A stretch of DNA of 64,000 nt from Agrobacterium sp. RAC06 (GTDB taxonomy: Bacteria; Pseudomonadota; Alphaproteobacteria; Rhizobiales; Rhizobiaceae), in assembly GCF_001713475.1 (NCBI RefSeq), contig NZ_CP016499.1:2170001-2234000 (forward strand). Direction: 5' to 3'. Positions 1 to 64,000 of the stretch are shown piece after piece. Each line of letters begins with the position of its first letter. Position 1 is the first letter of the stretch. The notes under the pieces were generated by a model that searched no databases, had not been told where the DNA came from, and saw only the letters and a program-made list of their open reading frames with translations. Made by a program: the position numbers and the translations under genes.

Positions 1-113
1 GCCAGAAATTTCGGGGTATTGGCGTTGGCAATGTTGGTCGCCACGACCTGCTGCCGCACCGAAAGCCATTCCGACTGTCGGGATGCCAGCTCGAACAACT
101 GGATGGGATTCAT
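1..113 (-). CDS. flgB: Flagellar rod protein FlgB, N-terminal part (cut by window edge)
   Basis: The reverse strand reads from an ATG at 113 into MNPIQLFELASRQSEWLSVR and then an N-V-A-x-N-I-A-N-A-N-T-P segment. That N-x-A-N-x-x-T-P signature is the N-terminal motif of flagellar rod and hook proteins. Only about 37 residues lie in the window. FlgB is a proximal rod subunit exported by the flagellar type III system. It follows the unknown gene at 189-764 on the same strand, as in other rhizobial fliI-orf-flgB clusters. Identification is by motif and position. Confidence 0.85.
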   Translation of the reverse strand, partial: MNPIQLFELASRQSEWLSVRQQVVATNIANANTPKFL

Positions 114-188
114 GGGCGTTACTCCGTCTTTTACTGATCGGAGCCTAGGCCCTTAATCTTGCGTGGGACTTGCCCGCCCCGCGCCTTT

Positions 189-764
189 TCAATTGTTTCG
201 AACAACTTCGCCGGTCGAGGTTACAATGACCCATTTTCCGTCACGCTGCTCAAGCGTGGCGACACGGCTGTTGTCGGGCAGGATCGAACCCACCCGCACG
301 AGAAACATGCCGGACTTGTCTTCGATCAGCGCACGACCATTGGCGACATGCAAAAGACGGAAGCCGCTTTTTCCCGGAAATGGCTGCGCGCTCGGCACAT
401 CGAGCGCTTCCGGCTGTTCCCGCCCCAAGGTCGGGACGGTCGCGGTGACGATCTGGTCAACCGCCTCCACCTCGCCCTCGCCCTCGCTATTATCTTCATC
501 ATCATCGTTGTCCACGAGAGCAAGCGGCGATACGCTGAAGACGTTGCGTCCCGGGCCCTCGGGCAGATCACGCGTAGGCCCCCACTCGGCAAGCCGGACG
601 CCGAATTTCCCTTCATTGAAGAAAACGTACCAGGGAAACAGCGCGGCACTGCATGCCAGCGCAATGCCGGTGAAGGCCAGAACACGGTCAACGGGCGGAA
701 CACGGCGCTTCGCCAAGACCGGTCGCAGCGGAGCCACGGGCTCGTCAGCATCGAAATCGGTCAT
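189..764 (-). CDS. Hypothetical flagellar-cluster membrane protein between fliI and flgB
   Basis: About 191 residues with a short cytoplasmic N-terminus, one hydrophobic segment near residues 28-48, an acidic run of D and E around residues 85-97, and a C-terminal beta-rich region. There is no recognised enzymatic motif. I chose the ATG at 764 because a GGGGG ribosome site lies five bases upstream; a GTG at 770 would overlap the fliI stop as GTGA. It sits tightly between fliI and flgB on the same strand, so it is probably co-transcribed. Rhizobial flagellar clusters carry a gene of unknown function in this slot. Any role in basal-body assembly is inference from position. Confidence 0.75.
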   Translation of the reverse strand: MTDFDADEPVAPLRPVLAKRRVPPVDRVLAFTGIALACSAALFPWYVFFNEGKFGVRLAEWGPTRDLPEGPGRNVFSVSPLALVDNDDDEDNSEGEGEVEAVDQIVTATVPTLGREQPEALDVPSAQPFPGKSGFRLLHVANGRALIEDKSGMFLVRVGSILPDNSRVATLEQRDGKWVIVTSTGEVVRNN

Positions 765-766
765 GG

Positions 767-2155
767 TCACCCCCTTTGTCTCATGCCTTGCCCGCCGGCA
801 GCCGCCTTGAGAGCGTTTGCCAGATCGGCGTAGGCATCAAGTGCCGGTTTCTCGCCCGGCGTCTGCTTCAGAATGTCGTAGATGACCGGCACCTGCTTGA
901 TCGCCATGTCCAGATCGGGGTCGGAACCATTGCGGTAGCCGCCGATCAGGCGCAGGTCTCGGGTTTCCTCGAAGCGATGAATGAGCGCCTTGAGGCGCGA
1001 CACCAGCTTCTCCTGCTCGGGCGTCCAGGCCTTGCGGGCCAGACGGGAGATCGATGTCAAAGGATTGATCGGCGGATAACGTCCCTCGTCGGCAAGGGCG
1101 CGATCAAGCACGATGTGACCGTCGAGGATACCGCGTGTCGAGTCGGCAATCGGGTCGTTGTGGTTGTCGCCGTCGACGAGGATCGAGATGATCGCGGTGA
1201 TGGTTCCCGCCGCTTCCGCGCCCGGACCGGCACGCTCAAGAAGGCGTGGCAATTCCGTGAAGACCGAGGCCGGATAACCGCGGGCAATCGGTGGCTCGCC
1301 GGCGGCCGTGGCCACCTCGCGGATTGCATGGGCAAAACGCGTGACACTGTCGACGATGAAGAGAACGTTCTGGCCCTTGTCGCGGAAGTGCTCGGCAATG
1401 GTGATCGCCGTCAGCGGCGCCATCTTTCTGAGCATCGGGCTCTCGTCGCTGGTCGCGACCACAGCGATCGATTTCGCCATGTTGTCGCCGAGCGTGTCCT
1501 CGATGAATTCGCGCACTTCGCGACCACGTTCGCCGACCAGGGCGATGACGACCTTGTCGAAGGCATCGGCGCGGGCGAGCATGGACAGAAGCGTCGACTT
1601 GCCGACGCCGGACCCGGCGAAGATGCCAAGACGCTGGCCGAGGCAAAGCGGCGAGAAGATGTCGATTGCACGAACACCGGTCTTGAAACCGGTCTCGACA
1701 CGCTGCCGTGTCATGGAAGGTGGTGCCGTCGTCGAGATTGGACGACGCTCGGGTCCAGGCGCCAGCGCCGGACCGTTGTCGATGGGATCGCCCAGCGCGT
1801 TGATGGTGCGGCCACACCAGCTGTCGTCGGGTGCGATGCGGAAGGCACCCTTGCGGATCACGACATCGTGGATGCCGATGGGTTCGCCGGGTTCGATCGG
1901 GCAGACGTAACAGACATCCGGCTCTACACGCACGACCTCGCCGAGATGCACGCCCGTCGACGAACGGTGCGCGACGAATTCACCGAGGCGGACATGGCGC
2001 GAGAGGCCGGTTACCGTGTAGTGCCCGGCTGCGATGGTGCGAACATGGCCGCCCTGCGTGACGGAATTGCTCGGCCGGGAATAACGCTGCGCCAACGCCG
2101 CCAGTTGCCCGAGCTTGGGTGACAGCGGAAATTCGTCTGGTGTCGGCGCGCTCAT
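767..2155 (-). CDS. fliI: Flagellar export ATPase FliI
   Basis: 462 residues, close to the normal family length. The Walker A loop AGSGVGKS is at residues 180-187 and the Walker B strand NVLFIVDS ends with Asp269. The core resembles the F1 beta-subunit fold of flagellar and type III export ATPases. FliI energises delivery of rod, hook and filament subunits to the FlhA/FlhB export gate at the cytoplasmic face. Its start lies 18 bases after the flgF stop, and its end abuts the next gene, so flgF-fliI-orf-flgB reads as one operon. The N-terminal 100 residues form the variable beta-barrel region. Confidence 0.97.
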   Translation of the reverse strand: MSAPTPDEFPLSPKLGQLAALAQRYSRPSNSVTQGGHVRTIAAGHYTVTGLSRHVRLGEFVAHRSSTGVHLGEVVRVEPDVCYVCPIEPGEPIGIHDVVIRKGAFRIAPDDSWCGRTINALGDPIDNGPALAPGPERRPISTTAPPSMTRQRVETGFKTGVRAIDIFSPLCLGQRLGIFAGSGVGKSTLLSMLARADAFDKVVIALVGERGREVREFIEDTLGDNMAKSIAVVATSDESPMLRKMAPLTAITIAEHFRDKGQNVLFIVDSVTRFAHAIREVATAAGEPPIARGYPASVFTELPRLLERAGPGAEAAGTITAIISILVDGDNHNDPIADSTRGILDGHIVLDRALADEGRYPPINPLTSISRLARKAWTPEQEKLVSRLKALIHRFEETRDLRLIGGYRNGSDPDLDMAIKQVPVIYDILKQTPGEKPALDAYADLANALKAAAGGQGMRQRG

Positions 2156-2173
2156 GATTATCCGCTTTCAGGC

Positions 2174-2908
2174 TTAGTTGCCGCCGCCGAGGACCTTGAT
2201 CGCCTCGCTCATGGTATTCTCGCTCGAACTGATCAGAGCGCTGATGGCTTCGAAAGCGCGATTGACCTGGATGAGCTGGGTCATTTCGCCGATGCCGTTG
2301 ACGTTGGAGTTTTCGACATAGCCCTGAAGAATCGAGATTTCCGGGTTGTCGACGACCGGCTGCGGGTTGTCGACGGTGGTCACGCCGCTGTTCTCATATC
2401 GAAGGAAGCCGTTGCGCACGTCCGCAGTGAAGATGCCGAGCGTGGCGACGACACGACCGTCCTGTATGATCTGACCACTGGCCCCGACTTCCGGCGGACC
2501 GCCGGCGCGGTTGAGCTGGATCGGCGCGCCACCGGCATCGAGAACCGGGTAGCCACGGGTCGAAACCAGCTCGCCAGTGTCAGTCATGGTGAAACGGCCA
2601 TCGCGTGTCAGCACCTGGCCGACCGGTGTGTCGATTGAAAACCAGGCGTCACCCTTGATCGCGAAGTCCAGCACATTGCCGGTCTCGCGCAGTTCGCCGC
2701 TCTTGGTCGACAGATAGTCGTTGCCCTGGCTCACGAATGCGATTTTCGCATTAAGCTCATTGCCGGTTCGGCTCAGCATCTCGTCGAATTTCACATCCGT
2801 CGAGCGAAAGCCCACCGTGTTCACATTGGCCATGTTGTCGGCGATGGTGGTGAGACGACGCTCAAGGGCCATCTGCGACGACAGGGACACATAGATACCG
2901 GATTGCAC
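2174..2908 (-). CDS. flgF: Flagellar proximal rod protein FlgF
   Basis: 244 residues. The N-terminal ADNMANVNTVGFRS segment and the C-terminal QVNRAFEAISALI segment are the two coiled-coil signatures of rod and hook proteins. I placed the start at GTG 2908, giving VQSGIYVSLSSQ, because a GGAGG lies seven bases upstream. The open frame continues much further upstream, but there it is antisense to motA and is not coding. FlgF forms part of the proximal rod with FlgB, FlgC and FlgG. It is the first gene of the flgF-fliI-orf-flgB unit and is divergent from motA, with 222 bases between them. Confidence 0.92.
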   Translation of the reverse strand: MQSGIYVSLSSQMALERRLTTIADNMANVNTVGFRSTDVKFDEMLSRTGNELNAKIAFVSQGNDYLSTKSGELRETGNVLDFAIKGDAWFSIDTPVGQVLTRDGRFTMTDTGELVSTRGYPVLDAGGAPIQLNRAGGPPEVGASGQIIQDGRVVATLGIFTADVRNGFLRYENSGVTTVDNPQPVVDNPEISILQGYVENSNVNGIGEMTQLIQVNRAFEAISALISSSENTMSEAIKVLGGGN

Positions 2909-3130
2909 CGCTTTGCCTCCGCAAGTGAATAATATCAGTAAATCATTATTTAACGCAGGATAGCCTACGCTCCATTCCACTCTTCTTGCGGCAAAAGGCT
3001 TGCGCGAAACTGTCGAGACGGAACCAGGCCTTAAGAAGCGGGGACACCCAAAAGGAAACCCTGATTCAGCCTCACGCAAGGCAGGTGCCTTATCGCTCAA
3101 AGTGAATAGTAACGTTCGGGTACGGGCAAA
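2909..3130. promoter_or_regulatory. Divergent flgF / motA control region
   Basis: This 222-base non-coding stretch separates the leftward flgF operon from the rightward motA-fliM-fliN-fliG-flhB operon, so it must hold promoters for both. Bases 2929-2955 are AT-rich against the high-GC background. A six-base inverted pair CTTGCG (2993-2998) / CGCAAG (3074-3079) and the near-palindrome AAGGCAGGTGCCTT around 3076-3090 could fold in a leader RNA. I cannot assign exact promoter elements. In rhizobia such operons lie below the VisN/VisR and Rem regulators (known for the family, not shown here). Confidence 0.5.
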
Positions 3131-4009
3131 ATGAACATTATCATCGGATTCGTGATCACTCTGGGCTGCGTGCTCGGCGGCTACATGGCCATGGGTGGCA
3201 AGCTCGCCGTGCTCAACCAGCCGTTCGAGCTGCTCATCATCGGAGGCGCGGGCGTCGGCGGCTTCATCATGGCTAACTCCATGAAGGTCATAAAGGATAC
3301 CGGAAAGGCTGTTGGCGAAGCCATAAAGTACAAGGTACCCAAGGAACGCGACTATCTGGACGTGCTGGGTGTTCTCTATTCTCTGATGCGTGACCTTCGC
3401 ACGAAGTCGCGCAACGAGATCGAAGCCCATATCGACAACCCGGAAGAATCCTCGATCTTCACGGCAGCTCCGAACCTGCTGAAGAACAAGGAACTGACCT
3501 CCTTCATCTGCGACTATGTCCGCCTGATCATCATCGGCAATGCCCGCAGCCACGAGATCGAAGCGCTGATGGACGAAGAGATCGAGACGATTCTCTACGA
3601 CAAGATGAAACCCTATTATTCGCTGAACACGGTCGGTGACGCCTTCCCGGCCATCGGTATCATCGCGGCCGTGCTCGGGATCATCAAGACCATGGGCTAC
3701 ATCAACGAATCGCCAGAGGTGATCGGCGGCCTGGTTGGCGCCGCACTGGTCGGCACCATGCTCGGTATCTTCCTGTCCTACTGCCTCGTCAGCCCGCTGA
3801 TCGCACAGATAAAGGTCGTCCGCACCAAGCAGCATCGCCTCTACATCATCGTGAAGCAGACACTGCTTGCCTACATGAACGGCTCGGTGCCGCAGGTGGC
3901 ACTCGAATACGGCCGCAAGACAATTTCCTCCCATGAGCGTCCGTCGATCGACGCCGTCGAGCAGGAAATGATGAACCCGGGTGGCGGCGGTGAAAGCAAG
4001 GCAGCTTGA
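3131..4009 (+). CDS. motA: Flagellar motor stator protein MotA
   Basis: 292 residues with four hydrophobic segments, at about residues 1-20, 33-50, 170-190 and 200-222. The large cytoplasmic loop between segments 2 and 3 contains the charged residues that touch FliG. The two conserved prolines are present, in GDAFPAIG before segment 3 and in CLVSPLIA at the end of segment 4. MotA and MotB form the proton channel of the stator; motB is not in this window. It is first in an operon motA-fliM-fliN-fliG-flhB. Its TGA is followed two bases later by the fliM ATG. Confidence 0.97.
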
Positions 4010-4011
4010 TC

Positions 4012-4959
4012 ATGACCGAGACCATCCCTGAGACAGCACCCAGCATGGACCGCGCGCTTCTCGCCAAACTGACCGGCGGGCTGGGCGATTCGAAAACCCT
4101 GCAGCGCCTGTGCAGCGACTTCGGCCAGCTCTATGTCGAGTTCCTGCCGGACGTCTTCCACAGCGAGACCGGGCTCACCATGCAGGTTCACTACAACGGC
4201 CACGAAAGCGGCCTGATGACGGACCTGGTTGCCGATCTCGGCGACAATGTCTCGCTTGCCGACGGGCAATTGCGCAACTGGTCACCGAACTTCGTGCTGG
4301 CATGCGGCAACAGCTTCGTCATCACGCTGATGGAAAATCTTCTCGGTGCCCTGCCGGAGACGATCCAGGAGCCGATCGAGCGCCCTCTGTCGCAGATCGA
4401 ACTCGATCTGGCCGTCATGGTTTTCGACAAGATCGCAAACGTTCTGCGCTCGGGCGTCAACGCGCCCGGCGGGTTCGAGCCGCTGCTCGAAAAGGCTCAC
4501 AATGCCGAAGATCGTCAGAAGCTGGAAGAAGACCATGTTGACGAATACGCGGTGACAGTGAAGCTCGGCATCACGCTTGGCACGGTCACCTCGGAATTCT
4601 ACCTGATGATTCCGCAGAAGGCGCTCCTCAAGACTGTCGTCACGATGCCGAAGTCGAAGAACCAGGCCAGCAAGTCGAAGAAGGAATGGCAGGAACAGAT
4701 CGCCGAGCAGGTTCGTCGCTCCCAGGTCACCCTGGAAGCCCGGGTCCGACTCGATTCGCTGACGCTCGCCACCGTTTCGCGCCTCGTCGCCGGCGACGTC
4801 ATTCCCTTCCACGACAAGGGCGACGTGATGGTGGATGTCAGCGCCAACGGCAAGAATCTCTACCGCTGCGAGTTCGGCCGCGCAGGCGATCGATACACCG
4901 TGCGCGTAAAGGACAATGTGAGCAGCGAAGATGAGATTCTAAAGCATTTGATGAGCTAG
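4012..4959 (+). CDS. fliM: Flagellar motor switch protein FliM
   Basis: 315 residues, placed by order (motA-fliM-fliN-fliG) and by a C-terminal SpoA-type surface domain (roughly residues 230-310). The middle CheC-like region spans about residues 40-215. I took ATG 4012; a TTG at 4006 overlaps the motA stop and has poorer context. FliM sits in the C-ring, receives phospho-CheY2 and sets motor speed or switching. The classical N-terminal CheY-binding peptide is not recognisable, as I recall for divergent rhizobial FliM proteins. The sequence is weakly conserved outside the SpoA domain. Confidence 0.9.
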
Positions 4960-5020
4960 CAATTTACCGGGGCTCGCCGCACGGCAGCTTGAGGCAAGTT
5001 TCAAGAGGAATAATCAACCC

Positions 5021-5650
5021 ATGGCAACGAAGAAGACACCACCGAAGGATGACGACGCGCTGGCGATGCCGGGCGCGAGCGACACCGATTTCGATCAGGC
5101 CGTCGATGACCTGCGCGGCGTCCTCAAGGCTGACGCGGACGGCGGTCTCGGGGACTTCGGTTCGGACCTTGGTCTCAAGGACGACCCGCTCGCAGCGTTT
5201 GAGTCGGATTTCGGCGGCGGCGCTGCAGCTGGCCCAAGCGATGACTTCGGACTTGGCGATTTCGGCGGCTCCAGCGATCTCGGCGGTGGCAGCGATTTTG
5301 GCGGCTCAAGCGATTTCGGTGGTGGCAGCGATTTCGGCGGCGGCGCCGACTTCGGCGGCTCCAGCGGCTCGCAGCAGGAACCGGGCAGCGGCCTCACCGC
5401 CAATCTCGACCTGATCATGGACATCCCGATCGAGGTCCAGATCGTGCTCGGCTCCAGCCGGATGCAGGTTTCCGGACTGATGAACCTGGAAGAAGGCGCC
5501 ATTATCGCGCTGGACAAGAAGATCGGCGAACCTGTCGAGATCATGGTGAATGGTCGTCGCATTGCGCGCGGCGAGATCACCGTTCTCGAGAACGACGATA
5601 CACGATTTGGTGTCAAACTGATTGAAGTGATGGCGACCAAGACATCCTGA
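5021..5650 (+). CDS. fliN: Flagellar motor switch protein FliN with a Gly/Ser/Asp/Phe repeat linker
   Basis: 209 residues. The C-terminal 85 or so residues (from [16 protein letters not shown] onward) form a standard SpoA domain, which pairs with FliM in the lower C-ring. The N-terminal half is an acidic, low-complexity extension. It ends in six six-residue units of the form F-G-G-(S/G)-(S/G)-D, about residues 81-116. It starts at ATG 5021 with GAGG-type ribosome site AAGAGG upstream. Together with an acidic stretch before it, the linker makes this FliN longer than typical enterobacterial FliN (about 140 residues). The operon position between fliM and fliG supports the call. Confidence 0.95.
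5261..5368 (+). repeat. Six tandem 18-bp units inside fliN
   Basis: Six imperfect 18-base units run without gaps, each beginning with a variant of TTCGGCGG and ending in AGCGAT or a close form. Encoded units alternate [30 protein letters not shown] and FGGSSG. Units 1, 3 and 6 resemble each other, as do units 2 and 4, which suggests growth by duplication of a 36-base pair of units. Because the unit is a multiple of three, copy changes keep the reading frame. Confidence 0.9.
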
Positions 5651-5678
5651 CCCATGACGGGCCAGAGAGGACAAGACC

Positions 5679-6719
5679 ATGATGGACTTCGACGATTTTG
5701 GCGGCCCCTTAACCGGAAAACCGCTTTCCCAGGCCGATAAGGCAGCCGCCGTGCTGCTGGCCATGGGAAAGGGCGTTGCCGGCAAGCTGCTCAAATACTT
5801 CACGCAGGCGGAGCTGCAGACGATCATCGCATCGGCACAGACCCTGCGTACCATTCCGCCGGATGAACTGACCGAGCTCGTCAACGAGTTCGAAGACCTG
5901 TTCACCGAAGGTGCGGGCCTCATGGACAATGCCAAGGCCATCGAGAGCATTCTCGAAGAAGGTCTGACGCCCGAGGAAGTCGACGGACTTCTCGGACGTC
6001 GTACCGCGTTCCAGGCCTATGAAGCTTCCATCTGGGACCGTCTGCAGGACGCCGATCCTGATTTCATCGCGCGCTTCCTGATGCGCGAGCACCCGCAGAC
6101 TGTCGCCTACATTCTCTCGATGCTGCCCTCGTCCTTCGGCGCCAAGGTGCTCCTGAAGCTGCCCGAAAGCCGTCGCGCAGACATCATGAACCGCACGGTG
6201 AACCTGAAGAATGTCAGCCCGAAGGCTGCCCAGATCATCGAGAACCGGGTTCACGACCTGATCGCCGAAATCGAAGCCGAAAAGAACTCGACAGGTTCGG
6301 CCAAGGTGGCGGAACTGATGAACGAACTGGAAAAGACCGAAGTCGATACATTGCTCACCTCGCTGGAATCGATCAGCAAGGAATCGGTCAACAAGGTTCG
6401 CCCGAAGATCTTCCTGTTCGAAGATCTGCTCGTCATGCCGCAGCGCAGCCGCGTGCTCCTGCTGAACGACATCTCCGGTGATATCCTGACCATGGCGCTG
6501 CGTGGTGCCAGCGCGGAGATCAAGGAATGCGTGCTGGCCTCGATCAGCCCTCGCTCCCGCCGCATGATCGAATCAGACCTGCAGGCCGGAACCGCCGGAA
6601 TCAACCCGCGGGAGATCGCGATCGCACGCCGTGCAGTGGCGCAGGAAGCGATCCGCCTCGCCAATGCCGGTCAGATTCAGCTGAAAGATACCGAAGGCGG
6701 CGATACGCAGGCGGCCTGA
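5679..6719 (+). CDS. fliG: Flagellar motor switch protein FliG
   Basis: 346 residues, normal for FliG. It has the three-part build: an N-terminal domain that binds FliF, a middle domain (with the ARFLMREHPQTVAYILS helix region around residues 125-141) and a C-terminal domain with charged residues that contact MotA. Start at ATG 5679 with AGAGAGG eight bases upstream; an ATG follows immediately at 5682. FliG lies at the MS-ring/C-ring joint and converts stator force into rotation. It is followed after 182 bases by flhB, and the preceding fliN stop is 28 bases upstream. Confidence 0.97.
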   Translation: MMDFDDFGGPLTGKPLSQADKAAAVLLAMGKGVAGKLLKYFTQAELQTIIASAQTLRTIPPDELTELVNEFEDLFTEGAGLMDNAKAIESILEEGLTPEEVDGLLGRRTAFQAYEASIWDRLQDADPDFIARFLMREHPQTVAYILSMLPSSFGAKVLLKLPESRRADIMNRTVNLKNVSPKAAQIIENRVHDLIAEIEAEKNSTGSAKVAELMNELEKTEVDTLLTSLESISKESVNKVRPKIFLFEDLLVMPQRSRVLLLNDISGDILTMALRGASAEIKECVLASISPRSRRMIESDLQAGTAGINPREIAIARRAVAQEAIRLANAGQIQLKDTEGGDTQAA

Positions 6720-6901
6720 GCGGTCACCTCTGTTGAAAACCCGATCCTTTTGATCACCCGCCGATTGAACCCCAATCGGCGGGTGTCTACGTTCAAGGCA
6801 CCGGCACCTTTCCGGTGGCCGTGGGCGCCAAGCGCAGACGGCTCAATCGACCGGGGCATCATCGAACCCGCCCGGTGCAGCCTCCGAGGATGGCAGCGGC
6901 C

Positions 6902-7984
6902 ATGGCCGAAGATGACGACAAAGACAGCAAAACCGAAGACCCGACCGAGAAAAAGCTTCGGGACGCGATGGAGAAGGGAAACGTGCCGAGCTCACGCGAA
7001 GCACCGCTCTTTGCGACTGCACTCGGCTTCTATCTCTTCGCGGTGTTCTTCATGCCCGGGGCGGTCACGCGCCTGGCACAATCGCTGAAGGACATCTTCG
7101 AGCGCCCCGACCAATGGTATCTCGGCACGGCCGTCGACGTCGTCTCTCTCTTCACCCATCTCGCGTGGGAGATCGGCGCCTTCCTCGCTCCCATGCTGAT
7201 CATGCTGATCTTGCTCGGGGTTACGGCCAATGTCGCGCAGAACATGCCCTACTTCGTTCTGGAGCGAATCAGGCCCCAGGTGAACCGGATCTCGCTCTTC
7301 GCCGGCTGGAACCGGATCTTCAGCGCCCAGGGCATGGTCGAATTCGCCAAATCGATCTTCAAGATCGTCGTGCTTTCGGCGATCATGGTGTTTGCGCTGC
7401 GCAACGATTACTTCGCCGTCATCGACACGATGTTCTCCGACCCTCAGGTCATTTTCGTCAAGATGTCGGAGATCCTGAACAAGATGATGATCATCGTCGT
7501 CATGGCGACGGCACTGCTGGCAACAGTCGATATCTTCTGGACGCGGTATCACTGGTACGAACAGCTGCGCATGACCAAACAAGAGGTGAAGGAAGAGTAC
7601 AAGCAGGCTCAGGGTGACCCGATCGTCAAGGCCCGCCAGCGCTCCATTGCTCGAGATCGGGCCCGCAAACGCATGATTGCCAGCGTTCCCCGTGCGACGT
7701 TGGTGATCACCAATCCGACTCACTACGCGGTGGCCTTGCGATATGTGCGCGAGGAAAACGAGGCACCGATGGTCGTTGCCAAGGGGCAGGATCTCGTGGC
7801 GCTGAAAATCCGCGAAATCGCTCGCGAAAACGACATCCCCATTTTTGAGGATCCCCCGCTCGCCCGCTCCATGTTTGCGCAAGTCTCGGTGGATAGCGTC
7901 ATTCCGTCAGTATTTTACAAGGCAGTCGCAGAGCTCGTGCACCGGGTCTATGCGTCCAAGGCCCCCAAGAGACGGATACGCTAG
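6902..7984 (+). CDS. flhB: Flagellar type III export switch protein FlhB
   Basis: 360 residues. Four membrane segments lie in the first 210 residues, and the cytoplasmic domain contains the autocleavage motif NPTH at residues 271-274. FlhB gates substrate specificity from rod/hook to filament proteins after cleavage between Asn and Pro. The N-terminus [15 protein letters not shown] matches the family pattern. I took ATG 6902, with a GAGG 12 bases upstream; ATG 6890 is an alternative that adds four residues. The reading frame stays open further upstream, but codon quality there is poor. Confidence 0.95.
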
Positions 7985-7989
7985 GCCCG

Positions 7990-8430
7990 ATGAAGAAGTG
8001 CTCCTATACCAACCAGCGTGAACGCATCGTTGCGGAGGCTATCAGCCCCGTCGCGAGTGAATTGCGCCTTCTCGACGCTGCCGACCTCATTTCACTCCTA
8101 CGTTTTGAACTTTACGGAAATCTCTCGGACCTCGTTTCGTCCGCAGCCGAACTCTATTTCCATCCTGGTACCGTCGTCTTCGGCGCCGGGGGCGATTATC
8201 GGCTCGAATGGGGTGGTCCGCCGGAAGTCGTGCTCGATCTTGAGATCAAGCCGCGTGGTATTACTATCTACTCGCAGCTGACGCTGACCAACGAGCATGC
8301 CGGCCTCGATATCAAGCATATCGCGTTTCACGACACCTCCGGAGATCCGGACGGCAATACGCGTATGCTGGAAGAACGCCTGGAAGAAGCGCGCTTCGTC
8401 AAGGGACAGGCGTCCCCGCTCTACGGATGA
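7990..8430 (+). CDS. Hypothetical protein of the rhizobial flagellar cluster
   Basis: 146 residues, starting six bases after the flhB stop and therefore probably translated with it. It has no membrane segment and no motif that I recognise. The sequence is mixed alpha/beta with a central stretch rich in G and L (FGAGGDYRLEWGGPPEVVLD). It ends seven bases before the visR stop on the other strand. Rhizobial motility clusters have an unnamed gene at this position between flhB and visR, so conservation of place suggests a motility-linked role. That role is unknown. Confidence 0.7.
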   Translation: MKKCSYTNQRERIVAEAISPVASELRLLDAADLISLLRFELYGNLSDLVSSAAELYFHPGTVVFGAGGDYRLEWGGPPEVVLDLEIKPRGITIYSQLTLTNEHAGLDIKHIAFHDTSGDPDGNTRMLEERLEEARFVKGQASPLYG

Positions 8431-8437
8431 GACGGGT

Positions 8438-9187
8438 TCAGGTGATGTAGCCGAGGCGGATCGCCTTGGCGATCGCCTGGATGCGGTTGACCGAATCAAG
8501 CTTGATGGTTGCCGATCCCAGATAGGCGTTGACGGTATGCACCGACAGGCCGAGACGTTCTGCGATCTCTTCGCTGATGCGTCCATCTCCTGCAAGCTGC
8601 AGGCAGGCGATCTCACGTTCACTCAAGGTTTCGGATGGTGCCGCCCGGCGTTCATCAAGCGACAGGATATCGGTCATCACCTTGTAGCAGCGGCTATGCA
8701 CCGCAAGGATCAGCTCGCCGGGCAGATCGGCTCCGCCAATCGTCGGAAAGACAACATAGCCGTTCCCGACAGCACCGAGACGCACTGGAAACGCGATACC
8801 GGAATAGGGCAGCAGACGCTCTTGCAACTGGACGGCAAAGGGCGTGAAGTCGGATGCATCCAGGAAGCTCGTCTTCTCTTCTGCGCTCCAGAGCAGAGGC
8901 AGGGTCGAAGTCTCAATATGCGCCAGAAGTGCATCCCCATAGGCCCCGATGAAAGCTTCCCGGCCGCTGCTGAGGCCGCTGCTCCAGTTCTCGAATTCCG
9001 GATCGAGGCGTCGCTTGTGCGGCAGGCTGGCGCCGGCCACGCGAAACGCTGCAAAGCCGCGTGCATTCAGAGATCGCTGCAGCGACACGAGCTTCGGGAA
9101 GATGTCCGAACGGGAGGTGACGGGGCGCTGGCCTGACCAAGTCGCATCTTCAAGGATGTTTCCGCCTGGTCTGGTGGTCGTGGCCAT
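8438..9187 (-). CDS. visR: LuxR-type motility master regulator VisR
   Basis: 249 residues with an N-terminal ligand-sensing-like region and a C-terminal LuxR helix-turn-helix (about residues 185-245, with SEEIAERLGLSVHTVNAYLG). VisR pairs with VisN as the top regulator of flagellar, motor and chemotaxis genes in Sinorhizobium (known for the family). The start at ATG 9187 is preceded by GAGGGAGCAGGA. A longer frame from 9223 would overlap visN. The gene follows visN by ten bases, consistent with co-translation of the two subunits. It converges with the rightward motA-flhB operon. Confidence 0.92.
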   Translation of the reverse strand: MATTTRPGGNILEDATWSGQRPVTSRSDIFPKLVSLQRSLNARGFAAFRVAGASLPHKRRLDPEFENWSSGLSSGREAFIGAYGDALLAHIETSTLPLLWSAEEKTSFLDASDFTPFAVQLQERLLPYSGIAFPVRLGAVGNGYVVFPTIGGADLPGELILAVHSRCYKVMTDILSLDERRAAPSETLSEREIACLQLAGDGRISEEIAERLGLSVHTVNAYLGSATIKLDSVNRIQAIAKAIRLGYIT

Positions 9188-9197
9188 TCCTGCTCCC

Positions 9198-9947
9198 TCA
9201 AACGAGATTGTTGCGCACCGCATAGGCGATGGCTTCCGAGCGTGTCTTCGTCGCAGTCTTGCGCATCACGCTCGTGATGTAGTTGTTGATCGTATTGCGC
9301 GAGATGCCGAGAATCGTGGCGATCTCGTCGCTGGTCTTGCCCTCGGCAATCCAGAACAGGCACTCCAGTTCACGATCGGTCAAATCGAAGTCGCGATCGC
9401 TCTTGTGCCCCTTGTTCGCAGACAGGCTCAGCGCATAAGCGGCAAGCAGGCCGACTTCCCGCAAGCGCTCGGGCGACAGCACATAGTCCTGCGGGAAGAG
9501 CAGAAGCAGTGCAAGTCGGGTTCGTCCGACATTGAGGGTCACCGTGCAATACTGGCGGCTGGTGCCGGCAGGGACATGCGCATCGTCGGGGAGAATGGCA
9601 TATTTAGGCTGCAGCACCGAAAGGCACTTCTCGAGCTCGGTCGACTGGGAATAGCTCGCGGCCAGTTCGCTCTCGAGGCGGCGGACCAGATCGAACGGCC
9701 AATCGGCGGCCACGACGAAGTCGAGCCCTTCTTCCTGGACGAGATCGTAGCGCGCGAGCAAGTGATGCGAGGCGCCGACATAATCACACAGAACGCGAAG
9801 GCAATGACCCATGTCGCCCGAGAGCGCCGGGGTCGCCAGCCTTCGGATCAACACGTCCTTCGACGATGAGCCTTTCTGCAGAGGCTCTGCCGGAGAAGCG
9901 GCACGAGACCGCCCCTCATTGCCCTCTGTTGTCAGCTCGGCATCCAT
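9198..9947 (-). CDS. visN: LuxR-type motility master regulator VisN
   Basis: 249 residues. The C-terminal LuxR domain (about residues 185-247) includes TSDEIATILGISRNTINNYI, a clear helix-turn-helix. The N-terminal part resembles an autoinducer-binding fold, but the signal is unknown. Start at ATG 9947, preceded by AAGGGG. It lies upstream of visR on the same strand, matching the visNR order that activates rem and the rest of the flagellar regulon in Sinorhizobium. Its own promoter should lie within 9948-10167. Confidence 0.92.
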   Translation of the reverse strand: MDAELTTEGNEGRSRAASPAEPLQKGSSSKDVLIRRLATPALSGDMGHCLRVLCDYVGASHHLLARYDLVQEEGLDFVVAADWPFDLVRRLESELAASYSQSTELEKCLSVLQPKYAILPDDAHVPAGTSRQYCTVTLNVGRTRLALLLLFPQDYVLSPERLREVGLLAAYALSLSANKGHKSDRDFDLTDRELECLFWIAEGKTSDEIATILGISRNTINNYITSVMRKTATKTRSEAIAYAVRNNLV

Positions 9948-10167
9948 TCAATGTGCCCCTTTGAAGTGACAGCCTAGCATTGTCGCAGTCTTCGCCACGT
10001 CCGAGTGCAGGCGACTCACATACGGCCCAATCTCCGACTACCGAATCATGTTCACTGTAAAATATAAAGTGGCAAAGGTCACAAGCATTTGCGGTATTGC
10101 GAGACGGGTCCAAGCATGCCCGGCGATGACCTTTGGCGCAACCCCGTATCGATATGGGACTACAATG

Positions 10168-10192
10168 CAAAACCGCGCCCGGAGGGCGCGGT
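10168..10192 (-). terminator. Rho-independent terminator after fliF
   Basis: A perfect nine-base stem, ACCGCGCCC (10172-10180) and GGGCGCGGT (10184-10192), encloses a three-base loop. On the minus strand it is followed by TTTTG. It starts 24 bases beyond the fliF stop, so it most likely ends the che-fliF transcript before visN. Confidence 0.8.
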
Positions 10193-10215
10193 CGGTACTG
10201 GCTTGTTCTTCAAAA

Positions 10216-11910
10216 TCAGGCGGCGTTGTCCACAGCCCATTTGCGAAGGATCTTGGCGGCGCGCTCTTCCGAGATTTCCACCATGCGCGAAAGGCGCCGC
10301 TCCGGACCTTCCTTGACCCGGCGGTTGAAGCCGCCATTCGGGTCGTCGTCCATCGTAAGAAGGTCGTCGGTCGAGTCGAAGCCGAAGTCGGATCCGAAAC
10401 CATCCATAAGACCGCCCCCTGACCCGCCACCGAGGGCAGGCGAGAAGTCGGGGAGCTCGAGACCGGCAGCCTGCTCGCCAATTCCGCCGGCGAGTGCCGT
10501 ATCGGCACCACCGCCACCCGCGGTGCGGATCATCGGACGGATGCCCATCCAGACAATGAGGAAAGCGACGGCGACGAAGGCCAAGGAGTTGATGATGCCA
10601 CCGATGTTGCGGCTCAGGATTTCCATGAAGCCGGGGCCCGTCGCGGATTCTTCGAGCAACTGGTTTTCCAGGAATTCCATGGCTGTCAGTGTGACGACGT
10701 CACCGCGATTGGTGTCGAGGCCAGCTGCAGACGTCACGATCTTCTGCATCTCAGCGAGATAGGCGTCGATCTTGGCCTGGTCGACGGGCTCTCCCACCAT
10801 CATGGCAATGCGACCACGGTTGACGACGACGGCGACGGAGAGCTTCTCGACGGTGTAGCTGTTCTTGACCGTCGCGACGGTCTTGCTGTTGATCTCGTAG
10901 TTGGTCTGCTCTTCCTTCTTGTCCTGCTCGTCGGACGATTCAGGGCCACCGCCGCCGGCATCGGGCGCGGCCTGAGGAATGTTCTGTTCGACCGTGGCTG
11001 CCGTATCCGACTGGCGCTGCAGGGATTTCTGCGCTTCCTTGGTGACGCGAACAGAGCGCTCGACGCGCGATTCCGGATCGTAGATCGTTTCCTGGATCTG
11101 CTGGCTGTCGGTGTTGATCTGGGCCGTGACGCTGGAGCGGAAGTTGTCCATTCCGAGGAAAGGCGCCAAGGCCTTGTCGATATTGGTTTCGATTTCGCGC
11201 TGAACGGACTGAACAACGCCCAGCGAGCGGGAGGCTTCGCCACCCGTTTCGTCGCCCGCTGCAAGCAGCTGGCCGGTGGAATCCAGAATCGTCACGTCCT
11301 CGACGTCCAGACCCGGGACGGACGAGGCGACCAACTGGCGGATCGATGCTGCTGCCTTGCGGCCGGCATCCGTCGAGGCGCGAATCATGACGGACGCCGT
11401 CGGCTTCTGTTCGCCGCGACGGAAGTTGCCGATGTCCGGCATGACGATGTGGACGCGGGCTGCGGCAATGCCTGCGATCTGCTGGATGGTGCGTGCGACT
11501 TCACCTTCCAGCGCGCGGACACGCGTGACTTCCTGCATGAACGAGGTCAGACCCAGCGAGCCGACATTGTCGAAGAGCTCGTAGCCGGCATTGGCGCTGT
11601 TGGGCAGTCCACGCTCGGCGAGCAGGAGGCGCGCCTTTCCGGTCATGCCGGCACGCACACTGATGCTCTGGCCATCGGCACCGGTCTCGAAATCGATGCC
11701 CGATTCGGCAAGAGCGATGCTGATCTGGTTCATGTCGACCGGCTCGAGGCCGACATAGAGCGTCTCGTAGGAGGGTTTGTTGACGTAAAGAGCGCCTGCA
11801 ATGATGATCGCGAAGGAAACGACAGCAACCCCAGCCATGGCCAGGATCTTCGTCTGGCCCATCGCCGCGAAATTTTTAGATATCTGAAGTAATTGATTTA
11901 ACAGATTCAT
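10216..11910 (-). CDS. fliF: Flagellar MS-ring protein FliF
   Basis: 564 residues, the usual length for FliF. A membrane segment lies near residues 22-44 and a second near the C-terminus (about 435-458, in IINSLAFVAVAFLIVW). The two periplasmic ring-building motifs lie between them. The last helix, rich in R and E (EERAAKILRKWAVDN), is where FliG docks. I took ATG 11910; an in-frame ATG at 11925 adds five residues. FliF forms the inner-membrane base ring on which motor and export gate assemble. It follows cheT after 172 bases. Confidence 0.96.
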   Translation of the reverse strand: MNLLNQLLQISKNFAAMGQTKILAMAGVAVVSFAIIIAGALYVNKPSYETLYVGLEPVDMNQISIALAESGIDFETGADGQSISVRAGMTGKARLLLAERGLPNSANAGYELFDNVGSLGLTSFMQEVTRVRALEGEVARTIQQIAGIAAARVHIVMPDIGNFRRGEQKPTASVMIRASTDAGRKAAASIRQLVASSVPGLDVEDVTILDSTGQLLAAGDETGGEASRSLGVVQSVQREIETNIDKALAPFLGMDNFRSSVTAQINTDSQQIQETIYDPESRVERSVRVTKEAQKSLQRQSDTAATVEQNIPQAAPDAGGGGPESSDEQDKKEEQTNYEINSKTVATVKNSYTVEKLSVAVVVNRGRIAMMVGEPVDQAKIDAYLAEMQKIVTSAAGLDTNRGDVVTLTAMEFLENQLLEESATGPGFMEILSRNIGGIINSLAFVAVAFLIVWMGIRPMIRTAGGGGADTALAGGIGEQAAGLELPDFSPALGGGSGGGLMDGFGSDFGFDSTDDLLTMDDDPNGGFNRRVKEGPERRLSRMVEISEERAAKILRKWAVDNAA

Positions 11911-12082
11911 TCTGTCTCGCACCATCTACAAGGAGGGTCTGGGCGCTTTTGCCCTTGGCGCGACAATAGAAATCGAAACTTGTGCGAACGTTTCGCGGGA
12001 CGGGAAAGCCGAATTCATTTCGGCATCCGGCAGATTCAGGATCTGCGGCCCGTACGTACAAAGACAGAGTTCTGAAGGTAGG

Positions 12083-12472
12083 TCAAAAGAAGTCGAAGTC
12101 GCCTGCAGCCTTGACCAGCGGTTGCGAATGGCCGTGACGAAGGCCTGCCCCCAGCGCCTTCTGCATGTCGGCCAGCTTCACGAGGCTCAAGGCCGTCGTC
12201 ATGTCGATCATCCAGTCCGACGGGATCGTCCCGGTGATTGTGTCGACGAATTCGGCCAGTCCGCGCGCCTTTTGAACGGCAAGGTCAATGCCTTGCAGAA
12301 CCTTGAGGCTGTCTGGATGCTCCAGTACCTTCGGGCCGCCGAGTTCGAGCAGGTGCGGTTCCACACGCTCGATCAGATAAGCCACGTCATGCAGCTCGCT
12401 GACGATGCGCATGAGGATCTCCGGAAGTTCTTCCCGTGTATCCTGGTTTCCCGCCAAGTGTTCGTTTTGCAT
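12083..12472 (-). CDS. cheT: Chemotaxis protein CheT (CheZ-like phosphatase candidate)
   Basis: 129 residues starting at ATG 12472, 13 bases after the cheD stop. It is an alpha-helical soluble protein. A DxxxQ motif is visible at Asp63-Leu-Ala-Val-Gln67, the catalytic pattern of CheZ-type phosphatases. As I recall, Sinorhizobium CheT sits at this operon position and speeds decay of phospho-CheY1. The same frame stays open upstream to 12748, but that part lies inside cheD in another frame and is not coding. The name rests on position, size and the DxxxQ motif. Confidence 0.82.
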   Translation of the reverse strand: MQNEHLAGNQDTREELPEILMRIVSELHDVAYLIERVEPHLLELGGPKVLEHPDSLKVLQGIDLAVQKARGLAEFVDTITGTIPSDWMIDMTTALSLVKLADMQKALGAGLRHGHSQPLVKAAGDFDFF

Positions 12473-12485
12473 CCGATGTCCAGTA

Positions 12486-13040
12486 CTAGAAGAACTCGAT
12501 TGAGGTTTCCACCGGCTTCGAAACAGGAACCGGACGCTGCTCCAGCGCCACCGTCTTCTGCGTTTCTGCGCCCGTGAGCGGATACTGTCTTGCCCGGCCG
12601 CTGACCGGCCAGAATTCCAGCTTGCGGCCGTGGTCTCCGCCCGTGGAGGACCCGACGACCTTGATGCCTTCGTCGCGCAGGAATTGCTGGGCAAATGCTG
12701 CGTTCTGTTCGCCGACATTCGAGAACGTCGCGATCGTCTTGGCGCCACCGAAAACCCTGGCTTCCAAGCGATCCCTGCGAGCGCCCTGCTTCAGAAGGCC
12801 GTTGATCAACAGCTCCATGAGGTGAACGCCGTAGCGGGTTGCGTCGCCGCCACCAGCACCGGGCACTGCCGAACCCGGAAGCAGGAAGTGGTTCATGCCA
12901 CCTACTCCTGCAATCGGATCCCGAATACAGGCAGCAACACACGAACCGAGGATCGTCGACAGGACCACATTCGGATCCTTGCTGACCTTCCACTCCCCTT
13001 GAATAATGTGGACGCGCTTTGCTGCACCGTCTTCAGTCAT
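12486..13040 (-). CDS. cheD: Chemoreceptor glutamine deamidase CheD
   Basis: 184 residues. The catalytic Cys34 (in LGSCVAACI), His51 (in GMNHFLLPG) and the following Thr/Arg region (GGDATRYG) fit the CheD Cys-His-Thr triad. CheD deamidates glutamines of chemoreceptors. It overlaps the end of cheY2 by four bases (13037-13040), showing translational coupling. The C-terminal 40 residues, rich in V, P and E, extend beyond the core fold. Confidence 0.96.
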
Positions 13041-13426
13041 TTCAGCGCTCCGAATACAGCTTCGATGGCCGCCTTCATCTTCTCGATCGTGAACGGTTTC
13101 GCCAGGACGTTGTTCGCACCCAGCTGTGCAGCCTTCTGGACTAGCGCACGGTCGCCCTGCGCGGTCAGGATGATGAAGGCCGCCTTCTTGGTGTTGGGAT
13201 TGGTGCGTACCGCCTGGAGCAAGCCCAAGCCGTCCATCTTCGGCATGTTGAAGTCCGAGATGACAAGGTGATGGGGCTGCTGCTCCATGATCTTCATGCC
13301 CTGCTCGCCGTCACCGGCTGCAGTGATCTGCTTGAAGCCCAGCTGGGTCAGCGCGTCGCTGAGCAGCAGGCGACTTGTGACCTGATCGTCGACGATCAGA
13401 ACTTTGATTTTTTCGGCTAGGGACAT
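13037..13426 (-). CDS. cheY2: Chemotaxis response regulator CheY2 (motor-binding)
   Basis: 129 residues, a single receiver domain. The acid pocket is at Asp13-Asp14 (IVDD), the phosphorylation site is Asp58 ([12 protein letters not shown]), with Thr88 and Lys110 at the switch positions. In the two-CheY rhizobial scheme the CheY encoded between cheB and cheD controls the motor, while CheY1 drains phosphate (established for Sinorhizobium). The start overlaps the cheB stop by one base. Confidence 0.95.
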
Positions 13427-14472
13427 TATTCGATACCTTCTTTTCGGGCAGCAGTGAGTTTGAGGATTTCCTCGCCAATGGAGGTGAGAGGCAGTTGATG
13501 CTCGACAGCGCCCAGCTCATAGGCGACTCGTGGCATCCCGTAGACCACACAGGTCTTTTCGTTCTGGCCGATGGTGCGAGCACCGGCGTGACGCATCTTC
13601 AGAAGACCGGAGGCGCCATCGCGCCCCATGCCCGTCAGGATCACTCCGACGGCGTTGCGGCCGGCAAGCTCGGCAACCGAGTCGAAGAGAACATCGACAG
13701 AAGGCCGGTGTCCGTTGACCGGCGCGCGATCCACCAGTCGGCAGCAGGGCGCCGATGCATTCGAGACCTGCATGTGACGCTCGCCGCCCGGGGCAAGGTA
13801 GATCTTGCCGATCTCGAGCCGTGCGCCATCCGTGGCCTCCTCCACCACGGGGGCGCAAAGACGGTTCAAGCGCTCGGCGAAGCTCTTCGTGAACGTTGGA
13901 GGCATGTGCTGCGTAATCACCGTCGGCGGGCAATTGCGCGGGAATTTCTGCAGGACGGCGATCAGCGCTTCGACGCCGCCGGTGGACGAGCCGATGGCCA
14001 CGATCTTGCGGCCGACGCGGAAGTCTGCAGCAGGTGCAGTCGCGACCGGCTGGATCTGCGGTGCCGAATGATGCCGGTGCTGGGAACGTGCCGCCGCCTT
14101 GACCTTCTCGGCAAGCTCGCCGAACGGACGAGGCTCTCCTGGCTGGGGCTTCGCCACACAGTCGAAGGCGCCGATTTCGAGTGCCGCCAGAGTGGCTTCC
14201 GCGCCGCGATGCGTCATGGTCGAAACCATGATTACCGGCATGGGCCGCAGCTTCATGATCTTTTCCAGGAACTCAAGGCCGTTCATGTTCGGCATCTCGA
14301 TGTCGAGGGTCAGGACATCGGGATTGAGTTGCTTTATCGCTGCGCGAGCTTCCATGGCATCGCCGGCCTGACCGATGACGCTGACATCCGGATCCTGGTT
14401 GAGGACGGCCGTGATCAGTCCACGCATCGTAGGGCTGTCATCGACGACGAGAACGCGTGCAGGTGCCGCCAT
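13426..14472 (-). CDS. cheB: Chemoreceptor methylesterase CheB
   Basis: 348 residues. The N-terminal receiver domain has phosphorylation site Asp57 ([12 protein letters not shown]). A linker near residues 125-150 joins it to the esterase domain with catalytic Ser163 (GSSTGG), His189 (ITQHMP) and Asp285 (GMGRDGA). CheB removes methyl groups from chemoreceptors when phosphorylated by CheA. It overlaps cheR by one base as TAATG, typical of coupled translation. Confidence 0.97.
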
Positions 14473-15374
14473 TACTTTCGCCCTCCGTTCTTGCCGATGT
14501 AGCGATAGGTGGTGATACCGATATTGTCGAAATCGTTCTTCGAGTCACCCGAGACACGCTCGGAGTGGCCGATATACAGGTGTCCGCCGATCGGCAGCAG
14601 ATCGGCAAAACGGGTCCAGATGCGCATCTGTGTCGGCTCGTCGAAGTAGATCACGACGTTGCGGCAGAAGATGACGTCGAACTTGCCCTTGAAGGGCCAC
14701 TGGGCCATCAGGTTCAGCTCGTTATAGGTGATCAGACGCTTCAGGCGATCGTCGACCTGGAACTTGCGGCGTCCGCCGATCTCAACTTCCTTGAACCACT
14801 GCTTGCGGATGGCAGGCGACACGGTTTCGAGCGCCTGCTCGTCATAGGCACCCTGTCGGGCGATGGCGAGGATCTTCGGATCGATATCGGTGGCAAGGAT
14901 CTTGAAGTCGTAGTCCAGAACGTTCGGAAAGGCCTGGAATACGGTCAAGGCAATCGAATAGGGCTCCTGGCCGTCCGAGCTTGCGGCTGACCAGATGCGC
15001 ACGCGTCCGCCGGACTTCGCACGCTGAATGAGCCCCGGCAGTACCTCGTCACGAAGATGCTCGAAGTGATGGTTCTCGCGGAAGAAGCGCGTGAAGTTGG
15101 TCGTCAGGTGCGAGAGCATTTCGCGGCGCTCGGCCGATCCCTCCGGCGAGGCGACGAGCTGGCAATAGGCGCGGAAACCGGACAGGCCAAGATTGCGGAT
15201 ATGCTTGGACAGTCGCGAGTAGACGAGCGAAGCCTTGCTGTCGTTCAGCGCGATGCCCGCATCCGAGTAGATCATGGCAGCAATCTCGTTCAGGTCCCGT
15301 CGGGTCAGCGGGTATTCACCGCTGGCCAGAACTTCGTCGTCCGATTGACGGGATGTACTCATTGCAAAGGTCAT
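14472..15374 (-). CDS. cheR: Chemoreceptor methyltransferase CheR
   Basis: 300 residues. The N-terminal helical domain contains [19 protein letters not shown], and the SAM-binding loop is [13 protein letters not shown] took ATG 15374, which overlaps the cheW stop as ATGA; an in-frame ATG at 15362 is the alternative. The frame remains open to 15731, but that region is cheW in another frame. CheR methylates receptor glutamates and opposes CheB in adaptation. Confidence 0.96.
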
Positions 15375-15841
15375 GCAGCCTCGCTTTCGGCGGCTTCGTT
15401 GAAAAGTGCACCAAGCTCGACCATGCAGATCATCCGCTTGTCGATGGCGAGAATGCCACGGGCATATTGTTTTTCGAGGTCGGAGGAGACCTCCGGCGTC
15501 GGCTGAATGTCCGCATCGCTCACCGTGAGGATGTCGGAGACGGCATCCACCAGGAGACCCACGACCCGAGACTTGACCTGGGCCACGATGATGACGTGGC
15601 GGGCGGTCGGCTCGGCGGGCTTCATGCCCAGACGCAGGGACAGGTCCATGATCGGCAGGACGGCACCACGCAAGTTGATGACGCCCATAACGTAGTGCGG
15701 GGAATGCGGCAGCGGGGTTGCCGGGGTCCATCCCCGGATCTCGCGTACCGACATGATGTTTACGCAGAACTCCTGATCGCCAATACGGAAGGCGATGAGC
15801 TCCCGATCTCCCTGGACCAAGTTTTTGACCGCATACGACAT
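15371..15841 (-). CDS. cheW: Chemotaxis coupling protein CheW
   Basis: 156 residues forming one CheW fold, with the conserved segments [30 protein letters not shown] and [12 protein letters not shown]. It links receptors to CheA in the signalling array. It starts four bases after the cheA stop and its end overlaps cheR, so it belongs to the same transcript. Confidence 0.97.
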
Positions 15842-15845
15842 ACTA

Positions 15846-18113
15846 TTACCCTGCGACGGCTAACGACATTTCCTGCTTGAGGGACTGACCACGCGAAGCG
15901 GCGACAACGGCGTCCACATCAAGGATCAGTGCGACGCGTCCATCACCGAGGATGGTTGCGGCAGCAATGCCCGGAACGTGGGTGTAGTTGGCTTCCAGCG
16001 ACTTGATAACGACCTGACGCTGCCCCTGGATGGCATCGACCATCAGAGCGCGCTGGCCACCGCCTTCGGATTCCACCAGAAGGGCGACGCCTTCGATCGG
16101 GTTTGCCTGAGACGATCGGAAGTTGAGGATTCGACCCACATCGACCAGCGGGCAGAAGGAGTTGCGGATCGAAATCAGGCGCTGGTTTGCGCCGAACGAA
16201 TGGACGTGCTGGGCCTCCGGCTGCAGCGTCTCGACGATGGCCGTGAGCGGGACGACGAGGGTCTGGCCGGCAACCGTGACGACCATGCCGTCGAGGACGG
16301 CGAGGGTCAGCGGTAGGCTCATGGTGAAGGTCGAGCCCTGCCCCGGACGCGAGGTGATCGAGATACGACCGCCAAGTGCCTGGATGGAGCGCTTGACCAC
16401 GTCCATGCCGACGCCGCGACCGGAAATGTCCGAGATCTTGTCCGCCGTGGAAAAGCCCGGCATGAAGATCAGGTTGTCGATTTCCTCGTCCGTCAGGTTG
16501 GCATCGGCCGCGATCAGATCGTTGTCGATGGCCTTCTGGCGCACGCGTTCGCGATTGATGCCGGCGCCGTCGTCGACGAGTTCGATGACGATGCGGCCCG
16601 AACGATGCTTCGCGGTGAGCCTGACAGTGCCTTCCGGGTTCTTGCCGGCGGCGGCACGCTTCTCGGGGCTTTCGATACCGTGGTCGACAGCGTTACGGAT
16701 CATGTGCGTCAGCGGCTCGGCCAGCTTGTCGATGACCGTTTTGTCGACTTCGGTGTTTTCACCTTCCGTGACGAGGCGGATCGACTTTCCGACCATGTCG
16801 GCCACTTCGCGAACAATACGCGACATGCGCTGGAAGACCGGCTTCACAGGCTGCGCGCGGATTGCCATGACCGAGTCCTGGATCTCGCGGGTAAGCTGCT
16901 GCAGCTCCTCGAGGCCCATGTTTACGGCCGACGTACCGGTCGCATCGTTTTCGATGACGCTCTGGGAGAGCATCGCCTGGTTGATGACGAGTTCGCCGAC
17001 GAGGTTGATGAGGCGGTCAACGCGATCGAGGTCAACGCGGATGGTCTGGCCGGCGGCGTTATTGGCCTGAGCGGCGGCTGCGGCTGCGGCCGCTGCGGCG
17101 GCAGCCGGAGATTCCTTCTTCTCAGGCTTGGCAGCGCCGGCGGCCATTTTCATGACGCTGGACGCGGTCTCTGCGGCTTCGACAGCAGCGACTACGGTTT
17201 CATCAGCGGCATCTTCCGGCCCCTCATCCAGGGCAGAGAGATCGAAGGGAACCGGGACCATCGGCAATTCTTCGGTCGCCGCTGCGGTCTCGGTCTCGCG
17301 CAACTTGATCTCGAGATCGCAATCCCATTCTGCGAATTCGAAGACCTGACGGATGCCTTCTTCACCCTTCTCGGCCTTGATCTGGATTGTCCAGTGGAAG
17401 TAAGCGGCTTCGGGGTCGAGTTCATCGAGAGCCGGGAGGTCGTCCATGTTACAGTTGATGCTCATCTCGCCAAGGCGAGAGAGATCACGCAGCAACAGGG
17501 CGGCTTCATTGCCCTTGGAGTAAAGCTCGCGGCGCGGCTTGAAGCTGACGTCGAAGGTCGAGGGGACGATGGTCTCCTCCTCTTCGCCCTCGAAACCGTC
17601 GAAGGTAAAGGGGATCGGCTGGAAGCCGCTGTCGTCTGTCGGAGGGGCTGCGGCCGGAGCAGGAGCAGGAGCGGCTGCCTTGGGAGCGGGCTTGGCTGCG
17701 GCCACAGGGGCTGCGGACGGTGCCGGGACATCGCCGTTCGCCAGCGCTTCCAGCTCCTTGACGAGACCGCTCGAGCGGCTTTCATCAACGCTGCCGCCGT
17801 CACGCGAGGCGCTGACCAAGTCGGCCAGAACGTCGGCCGACTTCAGCATCACCTTCATGACTTCCGGGCCAGGCTCCAGCTTGTTGGAACGAACGCAATC
17901 AAGAGTCGTCTCGAAGACGTGCGCAAAGGCAACCAGGTCATCAAGACCGAAGGCACCTGCGCCGCCCTTGATGGAGTGAACCGCGCGGAATACGGCGTTG
18001 ACCGTCTCCGGATCGCGATCTCCATCATTCATTTTCAGAAGACCGGATTCCAGTTCCGCGAGCTGCTCCTCGCATTCCTGGAAAAAGATCTCTTTGATTT
18101 CGTTCATATCCAT
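15846..18113 (-). CDS. cheA: Chemotaxis histidine kinase CheA
   Basis: 755 residues. In order: an Hpt (P1) domain with phospho-acceptor His46 (RAVHSIKGG), a linker rich in A and P (about 130-165), a P2-like region, a poly-alanine linker (about 340-355), the dimerisation domain, an ATPase domain with the N-box [11 protein letters not shown] and the glycine-rich [12 protein letters not shown], and a C-terminal CheW-like P5 domain. CheA passes phosphate to CheY1, CheY2 and CheB. The poly-alanine tract is encoded by GC-rich codon repeats and may vary between strains. Confidence 0.98.
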
Positions 18114-18129
18114 AGGAGAAAATCCCGGC

Positions 18130-18495
18130 TTAGGCGGTTACACGCTCGATGGCATCGATCAGCTTGGTCGGATCGAAAGGCTTGACGATCCAGCCTGTCG
18201 CACCGGCCTGGCGGGCGCGGTTCTTCTTTTCAGCATCGCTTTCCGTGGTCAGGACCAGGATCGGAACCGCACGATACTTTTCGTTGCGGCGGACACCCTC
18301 GATGAAACCGAACCCGTCGAGACGCGGCATGTTGATGTCGGTCACGATGACGTCGGGATTGCATTCTTCGAGCACTTCCAGGCCCTCGACGCCGTCTTCG
18401 GCCTGAATGGTCTCGAAGCCTGCGTTGTTGAGGGTGACCAGAAGCATGTTTCGAATGGTTCTGGAGTCATCCACGGTGAGCACTTTTTTCTTCAT
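18130..18495 (-). CDS. cheY1: Chemotaxis response regulator CheY1 (phosphate sink)
   Basis: 121 residues, a lone receiver domain with Asp9-Asp10, phosphorylation site Asp53 (VTDINMPRLDG), Thr83/Thr84 and Lys105. Its place between cheS and cheA identifies it as CheY1, which in Sinorhizobium drains phosphate from phospho-CheY2 through CheA. It overlaps the end of cheS as ATGA and ends 16 bases before cheA. Confidence 0.94.
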   Translation of the reverse strand: MKKKVLTVDDSRTIRNMLLVTLNNAGFETIQAEDGVEGLEVLEECNPDVIVTDINMPRLDGFGFIEGVRRNEKYRAVPILVLTTESDAEKKNRARQAGATGWIVKPFDPTKLIDAIERVTA

Positions 18496-18794
18496 TGCCG
18501 GATCTCCTTAGCGAGCAGATGATCGATGTTCACGCCAATCAGTTGAAGGGTTTTCAGGAAAGCCTCGGAGGCCTTTCCATACGAGAAGGGATGCTTGTCA
18601 GCTTCCCAGGCCTTGGCGGCTGCCATCAGGACCTGCACGCACTGAGCACCGACACGCTCGACGCCAGAGGCATCGATCGTCAAAGGGGCACCACGCATCG
18701 AGAGTATGTTGGCCTTGAGATTGGATGCCTCATTCAGGTCCAATACCGCGGCCAGTTTCAGACTCTTCTGATCGCCTTTCTTACTTGCCATCAT
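18492..18794 (-). CDS. cheS: STAS-domain chemotaxis protein CheS
   Basis: About 100 residues, a single STAS-like fold (LTIDASGVERVGAQCVQVLM resembles the STAS core). The start at ATG 18794 has AAGGAAAG six bases upstream; the next codon is also ATG. In Sinorhizobium the second gene of the che operon, CheS, binds CheA and increases CheY1 binding and dephosphorylation. Here position, length and the four-base overlap with cheY1 agree with that. Confidence 0.87.
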   Translation of the reverse strand: MMASKKGDQKSLKLAAVLDLNEASNLKANILSMRGAPLTIDASGVERVGAQCVQVLMAAAKAWEADKHPFSYGKASEAFLKTLQLIGVNIDHLLAKEIRQ

Positions 18795-18926
18795 TTCTTT
18801 CCTTATGTCCCAAGGCTGCGGCACCCAGGCACGAATGTGGTTCCCAGGAGAACCATTCCCCCGGATGGATTGCCGAACTTCCCGCCCTTAACTTCCTTGT
18901 GTAGCGCATGGTGGTAAACAATCCCC

Positions 18927-20579
18927 TCACCCTCCGAGCCCGGCGATATGGACCGGGAAGCCAAAATCGGCGGGTTCGTCTGCCATCGTTTCCGGAGCGG
19001 CATAAGCGGTGGCGACCGCAACCGGTGCCCTCTGTTCGCGCTGACCGGAAAGCTGGATGCGACCGGCTGCACTGGGCGTCCGACGGGTCTGCCGCTCGAT
19101 GTGAAATTCACGGATCGTCGCACCCAGTTCCAGGATGACCTTGTGCAAATCGTCCGTGCCCTGGCTCGACTGGCGCGCGACGGTTGCGGTGTTACCGATG
19201 TCGACGCCTAGCGCAGCGACCGTTCCGGCAATGCCGGCGAGCTCGCTGGCCTGGCGGTCGGTCGTGGCGGCCATGTCCGACACGGTTCCGCTGATATCGC
19301 CGACCTGGAGCACGATGTCGGCGATTGCGCCTTGTGTCTTCGCCACCATTTCCACACCGGCTTCGACCTGGTTTTTCGTCGTCGCGACCAGCGTCTTGAT
19401 TTCACGGGCAGCGTCGGCGGAGCGCTGGGCGAGTGCGCGGACTTCCTGAGCGACGACGGCAAAGCCACGGCCACTGTCGCCGGCACGCGCAGCCTCGATC
19501 CCGGCGTTCAGCGCCAGAAGGTTCGTCTGGAAGGCGATCTCGTCGATCGCTCCGATGATGTGGCCGATCTGCTCGGCAGATGCTTCGATGTCGGCCATGG
19601 CGGAAATCGCCTGCCCGACGACCTCGCCACTCGACTGAACGGAGTTTCTGGTCGCGGCAACCGTGGCTTCCGCGCGCTTCGTCTGCCCGGCACTTTCGCG
19701 CACGCTGCTGGTGAGGTCCTGCAGGGCACGGCTCGTCTCGTCCAGCGCACCGGATTGATCCTCGGCGCGGTTCGCATAGGTACGGGCAGTTTCGGCCATT
19801 CGACCGGTTGCGTCTCGGGCGACTGCGAGCTTCTCCTCGGAGGAGAGGAAGGCGGTCTGGAGCTGCTCGAGCGCCTCATTCATGCGACCTGCGAGGTCAG
19901 CATAGGCTTCCGGCACATCTGCTGCAGTGCGGGCGGTCAAATCGCCTGATGCCAGCGCATCGACGACCGGGCCGAACACGCCTTCGAATTCGGCGCGATC
20001 ATGTTCCCGCTGGGCTGCGAGATCGCGATGGTGTTTCAGGCGCAATTCGTTGAAGCGAAGCGATACCGCTATCTCGACATCGACCATCACCAGCCGGACA
20101 AGGGCGGCGACCAGATCGGAAACTTCCTTTTGGCGACGGCGGCTCGACGGCAGCAGGCCGGAACCCGTCGCTTCTCCGATCGCGCTCGCCACCAGATGCT
20201 CCAGTACCACCGCGTGTCCCGCCACGTGCCAGCGCGGATCGAGACCCATGCGGCTTTCGCTGTCGGAGAGAACCTTTACCCGTTCGGCATAGAGCGCATC
20301 GAAGCGGGCATCGGTGAGGACATCCCAGTGGGATGAAAGAAGATCGTGAAGCCGGTCATACTGGCGTTCACTGCTGAACACGCGCGCTGCATCCGGAGAG
20401 GACTGGAGGCGTTGGAAAAGATCGCGAAGGGCCGTCTTCAAGGGCTGAGAGAGAACATGGCGGTTCTGACGGAGAAGCTCACACTGGGCCTCGTCGAGGC
20501 CGGCAAAGCGCAAGCGATCGCGCAGGCTGCCTGCCTGTGATCCTGTCGCCCGCTCCGTGGACATCCCCTGACCCGTCAT
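18927..20579 (-). CDS. icpA: Soluble globin-coupled chemoreceptor IcpA
   Basis: 550 residues with no membrane segment. Residues about 20-185 look like a protoglobin sensor (YAERVKVL then [14 protein letters not shown]). A linker follows, then a standard MCP signalling hairpin ([20 protein letters not shown]) at about 345-365. In heme-binding globin-coupled sensors the residue two before R-I-G-L is a proximal His; here it is Glu108. There is no C-terminal receptor pentapeptide for CheR docking. It is the first gene of the che operon. ATG 20579 is preceded by GGGACG; ATG 20564 is possible. Confidence 0.9.
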
Positions 20580-20927
20580 TCGTCCCGCACTATGGCCGCC
20601 TGTACGGCGGACCTTCCGTCGCTCGACAGTGCTGCAGGCCAGATGGCGGAGGAAAGAGTGCTCGGGAACCCGCTCCCGTTGCCGTCCGCATCATGGTCTG
20701 ACAGCTCATCGAACTGTTTCCATGTGAAATACAGACCGGACCAGAACCGGTACGACGGGATGGCGTCATGCCCGAAGGAAACTCTCAAGCGAGTCCCACT
20801 CCGACGTGTCACCCAATCTTTATGGTTAATTCCTTGCTTGAAGGTTAATGAAATCTCCACTTCAAGCCGCAATCCCTAATATGAGGAAATAACGTTCCAT
20901 CCCCATATGCCGGAGGTTGCAGACGGC
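20580..20927. promoter_or_regulatory. Non-coding region between icpA (che operon) and ku1
   Basis: About 350 bases with no convincing gene; it must carry the leftward che operon promoter. Two features stand out: a direct repeat GGTTAAT at 20824-20830 and 20843-20849, and a perfect eight-base inverted repeat GCTTGAAG (20836-20843) / CTTCAAGC (20860-20867). Local composition near 20815-20895 is AT-rich against the background. Any assignment to a specific regulator would be guesswork. Confidence 0.5.
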
Positions 20928-20953
20928 GGAACAAAGCCGCACTCCGCGTCGTT
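20928..20953 (+). promoter_or_regulatory. EcfG-type stress promoter for ku1-ligD
   Basis: GGAAC (20928-20932), 17 bases, CGTT (20950-20953) matches the alphaproteobacterial EcfG/RpoE2 consensus GGAAC-N16/17-CGTT exactly. Transcription would begin near 20960, about 20 bases before the ku1 GTG. Confidence 0.7.
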
Positions 20954-20979
20954 GCGCCGAAAAGCAACAGGAGTGGAAC

Positions 20980-21819
20980 GTGAGCGCACGGGCTATCTGG
21001 AAAGGGCATCTTGCCATCGGCGATCTCGGATGCGCCGTTGCGCTCTACTCTGCGGTCAATGCGCAGGAGCGCACCTCCTTCCACATCATCAACCGAGATA
21101 CCGGGAACCGCGTCCGACGCGAATATGTCGATGAGGACAGCGGTCGGCCTGTCGGCAAGGACGATCTCGTTAAGGGGTACGATACGACAGAGGGCCAGAC
21201 CGTCATTCTCGAGCCTGACGAGATCCGCGATGCCGTTCCCGAAAGCGACAAGCGTCTGGAACTGTCGGCTTTTCTGGATTGCGACAAGATCGATACCCTC
21301 TACTTGGAGCGTCCGTATTTCCTGGCGCCGGCCGATCGGCAATCCGTTGAGGCTTATGACCTGATCCGCAGTACCATGGAAACGCAAGGTGTCGCTGCGA
21401 TTGCCAGGACCGTTCTGTTTCGCAGGGTCCGGAGCGTGCTTGTCAGACCTCAGGGACGCGGGCTGATCGCGACGACCCTCAATTATGACTACGAGGTCCG
21501 GGATCCGGCCGAGAGCTTTTCCGACATTTCCAAGGTCCGGATCGACAAGGAAATGATGGATCTTGCGCGTCACATCATCAGCACAAAGATGGGGGAATTC
21601 GACCCGGGCCAGTATGAGGACCGGTATGAGGCGGCCCTGACGGAGCTCGTGAAGGCCAAGATCGCAGGGCGCAAACCGAAGAAGCTGCCGAAGCGGAAAC
21701 CGGAGAACGTCACCAGCCTGCTAGACGCACTGCGCAAGAGTGCCGGCGGCAAGGAGGAGAAATCCGCACCGAAGCGGGAGACGGCTGCGGCTACCACAAA
21801 GCAGAAGAAGGCGAGCTGA
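20980..21819 (+). CDS. ku: NHEJ end-binding protein Ku (first copy)
   Basis: 279 residues beginning at GTG 20980, with AGGAG six bases upstream. The bacterial Ku core runs to about residue 230 (ARAIWKGHLAIG at the start; YFLAPADRQSVEAYDLI in the middle). The C-terminal tail is rich in K, R and A, as in many Ku proteins that contact DNA and LigD. Ku homodimers bind double-strand breaks and recruit LigD. It is followed after two bases by ligD, and an EcfG-type promoter lies upstream. Confidence 0.95.
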   Translation: MSARAIWKGHLAIGDLGCAVALYSAVNAQERTSFHIINRDTGNRVRREYVDEDSGRPVGKDDLVKGYDTTEGQTVILEPDEIRDAVPESDKRLELSAFLDCDKIDTLYLERPYFLAPADRQSVEAYDLIRSTMETQGVAAIARTVLFRRVRSVLVRPQGRGLIATTLNYDYEVRDPAESFSDISKVRIDKEMMDLARHIISTKMGEFDPGQYEDRYEAALTELVKAKIAGRKPKKLPKRKPENVTSLLDALRKSAGGKEEKSAPKRETAAATTKQKKAS

Positions 21820-21821
21820 CC

Positions 21822-24410
21822 ATGTCGCTCTCCGAGTATCGCCGCAAACGCGACTTCAAGGCCACGCCGGAACCGAAGGCCGCAAAGGTCACGAGCAAGG
21901 GCAACAGTTTCGTCATCCAGAAACATGCGGCCAGACGCCTGCATTACGACCTGCGTCTGGAAATGGACGGTGTGCTGAAAAGCTGGGCCGTCACGCGCGG
22001 TCCGAGCCTCGTGCCGGGCGAGAAGCGGCTGGCGGTGCATGTGGAGGATCACCCTCTCGCTTACGGCGACTTCGAAGGTGTCATCCCGCCCGGACAATAC
22101 GGATCCGGCGAAGTGATCGTCTGGGACCGTGGTACGTGGGAACCGCTCCACGACACCGGCAAAGGTTACAAGAAGGGCCACCTCGAGTTCACGCTGAAGG
22201 GCGAGAAACTCGGCGGACACTGGCATCTGGTGCGCATGGCGCGCAAGGAAGACGAAACACGCGAGAACTGGCTGTTGATCAAGGGAGAAGACGAGGCGGC
22301 ACGGCAACCGGATGATCCCGACATCATCGAGGAGAAGCCGCTTTCGGTGAAGAGCGGCCGATCGATCGAAAGTCTGAAGGGCGATGGCAAGGCTGCCGTC
22401 TGGAACTCACGCAAGACGTCAAAATCATCCAAGACAGGGAAGACGCCAGCAACTCGCCATGCCTCTTCCAGCCAGAGTGGCTCTAAGATCAAGGGGACAA
22501 AGCCAGGCAGCCTCCCGGAGTTTCTGCCGCCTGCCCTTGCGCGCCTGGTCAAGTCGGCCCCCAAGGGTGATCGATGGTTGCACGAAATCAAGCTGGACGG
22601 TTACCGGATCCAGGCACGGATCGATCATGGTCGGGTGCAGCTATTGACGCGGACGGGTCTGGACTGGACGGAGCGCTTCGGTGAGCGGATCGCATCGGCC
22701 CTCAAGGGGCTGCCTGTTCAGACCGCGCTGCTCGATGGTGAAATCGTGGTCGAGAGCGGCAATGGCAGCAGCGACTTTTCCCTGCTGCAGCAGGATCTGA
22801 GCGACGGTCGCGATGATCGCTTCACACACTACCTCTTCGATATCATGTATCTTGACGGAGAGGATCTGACGGGTGCCTCGCTCAGGGACCGCAAGGCAGT
22901 GCTGGAGTCATTGATCAGCGAGGTCAGCCTACCGCTCAAATATTCCAGCCATTTCGACGAGAGCGGTGATCTCGTCCTCAAACATGCCTGCCGCCTCAGT
23001 CTCGAAGGGGTGATCTCCAAGGTCGCCGATGCGCCCTATCGGTCCGGCCGCGGACGGGATTGGGTCAAGTCGAAATGTACGGCCCGCCAGGAACTGATCA
23101 TCGGCGGCTATGTGCCCTCCTCCGTTTCAGACAAGGCCATCGGTTCTCTGATCATGGGCGTCAACGAAGTGGACGGACTGCGCCATGTCGGGCGTGTTGG
23201 CACCGGATACAGCCGAACGCTGGCCCGGCAGATATTCACCAAGCTTCAGCCACTGTTGCGCGACAAGAGCCCGTTTAAAGACAAGCTGACGGGCACCGAA
23301 CGAAAGGACGCGGTTTTCGTCGAGCCGGAGATTGTCGCCGAGATCGAGTTTCGCGGATGGACGGGAGACGCTCACCTGCGCCATGCCTCCTTCCGGGGGC
23401 TGCGCGAGGACAAGGCCGCACGGGACGTGGTCCAGGAGGCGCCGACGGAAACTGCATCGACCAAGAAGGCAGGGGCTGGCAAGACTGGCTCGTCAACGGA
23501 CAGGAAGAAAAAGGCCGAAGCGCAGGCTGCACGCCGTGCCATTACCCTGACACATCCCGACCGGCTCTATTGGCCTGAGGCCGGCGTCACGAAGGAAGGG
23601 CTTGCGGACTACTACGCCATGGTCTGGCCCCGTATCGCCCCGTTCATCGTCGACCGACCACTCGCCTTGTTGCGATGCCCCGAGGGGCACGAGAAGACGT
23701 GCTTTTTCCAGAAGCATGGGTGGCGTGGCATGCGCAAGGAGATCATCACCATCCGCGACCCGAAAGACGACGAGGGTCACGTTGGAATCCACGATATCGA
23801 AGGGCTGTTGTCCCTGGTGCAGGGGGCGGCGCTCGAAATCCACCCCTGGGGCTCGCGAGCGGGCGATCTCGAGCGGCCCGACATGGTGAACATCGACCTC
23901 GATCCCGGTCCTGATGTCACCTGGGAACGGGTGATTGAAGCGGCCTTCGAGGTGCGTCAGCGCTTTGAAGAAATGGGCCTTACCGGTTTCGTCAAGACAT
24001 CCGGTGGGAAAGGCCTGCATGTGGTGGCGCCACTCAAACCGAAGGCGAAATGGCCTGAAGTCAAAGCGGCCATGAAGGCACTGGCGGACGGCATGAGCGC
24101 TGACAGTCCGACCGATTACGTCTCGACGGTCAGCAAGGCAAAACGCAAGGGAAAGATCCTGATCGACTATCTGCGCAATGGCAGGGGGGCAACGGCGGTC
24201 GCCCCCTATTCCACACGAGCCCGGGCCGGCGCTCCGGTGTCGATGCCGCTCGCGTTCGAGGAGTTGAGCCCCCACATCCTTCCCAACCATTTCACGGTCG
24301 AAAACGTGCCTGCGCGGCTGGCGAGCCTCGATGCCGATCCGTGGGCCGATTTCCGCAGGGCCGAAGCGCCGTTGGCATCAACAGACGGGAAAAAGAGGAA
24401 GACCCGCTAG
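21822..24410 (+). CDS. ligD: NHEJ multifunctional ligase LigD
   Basis: 862 residues in the order phosphoesterase, ligase, polymerase. The phosphoesterase domain is at about 30-160 (HAARRLHYDLRLEMDG). The ligase domain is at about 225-530, with adenylation Lys257 in EIKLDGYR. The polymerase/primase domain is at about 565-850, with the metal-binding D-x-D at 692-694 (NIDLDPGP). Linkers around residues 195-225 and 535-565 are rich in K, S, T and A. It processes and seals ends held by Ku. It begins two bases after ku1 stops and converges with ku2. Confidence 0.97.
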   Translation: MSLSEYRRKRDFKATPEPKAAKVTSKGNSFVIQKHAARRLHYDLRLEMDGVLKSWAVTRGPSLVPGEKRLAVHVEDHPLAYGDFEGVIPPGQYGSGEVIVWDRGTWEPLHDTGKGYKKGHLEFTLKGEKLGGHWHLVRMARKEDETRENWLLIKGEDEAARQPDDPDIIEEKPLSVKSGRSIESLKGDGKAAVWNSRKTSKSSKTGKTPATRHASSSQSGSKIKGTKPGSLPEFLPPALARLVKSAPKGDRWLHEIKLDGYRIQARIDHGRVQLLTRTGLDWTERFGERIASALKGLPVQTALLDGEIVVESGNGSSDFSLLQQDLSDGRDDRFTHYLFDIMYLDGEDLTGASLRDRKAVLESLISEVSLPLKYSSHFDESGDLVLKHACRLSLEGVISKVADAPYRSGRGRDWVKSKCTARQELIIGGYVPSSVSDKAIGSLIMGVNEVDGLRHVGRVGTGYSRTLARQIFTKLQPLLRDKSPFKDKLTGTERKDAVFVEPEIVAEIEFRGWTGDAHLRHASFRGLREDKAARDVVQEAPTETASTKKAGAGKTGSSTDRKKKAEAQAARRAITLTHPDRLYWPEAGVTKEGLADYYAMVWPRIAPFIVDRPLALLRCPEGHEKTCFFQKHGWRGMRKEIITIRDPKDDEGHVGIHDIEGLLSLVQGAALEIHPWGSRAGDLERPDMVNIDLDPGPDVTWERVIEAAFEVRQRFEEMGLTGFVKTSGGKGLHVVAPLKPKAKWPEVKAAMKALADGMSADSPTDYVSTVSKAKRKGKILIDYLRNGRGATAVAPYSTRARAGAPVSMPLAFEELSPHILPNHFTVENVPARLASLDADPWADFRRAEAPLASTDGKKRKTR

Positions 24411-24417
24411 GGAACGG

Positions 24418-25224
24418 CTATTTCCGCGTCGTCTTTTTCTCGGAGGCAAGGCTTCGTTTGAGGGCCTCCATGATGTCGATGACATTGTCCTTGCGCTCCG
24501 GCTCTGCCGCTGTCTTCGGCTTCGTCCGCCTGGACTTCTTCGTGCGGCTTTCGATGATTTCGTGCAGGCGCTCCTCGACCGGATCCCGGACCAGCTTCGG
24601 ATCCCAGTCTCTGAGGCGCGCCTCCATCAGCTTCTTCATCATGGTCTTGGCACTGGCAGAGACTTCGGAACGGCCTGCCTGCTTGAAGAAGGGATCGGGT
24701 TCGCGAACCTCGTCGCCATAGCGCATCGTCCAGACGACCATGCCGTCGTCGCGGGGAACGAGCAGCACGTCATGTTCGCGGCGATAGAGTACGAGACGGG
24801 CGATGCCGCCGGTGTCGGTCTTACGCATGGCTTCGCGGATGACCGCGAAGGCTTCCTCGCTCACCTTGTCGGCGGGCGCGAGATAGTGCGGACTGTCGTA
24901 CCAGATCCAGCCGATCGAGCTGCGAGGGACGAAGCTTTCAATGTCGATCGTCCGTGTGCTTTCCAGCGCCACATCATCGAGTTCGTCGTCCTCGAACAGA
25001 ACGTAATCGTCCTCGCTGCGCTCGTAGCCCTTCACCTGATCTTCATCGTCGACGGGCTTGCCGGTTTCGGCATCGACATAGCGGCTTACAACCCGGTTGC
25101 CGGTCTTGCGATTGATGTTGTGAAAACGAAGCTTGCTGCTTTCGGTGACGGCGGGTGTCATCGCCACCCGACAGGTCACGAGGGAGAGTTTCAGATAGCC
25201 TTTCCAGAACGCGCGCTGCACCAT
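24418..25224 (-). CDS. ku: NHEJ end-binding protein Ku (second copy)
   Basis: 268 residues from ATG 25224, with GGGAGG nine bases upstream. The Ku core is clear (QRAFWKGYLKLSLV; PHYLAPADKVSEEAFAVI), and a basic tail ends in KKTTRK. It is only moderately similar to the first Ku, so the two may form distinct homodimers or a heterodimer, as reported for paired Ku proteins in Sinorhizobium. It converges with ligD (seven bases between stops) and carries its own EcfG-type promoter. The frame is open up to 25614, but the upstream part lacks Ku similarity. Confidence 0.95.
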   Translation of the reverse strand: MVQRAFWKGYLKLSLVTCRVAMTPAVTESSKLRFHNINRKTGNRVVSRYVDAETGKPVDDEDQVKGYERSEDDYVLFEDDELDDVALESTRTIDIESFVPRSSIGWIWYDSPHYLAPADKVSEEAFAVIREAMRKTDTGGIARLVLYRREHDVLLVPRDDGMVVWTMRYGDEVREPDPFFKQAGRSEVSASAKTMMKKLMEARLRDWDPKLVRDPVEERLHEIIESRTKKSRRTKPKTAAEPERKDNVIDIMEALKRSLASEKKTTRK

Positions 25225-25269
25225 TTGCCCAACCTCCCGAACGGCATCAGCCGCGGCACTGCCACTGAA

Positions 25270-25294
25270 AACGCCCCCGGCAAGGAACGGTTCC
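25270..25294 (-). promoter_or_regulatory. EcfG-type stress promoter for ku2
   Basis: On the minus strand GGAAC (25294-25290), 16 bases, CGTT (25273-25270): a full match to the EcfG consensus. Transcription would start near 25263, about 40 bases before the ku2 ATG. Confidence 0.72.
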
Positions 25295-25323
25295 GATGAG
25301 CGCTCAAATCGCCAGTTGCAACG

Positions 25324-25348
25324 GGAACCGATTGCCCCTGATGGCGTT
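25324..25348 (+). promoter_or_regulatory. EcfG-type stress promoter for the DUF2934-glgA unit
   Basis: GGAAC (25324-25328), 16 bases, CGTT (25345-25348) on the plus strand, a full match to the EcfG consensus. It lies back-to-back with the ku2 promoter, with 29 bases between the two -35 boxes. The leader to the DUF2934 ATG would be about 155 bases. Confidence 0.68.
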
Positions 25349-25511
25349 CCTCTCTTGCCTGTTCCTCTCCAATGATGAGCCGGAGGATTTGAAGTCGGTA
25401 TGGGGGTATCGAAGACAGATCTGACCGGGGAGCCGGCGGGTGCGACGAGACCGCACTCGGCCGAATACGATTGCGTGCGGAACGTGCAATGGGCGACGAC
25501 GGAGAATTGCC

Positions 25512-25775
25512 ATGCCTGAACGAGACTATGACTGGATTGCCCGGCGGGCCTATTCGCTGTGGGAAGAGGAAGGCCGTCCCGATGGTCGGGACGAAGCTCA
25601 TTGGCAGACAGCACTCACCGACTGGGAAACCCTGCAGGCAGCAGCACGCCAGACCACGGCCAAGTCCGGCCGCCGGATCGCAGAGGCCCAGACTTCGGCA
25701 GAGCAAGAAGGTCTTGTCATCACCGAGGAACCGGTTCGTCCGGCCAAAAAGGCGGTAAGGAGCCGGAAAGGGTGA
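25512..25775 (+). CDS. Small DUF2934 protein
   Basis: 87 residues from ATG 25512 with GGAGA six bases upstream. The N-terminal 35 residues (DWIARRAYSLWEEEGRPDG then H-W) are the DUF2934 motif, common in small rhizobial proteins of unknown function. The C-terminus is basic. Its TGA overlaps the proposed glgA GTG, so the two appear coupled. Such proteins often occur beside glycogen/trehalose and stress genes; its role is unknown. Confidence 0.88.
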   Translation: MPERDYDWIARRAYSLWEEEGRPDGRDEAHWQTALTDWETLQAAARQTTAKSGRRIAEAQTSAEQEGLVITEEPVRPAKKAVRSRKG

Positions 25776-27355
25776 CCAAGGTGCCAGGAGGCGATCTTTC
25801 ATTGGCGCTCAGCCGGGCGCAATTCATCCAGCGGGTGCGGGACGCCTATCACCGGGACGAGGAAGAGCATCGCCCGGGCCGTCACTACCCGACGAGGGTT
25901 CCCTTGCATGTGCTGGCGGTCACCTCGGAAATCTATCCGCTGATCAAGACCGGCGGTCTGGCGGACGTAACCGGAGCGCTGCCAAAGGCACTTTCCTCCT
26001 ATGGCATAGAAACCCATACGCTCGTGCCCGGATATCCGTCGATCCTCGCGCTCGCGCGTCTTCATCCGCCACTGATGGAGTTCGACGATCTGCTCGGCGA
26101 GAAGGCGACCTTGCGCCACCTGGAAATCGACGGCCTCAGCCTCTTCGTTCTTGATGCACCGACGCTCTATGATCGTCCCGGCGGTCCCTATGTCGACGAG
26201 CACGGCGTCGATCATGCCGACAACTGGAAGCGGTTTGCGGTGCTCTCGCTTGCCGGCGCCGAGATTGCGGCTGGGGTCTTGCCCGGCTGGAAGCCGGATC
26301 TGGTCCATACCCATGACTGGCAGTCTGCGCTGACCTCGGTCTATCTGCGGCAGATGGGCTCTGCCGTGCCTGTTGTGCTCACCATCCACAACCTCGCTTT
26401 CCAGGGGCAGTATTCGGCATCGCTGCTGCCGCAGATCGGTCTGCCGCCGGAGGTCTATTCCGTCGAGCAGATGGAGTATTTCGGCGACATCAGCTACCTC
26501 AAGGGTGGCCTGGTGACGGCCGATCACATCACCGTCGTCAGCCCCACCTATGCGCGCGAAATTCTCTCGCCGACCTTCGGCATGGGATTGGACGGTGTGC
26601 TGAATGCGCGCATGGACAGATTGCAGGGGATCGTCAACGGGATCGACAAGGAGGTCTGGAATCCGGCCACGGACCCCTACCTGCCCTTCCGCTACGATGT
26701 GAAGACGGTGCGCAACAAGAGGAATAACAAGGCCCTCCTGCTCGAACGCTTCAACCTGGAGCCGGGCGACGGTCCTCTCTTCTCCGCTGTAACCCGGATC
26801 ACGTGGCAAAAGGGCATGGACATGCTGGCCGAAGTCGCGGACGAGATCTTCTACCGGGGTGGGCGGCTCATCGTGCATGGCCAGGGTGACCACGACATCG
26901 AGGATGCCCTGAAGGCGACTGCGGCGCGCTTCCCGGGACGCATGGCAGTGTCGGTCGGCTACAGCGAGCCCACGGCGCATCTCATTCATGGCGGTTCCGA
27001 CGCAATTATTCAGCCGTCGCGTTTCGAGCCCTGCGGCCTCACTCAACTCTATGCGCTGCGTTACGGGTGCGTGCCCGTAGTATCACGCACCGGAGGCCTG
27101 TCCGAAACGATCATCGACGCCAATGATGCGGCGATTTCAGCCCGCGTGGCCACCGGCTTCCAGTTCCATCCGGTTCGACAGGAAGGGCTGCGCCATGCCT
27201 TGCGTCGCGCAATCGATGCCTATGGCGATAAGCGCCAATGGGCAAGGCTGCAGTTGCAGGCGATGCGTGCGGACTATTCCTGGGACCGCAGTGCCGAAAG
27301 CTATGCGGAAGTCTATGGAAGGCTGACGGAACCGAGTGCAGAGTTGCATCACTGA
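25772..27355 (+). CDS. glgA: Glycogen synthase GlgA (ADP-glucose type)
   Basis: Up to 527 residues. The GT5 family signature KTGGLADVTGALPKAL lies near residues 54-69, and the C-terminal donor-site helix region SRFEPCGLTQLYALRYG is intact. GlgA extends alpha-1,4-glucan from ADP-glucose. The start is uncertain. GTG 25772 has AAGGAG nine bases upstream and overlaps the previous stop. TTG 25802 follows AGGAGG. TTG 25903 would give the usual family N-terminus of about 480 residues. No glgB or glgC is nearby, which suggests a second, stress-linked glgA copy. A strong terminator follows. Confidence 0.93.
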   Translation: MTKVPGGDLSLALSRAQFIQRVRDAYHRDEEEHRPGRHYPTRVPLHVLAVTSEIYPLIKTGGLADVTGALPKALSSYGIETHTLVPGYPSILALARLHPPLMEFDDLLGEKATLRHLEIDGLSLFVLDAPTLYDRPGGPYVDEHGVDHADNWKRFAVLSLAGAEIAAGVLPGWKPDLVHTHDWQSALTSVYLRQMGSAVPVVLTIHNLAFQGQYSASLLPQIGLPPEVYSVEQMEYFGDISYLKGGLVTADHITVVSPTYAREILSPTFGMGLDGVLNARMDRLQGIVNGIDKEVWNPATDPYLPFRYDVKTVRNKRNNKALLLERFNLEPGDGPLFSAVTRITWQKGMDMLAEVADEIFYRGGRLIVHGQGDHDIEDALKATAARFPGRMAVSVGYSEPTAHLIHGGSDAIIQPSRFEPCGLTQLYALRYGCVPVVSRTGGLSETIIDANDAAISARVATGFQFHPVRQEGLRHALRRAIDAYGDKRQWARLQLQAMRADYSWDRSAESYAEVYGRLTEPSAELHH

Positions 27356-27373
27356 CCCGTGCTGTCATTCCAC

Positions 27374-27413
27374 ATGAACAGAGGGCCCGGAAGATACCGG
27401 GCCCTCTGTTCAT
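27374..27413. terminator. Bidirectional terminator after glgA
   Basis: A perfect 17-base inverted repeat: 27374-27390 pairs with 27397-27413 around the loop AAGATA. It is GC-rich at the tip, and T-rich sequence follows on the plus strand. It separates glgA from the leftward lipoprotein gene. Confidence 0.88.
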
Positions 27414-27427
27414 TTCAGGATCTGCGA

Positions 27428-27631
27428 TCAGGGATTTGTCCGTCCGCTCGGTCTGCTCTGGCCCGCACCACCCGTCCCCGTCTGCGGGGTGGGGTCCGGG
27501 TCGGTTTCCATCGCCGGCAAAGTACCCGGGGCCACATCCTGCTGCGAGTTAGTGGAGTTGTTGCTGCCATCGCCGCATGCGGTGAGCAATGCAAGGCCGG
27601 CAAAAACAGCCGTTGTCTTCGTCCAGGTCAT
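27428..27631 (-). CDS. Small secreted lipoprotein, unknown function
   Basis: 67 residues from ATG 27631. Residues 1-17 are a signal peptide ending in the lipobox LLTAC. The mature part is short, polar and rich in G, P, T and N, which suggests a disordered tether. Its start overlaps the stop of the upstream gene as ATGA, so both belong to one unit driven by the EcfG-like promoter at 27947-27971. Confidence 0.75.
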   Translation of the reverse strand: MTWTKTTAVFAGLALLTACGDGSNNSTNSQQDVAPGTLPAMETDPDPTPQTGTGGAGQSRPSGRTNP

Positions 27632-27906
27632 CTCCAATCCTCGCTGTGATAGTCGCCATCGCCGTTTAAGCGCTCACGAAAAGCTATGGTGCGTTCGAGT
27701 GCTGCAATGTCATCGCTGCTCGCCGGAACCGGGTCTTCGGCGATGGCCTCGAGTACAGCGGGGTCGATGGCGCCAGAGCGGATTGCCTGGCGCAGTGTTT
27801 CGCGTGTCTGCCGTTCCGCCTCCAGTTGGGCGAACAGCGCGACAATCAGCCGGTCACGCGGATCGGGGAAGCGACGCCAGCGTGGCGGACGCACCGTCTC
27901 GGACAT
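27628..27906 (-). CDS. Hypothetical small stress-island protein
   Basis: 92 residues from ATG 27906, with AAGGAG seven bases upstream. It is arginine-rich near the N-terminus (RPPRWRRFPDPRDR), then helical (ALFAQLEAERQTRETLRQAI). No domain is recognised. It has an EcfG-like promoter 40-65 bases upstream and is translationally coupled to the lipoprotein downstream. Confidence 0.72.
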   Translation of the reverse strand: MSETVRPPRWRRFPDPRDRLIVALFAQLEAERQTRETLRQAIRSGAIDPAVLEAIAEDPVPASSDDIAALERTIAFRERLNGDGDYHSEDWR

Positions 27907-27946
27907 GATCCACTCCTTTTCGACAGAAGAAATTACGCCTTCAGGA

Positions 27947-27971
27947 AACTTTTGGGGCGGCCCAATGTTCC
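27947..27971 (-). promoter_or_regulatory. EcfG-type promoter, overlapping a divergent weaker one
   Basis: Minus strand: GGAAC (27971-27967), 16 bases, AGTT (27950-27947), fitting GGAAC-N18-TT. Plus strand over the same bases: GGAAA (27944-27948), 17 bases, TGTT (27966-27969), one base off in the -35 box. The two would serve the divergent genes starting at 27906 and 28007. Confidence 0.55.
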
Positions 27972-28006
27972 CCTTTCTAAGGCTGATCACAGAAGGAGAA
28001 AGCACA

Positions 28007-28327
28007 GTGGACAGCGATCTGAAGACGCTGGAGGCCCGGCTCAACGCACACCGGGAAATCCTGGTCTCGCTCCTGAGCGAAATCCTGATCTCACCGGAGG
28101 GTGCTCCAGAACTGCTGCGCAATCTCGAACAGGAAGTGCTCCTGCGCGACGGTGCGGAAGATCCGGGCGCAGAGCCGTCCGCCGGCATTGGGCGCGGTCA
28201 TGAGAAGGGTGAGGTGATCCGGGAGATCCTCGACACGGCCAAGGGGCGCGCAGCCGCCCTCCGGCGCACAGTGACTGACCTCAATGAACCGAACGGCTTT
28301 ACCGAGGCGATCAAGGAGAGGAAATGA
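28007..28327 (+). CDS. Hypothetical protein, helical, stress island
   Basis: 106 residues starting at GTG 28007, with AAGGAG eight bases upstream. It is predicted mostly helical (LKTLEARLNAHREILVSLLS), acidic in the middle and without membrane segments. I do not recognise a family. Its TGA overlaps the next ATG by four bases (ATGA). Confidence 0.7.
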   Translation: MDSDLKTLEARLNAHREILVSLLSEILISPEGAPELLRNLEQEVLLRDGAEDPGAEPSAGIGRGHEKGEVIREILDTAKGRAAALRRTVTDLNEPNGFTEAIKERK

Positions 28328-28521
28328 ATATGATCACAAAAATAATGACGAGACTGCTCGCACAGGTGCGCAAGCCGAAGCATAGCGGCACAGCGGCCAA
28401 GGAACACCCGCAGGTGGCATTGCCGCTGCGCGCCGATCTGCCGCTTCGTGAGCGCTCCCGCGCGCTCGTGGCAGTGCCCGCCCAGATCAATGGCGCGCGC
28501 ATGGGGTCAGGCAAATTCTGA
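28324..28521 (+). CDS. Hypothetical small basic protein
   Basis: 65 residues, basic in its first half, ending in NGARMGSGKF. It begins in an ATGA overlap with the preceding gene and has GAGAGGA as ribosome site. It has no recognised domain. It is supported mainly by coupling to the gene before it, so confidence is moderate. Confidence 0.5.
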   Translation: MNMITKIMTRLLAQVRKPKHSGTAAKEHPQVALPLRADLPLRERSRALVAVPAQINGARMGSGKF

Positions 28522-28526
28522 CCTGA

Positions 28527-28757
28527 TCAGCGACGGTTGGTCTGTTCGCGGATGTCGAAATTGGCGTCCCAGTCTTTCGGCGCGTCTTTCTCGCCCGGAG
28601 GCCACTTGTTGACGGTGGCGTCTTCGGATCCTGTCACCACGGTCGGCTTGGCGCTGGCAACACCGTTGTTGTCGCCGCCGGCCTGTGTGCCCGCGAACTG
28701 GCCCTTCGCATCGTCATGAATTCGGGTCTTGTCGGCTTCACGGTGATCGTCAGTCAT
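28527..28757 (-). CDS. Hypothetical small hydrophilic protein
   Basis: 76 residues from ATG 28757, with GGAGG seven bases upstream. It is very hydrophilic, rich in D, K, N, G and T, and likely disordered (HREADKTRIHDDAKG; KWPPGEKDAPKDWD). An EcfG-like promoter lies 28-53 bases upstream. No family is recognised; the composition resembles small stress-induced hydrophilic proteins. Confidence 0.7.
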   Translation of the reverse strand: MTDDHREADKTRIHDDAKGQFAGTQAGGDNNGVASAKPTVVTGSEDATVNKWPPGEKDAPKDWDANFDIREQTNRR

Positions 28758-28784
28758 GGTCGGTCCTCCAAAGTGGTCATCATC

Positions 28785-28810
28785 AACCCCGTGGCGTACC
28801 GAAAGGTTCC
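28785..28810 (-). promoter_or_regulatory. EcfG-type promoter for the 76-residue protein
   Basis: Minus strand GGAAC (28810-28806), 17 bases, GGTT (28788-28785). It fits the broader RpoE2 form GGAAC-N18/19-TT. The start codon is about 22 bases beyond the expected start of transcription. Confidence 0.55.
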
Positions 28811-28819
28811 TCTGACCGC

Positions 28820-30511
28820 CTAGTCGGTGGATCCTGCAAGGAAAGAGGACAGCGGCGCGACCAGCGTCCAACGCAAGCCTGCAGGGTCGAAATCGATGGT
28901 GACGTCGCCGGCAAATGCGCTGGCCGCATGACGATCGATGACGGTCGATCCAAAGCCACGCCGAGTGGGCTTTGTGACCGGCGGGCCGTACTGTTCGATC
29001 CATTGCAGCCGAAGTCGGGGCTCTTCATCTGGCGTCTCCGGCTCCAGCACCTCCCATTCGATCCGAAGCCGGCCTTCGAGAACCGATAGCGCGCCGTATT
29101 TGACGGAATTGGTCGCCAGTTCGTGAAAAGCCAGGCCGAGGTTTTGGACTGCATTCGCATTCACCAGCAGATCCGGACCACGGCGATGGATGCGGTCAGC
29201 CGATCCGGTGACGGTGGTCAGCTGCAAATCGACGAGAGAGGTCAGCGGAATGCCTCCCCATTGCTGCTTGGCAAGCGCCTCGATCGATTGGGCGAGCCCT
29301 GCCAGGCGACCGCTGACGGCCCGCTGAAACTCCTCGACATCATCGGTGCCGCGCGCCAGCTGCCGCATCATCGCCTGGACGAGCGAGAGGATGTTCTTGG
29401 TGCGGTGAACGAGTTCCTGCAGAATGAAGTGAATGCGTTCCTCCGCCTCCGCCCTGTCGAAGGACGCATTCGACAGAGCCACTGCCACTTGGTTGGCCTC
29501 GACGATCTTGGTGCGCTCCGGCGAGACGATCTCGCCATGGCCGATGCGTTCCGCCATAAAGGCAATCCTGCGGATCGCTGAGCGCAAGTGGTGTGCCGCA
29601 ACGAGAACGATGCCGAGCAGCAGAGTGAGTAGCACGAGGCTGCCGATCAAGAGGCTCTGCCACAGGGTGATGAACGAGCCCTTGAGGCTGTCGACCGGGC
29701 CCCAGACCAGAGCCCGCCATGGCCAGTCCGCGACTTTCGCGTACCCCATCAGATATTGCCGACCATTCTGATAGAATACGGCACTGTTGTTGGAGCCGTA
29801 CATCAAATCCAGCCAGCTTTGCTCGATCTCAGCACCGGAAGGCTGGTTTTCGGCGCCATTTGACACGACGATGCGACCATCGCCATCCACCAGCGCGGAC
29901 GACCATCCGGGCGGTAAGGCGTCGCGGGCGGCAAGGCTTGCAAGGCTCGCCGCATCCTGTGTGAGCACGATGGCGTCGATACCGTCCGATGTCCGTGCGG
30001 TGACGGGCATGGTGAGGTTGACCACCCAGCGCTCACTCGTCGCGCCGAAGAAGACGTTTGAGAGCTCGGCCTTGCCGGAGCGCAGAGCCGCCATGACCGA
30101 GCCCGGATTGGCCATGGGTTTCAGCGTAGCGCCCCAAGGCATCCGCGTGTTCAGGATTTGCACCCCGTCCCGCCGCGCCAACATGACATAGAGAGAGCTT
30201 TCCTTGAGGCTTTCTCCGACGCGCGCGTGGAATGCCTGGAGGTCGCCCTGCTGCAACTCGACGGAGTTTGCCACAAGGGCAAGCGTCGTTTCCATATCGG
30301 CGATCTTGCGCTCGACGGCACGGCTAATGGCCTGGGCGTCATCCGCCACGTCGGTGCGCATGGTCTGAAATTGTGATCGCTCAAGCTGCAACAGCAAAAA
30401 GGCGACAAAGGCGAGCAGCGGCACTGTCGCCAGAACGGCCATCGCGGCGAGGTATGAGCCGATCGACGCTGTCGGAAAGAGACCAGCAAACAACCTGCCA
30501 ACGCGGTTCAA
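28820..30511 (-). CDS. HWE-family sensor histidine kinase with extracytoplasmic sensor
   Basis: 563 residues. Membrane segments at about 18-42 and 285-307 bracket a periplasmic region of the dCACHE type. A HAMP-like stretch follows, then the phospho-acceptor motif HRTKN with His369. The catalytic region has HELATNSVKYGAL and the tryptophan motif WIEQ of the HWE/HisKA_2 class. No response regulator is adjacent. The start is TTG 30511 with GGGAGGG seven bases upstream. Kinases of this class often feed the PhyR-NepR-EcfG general stress response; that link is inferred from the setting. Confidence 0.9.
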   Translation of the reverse strand: MNRVGRLFAGLFPTASIGSYLAAMAVLATVPLLAFVAFLLLQLERSQFQTMRTDVADDAQAISRAVERKIADMETTLALVANSVELQQGDLQAFHARVGESLKESSLYVMLARRDGVQILNTRMPWGATLKPMANPGSVMAALRSGKAELSNVFFGATSERWVVNLTMPVTARTSDGIDAIVLTQDAASLASLAARDALPPGWSSALVDGDGRIVVSNGAENQPSGAEIEQSWLDLMYGSNNSAVFYQNGRQYLMGYAKVADWPWRALVWGPVDSLKGSFITLWQSLLIGSLVLLTLLLGIVLVAAHHLRSAIRRIAFMAERIGHGEIVSPERTKIVEANQVAVALSNASFDRAEAEERIHFILQELVHRTKNILSLVQAMMRQLARGTDDVEEFQRAVSGRLAGLAQSIEALAKQQWGGIPLTSLVDLQLTTVTGSADRIHRRGPDLLVNANAVQNLGLAFHELATNSVKYGALSVLEGRLRIEWEVLEPETPDEEPRLRLQWIEQYGPPVTKPTRRGFGSTVIDRHAASAFAGDVTIDFDPAGLRWTLVAPLSSFLAGSTD

Positions 30512-30557
30512 GGCGCTACCCTCCCGCAGCTGAGCTTAGAAATCATGGGCACCTTGG

Positions 30558-30582
30558 CGAACCAAATCCGAGGGCGGGCGTT
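30558..30582 (+). promoter_or_regulatory. EcfG-like promoter for the BON-domain gene
   Basis: CGAAC (30558-30562), 16 bases, CGTT (30579-30582): one mismatch to GGAAC-N16-CGTT. The ATG at 30613 is about 25 bases past the expected start. Confidence 0.42.
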
Positions 30583-30612
30583 AGGAAGGTAACCGCGACA
30601 CAGGAGGTTTCC

Positions 30613-30888
30613 ATGATTTTCAAGCCGCAGCGTTTCCATGGAGAGGAGCCCGAAGTGGCCGAAGAGTTCCCGGCCGAGGCGCGACTCGAACAGCAGGTTG
30701 CCGACGCGCTGGCCGCCTCCGACGGCGTCGGGGCCGAAGGCCTTCGCGTCGTCGCAACTGGCAAGGAGATCTTCCTGTTTGGCGTGGTGGCGACGCGCGA
30801 CGAGATGGACAGGGCCGTGGAAGTTGCACTCGCAGTTCCCGGGGTCGAAAAGGTCACGGTTCGGATGGAAAGCGACGAAGCGCCCTGA
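30613..30888 (+). CDS. BON-domain protein
   Basis: 91 residues from ATG 30613, with AGGAGG five bases upstream. Residues about 24-88 form a BON domain (ARLEQQVADALAAS; LFGVVATRDEMDRAVEVA; VPGVEKVTVRM). There is no signal peptide, so this version is cytoplasmic, unlike OsmY-type periplasmic BON proteins. It is divergent from the HWE kinase gene and lies inside the stress island. Confidence 0.85.
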   Translation: MIFKPQRFHGEEPEVAEEFPAEARLEQQVADALAASDGVGAEGLRVVATGKEIFLFGVVATRDEMDRAVEVALAVPGVEKVTVRMESDEAP

Positions 30889-31037
30889 CAGCGGAGACTT
30901 GGTCTCGCAAATGTCGCGCTGCCGCATGACAGACGGCCGCCGGGGAAAGGCTTCACACCAACCCCACGGCCCCGTCGAAGCCACCTTTGCGATGATCGAT
31001 CTCACCGATATTCCGATTTTTCTCGCCAGACGAAATG

Positions 31038-31292
31038 TCAGGCGCGCCCACCCATGCCGGTCGTGCCGTCCGGCCCCCATGCCTGCGCAATGCCGGCGAT
31101 CTCCTGCATGCGCCCCCGCAAATCCTGCTGGCGCAAAACCGTCACCTTCTGGATGGAAACCTGGCTAGCGGAACGGTCCCGTGCGGCTTCTACCGCGAGC
31201 CGATAGCTCGGATAGACGGCCGACTGTCCCTCCTCCGAGAGGAAACACCAACCGTTCGCCTGGGGGACTATATCGCAATACACCTGTGTCAT
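31038..31292 (-). CDS. Small DUF2188-like protein
   Basis: 84 residues from ATG 31292, with GGAGGAG seven bases upstream. The core (NGWCFLSEEGQSAVYPSY then LAVEAARD) resembles the DUF2188 type, small proteins found in stress regulons. A perfect EcfG promoter lies just upstream. The C-terminus is rich in G. Confidence 0.7.
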   Translation of the reverse strand: MTQVYCDIVPQANGWCFLSEEGQSAVYPSYRLAVEAARDRSASQVSIQKVTVLRQQDLRGRMQEIAGIAQAWGPDGTTGMGGRA

Positions 31293-31317
31293 GCCGCACT
31301 CCTCCTGATACCGCCCG

Positions 31318-31342
31318 AACGCGCGATCGGCTGAAGGGTTCC
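31318..31342 (-). promoter_or_regulatory. EcfG-type promoter for the DUF2188-like gene
   Basis: Minus strand GGAAC (31342-31338), 16 bases, CGTT (31321-31318): a full match to the EcfG consensus, with the ATG about 19 bases past the expected start of transcription. Confidence 0.72.
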
Positions 31343-31657
31343 TGCCAGGATGCAATTTTTCTTCGTCAGCGCCTGCTAACCGCAGGTAACGATCAGGCTT
31401 CCTGCCGCGAACCGTGAGAGATGCCGCATGTATGGTTGAGCATGTTGCGGCATGACCGCTCGCCCTTTCGCTCGGTGCATCCTGCGGATCGAAGCATGGG
31501 GAGAAGCGGGAGGTTACGGCACTGATGCGAGGAACCTAGAATGGCGGCCGTAAGGGCGGGAGGGTTTTCAGGAACAAAGTCGAGGGCGGCGGAATTGCTT
31601 CTTCATGATGCCGAACTCGGCCGCATCCCGCGGCGGGCGGCTCTCAGGGAGATGATC
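31343..31657. other. Mostly non-coding stretch
   Basis: About 315 bases with no convincing gene. An ATG at 31541 is in frame with the small proline-rich gene, but the added residues look non-coding. A weak EcfG-like element GGAAC-N17-AATT lies at 31571-31596, ahead of the gene at 31658. Confidence 0.4.
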
Positions 31658-31834
31658 ATGACGACCCCAACCCCTTCGACACCCTATGACGACCAGCCCC
31701 CGATGCCCGCTCCGACCTGGACCCCGGAAGTCCCGATCGATGAGCCGCAACCGGATGTCTTGCCGGACGAGGTGCCGACACCCAATCCCGACGAGACGCG
31801 TGATCCGCCGGTGACGGAGCCATCACCAATCTGA
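31658..31834 (+). CDS. Small proline-rich acidic protein
   Basis: 58 residues from ATG 31658, with AGGGAG six bases upstream. About a third of the residues are proline, with many D and E (PEVPIDEPQPDVLPDEVP). It should be disordered. There is no signal peptide and no known family. Low complexity makes the coding call less certain, although the ribosome site is good. Confidence 0.5.
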   Translation: MTTPTPSTPYDDQPPMPAPTWTPEVPIDEPQPDVLPDEVPTPNPDETRDPPVTEPSPI

Positions 31835-31856
31835 GGCGAAGGTGTGAACGCGGGCC

Positions 31857-32951
31857 TCAACGCAGGCCCGCAACACGCTCCCAGCTCTTCTTTCCGGCGA
31901 CCCAATTCTGCCAGTCGGTGACCGAGCCATAGAAGACGTTCAGGTCGATCTTGCCGTTGACGCCCTGCGACAGGCCGGAGCCGGAATACTGCCAGAAGAC
32001 CCATTTGCGGTCCGGATAGACCTTGGACGGATGGGCCGCAACAGAGCGCAGCCAGAAGGGATAATCGCGGAAGTGGCCGCGCAGATTGTCCTTGTAGAAG
32101 TCAGGGGCCGTGTAGATGACCGGCCTCTTGCCGTAGTGTCGCTCGAGACGATCCATGAAGACCTGCATCTTTTCGCGCGCCTTTTCCGGCGACAGGCGGA
32201 AGCGGCAGCTGGATTCGCCATTGTATTCGACGTCGATAACAGGCGGCAGGGCATCCGGATCACGCGGCACGTTGCGGATGAACCAGTCCGCCTGCTCCGA
32301 GGCCACGCGGCACCAATAGAAGAAGTGATAGGCGCCGCGCTTTACGCCGGCCTCCTTGGCTCGATCCCAATTGGTGCGAAACATCGGATCGAGATGGTCG
32401 CCACCATCCGTGGCCTTGATATAGGCGAAGTTGGCGCCCTGGCTGCGCAAGGTCTGCCAGTCGATGTTGCCCTGCCAGCGCGAAACGTCGACGCCGTGTA
32501 CGGCATGATGTTTCGGTGCCACCTTGCCGAAATTGATCGGTTTGGCGTCGCTGAAGCGCTGATTGTAAACACGATGACGTCCGCTGGACCGCGCTGCCGG
32601 GTCCCGAGGTGCCAGGACCGCGCGTATCGGGGAGGACAGCATGGCCATTGGGCGCTGATCGGGTACGGGCATGCCGGCGGTCATCGACGGCGTATCGAAA
32701 TGCGCCTGGTTCGGCGTGTCACCAGCCCAGGACAAAGCCTGCGGGTCACGGCCGGAGGTAGAGGTGCTGGACGAAATGGAACCGGTTTGCTCGCTGACGG
32801 CAACGGCGGGTGTCGGGGCTGCTGCAGTCTGAACCTGTTCAGGCGCTGGGTTTGAACGCAATTGCAGGGCTTCTATCGGATTGGTCCGAGCGCTGCAGCC
32901 GGCAAGTACCAGACAGCCGATGAGGAGCGAAGGGACAACCTTGGAACGCAT
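31857..32951 (-). CDS. GH25-family lysozyme lipoprotein
   Basis: 364 residues from ATG 32951. Residues 1-18 form a lipoprotein signal ending in LVLAGC. A linker rich in S, T, A and P runs to about residue 150. The glycoside hydrolase 25 domain follows, with HGVDVSRWQGNIDW near its start and VIDVEYNG at the expected catalytic acid strand. GH25 enzymes cleave the MurNAc-GlcNAc bond of peptidoglycan. As a lipoprotein it should act in the periplasm, in wall remodelling. No secretion or phage gene is nearby. Confidence 0.93.
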   Translation of the reverse strand: MRSKVVPSLLIGCLVLAGCSARTNPIEALQLRSNPAPEQVQTAAAPTPAVAVSEQTGSISSSTSTSGRDPQALSWAGDTPNQAHFDTPSMTAGMPVPDQRPMAMLSSPIRAVLAPRDPAARSSGRHRVYNQRFSDAKPINFGKVAPKHHAVHGVDVSRWQGNIDWQTLRSQGANFAYIKATDGGDHLDPMFRTNWDRAKEAGVKRGAYHFFYWCRVASEQADWFIRNVPRDPDALPPVIDVEYNGESSCRFRLSPEKAREKMQVFMDRLERHYGKRPVIYTAPDFYKDNLRGHFRDYPFWLRSVAAHPSKVYPDRKWVFWQYSGSGLSQGVNGKIDLNVFYGSVTDWQNWVAGKKSWERVAGLR

Positions 32952-33192
32952 GGCACAGAACTCAAAACTAATGCCGGGCGCATTCGAAGTCGGACACCCG
33001 GGGCCTCTGGGAATTGCTAACAAAGCTTTACCGGGAAAAGGTGAATGCAATCTTTACGGGCCGCATCAGGCTTCGATGCTGTGACGCCAAATACTGTCCG
33101 TTCACACAGATGTGCAGCCTCGGCGCGATCCTAAGGGTTTCGGACTCCGTAAAATGTATATTCGGATATCCTGAGCCCAGGGAACGACCGCC

Positions 33193-33756
33193 ATGCCTTC
33201 GCGACGCTCTTTTCTGATGACTTCGTTGTTCGTACTGGCGAGCCAGCCGGCGCGCAGTGCCGATCCCTGGGAAGCACTGCGCACTAGGCGCGCCTTAGTG
33301 CTTCTCCGGCATGCGATCGCGCCGGGGACAGGCGATCCTCCGGGCATGCGCGTCGGCGATTGCAGCACACAGCGCAATCTCTCCGATGAGGGCCGGACCC
33401 AGGCGCAGCGCATCGGCTCCTTGCTGCGCGAAAACGGGATCGACAGGGCGGCGGTCTATTCGAGCGAATGGTGCCGGTGTCTCGACACCGCGCGTCTACT
33501 GGACCTCGGGCCGGTGTCGCCGCAGCCGCTTCTCAATTCCTTTTTCGGCCGGGCGGAGAACGGCGCCACACAGACGGAAGCGCTCAGGGCTTGGCTATCG
33601 AGCAGTCCGGGCGACCTGCCTCTGGTACTCGTCACGCATCAGGTCAACATCACGGGGCTGACATCGATCGTTCCGCATAGCGGTGAACTCGTCTTCACGA
33701 GCATGAATGCAGCCGGCGCGGTCAGCGTTATCGGCCGGCAGTCCGCCGGGGCATGA
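33193..33756 (+). CDS. Exported histidine phosphatase superfamily protein
   Basis: 187 residues. An N-terminal signal peptide (R-R-S-F-L-M-T-S-L-F-V-L-A-S) carries twin arginines and is cut near residue 22. The phosphohistidine motif is LLRHA with Arg39-His40, and the second catalytic His lies in VLVTHQVN. The fold is phosphoglycerate-mutase-like, probably acting as a periplasmic phosphatase; the substrate is unknown. It is divergent from the GH25 gene. Confidence 0.88.
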   Translation: MPSRRSFLMTSLFVLASQPARSADPWEALRTRRALVLLRHAIAPGTGDPPGMRVGDCSTQRNLSDEGRTQAQRIGSLLRENGIDRAAVYSSEWCRCLDTARLLDLGPVSPQPLLNSFFGRAENGATQTEALRAWLSSSPGDLPLVLVTHQVNITGLTSIVPHSGELVFTSMNAAGAVSVIGRQSAGA

Positions 33757-34152
33757 CAGGAAAAATCATGCGGCACAAATGGGGACCGCGCGTGATGAAA
33801 TGACTTGAAACATGCTTAGGTGCGGCGGCAATCCAGACATGCCCCAGCGGACGCGCCGGCAGGGTCGGCGGCCGCATATTTCTCCAAATGCAGGCATGAC
33901 GGGAGTCTAAAATCTGCATCGATCGGTTCGTGCGCTTGGTCTGCCGTGTCAATGGGATCAATCCCGAGGTGTCGTCGCAGTCACGGCAAAATCGTGCACG
34001 CTGTGCTGACCTCGCAGAGTTGGCAGGAAGCACGACGCGTCGGCTGCCTCAGTGGTGCCTCAACAACTCTTCTGCCTGCGCAGTGTGACACTTGCGCCTA
34101 TCGCGCCGCACAATAGGATGGGGAGCAGAATAGAAAGCGCAGAGGGCATCTC
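33757..34152. other. Non-coding stretch before the thioesterase gene
   Basis: Nearly 400 bases without a supportable gene. Open frames here on both strands have no ribosome site and Cys/Arg/Ser-rich translations typical of non-coding GC-rich DNA. I found no clear terminator, promoter or structured RNA by eye. Confidence 0.5.
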
Positions 34153-34662
34153 ATGGACGAACCGCACGACACCAGTCAACTCGAGATGGTGGTCCTGATG
34201 ACACCCGACATGGCCAACTTTTCCGGCAAGGTGCATGGCGGCGCGCTGCTCAATCTGCTCGATCGGGTGGCCTATTCCTGCGCTTCGCGCTACTCGCAGC
34301 AATATGCGGTGACCTTGTCGGTGGATCAGGTCGTCTTTCGCCAGCCGATCCATGTCGGCGAGCTCGTAACATTCCGCGCCTCGATCAACCATGCCGGTAG
34401 GACCTCCATGGAAGTCGGCATTCGGGTCGAGGCCGAGAACATCCGGACCGGCGAGCGGCGGCACACGAATTCCTGTTACTTCACCATGGTCGCTGTCGAT
34501 GCCGAAGGCAGACCGACGGCTGTCCCTCTCTATGCGGCGCAAACCGACATTCGCAAACGCCGCCAGCGCGCTGCCGAAACACGACGGGCGCTGCGCCTGG
34601 AGTTCGAAGCGCGCTTCAGGGAAGCGAGCCAGACCGCGGACGAAACTCTTCCAGCGAACTGA
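34153..34662 (+). CDS. Hotdog-fold acyl-CoA thioesterase
   Basis: 169 residues. The region NFSGKVHGGALLNLLDRVAY followed by a long beta sheet is the acyl-CoA hydrolase (YciA/BACH-type) hotdog. The C-terminal 45 residues are a charged helix (RKRRQRAAETRRALRLEFEA). It would hydrolyse acyl-CoA to free acid and CoA in the cytoplasm. It stands alone, with the gene at 34743 as its rightward neighbour. Confidence 0.9.
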   Translation: MDEPHDTSQLEMVVLMTPDMANFSGKVHGGALLNLLDRVAYSCASRYSQQYAVTLSVDQVVFRQPIHVGELVTFRASINHAGRTSMEVGIRVEAENIRTGERRHTNSCYFTMVAVDAEGRPTAVPLYAAQTDIRKRRQRAAETRRALRLEFEARFREASQTADETLPAN

Positions 34663-34742
34663 GTAGCCGTCCAATTGCCTTGACTTTGATTGTGCCTTGG
34701 CCAAGTCCGGCGTGACGATCATTGTGAGTGAAGGCGGATACC

Positions 34743-35498
34743 ATGCACAAGCTTTTCGATCTTTCGGGCCGACGGGCGCTGATCACCGGTTCATCTCAAG
34801 GCATCGGGCTTGCGCTCGCATCCGGCTTGCAGCAGGCCGGCGCGGAGATCGTGCTCAACGGACGCAGTCTGGACAAACTCGAGGTGGCTGCAGCCGAGCT
34901 TGGACCCGAGGTGCGGATTCTGCCGTTTGACGTGACCGATCATGTGGCTGTGCGCGAGGCGGTCGATCGCTTCGAGGCGGATGTCGGGCCGATCGACATC
35001 CTTGTCAACAATGCCGGCATGCAGCATCGGGCGCCGCTGGAAGACTTCCCGGCCGATGCGTTCGAAAAGCTACTGGCCGCGAATGTCTCGAGCGTTTTCA
35101 ATGTCGGTCAGGCCGTCGCGCGTCACATGATCGACCGCAAGCGTGGCAAGATCATCAATATCGCCAGCGTCCAGACGGCGCTCGCGCGTCCGACGATCGC
35201 GCCCTATACGGCGACCAAGGGAGCCGTCGGGAACCTCACCAAGGGCATGGCGACGGATTGGGCGCGCCATGGGCTGCAATGCAACGCGATTGCGCCTGGC
35301 TATTTCGAGACACCGCTCAACGAAGCCCTCGTGGCAGATCCGGAGTTCACGGCCTGGCTGTCGAAGCGTACGCCGGCGGGACGCTGGGGCAAGGTCGAGG
35401 AATTGGCTGGGGCCTGCGTCTTTCTCGCGTCCGATGCGTCGTCCTTCGTCAACGGCCATATTCTCTATGTGGACGGAGGCATTACCGCGTCCCTCTGA
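34743..35498 (+). CDS. SDR oxidoreductase, gluconate 5-dehydrogenase type
   Basis: 251 residues from ATG 34743 with AAGGCGG five bases upstream. The nucleotide loop TGSSQGIG is at residues 15-22, NNAG at 89-92, and the catalytic set is Ser142, Tyr155 and Lys159. The segment APGYFETPLNEAL is characteristic of gluconate 5-dehydrogenases, which interconvert gluconate and 5-ketogluconate with NADP(H). The substrate is inferred from similarity; a 3-oxoacyl reductase cannot be excluded. Confidence 0.85.
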   Translation: MHKLFDLSGRRALITGSSQGIGLALASGLQQAGAEIVLNGRSLDKLEVAAAELGPEVRILPFDVTDHVAVREAVDRFEADVGPIDILVNNAGMQHRAPLEDFPADAFEKLLAANVSSVFNVGQAVARHMIDRKRGKIINIASVQTALARPTIAPYTATKGAVGNLTKGMATDWARHGLQCNAIAPGYFETPLNEALVADPEFTAWLSKRTPAGRWGKVEELAGACVFLASDASSFVNGHILYVDGGITASL

Positions 35499-35521
35499 GC
35501 GCCACCTGTAGGTATCTGTCT

Positions 35522-36178
35522 TCAGATCCGGGAGAAGGCCGCCAGCACCGTCCGTTCGGACTGCAGGAGATAGGCTTCCAAGGCAGCAGCCGCTCCCTTC
35601 GGATCGCCCGCCACGAGCTTTTCGAGAATGGCTGCATTCATCTCGACATAGGGCGCGTGGAGCAGTTCCGGCTCCTTCAGGAGGCCGAAGCTCAAGCGCA
35701 GTTCGGCAGCGATCTGCGCATAAAACCCTGCCAGTCTTTCACTGTCGGCCAGATCGACGATTGCTGCGTGGAATTTCATGTTCTCGCTACCGACCGCAGT
35801 CCAGTCGTTGACCTTGCTCGCCGCACGGGCGGTCTCGACGGCCGCCTGCATGCGAATAACTGCCGGATGGTTGGGATAGGCATTGGACAGTGCCTGACAC
35901 TCGACCAGGCGGCGAACGCGATAGATATCAATGATCGAGGCCATGCTGGGCGTTGCGACGAAGACACCCCTGTTCGGTTCGTGCTGAAGCAGACCGTCTT
36001 TGGTCAAGAGCCGGAAGGCCTCGCGCAGCGAGTTGCGCGAAACAGCAAAGTCGGCGCTCAAGGCAGCTTCCGACAAGCGCTGTCCGGGCTTCAGCTCTCC
36101 GCTGATCAGTCTGTCGCGAATTGCTTCCGCCAGGCGTGGCGCCAAGGCCGCCGTCGTTTCCGTCTCTGCCATGCTCAT
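35522..36178 (-). CDS. GntR/FadR-type regulator of the 5-oxoproline operon
   Basis: 218 residues. The N-terminal winged helix-turn-helix (residues about 12-75) contains LSEAALSADFAVSRNSLREAFRLL. The C-terminal FCD ligand domain has several His residues placed for metal binding. It is divergent from the NRAMP-pxp operon, with about 310 bases between them. That region holds an inverted ATTGYTCAAC repeat, so it probably represses that operon and responds to 5-oxoproline or a related acid (inference). Confidence 0.85.
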   Translation of the reverse strand: MSMAETETTAALAPRLAEAIRDRLISGELKPGQRLSEAALSADFAVSRNSLREAFRLLTKDGLLQHEPNRGVFVATPSMASIIDIYRVRRLVECQALSNAYPNHPAVIRMQAAVETARAASKVNDWTAVGSENMKFHAAIVDLADSERLAGFYAQIAAELRLSFGLLKEPELLHAPYVEMNAAILEKLVAGDPKGAAAALEAYLLQSERTVLAAFSRI

Positions 36179-36346
36179 TCCCCAGGTGCCGGTCAGCCCG
36201 GTGCAGCTTCACAAGCCATCCCGAAGCGACGATCGGTGGACAGCTTCGCTGCCTTATCGTCCATGTGCGAAATCGCAGCAAGGCGGGAGCCAATCACGGC
36301 CAAAAATTGTTCTTGGAGATTCGAAATCTGCTTATCCGAGCATCAA

Positions 36347-36401
36347 ATTGCTCAACATTACGGCAATCAAGTAGAACGATGAAATAAAATCGTTGAACAA
36401 T
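36347..36401. promoter_or_regulatory. Candidate GntR operator pair upstream of the pxp operon
   Basis: ATTGCTCAAC (36347-36356) and GTTGAACAAT (36392-36401, reverse complement ATTGTTCAAC) form a ten-base inverted pair with one mismatch, 35 bases apart. A related ATTGTTC lies at 36306-36312. TTGACA at 36404-36409 could be the -35 box of the NRAMP-pxp promoter. The rest of the 313-base gap (36179-36491) shows nothing further. Confidence 0.5.
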
Positions 36402-36491
36402 ATTGACAGAATTGTGAAACCACGAGAGGCTAACCTAGCAGGTGAACAACAAGCCCCGCGCAAAGCAGGGCAGGTCAACCGAGAGGGTAAC

Positions 36492-37751
36492 ATGGAACAG
36501 ACATCGACAGCTCCCGATGGAGCCGTATCCGGCGGCATGTCCGCCAAGACGCGCCGCGGCGCCTTGATCGCCGCAATCTTCCTCATGGCAACGTCCGCCA
36601 TCGGGCCTGGTTTCATCACCCAGACAGCCACATTCACAACCAAGCTCGGATCGGCCTTTGCCTTCGCGATCCTCGCCTCGATCCTCATCGACTTCGTCGT
36701 GCAGCTGAACATCTGGCGGATCGTCACGCTGACGAAAATGCGTGCCTCCGACATTGCGAACGCCGCCATTCCCGGCACCGGTTATGTGCTGGCGATCCTC
36801 GTCATCGTCGGCGGGTTATTCTTCAACATCGGCAATATCGGCGGTGCGGGCCTTGGCCTGAATGCGCTTCTCGGCCTCGACCCCAAGCTGGGCGGATCGA
36901 TCAGCGCACTGATTGCGATCGGCATCTTCCTGTCGCACCGCGCAGGTGTGGCGATCGACCGCGTCATCGTGGTCGCCGGCCTGTTGATGATCGTCCTGAC
37001 CGTCTACGTCGCGCTTGTCTCGCAGCCGCCGGTGGGTGACGCCTTCTTCCAGACCTTCCTGCCGAGCACGATTGATTTTGCCACGATCACGACGATCGTC
37101 GGCGGCACGGTCGGCGGCTACATCACCTATTCCGGCGCACATCGCCTGCTCGACAAGGGCACTGTCGGCATCGAAAACCTCGGCGCCGTGAACCGCGCTG
37201 CCCTCACCGGCATCGCCGTCACCGGCGTCATGCGCTACGTACTCTTCCTCGCCATCCTCGGCGTCGTCGCAAGCGGTGTCGTCATCGACGTCACTGGCAA
37301 GGGTGCCAACCCGGCGGCCCAGGCTTTCCAGGCGGCGGCCGGCGATGTCGGCATGCGGATCTTCGGGGCCATCTTCTGGGCAGCCGCGATCACCTCCGTG
37401 ATCGGCGCGGCCTATACCTCGGTGTCCTTCGTCACAGTCTTCAAGAAGGACATGACCGAACGCGCCCGCAACATAGCGACCGTCATCTTCATCGCCGTCT
37501 CGCTGTTCTTCTACATCATCATCACGACGCCGCCGGCACAGATGCTGGTCTTCGTCGGTGGTCTGAATGGCCTCATCCTGCCGATCGGTCTGACAATCTT
37601 CATCTATGCCGGCTGGGCCCGGTCCGACCTGATGGGCGGCTATCGCTATCCGCGTTGGCTGCTGATCCTGGGCGCTCTGACTTGCGCGCTCACCTGGTAC
37701 ATGGGCTACAAGTCGATTGGGCCGATCTTCGCGCTGCTGACCGCCGCGTAA
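36492..37751 (+). CDS. NRAMP-family permease linked to 5-oxoproline use
   Basis: 419 residues from ATG 36492 with GAGAGGG upstream. Eleven or so hydrophobic segments follow a short polar N-terminus. The first has the NRAMP-like pattern [10 protein letters not shown], in place of the metal-binding D-P-G-N of true manganese transporters. Members of this branch (Bacillus YcsG type) co-occur with pxpABC. It may import 5-oxoproline or another organic substrate instead of a metal ion; this is inference from context and the altered motif. Confidence 0.85.
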
Positions 37752-37773
37752 CTCGCACCAAAGGGAGGACGAC

Positions 37774-38538
37774 ATGACTGCCATCGATCTGAACAGCGAC
37801 CTCGGCGAAAGCTATGGCGCCTGGGCCATGGGCGACGACGAGGCGATGCTCTCCATCGTCTCCAGCGCCAATGTCGCCTGCGGTTTCCATGCCGGTGATC
37901 CACTCGGCATCTGGAAGACCGTGAAGGCTGCCGCCGAGCGCGGCGTTTCGATCGGGGCGCATGTCTCCTATCCGGATCGCGTCGGCTTTGGCCGGCGCGA
38001 CATGGATGTCACCTCGGCGGAGCTGACCGCCGACGTGATCTACCAGATCGGCGCGATCAAGGGCGTTGCGGCGGCAGCGGGGGTCAGCGTCGGCTATGTG
38101 AAGCCGCATGGGGCGCTCTACAACCGCATAGCCCACGACGCCAAGCAGGGTCAGGCCGTCATCGATGGCATCAAGGCGATCGATCCGACACTGGTGATGA
38201 TGGGCCTTGCGGGATCACCGATCCTGGAACTCGCTCGCGCCTCAGGCCTCGCCGTAGTTGCCGAGGCCTTTGCCGACCGGGCCTATACGCCCGCAGGTGC
38301 GCTCGTGTCCCGTCGCGAAGCCGGTGCGGTCCTGCATGATTCCGCAGTCATCGCACAGCGCATGCTGCAGCTCGCGCATGACGGCACGATCGAGGCGATC
38401 GACGGGTCCAGGATCAAGATCGATGCGCAGTCCATCTGCGTCCATGGCGACAGCCCCGGCGCCGTCGCCATCGCGCAGGAAATCCGACAGGCCTTCGAAA
38501 AGGACGGCATCGCGGTGCGCTCCTTCCTCAATCGCTGA
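37774..38538 (+). CDS. pxpA: 5-oxoprolinase subunit A (LamB/YcsF family)
   Basis: 254 residues, the usual length. The start [13 protein letters not shown] and the segment [11 protein letters not shown] are family hallmarks, and [11 protein letters not shown] lies in the middle. PxpA works with PxpB and PxpC to open 5-oxoproline to glutamate with ATP. It follows the permease by 22 bases with GGGAGG as ribosome site. Confidence 0.96.
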
Positions 38539-38559
38539 GATCCGCAAGGAGAGACTTCG

Positions 38560-39366
38560 ATGATCGATCTTGAGACCTTGCGCCATGTCGATGCGGCCGA
38601 AGCACGGACGGCCCGCGAACGCTATCGCGCGGGTGCCGTCGAGCCGACATCCGGCGTGGCACCGGGCTTTACACAGGCGAACATGATCGTCTTGCCGCGC
38701 GACTGGGCCTTCGACTTCCTGCTCTATGCACAGCGCAATCCGAAAGCCTGCCCGGTGCTCGACGTGTCCGATCCGGGTTCGCATGCGACCGTGCTTGCCG
38801 AGGGCGCTGATCTGCGCCGCGATGTGCCGCTCTATCGGATCTGGCGCGACGGCCAGCTTGCCGAGGAGGTGACGGACGCAAGTGCAGCCTGGGCGGAGCA
38901 TCCCGATCTCGTCAGCTTCCTGATCGGCTGCAGCTTCACCTTCGAAACGCCGATGATGGAGGCGGGCATCGAGATCCGCCACATCACCGACAAGTCGAAT
39001 GTGCCGATGTACCTGACCAATCGCGCCTGCCGGCCTGCGGGTCGACTGCAAGGCAATCTGGTCGTCTCGATGCGGCCCATCCCGGCGGGGCGCGTTGCGG
39101 ATGCTGCCACGATTTCGGGCCGCTTCCCGGCGGTTCACGGCGCACCCGTGCATATTGGCGCGCCGGAAGAGCTCGGCATTGCCGATCTCGGCAAACCGGA
39201 ATTCGGCGATGCCGTTCGGATTGGCCCCGGTGAAGTGCCGGTCTTCTGGGCCTGCGGAGTGACGCCGCAAGCTGCGGTCATGGCCTCGAAAGTTCCGTTT
39301 GCCATCACCCACGCACCCGGCCACATGTTCATCACCGACATTCCCGATTCCGCCTATCACGCCTGA
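38560..39366 (+). CDS. DUF1445 putative hydro-lyase (YcsI family)
   Basis: 268 residues. The conserved stretches [29 protein letters not shown] and [11 protein letters not shown] mark the DUF1445/YcsI family. The gene lies between pxpA and pxpBC, as ycsI does near ycsF in Bacillus. The reaction is not established. Related domains occur in proteins linked to D-glutamate/5-oxo-D-proline metabolism, as I recall, so a role in handling the D-form is possible. Confidence 0.9.
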
Positions 39367-39373
39367 GGCCAAG

Positions 39374-40975
39374 ATGCGTTTTCTTCCCGTCAGCCTGACC
39401 GTTCTGATCGTCGAATTGAAGGATCTCGACGAGACGCTCGCGCTCTTCGCCTCGCTGGAGGCGCAGCCGGTCGACGGCGTCGTCGACATCGTGCCGGCCG
39501 CGCGCACATTGATGATCCGCTTTCGTCCGGAGACGCTGACGGCTGAAAGGCTCGCGGCGGCGATCAGCACGCGCGACCTCTCGGCGAAGATCCCGCCATC
39601 CGACATGCTGGTCGAGATCCCCGTCAGCTACGACGGGGAGGATCTCCAGGATGTCGCTGATCTGACGGGCTTGTCGATTGAGGACGTGATCGATCGACAT
39701 ACCGCGAGCGAGTTCACAGTCGCCTTCTGCGGCTTTGCTCCCGGCTTCGGTTATCTCGTCGGCGGCGATCCGATGCTGCAGGTACCGCGACGCCAGAGCC
39801 CGCGCACGAAGATCCCCGCCGGCTCCGTTGCACTCGCGGGTGCATTCTCCGGTGTCTATCCGCAGGCGAGCCCCGGCGGCTGGCAGATCATCGGCACGAC
39901 GCCCGTGAAAATGTGGGATCTGACGCGCGAGCCGCCGGCCCTCTTCCAGCCGGGATACCGGGTGCGCTTCTTTGATTTGGCCAAGCGGACACAGACTGTC
40001 ACTACCTCGGTCACATCGGATGTAGCCCCGCCCCCTGTTATCGAGCATGCGGCATCCACATCCATCAGGGTTACGGCCGCCCCGATGCCGGCACTGGTGC
40101 AGGATCTCGGTCGCTTCGGTCAGACGGGGCAAGGCGTCTCGTCCGCCGGTGCGCTGGACCAGGGCGCGTTCCGGGCTGCGAACCGCACCGTCGGCAATCC
40201 TGTCGGCGCCGCCTGTCTCGAAATTGCGCTAGGCGGTTTCTCGTTCGAGATCTCCGGCCCCGGTGTGATGGCGCTGACCGGTGCTCCCTGCCCTGTCGCC
40301 ATCCTGGACGCGAAGGGCCGTGTGACCGAGGCGTCCAGCTATCAGCCGATCTCGCTCGAAGCCGGCGATCGCGTGACGCTCGGCTTTGCCGCACGAGGCG
40401 CTCGCAGCTATCTCGCATTTCGCGGTGGTATCGACGTAGCGCCGGTTCTCGGCAGCGCATCGACAGATACCTTGGCCGTCGTGGGACCAGAGGCGGTTGG
40501 CCTGGGCGCGGTGCTTGCGATTGGCACGTCCGAGCGCGGTCTTTCGCCTGTATCGCTCACCGAGAGCCCAGCCTTCGACTGTCCCACACCCGGTGACATC
40601 GTCACGCTAGACGTGGTCATGGGGCCGCGCAGCGACTGGTTCACCGAGCACGGCATCGCCACACTTGCATCCCAGGTCTACGACGTGACGCCGCAGTCGA
40701 ATCGGGTCGGTATCCGGCTTTCAGGGCCAGAATCACTTGAACGCAAGGATAAGGCGGAGCTTCCAAGCGAGGGAACGGCGACCGGCGCCATCCAGGTTCC
40801 GCATAGCGGCCAGCCGGTGCTCTTCCTCGCCGATCATCCGCTGACCGGCGGCTATCCGGTCATCGGCACGGTTGCCGAATATCATCTCGATCTTGCCGGG
40901 CAGATCCCGGTGAATGCAAAAATCCAGTTCCGGCCCATCACGCGCTTCGCCGAGATCGTGCCCGACAGGGCATGA
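39374..40975 (+). CDS. 5-oxoprolinase subunits B and C, fused
   Basis: 533 residues from ATG 39374 with GAGG upstream. Residues 1-210 are the PxpB/KipI half ([15 protein letters not shown]). Residues about 232-533 are the PxpC/KipA half ([29 protein letters not shown]). In many bacteria these are two genes; fusion here fixes the subunit ratio. Together with PxpA they make the ATP-dependent 5-oxoprolinase. It ends about 47 bases before the next start. Confidence 0.94.
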
Positions 40976-41022
40976 CGCTTACCGCCGCGATGAGAGGCCA
41001 GGGAGACACTGAGGAGACCCCG

Positions 41023-42759
41023 ATGAAGAAAGTGCTGATTGCCAATCGCGGCGAAATCGCCGTGCGTATCATCCGCGCCTGCCGCGACTACGGGCTCCAG
41101 TCCGTCGCCGTCTATGCCGACCCCGACATGGACGCGCAATTCGTCAAGCTTGCAGACGAGGCCTATGGTCTCGGTGGCAGCCGCCCGGCGGAGACCTATC
41201 TCGACATTGAAAAGCTCATCGCCATTGCGAGGCGTTCAGGAGCCGATGCCGTCCATCCCGGCTACGGCTTTCTCTCCGAGCGCGCCGAGTTCGCCCGCGC
41301 GGTTCAGGAGGCCGGGCTTGCGTGGATTGGCCCGGCCCCTGAAGTCATCGAAGCGCTCGGCGACAAGGTAGAGGCACGGCGGATCGCGCAGTCGGTCGGT
41401 GCGCCGCTGGTCGCAGGCAGCGATGGTCCGGTCGAAACCGCCGAAGAGGTCATTGATTTTGCCAGGAAGTATGGGCTTCCCGTCGCGATCAAGGCCGCCC
41501 ATGGCGGCGGTGGGCGCGGCCTGAAGGTCGCCTGGAAGATGGAGGAAGTGGCCGAGCTCTATCATTCGGCCGTGCGCGAGGCCGAGGCCGCGTTTGGTCG
41601 TGGCGAGTGTTTCCTAGAGCGTTTCCTCGACCGGCCGCGCCATATCGAGGCGCAGGTTCTCGCCGACAAACATGGCAATGTGCTCGTCCTCGGGACGCGT
41701 GACTGCTCGCTGCAGCGGCGCAACCAGAAACTCGTTGAGGAGGCACCAGCGCCCTTCCTGACCGACGCGCAGCGTCAGTCGATCCATGACGCGGCCAAGA
41801 AGATTTGCGCAGCCGCCGGTTATTCGGGTGCGGGTACGGTCGAATTCCTGCTCGGGGTCGATGGCACCATCTCGTTCTTGGAAGTGAACACCCGTCTGCA
41901 GGTCGAGCATCCCGTAACCGAGGAAACCACAGGCATCGATCTCGTGGTGGAGCAGTTCCGTATTGCCGAAGGCAAGGCGCTCGAAGTGCTTGAGACCCCT
42001 GCGCCGCGCGGCCACTCAATCGAATTTCGCATCAATGCCGAAGACCCGGGCCGCGGCTTCCTGCCGACGCCGGGTAAGATCACCCGTTTCGATCCGCCTT
42101 CGGGTCCCGGCGTTCGTCTGGACACCGGTGTCACTAGTGGCTCCACCATCCCCGGGACCTTCGATTCTCTCATGGCGAAGCTGATTGTGACCGGCTCGAC
42201 GCGCAAGCAGGCGCTGGCGCGGGCTCGAAGGGCACTCGCAGAGTTCAAGATTGAAGGCGTGGCGACCGTCCTGCCCTTCCATCGCGCTGCCATGGAAAGC
42301 CGCGACTTCACCGGAGAAGAGGGCTTCCGCGTCCACACACGCTGGATCGAGACGGATTTCGCAGAGCCGCTTGCGGCCGCCTCCCGTCCAGAGCCGGTAT
42401 GTGACACGTCCCTGATCCGGACCCATGTCGAGATCGATGGCAAAAGACATGAACTGGCGATCCCAGCCATACTGCTTTCCGGCCTCGGCAATATCTCCGG
42501 CGGACAGGCTGGCGGTGTACAAGCCTCATCCGGCAAGACGGAAGACAGCATGAGCATTGCCGCGCCCATTTCGGGCACGTTGCAGGCGTTCAAGGTCGAG
42601 GAGGGTGCAGAGGTCCAAAGCGGCGATCTGATTGCGGTGATGGAAGCGATGAAGATGGAAACCCAGGTCATCGCTGCGCGCAGTGGTCGTGTCAGCTTCA
42701 AGAGCGAGGCAGGCGCCTATCTGGCTGCCGGGCAAGAGATCGCGCGCTATCTGGACTGA
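41023..42759 (+). CDS. Biotin carboxylase-biotin carrier fusion
   Basis: 578 residues from ATG 41023 with GAGGAG upstream. The biotin carboxylase domain spans about 1-445 ([24 protein letters not shown] glycine loop; [14 protein letters not shown]). The C-terminal biotinyl domain has EAMKMET with biotinylated Lys544. No carboxyltransferase gene is adjacent. Its place at the end of the pxp operon suggests carboxylation connected with 5-oxoproline use, but the acceptor is unknown; a separate acyl-CoA partner is also possible. Confidence 0.92.
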
Positions 42760-42834
42760 GGGCCTGTGCACTGACAGGGTCGGCGAAACCTCGTCGACCA
42801 ATTTCATCTACTCGGCCGCGCCTGAATAGCAAAA

Positions 42835-42853
42835 GGCCCGCCAATGGCGGGCC
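42835..42853 (-). terminator. Terminator after csbD
   Basis: Stem GGCCCGCC (42835-42842) with GGCGGGCC (42846-42853), loop AAT. On the minus strand it is followed by TTTT. It sits 21 bases past the csbD stop and may also stop the pxp operon transcript from the other side. Confidence 0.82.
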
Positions 42854-42874
42854 AAACGCTGAAGCCGAAGACCC

Positions 42875-43066
42875 TCAGGCCTTGTCGACGACATTCTTCA
42901 CGGCTTCCTTTGCCTCACCCTTGGCCTGCTGGCCATGGCCCTTGGCTTCCTGAGCGGCGCCCTTGGCTTCCATGCTGTGGTTGTCGGTCGCGTCGCCGAC
43001 AGCCTGCTTGGCCTTGCCTGCGAGTTCATTCGACTTGCCGGAAATCTTGTCGGATGTGGAACCCAT
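42875..43066 (-). CDS. CsbD-family stress protein
   Basis: 63 residues from ATG 43066 with AAGGAGA upstream. The sequence is built of K, A, G, E and Q (KISGKSNELAGKAKQAVGDA), the CsbD pattern. CsbD proteins are small hydrophilic general-stress products of unknown mechanism. A stress-type promoter lies at 43170-43194. Confidence 0.93.
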   Translation of the reverse strand: MGSTSDKISGKSNELAGKAKQAVGDATDNHSMEAKGAAQEAKGHGQQAKGEAKEAVKNVVDKA

Positions 43067-43169
43067 TTTCGTTCTCCTTGTTGGCGGTGACGCACAGCTT
43101 CCAATTCGCTACCCGGTCATCTGCCGGGAAAGTCCATCTCGCGCTGCTTTACGATCCGCTTGATCCTAA

Positions 43170-43194
43170 AATGCTTTAAGGCGAGAATCGTTCC
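43170..43194 (-). promoter_or_regulatory. EcfG-type promoter for csbD
   Basis: Minus strand GGAAC (43194-43190), 16 bases, CATT (43173-43170). It fits the broader GGAAC-N18-TT form. The leader to the csbD ATG would be about 97 bases. Confidence 0.55.
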
Positions 43195-43287
43195 GATGTT
43201 TGAGGCCAAATGTACTGCATGAGGCTGGTTCATGTGTGCTGTGACGGCGTGACTTGTCCCTTCACAACGGCTCTCCCGGACACACAA

Positions 43288-43319
43288 AAACCGGTGACAC
43301 CGCGAAGCATCACCGGTTT
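43288..43319 (-). terminator. Terminator after the hydratase-lyase gene
   Basis: Ten-base stem AAACCGGTGA (43288-43297) with TCACCGGTTT (43310-43319), loop of 12. On the minus strand it is followed by a T-run, 24 bases past the stop of the gene at 43343. Confidence 0.78.
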
Positions 43320-43342
43320 GATTGATCCGTCTGACTGGACGC

Positions 43343-44170
43343 TCAGCGCTTGTAGGCGCCGAGACCGGGGCGATAGGTCTTGTCGTCGAGGAACTGCTTA
43401 AGGCCCTCGGCGCGGCCATTGCTCTTGTCGAGGAAGAGCATCTGCTCCAGCTTGGCGTAGATGTAGTCGTCGGCCTGTTCCCAAGGCATGTTGCGCACGC
43501 GCTTGAACGTGTCCTTGGCAGCCTTGAGCACCACCGGGTTCTTTTCGAGCAGGCTTGCACAGAGAGCGCGGACGCGGGTCTCGAGATCAGCCAGCGGCAC
43601 GGACTCGTTGACGAGGCCCATCTCGCGCGCCTTCTGACCGCCGAAGGTCTCGCCGGTCATGATGTAATAGAGCGAGTCGCGGTGGTTCATCACTTCTGCG
43701 ACGGCGCGCGTGACATTGCCACCCGGCAGAATGCCCCAGTTGATTTCCGAAAGGCCGAAGGTTGCCTCATCAGCAGCAATTGCGAGATCGCAGGAAACGA
43801 GTGGCGTGAAGGCGCCGCCGAAGCACCAGCCGTTGACCATGGCGATGGTCGGCTTTTCGAAATACATCAGGCGGTTCCACCAGCCACCGGACTGACGGCG
43901 GCTCTTCAGAACGGCCGCACGGCCCTTGCCGTCGTTCTCGCGGAAATACTCCTTCAAGTCCATGCCAGCCGACCAGGACTGGCCAGCGCCACGCAGAACG
44001 AGGACGCCGCAGCGATCATCGGCTTCCAATTCGTCCAGCACTTCCAGCATGCGGATGTTGAGCTTCGGACTCATTGCATTGCGCTTTTCCGGACGGTTCA
44101 GCGTGACGAAGGCGATGCCGTTGTCGAATTCGACCAGAACCGGATCTGGCGTGGTGTTTGTCTCAGTCAT
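43343..44170 (-). CDS. Hydroxycinnamoyl-CoA hydratase-lyase
   Basis: 275 residues from ATG 44170 with AAGGAG upstream. It has the crotonase fold with SAGMDLKEYFRE, where Tyr75 matches the catalytic tyrosine of the Pseudomonas enzyme. GLSEINWGILPGG carries the catalytic Glu142, and ADDYIYAKLEQ the C-terminal tyrosine. It converts feruloyl- or p-coumaroyl-CoA to vanillin or 4-hydroxybenzaldehyde plus acetyl-CoA. It lies 49 bases after the CoA-ligase gene in the same operon. Names used include ech, fcaA and couA; substrate preference cannot be read from sequence. Confidence 0.94.
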   Translation of the reverse strand: MTETNTTPDPVLVEFDNGIAFVTLNRPEKRNAMSPKLNIRMLEVLDELEADDRCGVLVLRGAGQSWSAGMDLKEYFRENDGKGRAAVLKSRRQSGGWWNRLMYFEKPTIAMVNGWCFGGAFTPLVSCDLAIAADEATFGLSEINWGILPGGNVTRAVAEVMNHRDSLYYIMTGETFGGQKAREMGLVNESVPLADLETRVRALCASLLEKNPVVLKAAKDTFKRVRNMPWEQADDYIYAKLEQMLFLDKSNGRAEGLKQFLDDKTYRPGLGAYKR

Positions 44171-44219
44171 GGTGGCTCCTTGAGGCTTTTCGTGGGGGCT
44201 CACGCCCGGTCGAAGGTGT

Positions 44220-45776
44220 TCAGCTGTTGGCATGGGCCTGGCGCAGAATGTGCTTCTGCGCCTTTCCGGATGCCGTTCGCGGGATATGGTCGAGGAATAC
44301 GATGCGTGCGGGACGCTTGTAGGATGCCAGACGATCGGCACAATGGGCGAGGATTTCGTCGGCAGAGGGCAAGTCTGCCTGGGCAACGATAAAGGCGACG
44401 CCGCATTCACCCCATTTCGGATCGGGCAGCCCGAGCACGGCAACGTCCCTTACCTTGGGATGCGCGCCGATGACGGCCTCTATCTCCGCCGGGAAGACGT
44501 TCTCCCCGCCGGAAATATACATGTCCTTGAGCCTGTCCGGGACGGAGATGACGCCGCCTTCGGCACGTCGACCAAGATCCCCGGTGCGATACCACTCGCC
44601 GACGAAGGCCCGGGCGGTCTCGCCCGGATTGTTCCAGTAGCCCGGCGTCACTGAGGGACCCTTCACCCAGATTTCTCCGACGTCGCCATCCGGCACGTCC
44701 TGACCGTCATCGCCGACCAGCCGGACGGCGAGAAGTGGTGCGGGATAGCCGACGCTGCCAGGATGCCGCGCGACCGCATCACGATCCAGCGGCATGTGAA
44801 TGGTCGTGCCGGCTTCGCTCATGCCATAGCCGTTGACGAGCGGAATGCCGTCTTGGAGGAAGGTTTCGATCAGCGCCGGCGACAGTGGCGCCCCGCCGAT
44901 GAAGATCGCCTGCAGTGCTTTCAGAGCCGTCGGGTCCCAGGCGGAAGAGTTTCTAAGGGCCGCGGCCATCTGCGGGACGGCGAAATAGTGGGTGATGCCC
45001 AGCGCCGGATCTCCGAGGACGGAAAGGGTGCGGTCGGGCATGAAGCGATCGGAGATGACCAGGCGTCCGCCCATCATCAGTGTCGTGCGGCCGATCGCAA
45101 CCAGACCGATGGTGTGGAAAAACGGCAGGTCACAGAGCGTGACGGAGTGGCTGGTGACTTCACCGACCAGCGAAAAGTTGACGGCAGAGGCAAAGGCATT
45201 GCGGCGTGTGATGACCACACCCTTGGGGCTCCCTGTCGTCCCCGAGGTGTAGAGCATGATGCAGGGTGCATCCGCATCGACCGCGGCTGGCTCTGCCCGC
45301 GGTGAAGACGCGACCATCTCGGCCCAGCCACCGTCGCCTTCAATGGGGATGGTTCGCGGCATTGCCTCGGAGATCTCCGCGAGGACCGACGCGAACTCTG
45401 GATCATGCAGCAGCAGCGAGGGTTCACAATCGGCGATGATCTGTCCGAGTTCGGCCGCTCCGAGACGCCAGTTCAAGGGTACGAAGACCAGACCAGCGCG
45501 CTGACACGCCAGGCAGACGGTGATTTGCTCGATGGAGTTGCGTCCCAAAAAGGCGATGCGCTGCATGACCGGATTATCACCAACGATCTCCAGAAGCCGG
45601 TAGGCCGCGCGGGCCACGGCCAGATCCAATGCCCCATAATTCAGGGTTCGGCCGGTCGCCACTTCGTAGACCGCCGGCCGTTCTGGCGTCACCTGGGCTC
45701 GGTAGATGACGGGATCGTCCGTCTCAAGACCGACGGCTCCCCTGACTGCCAAAACAGACTTGATTTCAGGCTGCAT
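44220..45776 (-). CDS. Hydroxycinnamate-CoA ligase (feruloyl/p-coumaroyl-CoA synthetase)
   Basis: 518 residues from ATG 45776 with GAGGAGG six bases upstream. It is an ANL superfamily enzyme. The ATP loop is MLYTSGTTGSPKGV, NGYGMSEAG is in the core, YRTGDLGR is the hinge region, and RTASGKAQ carries the C-terminal catalytic lysine. It activates ferulate, p-coumarate or a related acid for the hydratase-lyase downstream. A MarR regulator is divergent and a palindrome lies in the promoter gap. Confidence 0.92.
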   Translation of the reverse strand: MQPEIKSVLAVRGAVGLETDDPVIYRAQVTPERPAVYEVATGRTLNYGALDLAVARAAYRLLEIVGDNPVMQRIAFLGRNSIEQITVCLACQRAGLVFVPLNWRLGAAELGQIIADCEPSLLLHDPEFASVLAEISEAMPRTIPIEGDGGWAEMVASSPRAEPAAVDADAPCIMLYTSGTTGSPKGVVITRRNAFASAVNFSLVGEVTSHSVTLCDLPFFHTIGLVAIGRTTLMMGGRLVISDRFMPDRTLSVLGDPALGITHYFAVPQMAAALRNSSAWDPTALKALQAIFIGGAPLSPALIETFLQDGIPLVNGYGMSEAGTTIHMPLDRDAVARHPGSVGYPAPLLAVRLVGDDGQDVPDGDVGEIWVKGPSVTPGYWNNPGETARAFVGEWYRTGDLGRRAEGGVISVPDRLKDMYISGGENVFPAEIEAVIGAHPKVRDVAVLGLPDPKWGECGVAFIVAQADLPSADEILAHCADRLASYKRPARIVFLDHIPRTASGKAQKHILRQAHANS

Positions 45777-45822
45777 GTTTGTCCTCCTCATCGCCACCCC
45801 TCAGGGGCCTCCTTGGCGAATT

Positions 45823-45837
45823 GTATGTTAAACATAC
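45823..45837. promoter_or_regulatory. Palindromic operator for the MarR regulator
   Basis: GTATGTT-A-AACATAC is a perfect seven-base inverted repeat in the 165-base gap between the CoA-ligase and marR starts. It is the strongest palindrome there and lies 47 bases upstream of the ligase ATG. MarR proteins of this pathway bind such sites and release on hydroxycinnamoyl-CoA (family knowledge). Confidence 0.72.
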
Positions 45838-45941
45838 TAATTGACCTCCAAGTGTTTGACAAGCGGCAATTTGACTGTTGCAGTCGAAAGTGATCATGAA
45901 TGATTCCGTAAGTTCGATGCCGCATGATTGGAAGAGGAGCC

Positions 45942-46454
45942 ATGACTCGACACAATGACCTGAAGCCCGCGAACGACGACGATGTCTTCGAAGTGGGCTC
46001 GCCATTACGCACAGGCCGCCTCGACGACATTCTCGGCTTTCACCTCAGGATGGCGAATGTCGCCATCTATCAGGACTACACGGCCGCCATGGGCGACATC
46101 GGGCTGACGCAGAAGCAGTTTGCCGTCCTCGAACTGATCGCCGCAAATCCGAGGGTGAGCCAGATCGACATCGCCAACCAGCTCAGCATGGACAGGGCAA
46201 CGATGATGGCGCTGGTGAACCGTCTGGAAAGCCGCAATCTTCTGGAACGGCAACCATCCCCCATCGATCGGCGACGCCAGGAGCTGCTGTTGACCGAGGC
46301 GGGGGCCGAGATCCTGAAACAGGCCCGCAACATCCAGAAACAGCATGAACTGCGCTTCACCGCGCGATTTACGCCCGAGGAACTGCAAGCATTCATCGAA
46401 GGGCTGAAGCGTGTCTATGCGGATATCATGCCACGCAACAGCCAGACCGACTGA
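45942..46454 (+). CDS. MarR-family regulator of hydroxycinnamate genes
   Basis: 170 residues from ATG 45942 with GAGGAG close upstream. The winged helix-turn-helix is at about 55-120 (SQIDIANQLSMDRATMMALVNRLE; R-R-Q-E-L wing). It is divergent from the ligase-hydratase operon and is a likely repressor induced by p-coumaroyl- or feruloyl-CoA, like CouR/FerR. It converges with the aldehyde dehydrogenase gene. Confidence 0.9.
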   Translation: MTRHNDLKPANDDDVFEVGSPLRTGRLDDILGFHLRMANVAIYQDYTAAMGDIGLTQKQFAVLELIAANPRVSQIDIANQLSMDRATMMALVNRLESRNLLERQPSPIDRRRQELLLTEAGAEILKQARNIQKQHELRFTARFTPEELQAFIEGLKRVYADIMPRNSQTD

Positions 46455-46480
46455 CCGTTGTCGACATGCTTGCGAAAGAA

Positions 46481-46507
46481 AAACGGCCGCCCGGAAGGCG
46501 GCCGTTT
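46481..46507. terminator. Bidirectional terminator between marR and the aldehyde dehydrogenase gene
   Basis: Eleven-base stem AAACGGCCGCC (46481-46491) with GGCGGCCGTTT (46497-46507), loop CGGAA, flanked by A-rich and T-rich ends. It serves both converging genes. Confidence 0.87.
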
Positions 46508-46518
46508 CATTTCCATGA

Positions 46519-47970
46519 TCAGAAGGGATAGTGCTGGTTCGGATCTTCGATCGTGATCCAGCGCAGCTCCGTAAACTCGGAGATCGCGGCCTTGCCGCCG
46601 AAGCGACCATAGCCACTGCCCTTAACGCCGCCGAAAGGCATCTGCGGCTCATCGAAGACCGTGGGGCCATTGATGTGGCAAATGCCGGACTCGATGCGCG
46701 CGGCGACAGCGAGCGCGCGGCGGATGTCGCGGCTGAAGACGGCGCCGGAGAGACCATACTCGGTATCGTTGGCAACGCGGATCGCTTCTTCCTCATCCTT
46801 CACGCGCATGATCGGCTTGACCGGGCCGAAGCTTTCTTCCTGATACATCCGCATGTCCGAGGTGACATTGTCGAGCAGAGTTGCTTCGACGACGCTGCCT
46901 TCGCGCTTGCCACCGGCAACGAGCTTTGCACCCTTGGAAACGGCGTCGGCGATCAGCTCATCCATCTTCTTTGCAGATTCGAGGCTGATGAGCGAGCCGA
47001 GCACGACGTGGCCCTTCGGATCGCCGGCCGGCAGCTTCGATGCCTTGGCGGCGAGCTTTGCGACGAACTCGTCGGCGATTTTTTCATCGACGATGATACG
47101 CTCGGTCGACATGCAGATCTGGCCCATATTGGCGAAGGCGCCAAAGGCGGCGGCGTTCACGGCCGCGTCAATGTCGGCATCATCGAGGATGACGAGCGGC
47201 GCCTTGCCGCCGAGCTCCAGAAGGGCCGGCTTCAGATGACGGCCGCACAGTTCGCCGATGATCTTGCCGACCTTGGTGGAGCCGGTGAAATTGACGCGCT
47301 TGACTGCCGGGTTGGTGATCAGGGCTTCGACGATCTGGGCTGCATCCTCGGGCGCATTGGTGATGACGCTGATGGCACCAGTCGGAAGGCCGGCTTCAAC
47401 GAGGCACTGAGCGATCAGACGATGGGTACCAGGGCACTGCTCCGATGCCTTCAGGATCACGGTGTTGCCGCAGGCGAGCGGCATGGCGACCGCACGGGTG
47501 CCGAGGATGATCGGCGCATTCCACGGCGCGATGCCAAGGCAAACGCCGACGGCCTGGCGCATGCCCATGGAGAGCGAACCCGGCTTGTTGGACGGGATGA
47601 CTTCGCCCGAGATCTGGGTGGTCATGGAAGCGGCTTCGCGCAACATGCTTGCAGCAACCATGACGTTGAAGGCGCCCCAATGGCCGGTGGCTCCGGTTTC
47701 GGCGACCACGAGTTCGGAGAACTCGGCGGTCTTCGATTCCATGATGTCAGCAGCCTTGAGCAGGATCTTGCGGCGCTCACCGGGGCCGGTCTTCGACCAG
47801 GCCGGGAAGGCTGCTGCAGCTGCGTCTACGGCTGCGTTGGCATCCTCGAGGCTTGCGGCCGAGGCCGTGGTCGCCACTTCCTGCGTAAAAGGATTGATGC
47901 GGGTAAAAGTGCGTCCGCCCGCGGCCGCCTTTTCGGCACCATTGATCAACAGCGAAACATGCATATTCAT
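46519..47970 (-). CDS. Aromatic aldehyde dehydrogenase (vanillin dehydrogenase type)
   Basis: 483 residues from ATG 47970, preceded by GGAGGAGGA. Catalytic Cys286 (NMGQICMSTE) and Glu252 (LLELGGKAP) are present, with the NAD-binding segment VNFTGSTKVGK. It closely resembles vanillin/benzaldehyde/salicylaldehyde dehydrogenases. With the hydratase-lyase it would turn vanillin or 4-hydroxybenzaldehyde into the acid. It has its own promoter and is not in the ligase operon. Confidence 0.92.
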   Translation of the reverse strand: MNMHVSLLINGAEKAAAGGRTFTRINPFTQEVATTASAASLEDANAAVDAAAAAFPAWSKTGPGERRKILLKAADIMESKTAEFSELVVAETGATGHWGAFNVMVAASMLREAASMTTQISGEVIPSNKPGSLSMGMRQAVGVCLGIAPWNAPIILGTRAVAMPLACGNTVILKASEQCPGTHRLIAQCLVEAGLPTGAISVITNAPEDAAQIVEALITNPAVKRVNFTGSTKVGKIIGELCGRHLKPALLELGGKAPLVILDDADIDAAVNAAAFGAFANMGQICMSTERIIVDEKIADEFVAKLAAKASKLPAGDPKGHVVLGSLISLESAKKMDELIADAVSKGAKLVAGGKREGSVVEATLLDNVTSDMRMYQEESFGPVKPIMRVKDEEEAIRVANDTEYGLSGAVFSRDIRRALAVAARIESGICHINGPTVFDEPQMPFGGVKGSGYGRFGGKAAISEFTELRWITIEDPNQHYPF

Positions 47971-48121
47971 GGATCTTCCTCCTCCATTATTTTCAGGTTC
48001 AGAAATTGGTCCGTCGTTTTCTTCCGGCCCCGCCTGCTCTCTTGCGATCAGGTCTCGATCCTCCAGAGAGCAGGTTATTCCTAAACGGACCGGCAACCTC
48101 CCCGATCCGCTCTATTTTGTA

Positions 48122-48149
48122 AGTCTAGCAAACAATTGTTTTTTGACAA
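48122..48149 (-). promoter_or_regulatory. Promoter with internal palindrome for the aldehyde dehydrogenase gene
   Basis: Minus strand TTGTCA (48149-48144), 16-base spacer, TAGACT (48127-48122). A perfect 12-base palindrome AAACAATTGTTT (48130-48141) fills the spacer, an ideal place for a repressor. The leader would be about 145 bases. Confidence 0.6.
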
Positions 48150-48171
48150 GTGGTGCCGCCTGGACGAGACG

Positions 48172-50373
<2,202 letters not shown>

Positions 50374-50387
<14 letters not shown>

Positions 50388-51975
50388 ACAGATCGATCAG
50401 AACCGGCCGCATCTCGTTCATCGGCCACTCGCGGGTCTGCGTCTCCGGGCGCATGCCGGGGAGGAACCCTTCCCGCTCAAAGCGGGCGACGAGGTCCCGA
50501 TCCGCCGATACGACATGGATCGGGACGGCGCGCGAAGCATTGGGGCCGGTGATTATGGCCGCAGGCTGATGGTCTCCGAGGATGACGAAGACGGTATCCT
50601 CGCCAAAGCGTGACATGTAACTGCCGAGAGTTTCGAGGGAATAGTCGATCGTCTGGATATATTGCGCGCGCACACGCTCCGGGTCGGCCCAGACGACCCG
50701 AGGCGGGTCGCCGCTTTCCGCCTGTGCGTTGAAGATCGAGCCGTCGCCGACGGCGTCCCAGTCGATGAGGCTGGCAACGGGTGTCCACGGCGCATGGCTG
50801 GAGATCAGCGCCACTTCCGCCATCACGCGTTCGCCCGCAGCCCGTGCAGGGGCGCGACCCAGGCGCTCGAAGGCTGACAGGGTATACTGATCCGGCATCG
50901 TGACCCAGTTGAAGGGCTTGCCCTGGTAATCGAGGTCGGCTGCCGCCAGGATCTGGCGATATCCGTAATATGCGGCTTCAGGCCACTCCATCGTAATGGC
51001 AGGCATGGCCGCGATGCTCTTCCATCCGGCTTCGGCAAACAGCCTGTTGAGGCTCGGTTGCTGGCTGATCATCAAGCGGTCGTAGCGCGCCTGGCTGTCG
51101 ACCCAGAGGCCGGAGAGGAGCGTTCCGTGCGCCAGCCAGCTGAGACCGCCAACGGTCGGAGCGGTGACCCAGGCACTGGCGGAAACGAGACCGGCTCGCT
51201 CAATCTCGGCTTGGACGCTTGCGAGGCGTGGTCGGGTGATCGACGCATATCGAGGATCCTCCAGCGCCGAGCGGCCATAGGATTCAACGAAGATAAGCAC
51301 GAAGTCCTTGTCCTTGACGCGTCCGAAGAGCCCGGCGCCGTTGCGGGGGCCCTCTCCCCGCGACAGAGCGGTTTCAAAGACATGCATGTCCTGAACAGAG
51401 CGGATGACAAGCGTCAGTCGCTTGTTGAGGTAAGAGGGCATGCGCGCTTCGACCCGGGGCGCGTCCAAAACAATCGCAATCCCGCCGAGAAGGGTGATCG
51501 CCACCAGCGACAGAACAAGCCATGAGCGCACGGGGCGCCCGATTTCCGTTAATCGGCGTGCCGCCCACAGAAACAGCATCAGTATGGCGGACAAGCCCAG
51601 AAGCGCGGCCGCGACAGCAGCAAAGGCTGCCAATGTGCCGACGGTCCCTGAAAACAGATTCCAGCCATCGGCCAGCATCTTGATATCGAGATAGGGATTG
51701 AACGGGCGCTGAAAAGCAGCCTGGGTGCCGATGTCGGCCATCTTCAGGAACAGGATCAGAAGCAGGACCAGTCCGCACAGAAGCCCGATCGGCCGACGTA
51801 GACTGCGCGGGACCGCGAGCAAGAGCAGCATCATCAATGCCCATTCGAGCGGCAGACGGGTAAAAGCATTGAGGGCGACAGCATCGGGGTGGTCCGGCAA
51901 GGTGAAAGCAAACCAGGCGATCACTGTCACCACGAGGGCGCCGATATAGGGCTTAAGCGTGTCGGCTGACTTCAT
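50374..51975 (-). CDS. Inner-membrane sulfatase/phosphoglycerol-transferase-fold protein
   Basis: 533 residues with about five hydrophobic segments in the first 170, then a periplasmic domain of the alkaline phosphatase/sulfatase fold. FVLIFVESYGRSALEDPRY holds the metal-binding Glu and the nucleophile region, and VFVILGDHQPA the C-terminal metal site. The build matches LtaS/OpgB-like enzymes that transfer head groups from lipids. In this window it sits beside envelope and lipid genes. The substrate is unknown. Confidence 0.82.
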
Positions 51976-52109
51976 GATCCAGTCACTCCGCTACCGAGAA
52001 GGGCAGATCGATTGCACGCGGGAGGATTTGCCGTCATGAAGGTCCGCTGCCTCTCTTTCCGCGTATAGGATAGCAAACGACCACTCACCCCCGACGAAAG
52101 CCCCGCCGC

Positions 52110-53030
52110 TTGCCCATTCTGCGTCTCCTTGCTCCCGTCGCGTTGATCGCGCTCCTGGCATTTCTCCTGTCCAGAACGGATCTGACCGCGCTGGGCGCCG
52201 CCTTCTCGCAGATCTCCCTTACGCATGTCATCGCCGGTCTTGCCCTGGTGCAGGTGCAGATCATCGTGTCGGCGCTGCGCTGGCGCTTTACCGCGAGCCG
52301 TCTCGGCGAACCGTTCCCGGCGAGCGTCGCGATCAGCGAGTACTACGTGGCGAGCCTTCTCAACCAAAGCCTTCCCGGCGGCGTCGCCGGTGATGCCGTG
52401 CGCGCCTACCGCATGCGCAATGCCGGCGCCGGCGGCTGGAAAGGACCAGCCAAGGCCGTGATCTTCGAGCGGCTTTCCGGCCAGGCTGCGTTTTTCGTTC
52501 TGGCGCTTTCCGGCCTGTTCGCCTGGCCGCTGGTCCTCGGAGGCGAGGATGCCGGACGTCAGGCCTTGCTGCTGGTGCTCTGCTTCTTCCTGTTTGCCGC
52601 CGCAGTCTGCGCGGGCCTGATCATCGTGAAGCGTCGGTACAAAGGGTTCAGCCATATCGGCGATGACCTGTTGCGCGTCTTCATCCGCCGTGGCGCGCTG
52701 CCTGTTCAGGCGGGGCTCAGCCTTGTGATCGTCGGCAGTTACGTCGCGACCTTCTTTCTTGCGAGCCATGCTGTTGGCGCGCCCCTCCCCGGCATTGCGG
52801 CATTCACGATCATTCCGCTCTGCCTGATCGCGATGCTGATCCCCGCTGGTTTCGGAGGCTGGGGTACGCGGGAAGCCGCCGCGATGGCGCTCTGGCCACT
52901 GCTTGGCGCCACCGAGAGCCAGGGATTGGCTGCGAGCGTCGTTTATGGAGCTCTCTCTCTTGCCGGCGCCCTGCCGGGTCTCGCGATCCTCTCGCTCGAG
53001 GCCATCCGCGGAAAGCCGCGTCGCGCCTGA
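52110..53030 (+). CDS. Flippase-like membrane protein (LPG synthase TM region / UPF0104)
   Basis: 306 residues with about eight membrane segments. The conserved pattern NQSLPGGVAGDAVRAYR is the hallmark of the lysylphosphatidylglycerol-synthase transmembrane family, whose members flip lipids or lipid-linked sugars. No aminoacyl-transferase domain is attached. The start is TTG 52110, the only start-like codon after an in-frame stop. It converges with the FkbM gene eight bases away. Confidence 0.82.
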   Translation: MPILRLLAPVALIALLAFLLSRTDLTALGAAFSQISLTHVIAGLALVQVQIIVSALRWRFTASRLGEPFPASVAISEYYVASLLNQSLPGGVAGDAVRAYRMRNAGAGGWKGPAKAVIFERLSGQAAFFVLALSGLFAWPLVLGGEDAGRQALLLVLCFFLFAAAVCAGLIIVKRRYKGFSHIGDDLLRVFIRRGALPVQAGLSLVIVGSYVATFFLASHAVGAPLPGIAAFTIIPLCLIAMLIPAGFGGWGTREAAAMALWPLLGATESQGLAASVVYGALSLAGALPGLAILSLEAIRGKPRRA

Positions 53031-53038
53031 ACGCATCG

Positions 53039-53797
53039 TCATCGGCTCTCTATCCGGGCGTAAACGTCGCCGGATTGCGCTTCGGGAGGCATTTGCGACA
53101 GCTCGACCAGCAGCTCGTCTGCCGATTTCCACCGGTCCGACACGAACCGATGCTGCTCTCCGACGACCCGGTTGAAGCGATAACTGCCGATGCCCATCAG
53201 ACGATCGATCGCGTTGGACGCAACGGAGGGCATGGCCGGAATGTATTCGAAGGCGATCAGGGGCATCGGCTTTGAAAGGCCGTAGAGAATTTCCGCCTCC
53301 GCGCCCTCGACGTCTATCTTGCAAAAGGCAGGCATACCGTATTTCGCGACGAGATGATCGAGCGTCACCATCGGCACCGTGACCTTGCGGTCCCAGACGA
53401 CCTGCGAAAACCCCTTGCTTTGCTTCACCGTCTCGACGAAGCGGCTGGAGATGCTTGTGACCGTCGGATGGCGGCTCGAGATCAGCAAATCGATCTGCCC
53501 GGCGGTCCGACCGACGGCCACCCGTTCGAAGCCGGTCAACGCGCCTGCAAAACGGTTTTCGATGAAGTCTGCGAAAGCTGGCTGGGGTTCGACCGCCACG
53601 ACTTTCGCTCCGAGCTTCAACAGGGTGCTGCTGCGGCTGCCGACATGGGCGCCGATGTCGAAGACGAGATCACCCGGCTTGACGATCGACGCATAGAATT
53701 GCCGCAGCGCCGATCTGCGCCAGGGCTGGCCGTAGTAGACGACGAGCGAGCGGGCGAGCCCGAATGATGTCGAGAGACGCTCGCTGAGACTGGTCAT
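53039..53797 (-). CDS. FkbM-family methyltransferase
   Basis: 252 residues. DLVFDIGAHVGSRSSTLLKLG is split over the SAM motif I and AVEPQPAF follows; FCKIDVEGAEAEIL is the FkbM-type motif near residue 165. FkbM enzymes O-methylate sugars, lipids or natural products. Its start overlaps the end of the CDP-alcohol phosphatidyltransferase gene as ATGA, so it is third in the operon ribA-like, CDP-alcohol transferase, FkbM. Confidence 0.9.
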   Translation of the reverse strand: MTSLSERLSTSFGLARSLVVYYGQPWRRSALRQFYASIVKPGDLVFDIGAHVGSRSSTLLKLGAKVVAVEPQPAFADFIENRFAGALTGFERVAVGRTAGQIDLLISSRHPTVTSISSRFVETVKQSKGFSQVVWDRKVTVPMVTLDHLVAKYGMPAFCKIDVEGAEAEILYGLSKPMPLIAFEYIPAMPSVASNAIDRLMGIGSYRFNRVVGEQHRFVSDRWKSADELLVELSQMPPEAQSGDVYARIESR

Positions 53798-54606
53798 GAC
53801 GTGACGGGCCGACGCAGCAGGTAGATCACGTCCACCGTAAACGAATAGGCGAGCGCCAGAAGCGCGACCGCTGCGATGGCGGTAGAATAGGGAACGGTCA
53901 CGAAGGGGATCAGGATCAGGCAGAGTGCCGAAATCTGGATCACGCAGACAAGCTTGCGTCGGAACGAGGGGAAGAGCTCGCCGTTCAGCTTCGGCAACAC
54001 CCAGCCTGCGGCCACGAAACCGTAGCGCATCAGGCCGATCAGCAATACCCAGAGACCCGCCTTTTCCAAGAAGGCTGCGGCGACGGACAGGACCAGGATC
54101 AGCACTGCATCGACTTCCATATCGAAGCGGGCACCGAAGGACGATTCATGTCCGTAGCTGCGCGCGAGATAACCATCGACGCCGTCGAGCGCCAAGGCGA
54201 TGAGAACCACACCGGCAAGTGTCCAGAGTGCCGTATCGGTCGCAGCGAGACTGTCGAAGCACAGCACGGTCGCGCCAGTCAGGCTAACGAGACAAGCGCG
54301 AAAGGCGGTGACGAGATTGGCCGGGCCGAACTTGCGATGGGGGTGATCGGGCAGAGCATAGACCACCAGCGCAAACATCAGCGCGAGCGACAGAATGACC
54401 GAGGCCACGAAATCCCAGCCGAGCGGGAGGTGAAAGGAGACGATCACCGCGACGACCGATGTGCCGACAAGCAGGCCTGAGAGGCCCGCCAGTGTGTTCA
54501 TCAGCAGTCCACGACGCTGTCGCAGCATCGCGACCCAGTCGAGCTGGGCATCTGCCCATGGCCGACCGAAACCATCGCCGCCAAGCCGTTCAGGCTCGCT
54601 TGCCAT
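53794..54606 (-). CDS. CDP-alcohol phosphatidyltransferase family protein
   Basis: 270 residues from ATG 54606 with GGGAGG eight bases upstream. About six membrane segments. The signature DG-x2-AR-x8-G-x3-D-x3-D is intact, from DGYLARSYGHESSFG to the final MEVD. Such enzymes join a CDP-activated head group or diacylglycerol to an alcohol. The first 50 residues extend beyond the core. It is placed between a GTP cyclohydrolase II and a methyltransferase, an unusual neighbourhood for lipid synthesis. Confidence 0.9.
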   Translation of the reverse strand: MASEPERLGGDGFGRPWADAQLDWVAMLRQRRGLLMNTLAGLSGLLVGTSVVAVIVSFHLPLGWDFVASVILSLALMFALVVYALPDHPHRKFGPANLVTAFRACLVSLTGATVLCFDSLAATDTALWTLAGVVLIALALDGVDGYLARSYGHESSFGARFDMEVDAVLILVLSVAAAFLEKAGLWVLLIGLMRYGFVAAGWVLPKLNGELFPSFRRKLVCVIQISALCLILIPFVTVPYSTAIAAVALLALAYSFTVDVIYLLRRPVTS

Positions 54607-54634
54607 CTTGCAATCCTCCCTGCCCGCCTGGAGC

Positions 54635-55741
54635 TTATTCTGCCGCGACCAGAGTTTCCAGATCGAGCATGTGGCCGGCGCGCAAGGTCTTGGTGCGCAG
54701 ATAGTTTTCGTTTTCCGCCGTGACCCGACCGGTGACCGACGCCCGTGCCTCGACTTCGATGCCGCCCAGCTTGAGGCCGGCGATCTTGGTCGGGTTGTTG
54801 GTGTAGACCGCCACCTTCGCGATCTCGAGATGCCGGAGCATGGCAACGGCTGCTTCATAACGGCGATGATCTTCGGCGAGCCCGAGCTCGGCATCCGCAT
54901 CGATCGTGTCGAGGCCGAGATGCTGATAGCCATAAGCACGCATCTTGGCGCCGATGCCCGTGCCGCGACCTTCCTGGTCGAGATAGAGCAGCACGCCGCC
55001 GCCCGCCTGCTTGAGCAGGGCAAAACCATTGCGCAGCTGGTCACCGCAATCGCATTTCAGGGAGCCGCAGAGGTCTCCGGTAAGGCAGGACGAGTGAATG
55101 CGGATCGGCACGGTCTTCGTGACATCCGGCTTACCGACGATGATGGCGACCTGATCCTTCTGAGCCAGGCCACCGCGGAAGACGACGAAGTCGGCATCAC
55201 CAAGATCCTTCAACGGAACGCGGGTGCGAACGACTTGGTCGAAGCGCTGACGGGCGGCATCAGCGCCTTTCAAACGGCTGGAGGCGATCTCGCAGCAACC
55301 GCCGAACCGATCTGTCATGGTCGTGACATCCGCCAGCACCATGGCCGGCAGCAACAGCGCCAGGCGGGCCAGTTCTGTCGTCTGTGTCGCCAGTGCATCC
55401 GCCGGCTGCCACAATGCAGGCTTTTCCGCACCAAGTGTGTAAGCAAGCCGTGAGGCATCATCGAAAGACAGACCGGCCAGCGGCGTGATCACGTCCTGTT
55501 CGGCTCCGATCCCCAAACGACCGGCCCGCGGCGCGGTCAACAGGAGGCTGTGCCGGTTCTCGGTGACGGCTGCGAATTGATCGAAAAGCGAGGGCGCTAC
55601 ACAGTCGAGCGCCAGGACAGCAAGCTTTCGTTCTCCCTCCGTTACGATCACGGGTCGGCCATAGCGCAGCTCGGCTACGGCGCGTTCTACTTCGATCTCG
55701 GCGGTCGAGAATTGGAAAGCGGACTGGCTGGACTTGGACAT
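54635..55741 (-). CDS. RibA-type GTP cyclohydrolase II with degenerate RibB-like N-terminus
   Basis: 368 residues from ATG 55741. Residues about 170-368 are a GTP cyclohydrolase II domain. The zinc site C-x10-C-x-C is in SSCLTGDLCGSLKCDCGD, with LYLDQEGRGTGIG and YTNNPTKIAGL. The conserved R before QEGRG in the Escherichia enzyme is D here. Residues about 20-160 resemble the RibB fold (GRPVIVTEGERKLAVLALD) but lack its acidic active-site motif. It probably opens GTP to a diaminopyrimidine. Its setting with glycosyl, methyl and reductase genes suggests a special pathway in place of, or beside, riboflavin synthesis. Confidence 0.88.
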   Translation of the reverse strand: MSKSSQSAFQFSTAEIEVERAVAELRYGRPVIVTEGERKLAVLALDCVAPSLFDQFAAVTENRHSLLLTAPRAGRLGIGAEQDVITPLAGLSFDDASRLAYTLGAEKPALWQPADALATQTTELARLALLLPAMVLADVTTMTDRFGGCCEIASSRLKGADAARQRFDQVVRTRVPLKDLGDADFVVFRGGLAQKDQVAIIVGKPDVTKTVPIRIHSSCLTGDLCGSLKCDCGDQLRNGFALLKQAGGGVLLYLDQEGRGTGIGAKMRAYGYQHLGLDTIDADAELGLAEDHRRYEAAVAMLRHLEIAKVAVYTNNPTKIAGLKLGGIEVEARASVTGRVTAENENYLRTKTLRAGHMLDLETLVAAE

Positions 55742-55900
55742 GAGGCGTACTCTCCCTATCAGTGGCAACCATTACGCCGAAGTTTCAGCGATGGTTTGCG
55801 CATCCGCCATAAATTTATTTTGATGGCGGCTAAGGAACAAAATGTCTTCTTCGGCAATACGTTCCATTGGTGCGCATATTTAGGGTGGGGGATCTGCAGT

Positions 55901-56902
55901 TTGAAGCTCGAGGTGAATGAACAATCCGTATCTGCCGGAAAGACGGCGGCTGCGCTGTGGTTCGAGGCAAAGGAAATCTGCCGGCTCCGGCATGAGCCGC
56001 TTGGCATGCCTGCTGGAAACGAAGTGCTCGTGCGAACACTCTACAGCGGGATCAGCCGCGGGACAGAGTCCCTGATCTTTCAAGGCGCGGTTCCTCAAAG
56101 CGAATTTGAACGCATGCGCGGACCGCATATGGAAGGCGAGTTCCCCTTTCCGGTCAAATATGGCTATGCGGCCGTCGGTGAAATCGTCGATGGTCCCCGT
56201 GAACTCATCGGACGCAATGTCTTTGCCCTTCATCCTCATCAGGATCGCTTCATCCTCCCGTCAGACCAAGTAACCCTGTTACCGGAGACGCTGCCGCCGC
56301 GACGGGCGGTGCTTGCCGCCAATATGGAAACAGCGCTCAACATTATCTGGGATGCAGGCGTGCAGCCGGGCGACCGCGTCGCCGTCTTCGGCGCCGGCGT
56401 TGTCGGGACGCTCGTCGCCTATATCGCCTCGCGGATTGCAGGCACGGAAACTGTCTTGATCGACAAGGATCCGTCGCGCCGTAATCTGGCTTCCGATCTG
56501 GACCTCACGTTTGCCGAGCCCGACATGATCGACGGGGAATTCGACATCTTGATCAACGCCAGCGCAGCCGCGGTCGCGCTCGAAAACGCCATCGCCCATG
56601 CGGGCTTTGAAGCGAGAATTGTCGAAGCCAGCTGGTATGGCGACCGCATGGTCAGCATTCCCCTGGGCGGTGCGTTTCATTCTCGACGCCTGTCCCTCGT
56701 CAGTTCGCAAGTCGGCGGAATTCCTTCGTCACGCCGGGCTCGCTGGACCTATCACCGGCGAATGAGCAAGGCGCTGGAACTGCTCCTGGATCCGCGTCTC
56801 GAGCGCCTTATCTCCGGTGAGACCGCTTTTTCTGAACTGCCAGACGCCTACGCTCGTATCCTCTCCACACAGGACACCCTGTGCCATCGCATCCGCTACT
56901 GA
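55901..56902 (+). CDS. MDR-family (alcohol dehydrogenase-like) oxidoreductase
   Basis: About 333 residues. GTESLIFQGAVP and VKYGYAAVGEIV belong to the N-terminal catalytic fold. AVFGAGVVGTLVAYIA is the Rossmann loop, and VEASWYGDRMVSIPLGG lies in the second half. The usual zinc-ligand Cys of alcohol dehydrogenases is not obvious, so it may be zinc-free. I took TTG 55901 with GGGGGA eight bases upstream; GTG 55913 is possible. It is the first of four rightward genes and is divergent from the GTP cyclohydrolase gene. Confidence 0.85.
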   Translation: MKLEVNEQSVSAGKTAAALWFEAKEICRLRHEPLGMPAGNEVLVRTLYSGISRGTESLIFQGAVPQSEFERMRGPHMEGEFPFPVKYGYAAVGEIVDGPRELIGRNVFALHPHQDRFILPSDQVTLLPETLPPRRAVLAANMETALNIIWDAGVQPGDRVAVFGAGVVGTLVAYIASRIAGTETVLIDKDPSRRNLASDLDLTFAEPDMIDGEFDILINASAAAVALENAIAHAGFEARIVEASWYGDRMVSIPLGGAFHSRRLSLVSSQVGGIPSSRRARWTYHRRMSKALELLLDPRLERLISGETAFSELPDAYARILSTQDTLCHRIRY

Positions 56903-56915
56903 CGAAAGAGATCTC

Positions 56916-57314
56916 ATGTTCGCTGTTGAAGTCCGAGACCATATCATGATCGCCCACAGCCTGCCGCGTCCGGTCTTCGGGCCTGCACAGGGGATGCATG
57001 GCGCAACCTTTGTCGTCGATGCGGCCTTTTTCACCAAGGACGTGGACGAGGATGGCCTCGCCGTCGATATCGGTGCTGCGACAACCGTTCTGTCCGAGGT
57101 CTTGAAGCCGCTGAACTATCAGAACCTGGACGAGCTTGCGGTCTTCAAAGGCAAGATCAGCACGACGGAAGTCATTGCAAAACACATCTTTGACCAACTG
57201 GCGCAGGCCGTGTCCGACAAGCGTCTTGGCCCCGGCAGCCATCGGATCTGCCGCCTGAAGGTCATGCTGCACGAATCCCATGCGGCCCGTGGCTGGTACG
57301 AGGCCGATCTTTGA
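56916..57314 (+). CDS. 6-pyruvoyltetrahydropterin synthase/QueD-like protein with altered active site
   Basis: 132 residues from ATG 56916, the length of a single T-fold subunit. His14 (IAHSLP) and His28 (MHGA) match two zinc ligands. The third ligand position, usually H in HGH, is Ala30. The catalytic Cys before HGH is absent, and the Asp-His pair is Asn67-Tyr68 (LNYQNL). Glu120 (LHESH) is kept. It therefore may not catalyse the usual triphosphate elimination. Its stop overlaps the glycosyltransferase TTG. Confidence 0.85.
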   Translation: MFAVEVRDHIMIAHSLPRPVFGPAQGMHGATFVVDAAFFTKDVDEDGLAVDIGAATTVLSEVLKPLNYQNLDELAVFKGKISTTEVIAKHIFDQLAQAVSDKRLGPGSHRICRLKVMLHESHAARGWYEADL

Positions 57315-58354
57315 ACCCTTCCCTCGTGTTCGCCTATCCGGGCGACCTGGCTCTGAAGACCGGCGGTTATGGCTACGACCGCCGAGTTATCGATGGACTT
57401 CGCGAATGCGGCTGGCAGGTCAGGCTTCTGCCGGTTGGCGACGGGTTTCCGGTTCCCACCGCAGACACGCTGGACCGGGCGGAAGCAGCCCTGTCGACAC
57501 TGCCGGACGGGACGCTCGTTATGATCGACGGGCTCGCCTTCGGCGTCCTCGACGCCTGGGCAAGAGACCATGTCGAACGGCTTCGGATCATTGCTCTTGT
57601 TCATCATCCGCTCGCCCTCGAAACAGGGTTGTCGGACGAAGAGCAGCATCGCTTCCGACAGAGCGAACAGAGGGCGCTGGCGACAGCCCGGCATGTGATC
57701 GTGACCTCGCCGATGACGGCACGTGAACTTGCATCCAATTATGGCGTCGCGTCTTCCCGCATTACGGTCGCCCTGCCCGGGATCGACAAGAGCGATACAA
57801 GGCGCGTCGTCAATGCGGCCCCGCAGATCCTGTCGGTCGGCACACTCACCCGGCGCAAGGGTCATGACGTGCTGCTGAGGGCTCTCAAATCGGTCGAGGA
57901 TCTCGACTGGCAGGCCGTGATCATTGGAAGCAAGAGCCTCGATCCTTCGACGAGCGAAGCGCTGGCGCGACAGGTGGAAGCGCTGGGCCTGGAAGCGCGC
58001 GTTCAGTTACTCGGCGAGGTGGACGACCCGCGGGTGAACTTCGCCTCGGCGGACATGTTTGCACTGGCGAGCCGATACGAAGGCTATGGGATGGTGTTTG
58101 CCGAAGCTCTGTCTCACGGGCTTCCGATCGTGGCGTGCCATGCCGGAGCGGTTCCAGACGTCGTTCCTGCTGACGCGGGGATTTTGGTGCCGGTCGATGA
58201 CGCACCGGCTTTCGGAGAGGCGCTCCGTCGTCTGCTGCAAAGCCCGCAGGAGCGCGAGACGCGGTCTGCGGCGGCCCTTCAAGCCGGCAGCCTCTTGCCA
58301 ACATGGGCAGACACGGCAGCAATCATCTCCAACACATTGGATGGAATTTCATGA
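57311..58354 (+). CDS. Glycosyltransferase family 4
   Basis: 347 residues, starting TTG 57311 in a TTGA overlap with the preceding stop. GYGYDRRVIDGL is in the N-terminal Rossmann half; ILSVGTLTRRKGHDVLLRAL and ASRYEGYGMVFAEALSHG are in the donor half, the latter with the E-x7-E motif. It is a retaining GT-B enzyme using a nucleotide sugar. Acceptor unknown; the operon suggests a pterin- or pyrimidine-type aglycone or a lipid carrier. The next start overlaps its stop as ATGA. Confidence 0.92.
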   Translation: MNPSLVFAYPGDLALKTGGYGYDRRVIDGLRECGWQVRLLPVGDGFPVPTADTLDRAEAALSTLPDGTLVMIDGLAFGVLDAWARDHVERLRIIALVHHPLALETGLSDEEQHRFRQSEQRALATARHVIVTSPMTARELASNYGVASSRITVALPGIDKSDTRRVVNAAPQILSVGTLTRRKGHDVLLRALKSVEDLDWQAVIIGSKSLDPSTSEALARQVEALGLEARVQLLGEVDDPRVNFASADMFALASRYEGYGMVFAEALSHGLPIVACHAGAVPDVVPADAGILVPVDDAPAFGEALRRLLQSPQERETRSAAALQAGSLLPTWADTAAIISNTLDGIS

Positions 58355-59148
58355 GTGGCTTCAACAAGGACTGGCTGGCACTGCGCGAACCTGTCGATAT
58401 GAGGGCGCGGGCGAAGCCGCTGGTCGAGCAATTGTCGCAGCATCTCGGCGGTATCGAACGCCCCAACATACTCGATATCGGCTGCGGCACCGGCTCGACC
58501 TGGCGGAGCCTGGCACATCGCTTCCCGGCCCATGCGAAATGGCAGTTGCTCGACTACGACCCGCTGCTGCTGGCGGAGGCCGAACGCCGTATCGGGGATC
58601 AACAGGATGTCTATTTTCGCCAGTTCGATCTGAACAAGATCGATACGCTGCCGCTCACCGAGGTGAGCGTGGTGACGGCATCGGCTCTCTTCGATCTCTG
58701 CTCGGCAGACTTCTGCGATCACTTTGCCGAGACTCTCGCTGTGAGCAAAACGCGGCTCTATGCCGCGCTGAACTATGACGGCGTCATGGAATGGTCCGTT
58801 GCTCATCCGCTTGATGAACAGGTCGCCAAAGACTTCAATCAGCACCAGCATTTCGACAAGGGCTTTGGGCCGGCACTCGGCCCAGACGCGACCGCGCATC
58901 TGAAGCAAGCTTTCGAGCGTTTGGGCTATGCGGTCTCGGTTGCCACCAGCCCTTGGGTGATGGGCCCTGATGACGGTGACCTGCAGGCCGCTTTTCTCGA
59001 GGGGCTCGAACAGCCGCTATCGGAGATCGGTACTCTGACTGACGTCCAAATCAGGCACTGGCTGGATTTCAGGCTTGCGAAGATCGCAGAGGCCGGCAGC
59101 TCATGCGTGGTCGGCCACTCGGATATCCTCGCGCTCCCCCGACACTGA
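58351..59148 (+). CDS. Class I SAM-dependent methyltransferase
   Basis: 265 residues. SAM motif I is NILDIGCGTGSTWRSL (about residues 39-54), followed by the acidic LLDYDP. It is translationally coupled to the glycosyltransferase. The last 16 codons overlap, on the opposite strand, the end of the RibD-like reductase gene. Substrate unknown; it probably modifies the product of this cluster. Confidence 0.9.
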   Translation: MSGFNKDWLALREPVDMRARAKPLVEQLSQHLGGIERPNILDIGCGTGSTWRSLAHRFPAHAKWQLLDYDPLLLAEAERRIGDQQDVYFRQFDLNKIDTLPLTEVSVVTASALFDLCSADFCDHFAETLAVSKTRLYAALNYDGVMEWSVAHPLDEQVAKDFNQHQHFDKGFGPALGPDATAHLKQAFERLGYAVSVATSPWVMGPDDGDLQAAFLEGLEQPLSEIGTLTDVQIRHWLDFRLAKIAEAGSSCVVGHSDILALPRH

Positions 59149-59910
59149 AACAGCTGGGTTTTTCAGATCGCAATCGAACAGGATGTCGCTGCCGAGGCTA
59201 TAGACCTTGGCAGCCGGCCGGTGAGCGCTTGAAAGCTTGTCGATCGGCGGCAGCGCGATGCCGGCAGGTCCCGAGCCAATGATCAGCGGGGCGATCGCGA
59301 CGTGCAGGCGATCGACGAGATCGGCTTCGATGAAGCGGGCAATCGTGCGTGCGCCTCCCTCGACGAGGATGCGACGCAAGCCGCGGTCCGCGAGTGCATC
59401 GAGGATGTCCTGAGGATCAAGGCCGCCCTTGCCCCTGCGAACTCTGATGACGTCGGCTCCATGGGATTTGACCGGTGCATCATGCCCCTGCACGAGAATG
59501 ACTGGTGCGCCGCCGTCGCGAAACAGGCGTTCCTCGCCGGTCAGTTCCGCGCGACAATCAATCACGACGCGGACGGGATTGGGGCCCTTCACTGCCCTGA
59601 CGGAAAGTCTCGGGTCGTCGCATTTGACGGTGCCGACACCGACGACCACGGCTTCCACGAGCGCGCGACAGCGATGAAGATGGGCGATGCCGTCGCTTCC
59701 GGAAATGTCGCGTGCGTCACCTGATGGCGTGGCCACGCGGCCATCGAGCGACTGGCCGACCTGCGCCAGAACAAAGCCGCGCTCTGCGGCGGCAATCGGT
59801 GCGTACAGGGCCATGACGGGATCGCCTTCGTCTGCACCGGTCTGGCTTGCGCTGCCGCGCATGGCAAGAAGGCGCGCCCAAAGCTGGTCCGTCATTTCGA
59901 TCTTACGCAT
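59101..59910 (-). CDS. RibD C-terminal-type reductase, stand-alone
   Basis: 269 residues from ATG 59910 with AGGA upstream. The RibD_C fold begins near residue 45 (GFVLAQVGQSLDGRVAT), continues with VVVGVGTVKCDDPRLSVR and ends with RILVEGGARTIARFIEADLVD. There is no deaminase domain. In riboflavin synthesis this fold reduces the ribosyl chain of the pyrimidine made from GTP, so it logically follows the RibA-like enzyme of this cluster. It converges with the methyltransferase gene, overlapping by 48 bases. Confidence 0.9.
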   Translation of the reverse strand: MRKIEMTDQLWARLLAMRGSASQTGADEGDPVMALYAPIAAAERGFVLAQVGQSLDGRVATPSGDARDISGSDGIAHLHRCRALVEAVVVGVGTVKCDDPRLSVRAVKGPNPVRVVIDCRAELTGEERLFRDGGAPVILVQGHDAPVKSHGADVIRVRRGKGGLDPQDILDALADRGLRRILVEGGARTIARFIEADLVDRLHVAIAPLIIGSGPAGIALPPIDKLSSAHRPAAKVYSLGSDILFDCDLKNPAVSVSGEREDIRVADHA

Positions 59911-59932
59911 CGAGGTCCTGTCCCGGAGAGTT

Positions 59933-60469
59933 TTACAAAATGCGATAAAGCGTACCGTCGCGGCGGATCACGTGATGGAAGACCACCGCCGAAATATGCA
60001 ACGCAAAGAGAGCCAAAATGATCCACGCGCTCCAGGCATGGATTGCCGAAAGGGTGGACGCTATTTCCGGTGACTTGCCGATCGGGCTCCAGACAGTGAA
60101 CAGACCAAACCATTTGAGCGGAAAGCCATGGGCATTGGTTGCCAGAAACCCGGAAACCGGCATGACGATCAAGAAGACATAGAGAAGCCCGTGCACCACG
60201 TGGGCGGCTGCCTTTTCCAATCGCGGTGCCTCGACCAGAGGCGCCCCGCTCGTCAGCCTTGCGCCGATCCGCACCAGCATCAGCCACAGGACCAGAAAGC
60301 CCAGGCTTTCATGGATCAGATAGAAGTCGAGCTTGACGTCATCCTTCACGAACCCAATCATCTGGCCAAGCGGCCAGGTAATGAGGACAAGGACTGCAAT
60401 CAGCCAATGGAGGATGCGCAACGTGCCTGCATAGCGTTCGCCCGCCACCATCGATTGTGCGCCGTTCAT
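59933..60469 (-). CDS. Cytochrome b561
   Basis: 178 residues with four membrane segments and paired His residues for heme b: RILHWLIAV in segment 1, IHESLG in segment 2, HVVHGLLYV in segment 3 and ALHISAVVFHH in segment 4. It moves electrons across the inner membrane. It lies 22 bases after the end of the reductase gene frame on the same strand, upstream of it, so it may be co-transcribed with it. Confidence 0.93.
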   Translation of the reverse strand: MNGAQSMVAGERYAGTLRILHWLIAVLVLITWPLGQMIGFVKDDVKLDFYLIHESLGFLVLWLMLVRIGARLTSGAPLVEAPRLEKAAAHVVHGLLYVFLIVMPVSGFLATNAHGFPLKWFGLFTVWSPIGKSPEIASTLSAIHAWSAWIILALFALHISAVVFHHVIRRDGTLYRIL

Positions 60470-60611
60470 TACACTTTGCTCCGATCCCAGACCATTCGTG
60501 CGCCAGACCTCCTCGCCTGCCGCCCATCAGTCATCCGCCATCAGGATGTGACGGTTTGACAACAATGTAAACGGAAGATCAGGGCTCGTAGATCATGTCA
60601 CGCTGTGGTGA

Positions 60612-61790
60612 TCAGAGCGTCGGAGGCGCTTTCTGGAAGAAAACATAGGAGCCTTTGGCGACCTTGAAGATATCGCAGTTGCGCCGGACCTTGCGATCGC
60701 CCTCCAGACGGAAGACCCCGAGCGAGCCCGAAAAGCCATCCGGCGACATGAGCCGCTCGGGCCCGAAGGCCAGCTCCCGGAAACGGCCAGCGAGGCCAAT
60801 GGCCATCGCCATGGCGTCGAAGCCGTAGCCGGCCTGGGCAGAGGCCGGCATGCCATAACTCGCCATATACCGGCTGCCGATCCTTGCCTGGACGTTCTGG
60901 TCATAGCGACAGACGATGCTGCCTGTCAGCTTCGGCTCATTCAGGTCCTGGGCCGTCAGAACGGCACTCGCGACAATCCTGCGTCCCGGACGCGGCGGCT
61001 TGGCGGCATCCGCCTTCTTCAACACCTCGCCCGGCGACTTGATGCCTGGCATCAACACCACCATGTCGGCCTTGCTCCACGAATTGAGAGCCTTTGCAGG
61101 CAGCGTGCCGCCGCTCAGTTCGACAATCGGCTCAACCTTGCCGCCAAAGGCCTTGATCTGGCTGGCGATGCGATCAGCCTGAGCCTTTTCTGCCGGAGAT
61201 GAGGCGAGGATCACCGCATGCGTCGCCCCTTCGGCCATTGCGAAGGACGCGCTTTCTATCAGGCTGTCGGCAGGGCTGGATACGAAGGGATAGACATTTT
61301 CAGGCAGGTCCGCCTCGTTTGTCTGGAATGCAACCATGGGGACCTGAAGTCCGCCCAGGCCACGTTGGATCGCTTCAAACTCCGCACCACGGGCGGTAGT
61401 GACGATGAAGGATACCTGCTGGCGCGCCAGGGTCCTTGCCGCGGCCTCGATCGCCTCCGGCTTTTCCGTCGTCTCAAGCATGGTGAGCTTCACGACGTCG
61501 GAACCGAGCATGTTGACGGCCAGAGCGGCGCCATCCCGGTATTCGCTATCGGCCTGGCGGCCCGGTTGATCCGCACGACGGACACCGAGATAGGCGACCT
61601 TCACCGAACCGGATCCCAGGGTCTGGTTGTAGAGACCCGTATCGTTGGCGGGGTTGACGGCCGCAGAGGCTCCGCCTTCACCAGCGTTCGGCTTGAAGTC
61701 ATCGGTCTGACAAGAGGAGAGAGCGGCAAGCAGCAGAGCCGAAGCTCCGGCGCGCAGGAAGCTCCGCGTAAAGTGTTTTATTCCGACCAT
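60612..61790 (-). CDS. Periplasmic-binding-fold lipoprotein (penicillin-binding protein activator type)
   Basis: 392 residues from ATG 61790. The signal ends in the lipobox LAALSSC. The rest is a type I periplasmic-binding fold (VKVAYLGVRRADQPG; FIVTTARGAEFEAI; AVILASSPAEKAQADRIASQ). It resembles LivJ-type binding proteins and the LppC/LpoA family. No ABC permease genes lie nearby, which favours a stand-alone envelope role over transport. The start is not strongly marked. Confidence 0.82.
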   Translation of the reverse strand: MVGIKHFTRSFLRAGASALLLAALSSCQTDDFKPNAGEGGASAAVNPANDTGLYNQTLGSGSVKVAYLGVRRADQPGRQADSEYRDGAALAVNMLGSDVVKLTMLETTEKPEAIEAAARTLARQQVSFIVTTARGAEFEAIQRGLGGLQVPMVAFQTNEADLPENVYPFVSSPADSLIESASFAMAEGATHAVILASSPAEKAQADRIASQIKAFGGKVEPIVELSGGTLPAKALNSWSKADMVVLMPGIKSPGEVLKKADAAKPPRPGRRIVASAVLTAQDLNEPKLTGSIVCRYDQNVQARIGSRYMASYGMPASAQAGYGFDAMAMAIGLAGRFRELAFGPERLMSPDGFSGSLGVFRLEGDRKVRRNCDIFKVAKGSYVFFQKAPPTL

Positions 61791-62044
61791 GATGGCGCCA
61801 AGTCTCGTTCCTGATCCGTTGGCGAACGTTAAGCATTGGCACTCGGCGAAGCAAGAGCGAAGGTGTTCCATATCTGGGCAGACTGCAGCAAAGGCAACAG
61901 CTGGGCTCGACTGGCAATACAGGAGAACGGCTTAGATTCCAGACGCCTTCAACGCCTGGATTTCCTGCCTTCTGGCCACCTTGGTTAACAAGACCTGCCA
62001 ATTATCCACCGGATTTTACTTTAATATAGCGATGCATATTCAAA

Positions 62045-62063
62045 GTATAGAAGCCATCTATAC
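62045..62063. promoter_or_regulatory. Inverted repeat, candidate operator
   Basis: GTATAGA (62045-62051) and TCTATAC (62057-62063) form a perfect seven-base inverted repeat with loop AGCCA, 56 bases upstream of the protease ATG. It may bind a dimeric regulator. Confidence 0.5.
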
Positions 62064-62085
62064 GAACCGATAATTCAAGCATTGC

Positions 62086-62118
62086 CGCTATTCTTCAAGC
62101 AACAATTGGAGAATAGCG
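62086..62118 (+). promoter_or_regulatory. Leader hairpin next to the start codon
   Basis: CGCTATTCT (62086-62094) pairs with AGAATAGCG (62110-62118) around a 15-base loop. The ribosome site GGAG (62108-62111) lies at the loop/stem edge and the ATG follows the stem directly, so folding could limit translation. Confidence 0.55.
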
Positions 62119-63081
62119 ATGCTCAAGAACAACAAGAAAATTGTCGCAGTCTCGGCCCTCGTAGCGGCTACCCTAGTTTCATCGGGTTCGATGGCGGCTC
62201 CCATGCTGCCACATACGATGACTTCTTACTCAAACGTCGCCCAGACGCTCGTGCTTGGAATGAGCCCCCTTGCAGGCTCGCTCGGCACAAATCTCTTCGG
62301 CAAGATCGAGCAGCGCTGGTCCCAGACCACGGAACTCTTTGCCCAGTCGATCGCCACACAGGTCGTCGCGTTCGCTCCGCTGCGTACGGACCTCTCGACC
62401 GGCACCGTCGCGACAGCGCCAAAAGAAATAGCACCCAACCGGCGCAAGACACCAACCGATGATGTCTTCGACTCTGTGGCCATTCCCTTCAAGAAACTCG
62501 GCGCACTGAAGAAGGCGGCACCGACCTTTTCTGAGATCGCCAAGGGTACCGCGCTTCAGTGCGGCGGCGCCAATTGTTTCGACATGGATGCTGTGGTCCA
62601 CCGGACATCGGCCGGCGGCGGCATGTCTTCGCTCCGCGACAAGCTCAACCTCGTCAATCACGAGGTGAACCGCCGCATCAAGTACCGCAAGGATATCGAC
62701 AGTCACGGTCGGGTGGATCAGTGGTCCTCCCCGTCCCAGACCCTCGCTTCCGGCTACGGCGACTGCGAAGACTATGCCCTCTTGAAAATGGCGGTCCTCG
62801 AAGCACAAGGCTTTTCACTGCAGGACATGACCGTCGTCATCCTCTACGACAAAAAGCGGCACTTCTATCATGCCGTTCTGTCGGTCGAGATCCAGGGAAC
62901 GCACTACATCCTGGACAACATGCGGGATCAGGTTCTGGCGGACAGCCGCCTGCCCGATTACCAGCCGCTATTCTCCATTTCCAATGGCCGCGGCTTTCTG
63001 CACGGTACCCGCACAAAGGGTAAAGCCATGGCCATGAAGAGCTTCGACAGCATCGCACCGGGCGAAGGCGGGGAACTCTGA
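62119..63081 (+). CDS. Transglutaminase-like cysteine protease (BTLCP/LapG-like)
   Basis: 320 residues with a signal peptide (1-26, ending SMA-AP). The catalytic domain is C-terminal: Cys216 in GYGDCEDYALLK, His251 in HAVLSV, Asp266 in ILDNM. BTLCP proteins resemble LapG, which cuts cell-surface adhesins exported by type I secretion; a HlyD gene lies 700 bases away. Residues 30-150 are low-conservation. The leader has unusual inverted repeats. Confidence 0.92.
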   Translation: MLKNNKKIVAVSALVAATLVSSGSMAAPMLPHTMTSYSNVAQTLVLGMSPLAGSLGTNLFGKIEQRWSQTTELFAQSIATQVVAFAPLRTDLSTGTVATAPKEIAPNRRKTPTDDVFDSVAIPFKKLGALKKAAPTFSEIAKGTALQCGGANCFDMDAVVHRTSAGGGMSSLRDKLNLVNHEVNRRIKYRKDIDSHGRVDQWSSPSQTLASGYGDCEDYALLKMAVLEAQGFSLQDMTVVILYDKKRHFYHAVLSVEIQGTHYILDNMRDQVLADSRLPDYQPLFSISNGRGFLHGTRTKGKAMAMKSFDSIAPGEGGEL

Positions 63082-63114
63082 GCGGATCTTCCGCTCCACC
63101 CGTGGAATTCGACC

Positions 63115-63771
63115 TCAGCCTCGGACGACGTAGCCGATGACCATCTGCTTCTGATGGTTTGGGGCCATGGCAAGGTTCATCTGGCCGGTCAGCTGCTTTC
63201 CGGCGCAGGTGGCGGTGAAACCCGTCGTGATCATCTTGCCCTTGGATGAAAGGCTCTGCAGCGCTTCATCGACCTGCGTGTCGAGAACAAAGCGGAAGCC
63301 CGCCGACAGCTGGGCGATATTGCCCAGCACAAGCTTCTGCTTCAGCATGGTCATGAAGGGTTCGTTGAAAAACTGGATCTTCTTGTCACGTGTAAGCACG
63401 ATGGCGGGCGTCGGGCAGGCCTGGATCAGCGCATTCAGATTTTCAACCGAATAAACGTTTTCCATCAGCGACAGCCGACGCCACATCCAGCGAAATGCAA
63501 GCACACGCAGCATGGATGCCAGATTGCCATTCTCGCCCATCTGGCCGGCAGCCTGCTCCACCACATCGCCCAGAGATTGCCGCGAACCGTTCAGCAACCA
63601 GGCAAGGCCGTCCCAGTATACGCTTTCCAGCCTGATACCCCGGCGCGCCCCACCCTTGCCGATGATCGCGCGGAATTTCGGTTCCGCGTCATGTTCCTCG
63701 ACATGCCGCATCGCGGCCGGGTTCAATTCGGCCGGTTCTGAGTAGGCGGCTTGCCGATCGGGAAGGGCCAT
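63115..63771 (-). CDS. Ribbon-helix-helix/PAS protein
   Basis: 218 residues. Residues about 34-75 (GIRLESVYWDGLAWLLNGSR then SLGDVV) match the RHH_4 ribbon-helix-helix pattern of alphaproteobacteria. Residues about 108-218 look like a PAS domain (LNALIQACPTPAIVLTRD). It starts three bases after the HlyD stop on the same strand, so it is co-transcribed with the secretion gene. It may sense a signal and regulate the secretion system or the convergent protease gene (inference). Confidence 0.82.
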   Translation of the reverse strand: MALPDRQAAYSEPAELNPAAMRHVEEHDAEPKFRAIIGKGGARRGIRLESVYWDGLAWLLNGSRQSLGDVVEQAAGQMGENGNLASMLRVLAFRWMWRRLSLMENVYSVENLNALIQACPTPAIVLTRDKKIQFFNEPFMTMLKQKLVLGNIAQLSAGFRFVLDTQVDEALQSLSSKGKMITTGFTATCAGKQLTGQMNLAMAPNHQKQMVIGYVVRG

Positions 63772-63774
63772 GGC

Positions 63775-64000
63775 TCACCGCTCGGTCAGGGCGACGGATT
63801 GCGCCTTGTTGATCGGCTTCATGAGATAGCTGAGGATGGTCTTGCGACCGGTCATGATTTCCGCCGAGGCAACCATGCCCGGAATGATGGGATAGCTCTT
63901 GCCACCGCGCATCAACTCGGACTGGTCCGTTTTTACCTGGACCAGATAGAAGGTCTCGCCCTTGTCCTTATCGACAATACTGTCGGCGGAGATATTGGTC
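63775..64000 (-). CDS. Type I secretion membrane fusion protein, HlyD family, C-terminal part
   Basis: The last 75 or so codons of a gene entering from the right edge. The reverse strand reads a beta-barrel ending with IIPGMVASAEIMTGRKTIL followed by S-Y-L-M-K-P-I, which is the conserved C-terminus of HlyD/PrsE adaptors linking an ABC exporter to the outer-membrane channel. The ABC gene would lie further right. The stop is TGA at 63775-63777. Confidence 0.92.
   Translation of the reverse strand, partial: TNISADSIVDKDKGETFYLVQVKTDQSELMRGGKSYPIIPGMVASAEIMTGRKTILSYLMKPINKAQSVALTER

Follow-up and report, generated by a model that had tools for sequence, protein, structure and literature searches.

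We propose, at a probability of about 0.6, that a gene cluster of Agrobacterium sp. RAC06 encodes a pathway, not yet characterised, that leaves riboflavin synthesis at its first steps and would lead to a glycosylated, methylated aminopyrimidine or pterin that is handled at the membrane in this organism. The cluster lies at positions 50374..59910 of the window, the 64,000-nucleotide stretch that was analysed (NZ_CP016499.1, 2,170,001-2,234,000, forward strand). An initial annotation of this DNA had suggested a glycosylated, methylated pyrimidine- or pterin-like product, possibly joined to a membrane lipid. Judged by gene content, the first part appears to be the best reading of a seven-gene set, and lipid joining would fit a CDP-alcohol transferase and a flippase, but the membrane part varies across taxa; the parallel drawn there with toxoflavin synthesis comes down to the shared RibA and RibD.

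Organization and conservation of the cluster

Every gene listed in the initial annotation is an open frame at its place, and most of its family labels agree with the Pfam and NCBIfam profiles by which we called the families, except that the sulfatase match is weak and the dehydrogenase falls below the curated cut-offs. The core genes, all on the plus strand, encode a BchC-like dehydrogenase of the MDR superfamily (55901..56902; BchC TIGR01202, 65.7 bits, below cut-off), a T-fold protein of the PTPS-IV type (56916..57314; PF01242, 8.5e-20), a GT4 glycosyltransferase with a TTG start (57311..58354; PF13692, 2.2e-30), and a class I SAM-dependent methyltransferase (58351..59148; PF13649 Methyltransf_25, 4.1e-10; alignment A5), for which a PDB profile search returned generic matches only. 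Among the open frames of the window, the PTPS/GT4 and GT4/SAM pairs overlap by 4 bases, and the SAM and RibD genes are convergent with a 48-base overlap. For MDR and RibA we chose the start codons ourselves, that of MDR (TTG, assumed) being read from the sequence. MDR carries SGISRGTE (alignment A4) at the site of the Cys in zinc-type MDRs. The region 50000-60700 gave uninformative counts of 1 promoter-like site (1.9 expected) and 12 terminator-like sites (6.6 expected).

We fetched 135 loci by PTPS similarity, comprising 80 named-scan loci (the best 80 of at least 588 confirmed, mostly Streptomyces), 35 from the class, 5 from the order and 15 from the genus; one of them, L059, duplicates L027. 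MDR, PTPS, GT4 and SAM lie in this order, on one strand and within 4.5 kb, in 128 of the 135, and these loci span Pseudomonadota, Actinomycetota, and Gemmatimonadota. The cluster is widespread across very different bacteria, and its arrangement is not due to chance, since order and strand are kept in so many loci. Conserved co-occurrence of the proteins in other genomes, on which the initial annotation had staked its reading, is thus strong. GT4 profile matches were found in 79/80 named-scan (best 80 of at least 588), 33/35 class, 5/5 order, and 15/15 genus loci. Around the core, the partners vary and include the RibD-type reductase, RibA, CDP-alcohol phosphatidyltransferase, flippase, creatininase, cytochrome b561, YceI, and an MdoH-like glycosyltransferase. 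A bare set of RibA, RibD, creatininase, MDR, PTPS-IV, GT4, and SAM occurs in two small genomes (1.4 and 1.6 Mb), in both cases without the CDP-alcohol transferase and the flippase. A Microbacterium plasmid typed as mobilizable holds CDPA-MDR-PTPS-GT4-SAM-flippase-RibD together, and one orphan PTPS-IV that lacks partners was also seen. The distance matrices of the core proteins correlate at 0.49-0.87, a comparison of core proteins with one another only, without an unrelated control gene.

Enzymes of the first steps

RibA (54635..55741, minus strand; GTP_cyclohydro2, 1.2e-45) matches the equivalog NF006456 at 480.7 bits against a cut-off of 464 and is predicted to be a GTP cyclohydrolase II. The zinc cysteine motif C..GD...S..CDCG is intact, and C219, C230, C232, and Y270, the Tyr at the switch position, are invariant in 15 sequences (alignment A2); RibA was also aligned to E. 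coli GCHII. The N-terminal part is a degenerate RibB-like domain, which hhalign matched to the RibB profile with 97.2% probability (E 4e-11) vs at most 0.2% for four control profiles; the RibB catalytic motif RENEGDL is absent from it, and a PDB sequence search with this part alone gave no matches. Within the genus, full-length RibA occurs in 21 of the 22 genomes with PTPS-IV and in none of the 14 without it. RibA was found in 12/35 class loci, one of them through a weak 72-bit match (L005) that is misaligned and was left out of the residue reading.

A creatininase accompanies Met-type RibA in 50/50 loci, His-type in 7/7, and Tyr-type in 6/34, where 16 of the 34 Tyr-type rows come from one genus and the Met-type rows (50 of 92 RibA rows) come mostly from Streptomyces. 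BrbF, a creatininase-family protein, is an AFRPP formamidase by assay (accessible part of PMC9478397). The stand-alone RibD_C protein (59101..59910, minus strand; PF01872, 7.9e-40) is a pyrimidine reductase domain for which Pfam found no accompanying deaminase domain, and its TIGR00227 and TIGR01508 matches are below cut-off. RibD exceeds the threshold in 27/35 class and 23/80 named-scan loci (best 80 of at least 588).

Membrane partners

The CDP-alcohol phosphatidyltransferase (53794..54606, minus strand; PF01066 CDP-OH_P_transf, 9.6e-17) has the motif D..DG..AR........G...D...D intact (alignment A6, 12 sequences), and the flippase-like LPG_synthase_TM membrane protein (52110..53030, plus strand; PF03706, 7.3e-37) was traced with a profile built from three sequences. 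Among the best 80 of at least 588 named-scan loci, the transferase occurs in 76, the flippase in 68, the sulfatase-fold protein in 10, and FkbM in 4. Elsewhere, the transferase is found in 12/35 class and 0/5 order loci; the flippase in 15/15 genus loci and 0/40 other class or order loci; the optional FkbM-family methyltransferase (53039..53797, minus strand; PF05050, 9.8e-15) in 8/15 genus, 6/35 class, and 1/5 order loci; and the sulfatase/alkaline-phosphatase-fold membrane protein (50374..51975, minus strand; PF00884, 0.0015, weak and below cut-off) in 15/15 genus and 5/35 class loci. The sulfatase-fold profile matches the lipoteichoic acid primase 4uop weakly (E 0.00057), with no stretch passing alone. 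An MdoH-like glycosyltransferase replaces the CDP-alcohol transferase in 13/40 alphaproteobacterial loci, and the two never occur together. Several of the ORFs returned by an all-against-all gene family search seem to be antisense shadows, and it was through one of them that the opposite-strand MdoH-like gene was reached. The lipid step is not universal, as is evident from the class and order counts of the transferase and from the two bare sets.

Alternative explanations

Public records label the PTPS-IV protein as 6-carboxytetrahydropterin synthase, a queuosine enzyme. It carries the FGPAQ signature of the PTPS-IV type, F21 G22 P23 A24 Q25 being invariant in 22 aligned PTPS-IV proteins (alignment A1), as are A24 and H28 G29 A30 where canonical PTPS has CxxxHGH; the zinc/catalytic motif of canonical PTPS/QueD (CxxxHGH or CxxxxxHGH) is absent from all 22, and by these residues the protein should not catalyse the PTPS reaction. 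The public name would make it a QueD gene that lies among the other genes by chance; this is favoured by PTPS-IV being the sole PTPS-family match of the genome and by two QueC matches (23.2 and 22.2 bits) formally above the cut-off of 22, but these span 60-70 of 210 positions within longer frames and therefore look like another ATPase family; together with the signature and the lost motif, this makes a queuosine role hardly credible. The cluster could conceivably make a tetrahydrobiopterin-like pterin glycoside, in which GTP cyclohydrolase I would give dihydroneopterin triphosphate, PTPS would give 6-pyruvoyl-tetrahydropterin, MDR would reduce it, and GT4 would glycosylate it as in the pterin glycosides known from cyanobacteria. 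That precedent and the PTPS fold adjoining a dehydrogenase and a GT4 speak for such a product, but the replacement of Cys by Ala-24 and of HGH by HGA, and a recurrent cyclohydrolase that is of type II and often accompanied by creatininase, render it improbable.

A spare riboflavin or flavin-secretion module, whose RibA and RibD would supplement vitamin B2 while the remaining genes are unrelated, draws support from the two PF00925 matches of the genome: the housekeeping RibBA has lost the cysteines and zinc site of its GTP cyclohydrolase half, which leaves the RibA of the cluster as the sole canonical GTP cyclohydrolase II of the two. The second ribA/ribBA and ribD to which the initial annotation had pointed as a check are both present, the RibBA in this impaired form. 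The cluster RibA is nevertheless unlikely to be the housekeeping riboflavin enzyme, because full-length RibA and PTPS-IV are both missing from 14/36 genus members, which also counts against such a module. In addition, positions 49000-63000 have no Rfam match and hence no FMN riboswitch, Pfam identified neither RibH nor RibE among the ten proteins of the cluster, and the most constant part consists of four non-riboflavin genes, so that we consider such a module very improbable. The combination of RibA, RibD, and a methyltransferase, common in Streptomyces, would also suit a toxoflavin-like product, either a narrow secondary metabolite or an antimetabolite. A fixed order in three phyla, presence in genomes of 1.4-1.6 Mb, and a PTPS-IV that is 90-100% identical among complete copies in the genus, against lowest identities of 54% for SAM, 56% for GT4, and 60% for MDR, leave this explanation distinctly unlikely. 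All four were ranked below a branch off the riboflavin pathway.

Cytochrome b561 (59933..60469, minus strand; PF01292, 3.5e-29) is an addition to the initially annotated cluster, beside which it recurs throughout the genus loci and in some loci of the class. It is found in 15/15 genus loci and, within 10 kb of PTPS-IV, in 12/40 other alphaproteobacterial genomes (0.61 expected), as is the lipid-binding protein YceI in 8/40 (0.18 expected); a Thiodictyon plasmid has a cytochrome b gene inside the operon, and in one genome (G342) RibA lies far from PTPS-IV, beside a b561 gene. These associations would be consistent with a rather unlikely reading of the product as a membrane-anchored reduced pterin or aminopyrimidine redox lipid, a quinone-like carrier served by b561 and YceI. 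Against it, b561 occurs in 1 and strong YceI matches in 5 of the best 80 of at least 588 named-scan loci, mostly actinobacteria, and YceI has no matches in the genome of the window.

Proposed pathway

For the branch off riboflavin synthesis, the sequences show the gene families, their conserved order, the inheritance of RibA together with PTPS-IV in the genus, the lost PTPS motif, and the intact zinc cysteines of RibA, whereas we infer all substrates, the sequence of the late steps, and the link to a lipid. RibA would convert GTP to 2,5-diamino-6-ribosylamino-4(3H)-pyrimidinone 5'-phosphate; in relatives with Met- or His-type RibA, the creatininase-family formamidase probably cleaves the formyl intermediate. 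Reduction of the ribosyl to a ribityl chain would fall to the stand-alone RibD domain, and the 2-amino group would stay on the pyrimidine, as the deaminase is missing. PTPS-IV may bind the resulting pyrimidine, or else a pterin derived from it, and reshape the ligand together with the MDR dehydrogenase; GT4 would then act as the glycosylating and the SAM enzyme as the methylating step. In the window variant, the CDP-alcohol phosphatidyltransferase probably couples the product with a phospholipid; the flippase-like protein would carry the product over to the other side of the membrane, where trimming or decoration may involve the sulfatase-fold protein and FkbM. This scheme draws on the kept order (128/135), the bare seven-gene sets, the RibA/PTPS-IV co-inheritance within the genus, the pairing of RibA type with creatininase, A24/HGA in PTPS-IV, the frequency of the CDP-alcohol transferase (76) and flippase (68) in the best 80 of at least 588 named-scan loci, and the Microbacterium plasmid. 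Counted against it are the frequencies of RibA in the class (12/35) and of RibD in the same named-scan loci (23/80, best 80 of at least 588), the creatininase in 6 Tyr-type loci, the MdoH-like replacement (13/40), and the orphan PTPS-IV.

Relation to described systems

The closest solved structure to PTPS-IV is Streptomyces coelicolor SCO6650 of the same family (PDB 3D7J, E 1.5e-59), which reportedly has neither zinc nor PTPS activity. SCO6655, a GTP cyclohydrolase II homologue, is said to yield a formylated pyrimidine product owing to Met in place of Tyr, whereas the window RibA has Tyr in the switch column and a degenerate RibB domain. No creatininase was found in the 15 genus loci, and genes for cytochrome b561, FkbM, and the sulfatase-fold protein come on top of the SCO6650/SCO6655 system in the window, with the S. 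coelicolor locus itself lying outside the compared loci. Toxoflavin and pterin glycoside pathways combine a GTP-derived pyrimidine or pterin with methyl or sugar transfer, as proposed for the cluster, and we know of no counterpart of PTPS-IV, CDP-alcohol transferase, or flippase in them. The early riboflavin pathway shares its first-step families with the cluster (RibA, BrbF/ArfB formamidase, RibD; for BrbF, accessible part of PMC9478397), but the cluster has no deaminase domain, active RibB, RibH, or RibE, and glycosyl, methyl, and membrane genes come next.

The PTPS-IV/RibA/RibD neighbourhood was already noted in 2017 as AGeNNT cluster 62 with 561 sequences, which shares with the window FGPAQ and the neighbours PF00925 and PF01872; the accessible part of that paper interprets PF00925 as FolE2 and names no dehydrogenase, GT4, methyltransferase, CDP-alcohol transferase, flippase, or creatininase for cluster 62 (PMC5445326). 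A 2016 paper assigned PTPS-IV to archaeal F420, as unpublished there (accessible part of PMC5041015). Neither the pathway as a whole nor a product of it was described in the papers that our literature search returned, so the initial remark that no named pathway has this gene set holds in the literature searched, apart from that earlier-noticed neighbourhood.

A set whose order is fixed in three phyla, which is kept even in genomes of 1.4-1.6 Mb and whose product is apparently undescribed, points to a cofactor or membrane lipid still missing from the known bacterial repertoire. Both the PTPS-IV family, publicly named as a queuosine enzyme, and the reportedly formyl-retaining GTP cyclohydrolase of Streptomyces would gain a role, and the seven-gene set with its two membrane variants makes a small, testable comparison set.

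Organization and conservation of the cluster

In our analysis of 50374-59910, all the genes named in the initial annotation were present. RibA (54635-55741, minus strand) and the MDR dehydrogenase (55901-56902, plus strand, assuming a TTG start) are divergent with about 160 bases between them. PTPS (56916-57314), the GT4 glycosyltransferase (57311-58354) and the SAM methyltransferase (58351-59148) follow on the plus strand, with 4-base overlaps at PTPS/GT4 and GT4/SAM. On the minus strand, RibD_C (59101-59910) has its 3' part within the end of the SAM methyltransferase gene, and the next gene encodes cytochrome b561 (59933-60469). Downstream of RibA are the CDP-alcohol transferase and FkbM genes, with flippase-like and sulfatase-fold genes outermost on that side. 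The adjoining stretch 43343-50387 carries apparent aromatic-acid catabolism genes (enoyl-CoA hydratase, acyl-CoA synthetase, MarR, aldehyde dehydrogenase, 4-hydroxybenzoate-hydroxylase-like monooxygenase and AraC regulator), the names being read from translations, with a Pfam check on AraC only.

We detected the PTPS protein in 36 of 289 Alphaproteobacteria genomes (an even draw across the class, own genome included), in 27 of 60 near-relative genomes (own included) and, using a different family member as query, in 19 of 299 Pseudomonadota genomes. Among named genomes, scanning yielded at least 588 confirmed relatives; the best 80 of these by similarity to the query were mostly from Streptomyces, the others being from Actinomadura, Variovorax, Thauera, Marinobacter, Halomonadaceae, a few alphaproteobacteria and one Gemmatimonadales genome. 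The order MDR, PTPS, GT4, SAM on one strand within 4.5 kb was observed in 128 of 135 loci (15 genus, 5 order, 35 class and the best 80 of at least 588 from the named scan; L059 and L027 coincide, leaving 134 distinct loci). The exceptions were two loci at contig ends (L013, L014), four in which GT4 and/or SAM had no profile match (L010, L011, L021, L062) and L136, in which the MDR gene is located elsewhere. Within the genus, PTPS-IV occurs in 22 of 36 genomes, in two of them only as contig-end pieces. Full-length RibA of family NF006456 (at least 463 bits) was found in 21 of these 22 genomes versus none of the 14 others, two of which reach a completeness of just 66% and 88% and one of which has a 164-bit RibA stretch interrupted by stops. 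In the exception, genome G317, the other cluster genes are retained (L052) and a short RibA lies on a different contig.

The PTPS-IV protein

The closest solved structure to the window protein is 3d7j, of SCO6650, a protein that reportedly lacks zinc, a catalytic triad and PTPS activity. In 22 of 22 aligned PTPS-IV members, Ala replaces the Cys and HGA stands in place of HGH. The window protein is the sole PTPS-family match in its genome, and QueC gave two genome matches of 23.2 and 22.2 bits. Since these barely exceed the cut-off of 22 and span only one third of the family, the database label '6-carboxytetrahydropterin synthase' is probably wrong. Among complete genus copies (window 56916-57314 compared with L039-L052 and L058), PTPS-IV is 90-100% identical, while SAM, GT4 and MDR go down to 54, 56 and 60%; judged from these identities, the protein appears to be under unusual constraint for one that is catalytically altered. 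The window PTPS carries FGPAQ, the signature by which PTPS-IV is recognised (PMC5445326).

RibA and the housekeeping riboflavin enzymes

In the GTP cyclohydrolase II half of the window RibA, both the zinc cysteines and the Tyr column are intact, as also seen on alignment to the E. coli enzyme. The N-terminal 170 residues of this RibA match a RibB profile (97.2% probability, E 4e-11, compared with no more than 0.2% for four control profiles), and the RENEGDL motif was not found in this RibB-like part. The housekeeping RibBA (G000:C1:1687337-1688392; L002, L165) is its mirror image as to which half is intact, RibB being intact and the GTP cyclohydrolase II half being without any cysteine. A strict pattern picked 14 RibB ORFs from 24 loci (class sample, own genome included); 13 were long fusions, 11 of them without the cysteine motif. 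Elsewhere, the window's own genome has a separate RibB, a full RibD and two creatininase-family genes. A PRK08815-type RibA in another genome (G342:C1:1622047-1623956), far from PTPS-IV, adjoins a cytochrome b561 gene. The creatininase-family formamidase BrbF is reported to work in the riboflavin pathway of Sinorhizobium and Brucella (PMC9478397).

Partner genes and membrane variants

Partners were counted by profile search with a 60-bit threshold. Most sequences behind the profiles are alphaproteobacterial, three having gone into the flippase profile and four into that for creatininase, and contig ends truncate some of the loci, so that low counts may be underestimates. All 15 genus loci carry MDR, GT4, SAM, CDP-alcohol transferase, flippase, RibD, sulfatase-fold and b561 genes, with RibA in 14, FkbM in 8 and creatininase in none. 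The five order loci had MDR, GT4 and SAM in 5 each, b561 in 4, RibD and RibA in 3 each, creatininase and FkbM in 1 each, and no profile match for CDP-alcohol transferase, flippase or sulfatase-fold. In the 35 class loci we found MDR (34), GT4 (33), SAM (31), RibD (27), RibA (12), CDP-alcohol transferase (12), b561 (8), FkbM (6), creatininase (6), sulfatase-fold (5) and flippase (0). The named-scan loci (best 80 of at least 588) gave MDR 80, SAM 80, GT4 79, CDP-alcohol transferase 76, flippase 68, RibA 61, creatininase 60, RibD 23, sulfatase-fold 10, FkbM 4 and b561 1. An actinobacterial gene in L091 reached about 100 bits with the RibD profile and is RibD_C by Pfam (1.8e-40). The small genomes G259 (1.4 Mb) and G161 (1.6 Mb) have a compact cluster consisting of just creatininase, MDR, PTPS, GT4, SAM, RibD and RibA, at L004 and L007; the flanking genes put to Pfam (transporters, aminotransferase, CoA ligase, phosphatase, GST) look mostly unrelated.

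Outside the genus, the 40 alphaproteobacterial loci of the class and order samples divide into 12 with the CDP-alcohol transferase, 13 with an MdoH/OpgH-like membrane glucosyltransferase near the cluster (L012, L016, L020-L024, L026, L053-L057), none with both and 15 with neither (Fisher P 0.0035, a guide only, the loci being related). Adding 12 hand-picked non-Streptomyces named-scan loci gave one with both, L104, in which the MdoH match is 29% identical. We read this as a common core product with differing membrane handling, the window being of the CDP-alcohol type.

RibA residue type and creatininase

We classified 92 RibA rows by the residue at the catalytic Tyr column, counting the window twice (itself and L001) and leaving out the misaligned L005. 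Creatininase was in the locus for 57 of 57 Met-type (50) and His-type (7) rows, and for 6 of 34 Tyr-type rows with 28 lacking it; these represent few independent events, the Met rows being mostly Streptomyces and 16 Tyr rows coming from one genus. Actinobacterial Tyr-type loci L091 and L127 (the latter cut at a contig end) are without creatininase, and it is present in the His-type loci of Actinomadura and Actinopolymorpha. In SCO6655, Met replacing Tyr is said to stop the reaction at the formylated pyrimidine. The pattern fits creatininase acting as a putative formamidase where RibA does not deformylate, a reading that does not account for the loci with Tyr-type RibA and creatininase together (L104, L061, L024, L004, L053, L007).

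Possible redox partners

In 12 of 40 genomes a cytochrome b561 gene is located no more than 10 kb from PTPS-IV, against an expectation of 0.61 given copy number and genome size, and YceI is that close in 8 of 40 against 0.18, the expectations assuming random placement and near or far being judged by eye from gene positions. In Thiodictyon, a cytochrome b is inside the cluster operon. Because of this proximity and the Thiodictyon arrangement, a membrane-anchored reduced pterin or aminopyrimidine could be an electron carrier served by cytochrome b561 and YceI, which we consider unlikely and treat as a lead. Its limit is set by contrary counts: among the best 80 of at least 588 named-scan loci, the single b561 locus and strong YceI matches in 5, plus two weak ones (30% identity), and YceI was not found in the window's own genome. 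Some loci also have a gene for peroxiredoxin (AhpC/TSA) close to the cluster, at L007:14071-14511 (after RibA) and L025:13265-13966, which agrees with a redox theme.

Plasmid occurrence and overall reading

PTPS matches occurred in 20 plasmid records. The cluster is on four of the five examined, from Agrobacterium, Methylosinus, Microbacterium (typed mobilizable) and Thiodictyon; RibA was not seen in the examined stretch of the latter three. Methylosinus trichosporium OB3b has the MdoH-type variant. The fifth, from Streptomyces sp. NBC_00028, has an orphan PTPS-IV (L172:9001-9399) with no partners in the annotated stretch. In our literature search, neither the complete cluster nor a product of it was described; most subscription papers were outside reach, and an unseen report is possible. 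In essence, the gene set is real, widely conserved and apparently unnamed. The core of its product is likely an aminopyrimidine or pterin with a sugar and a methyl group, plausibly attached to a lipid in the window-type variant.
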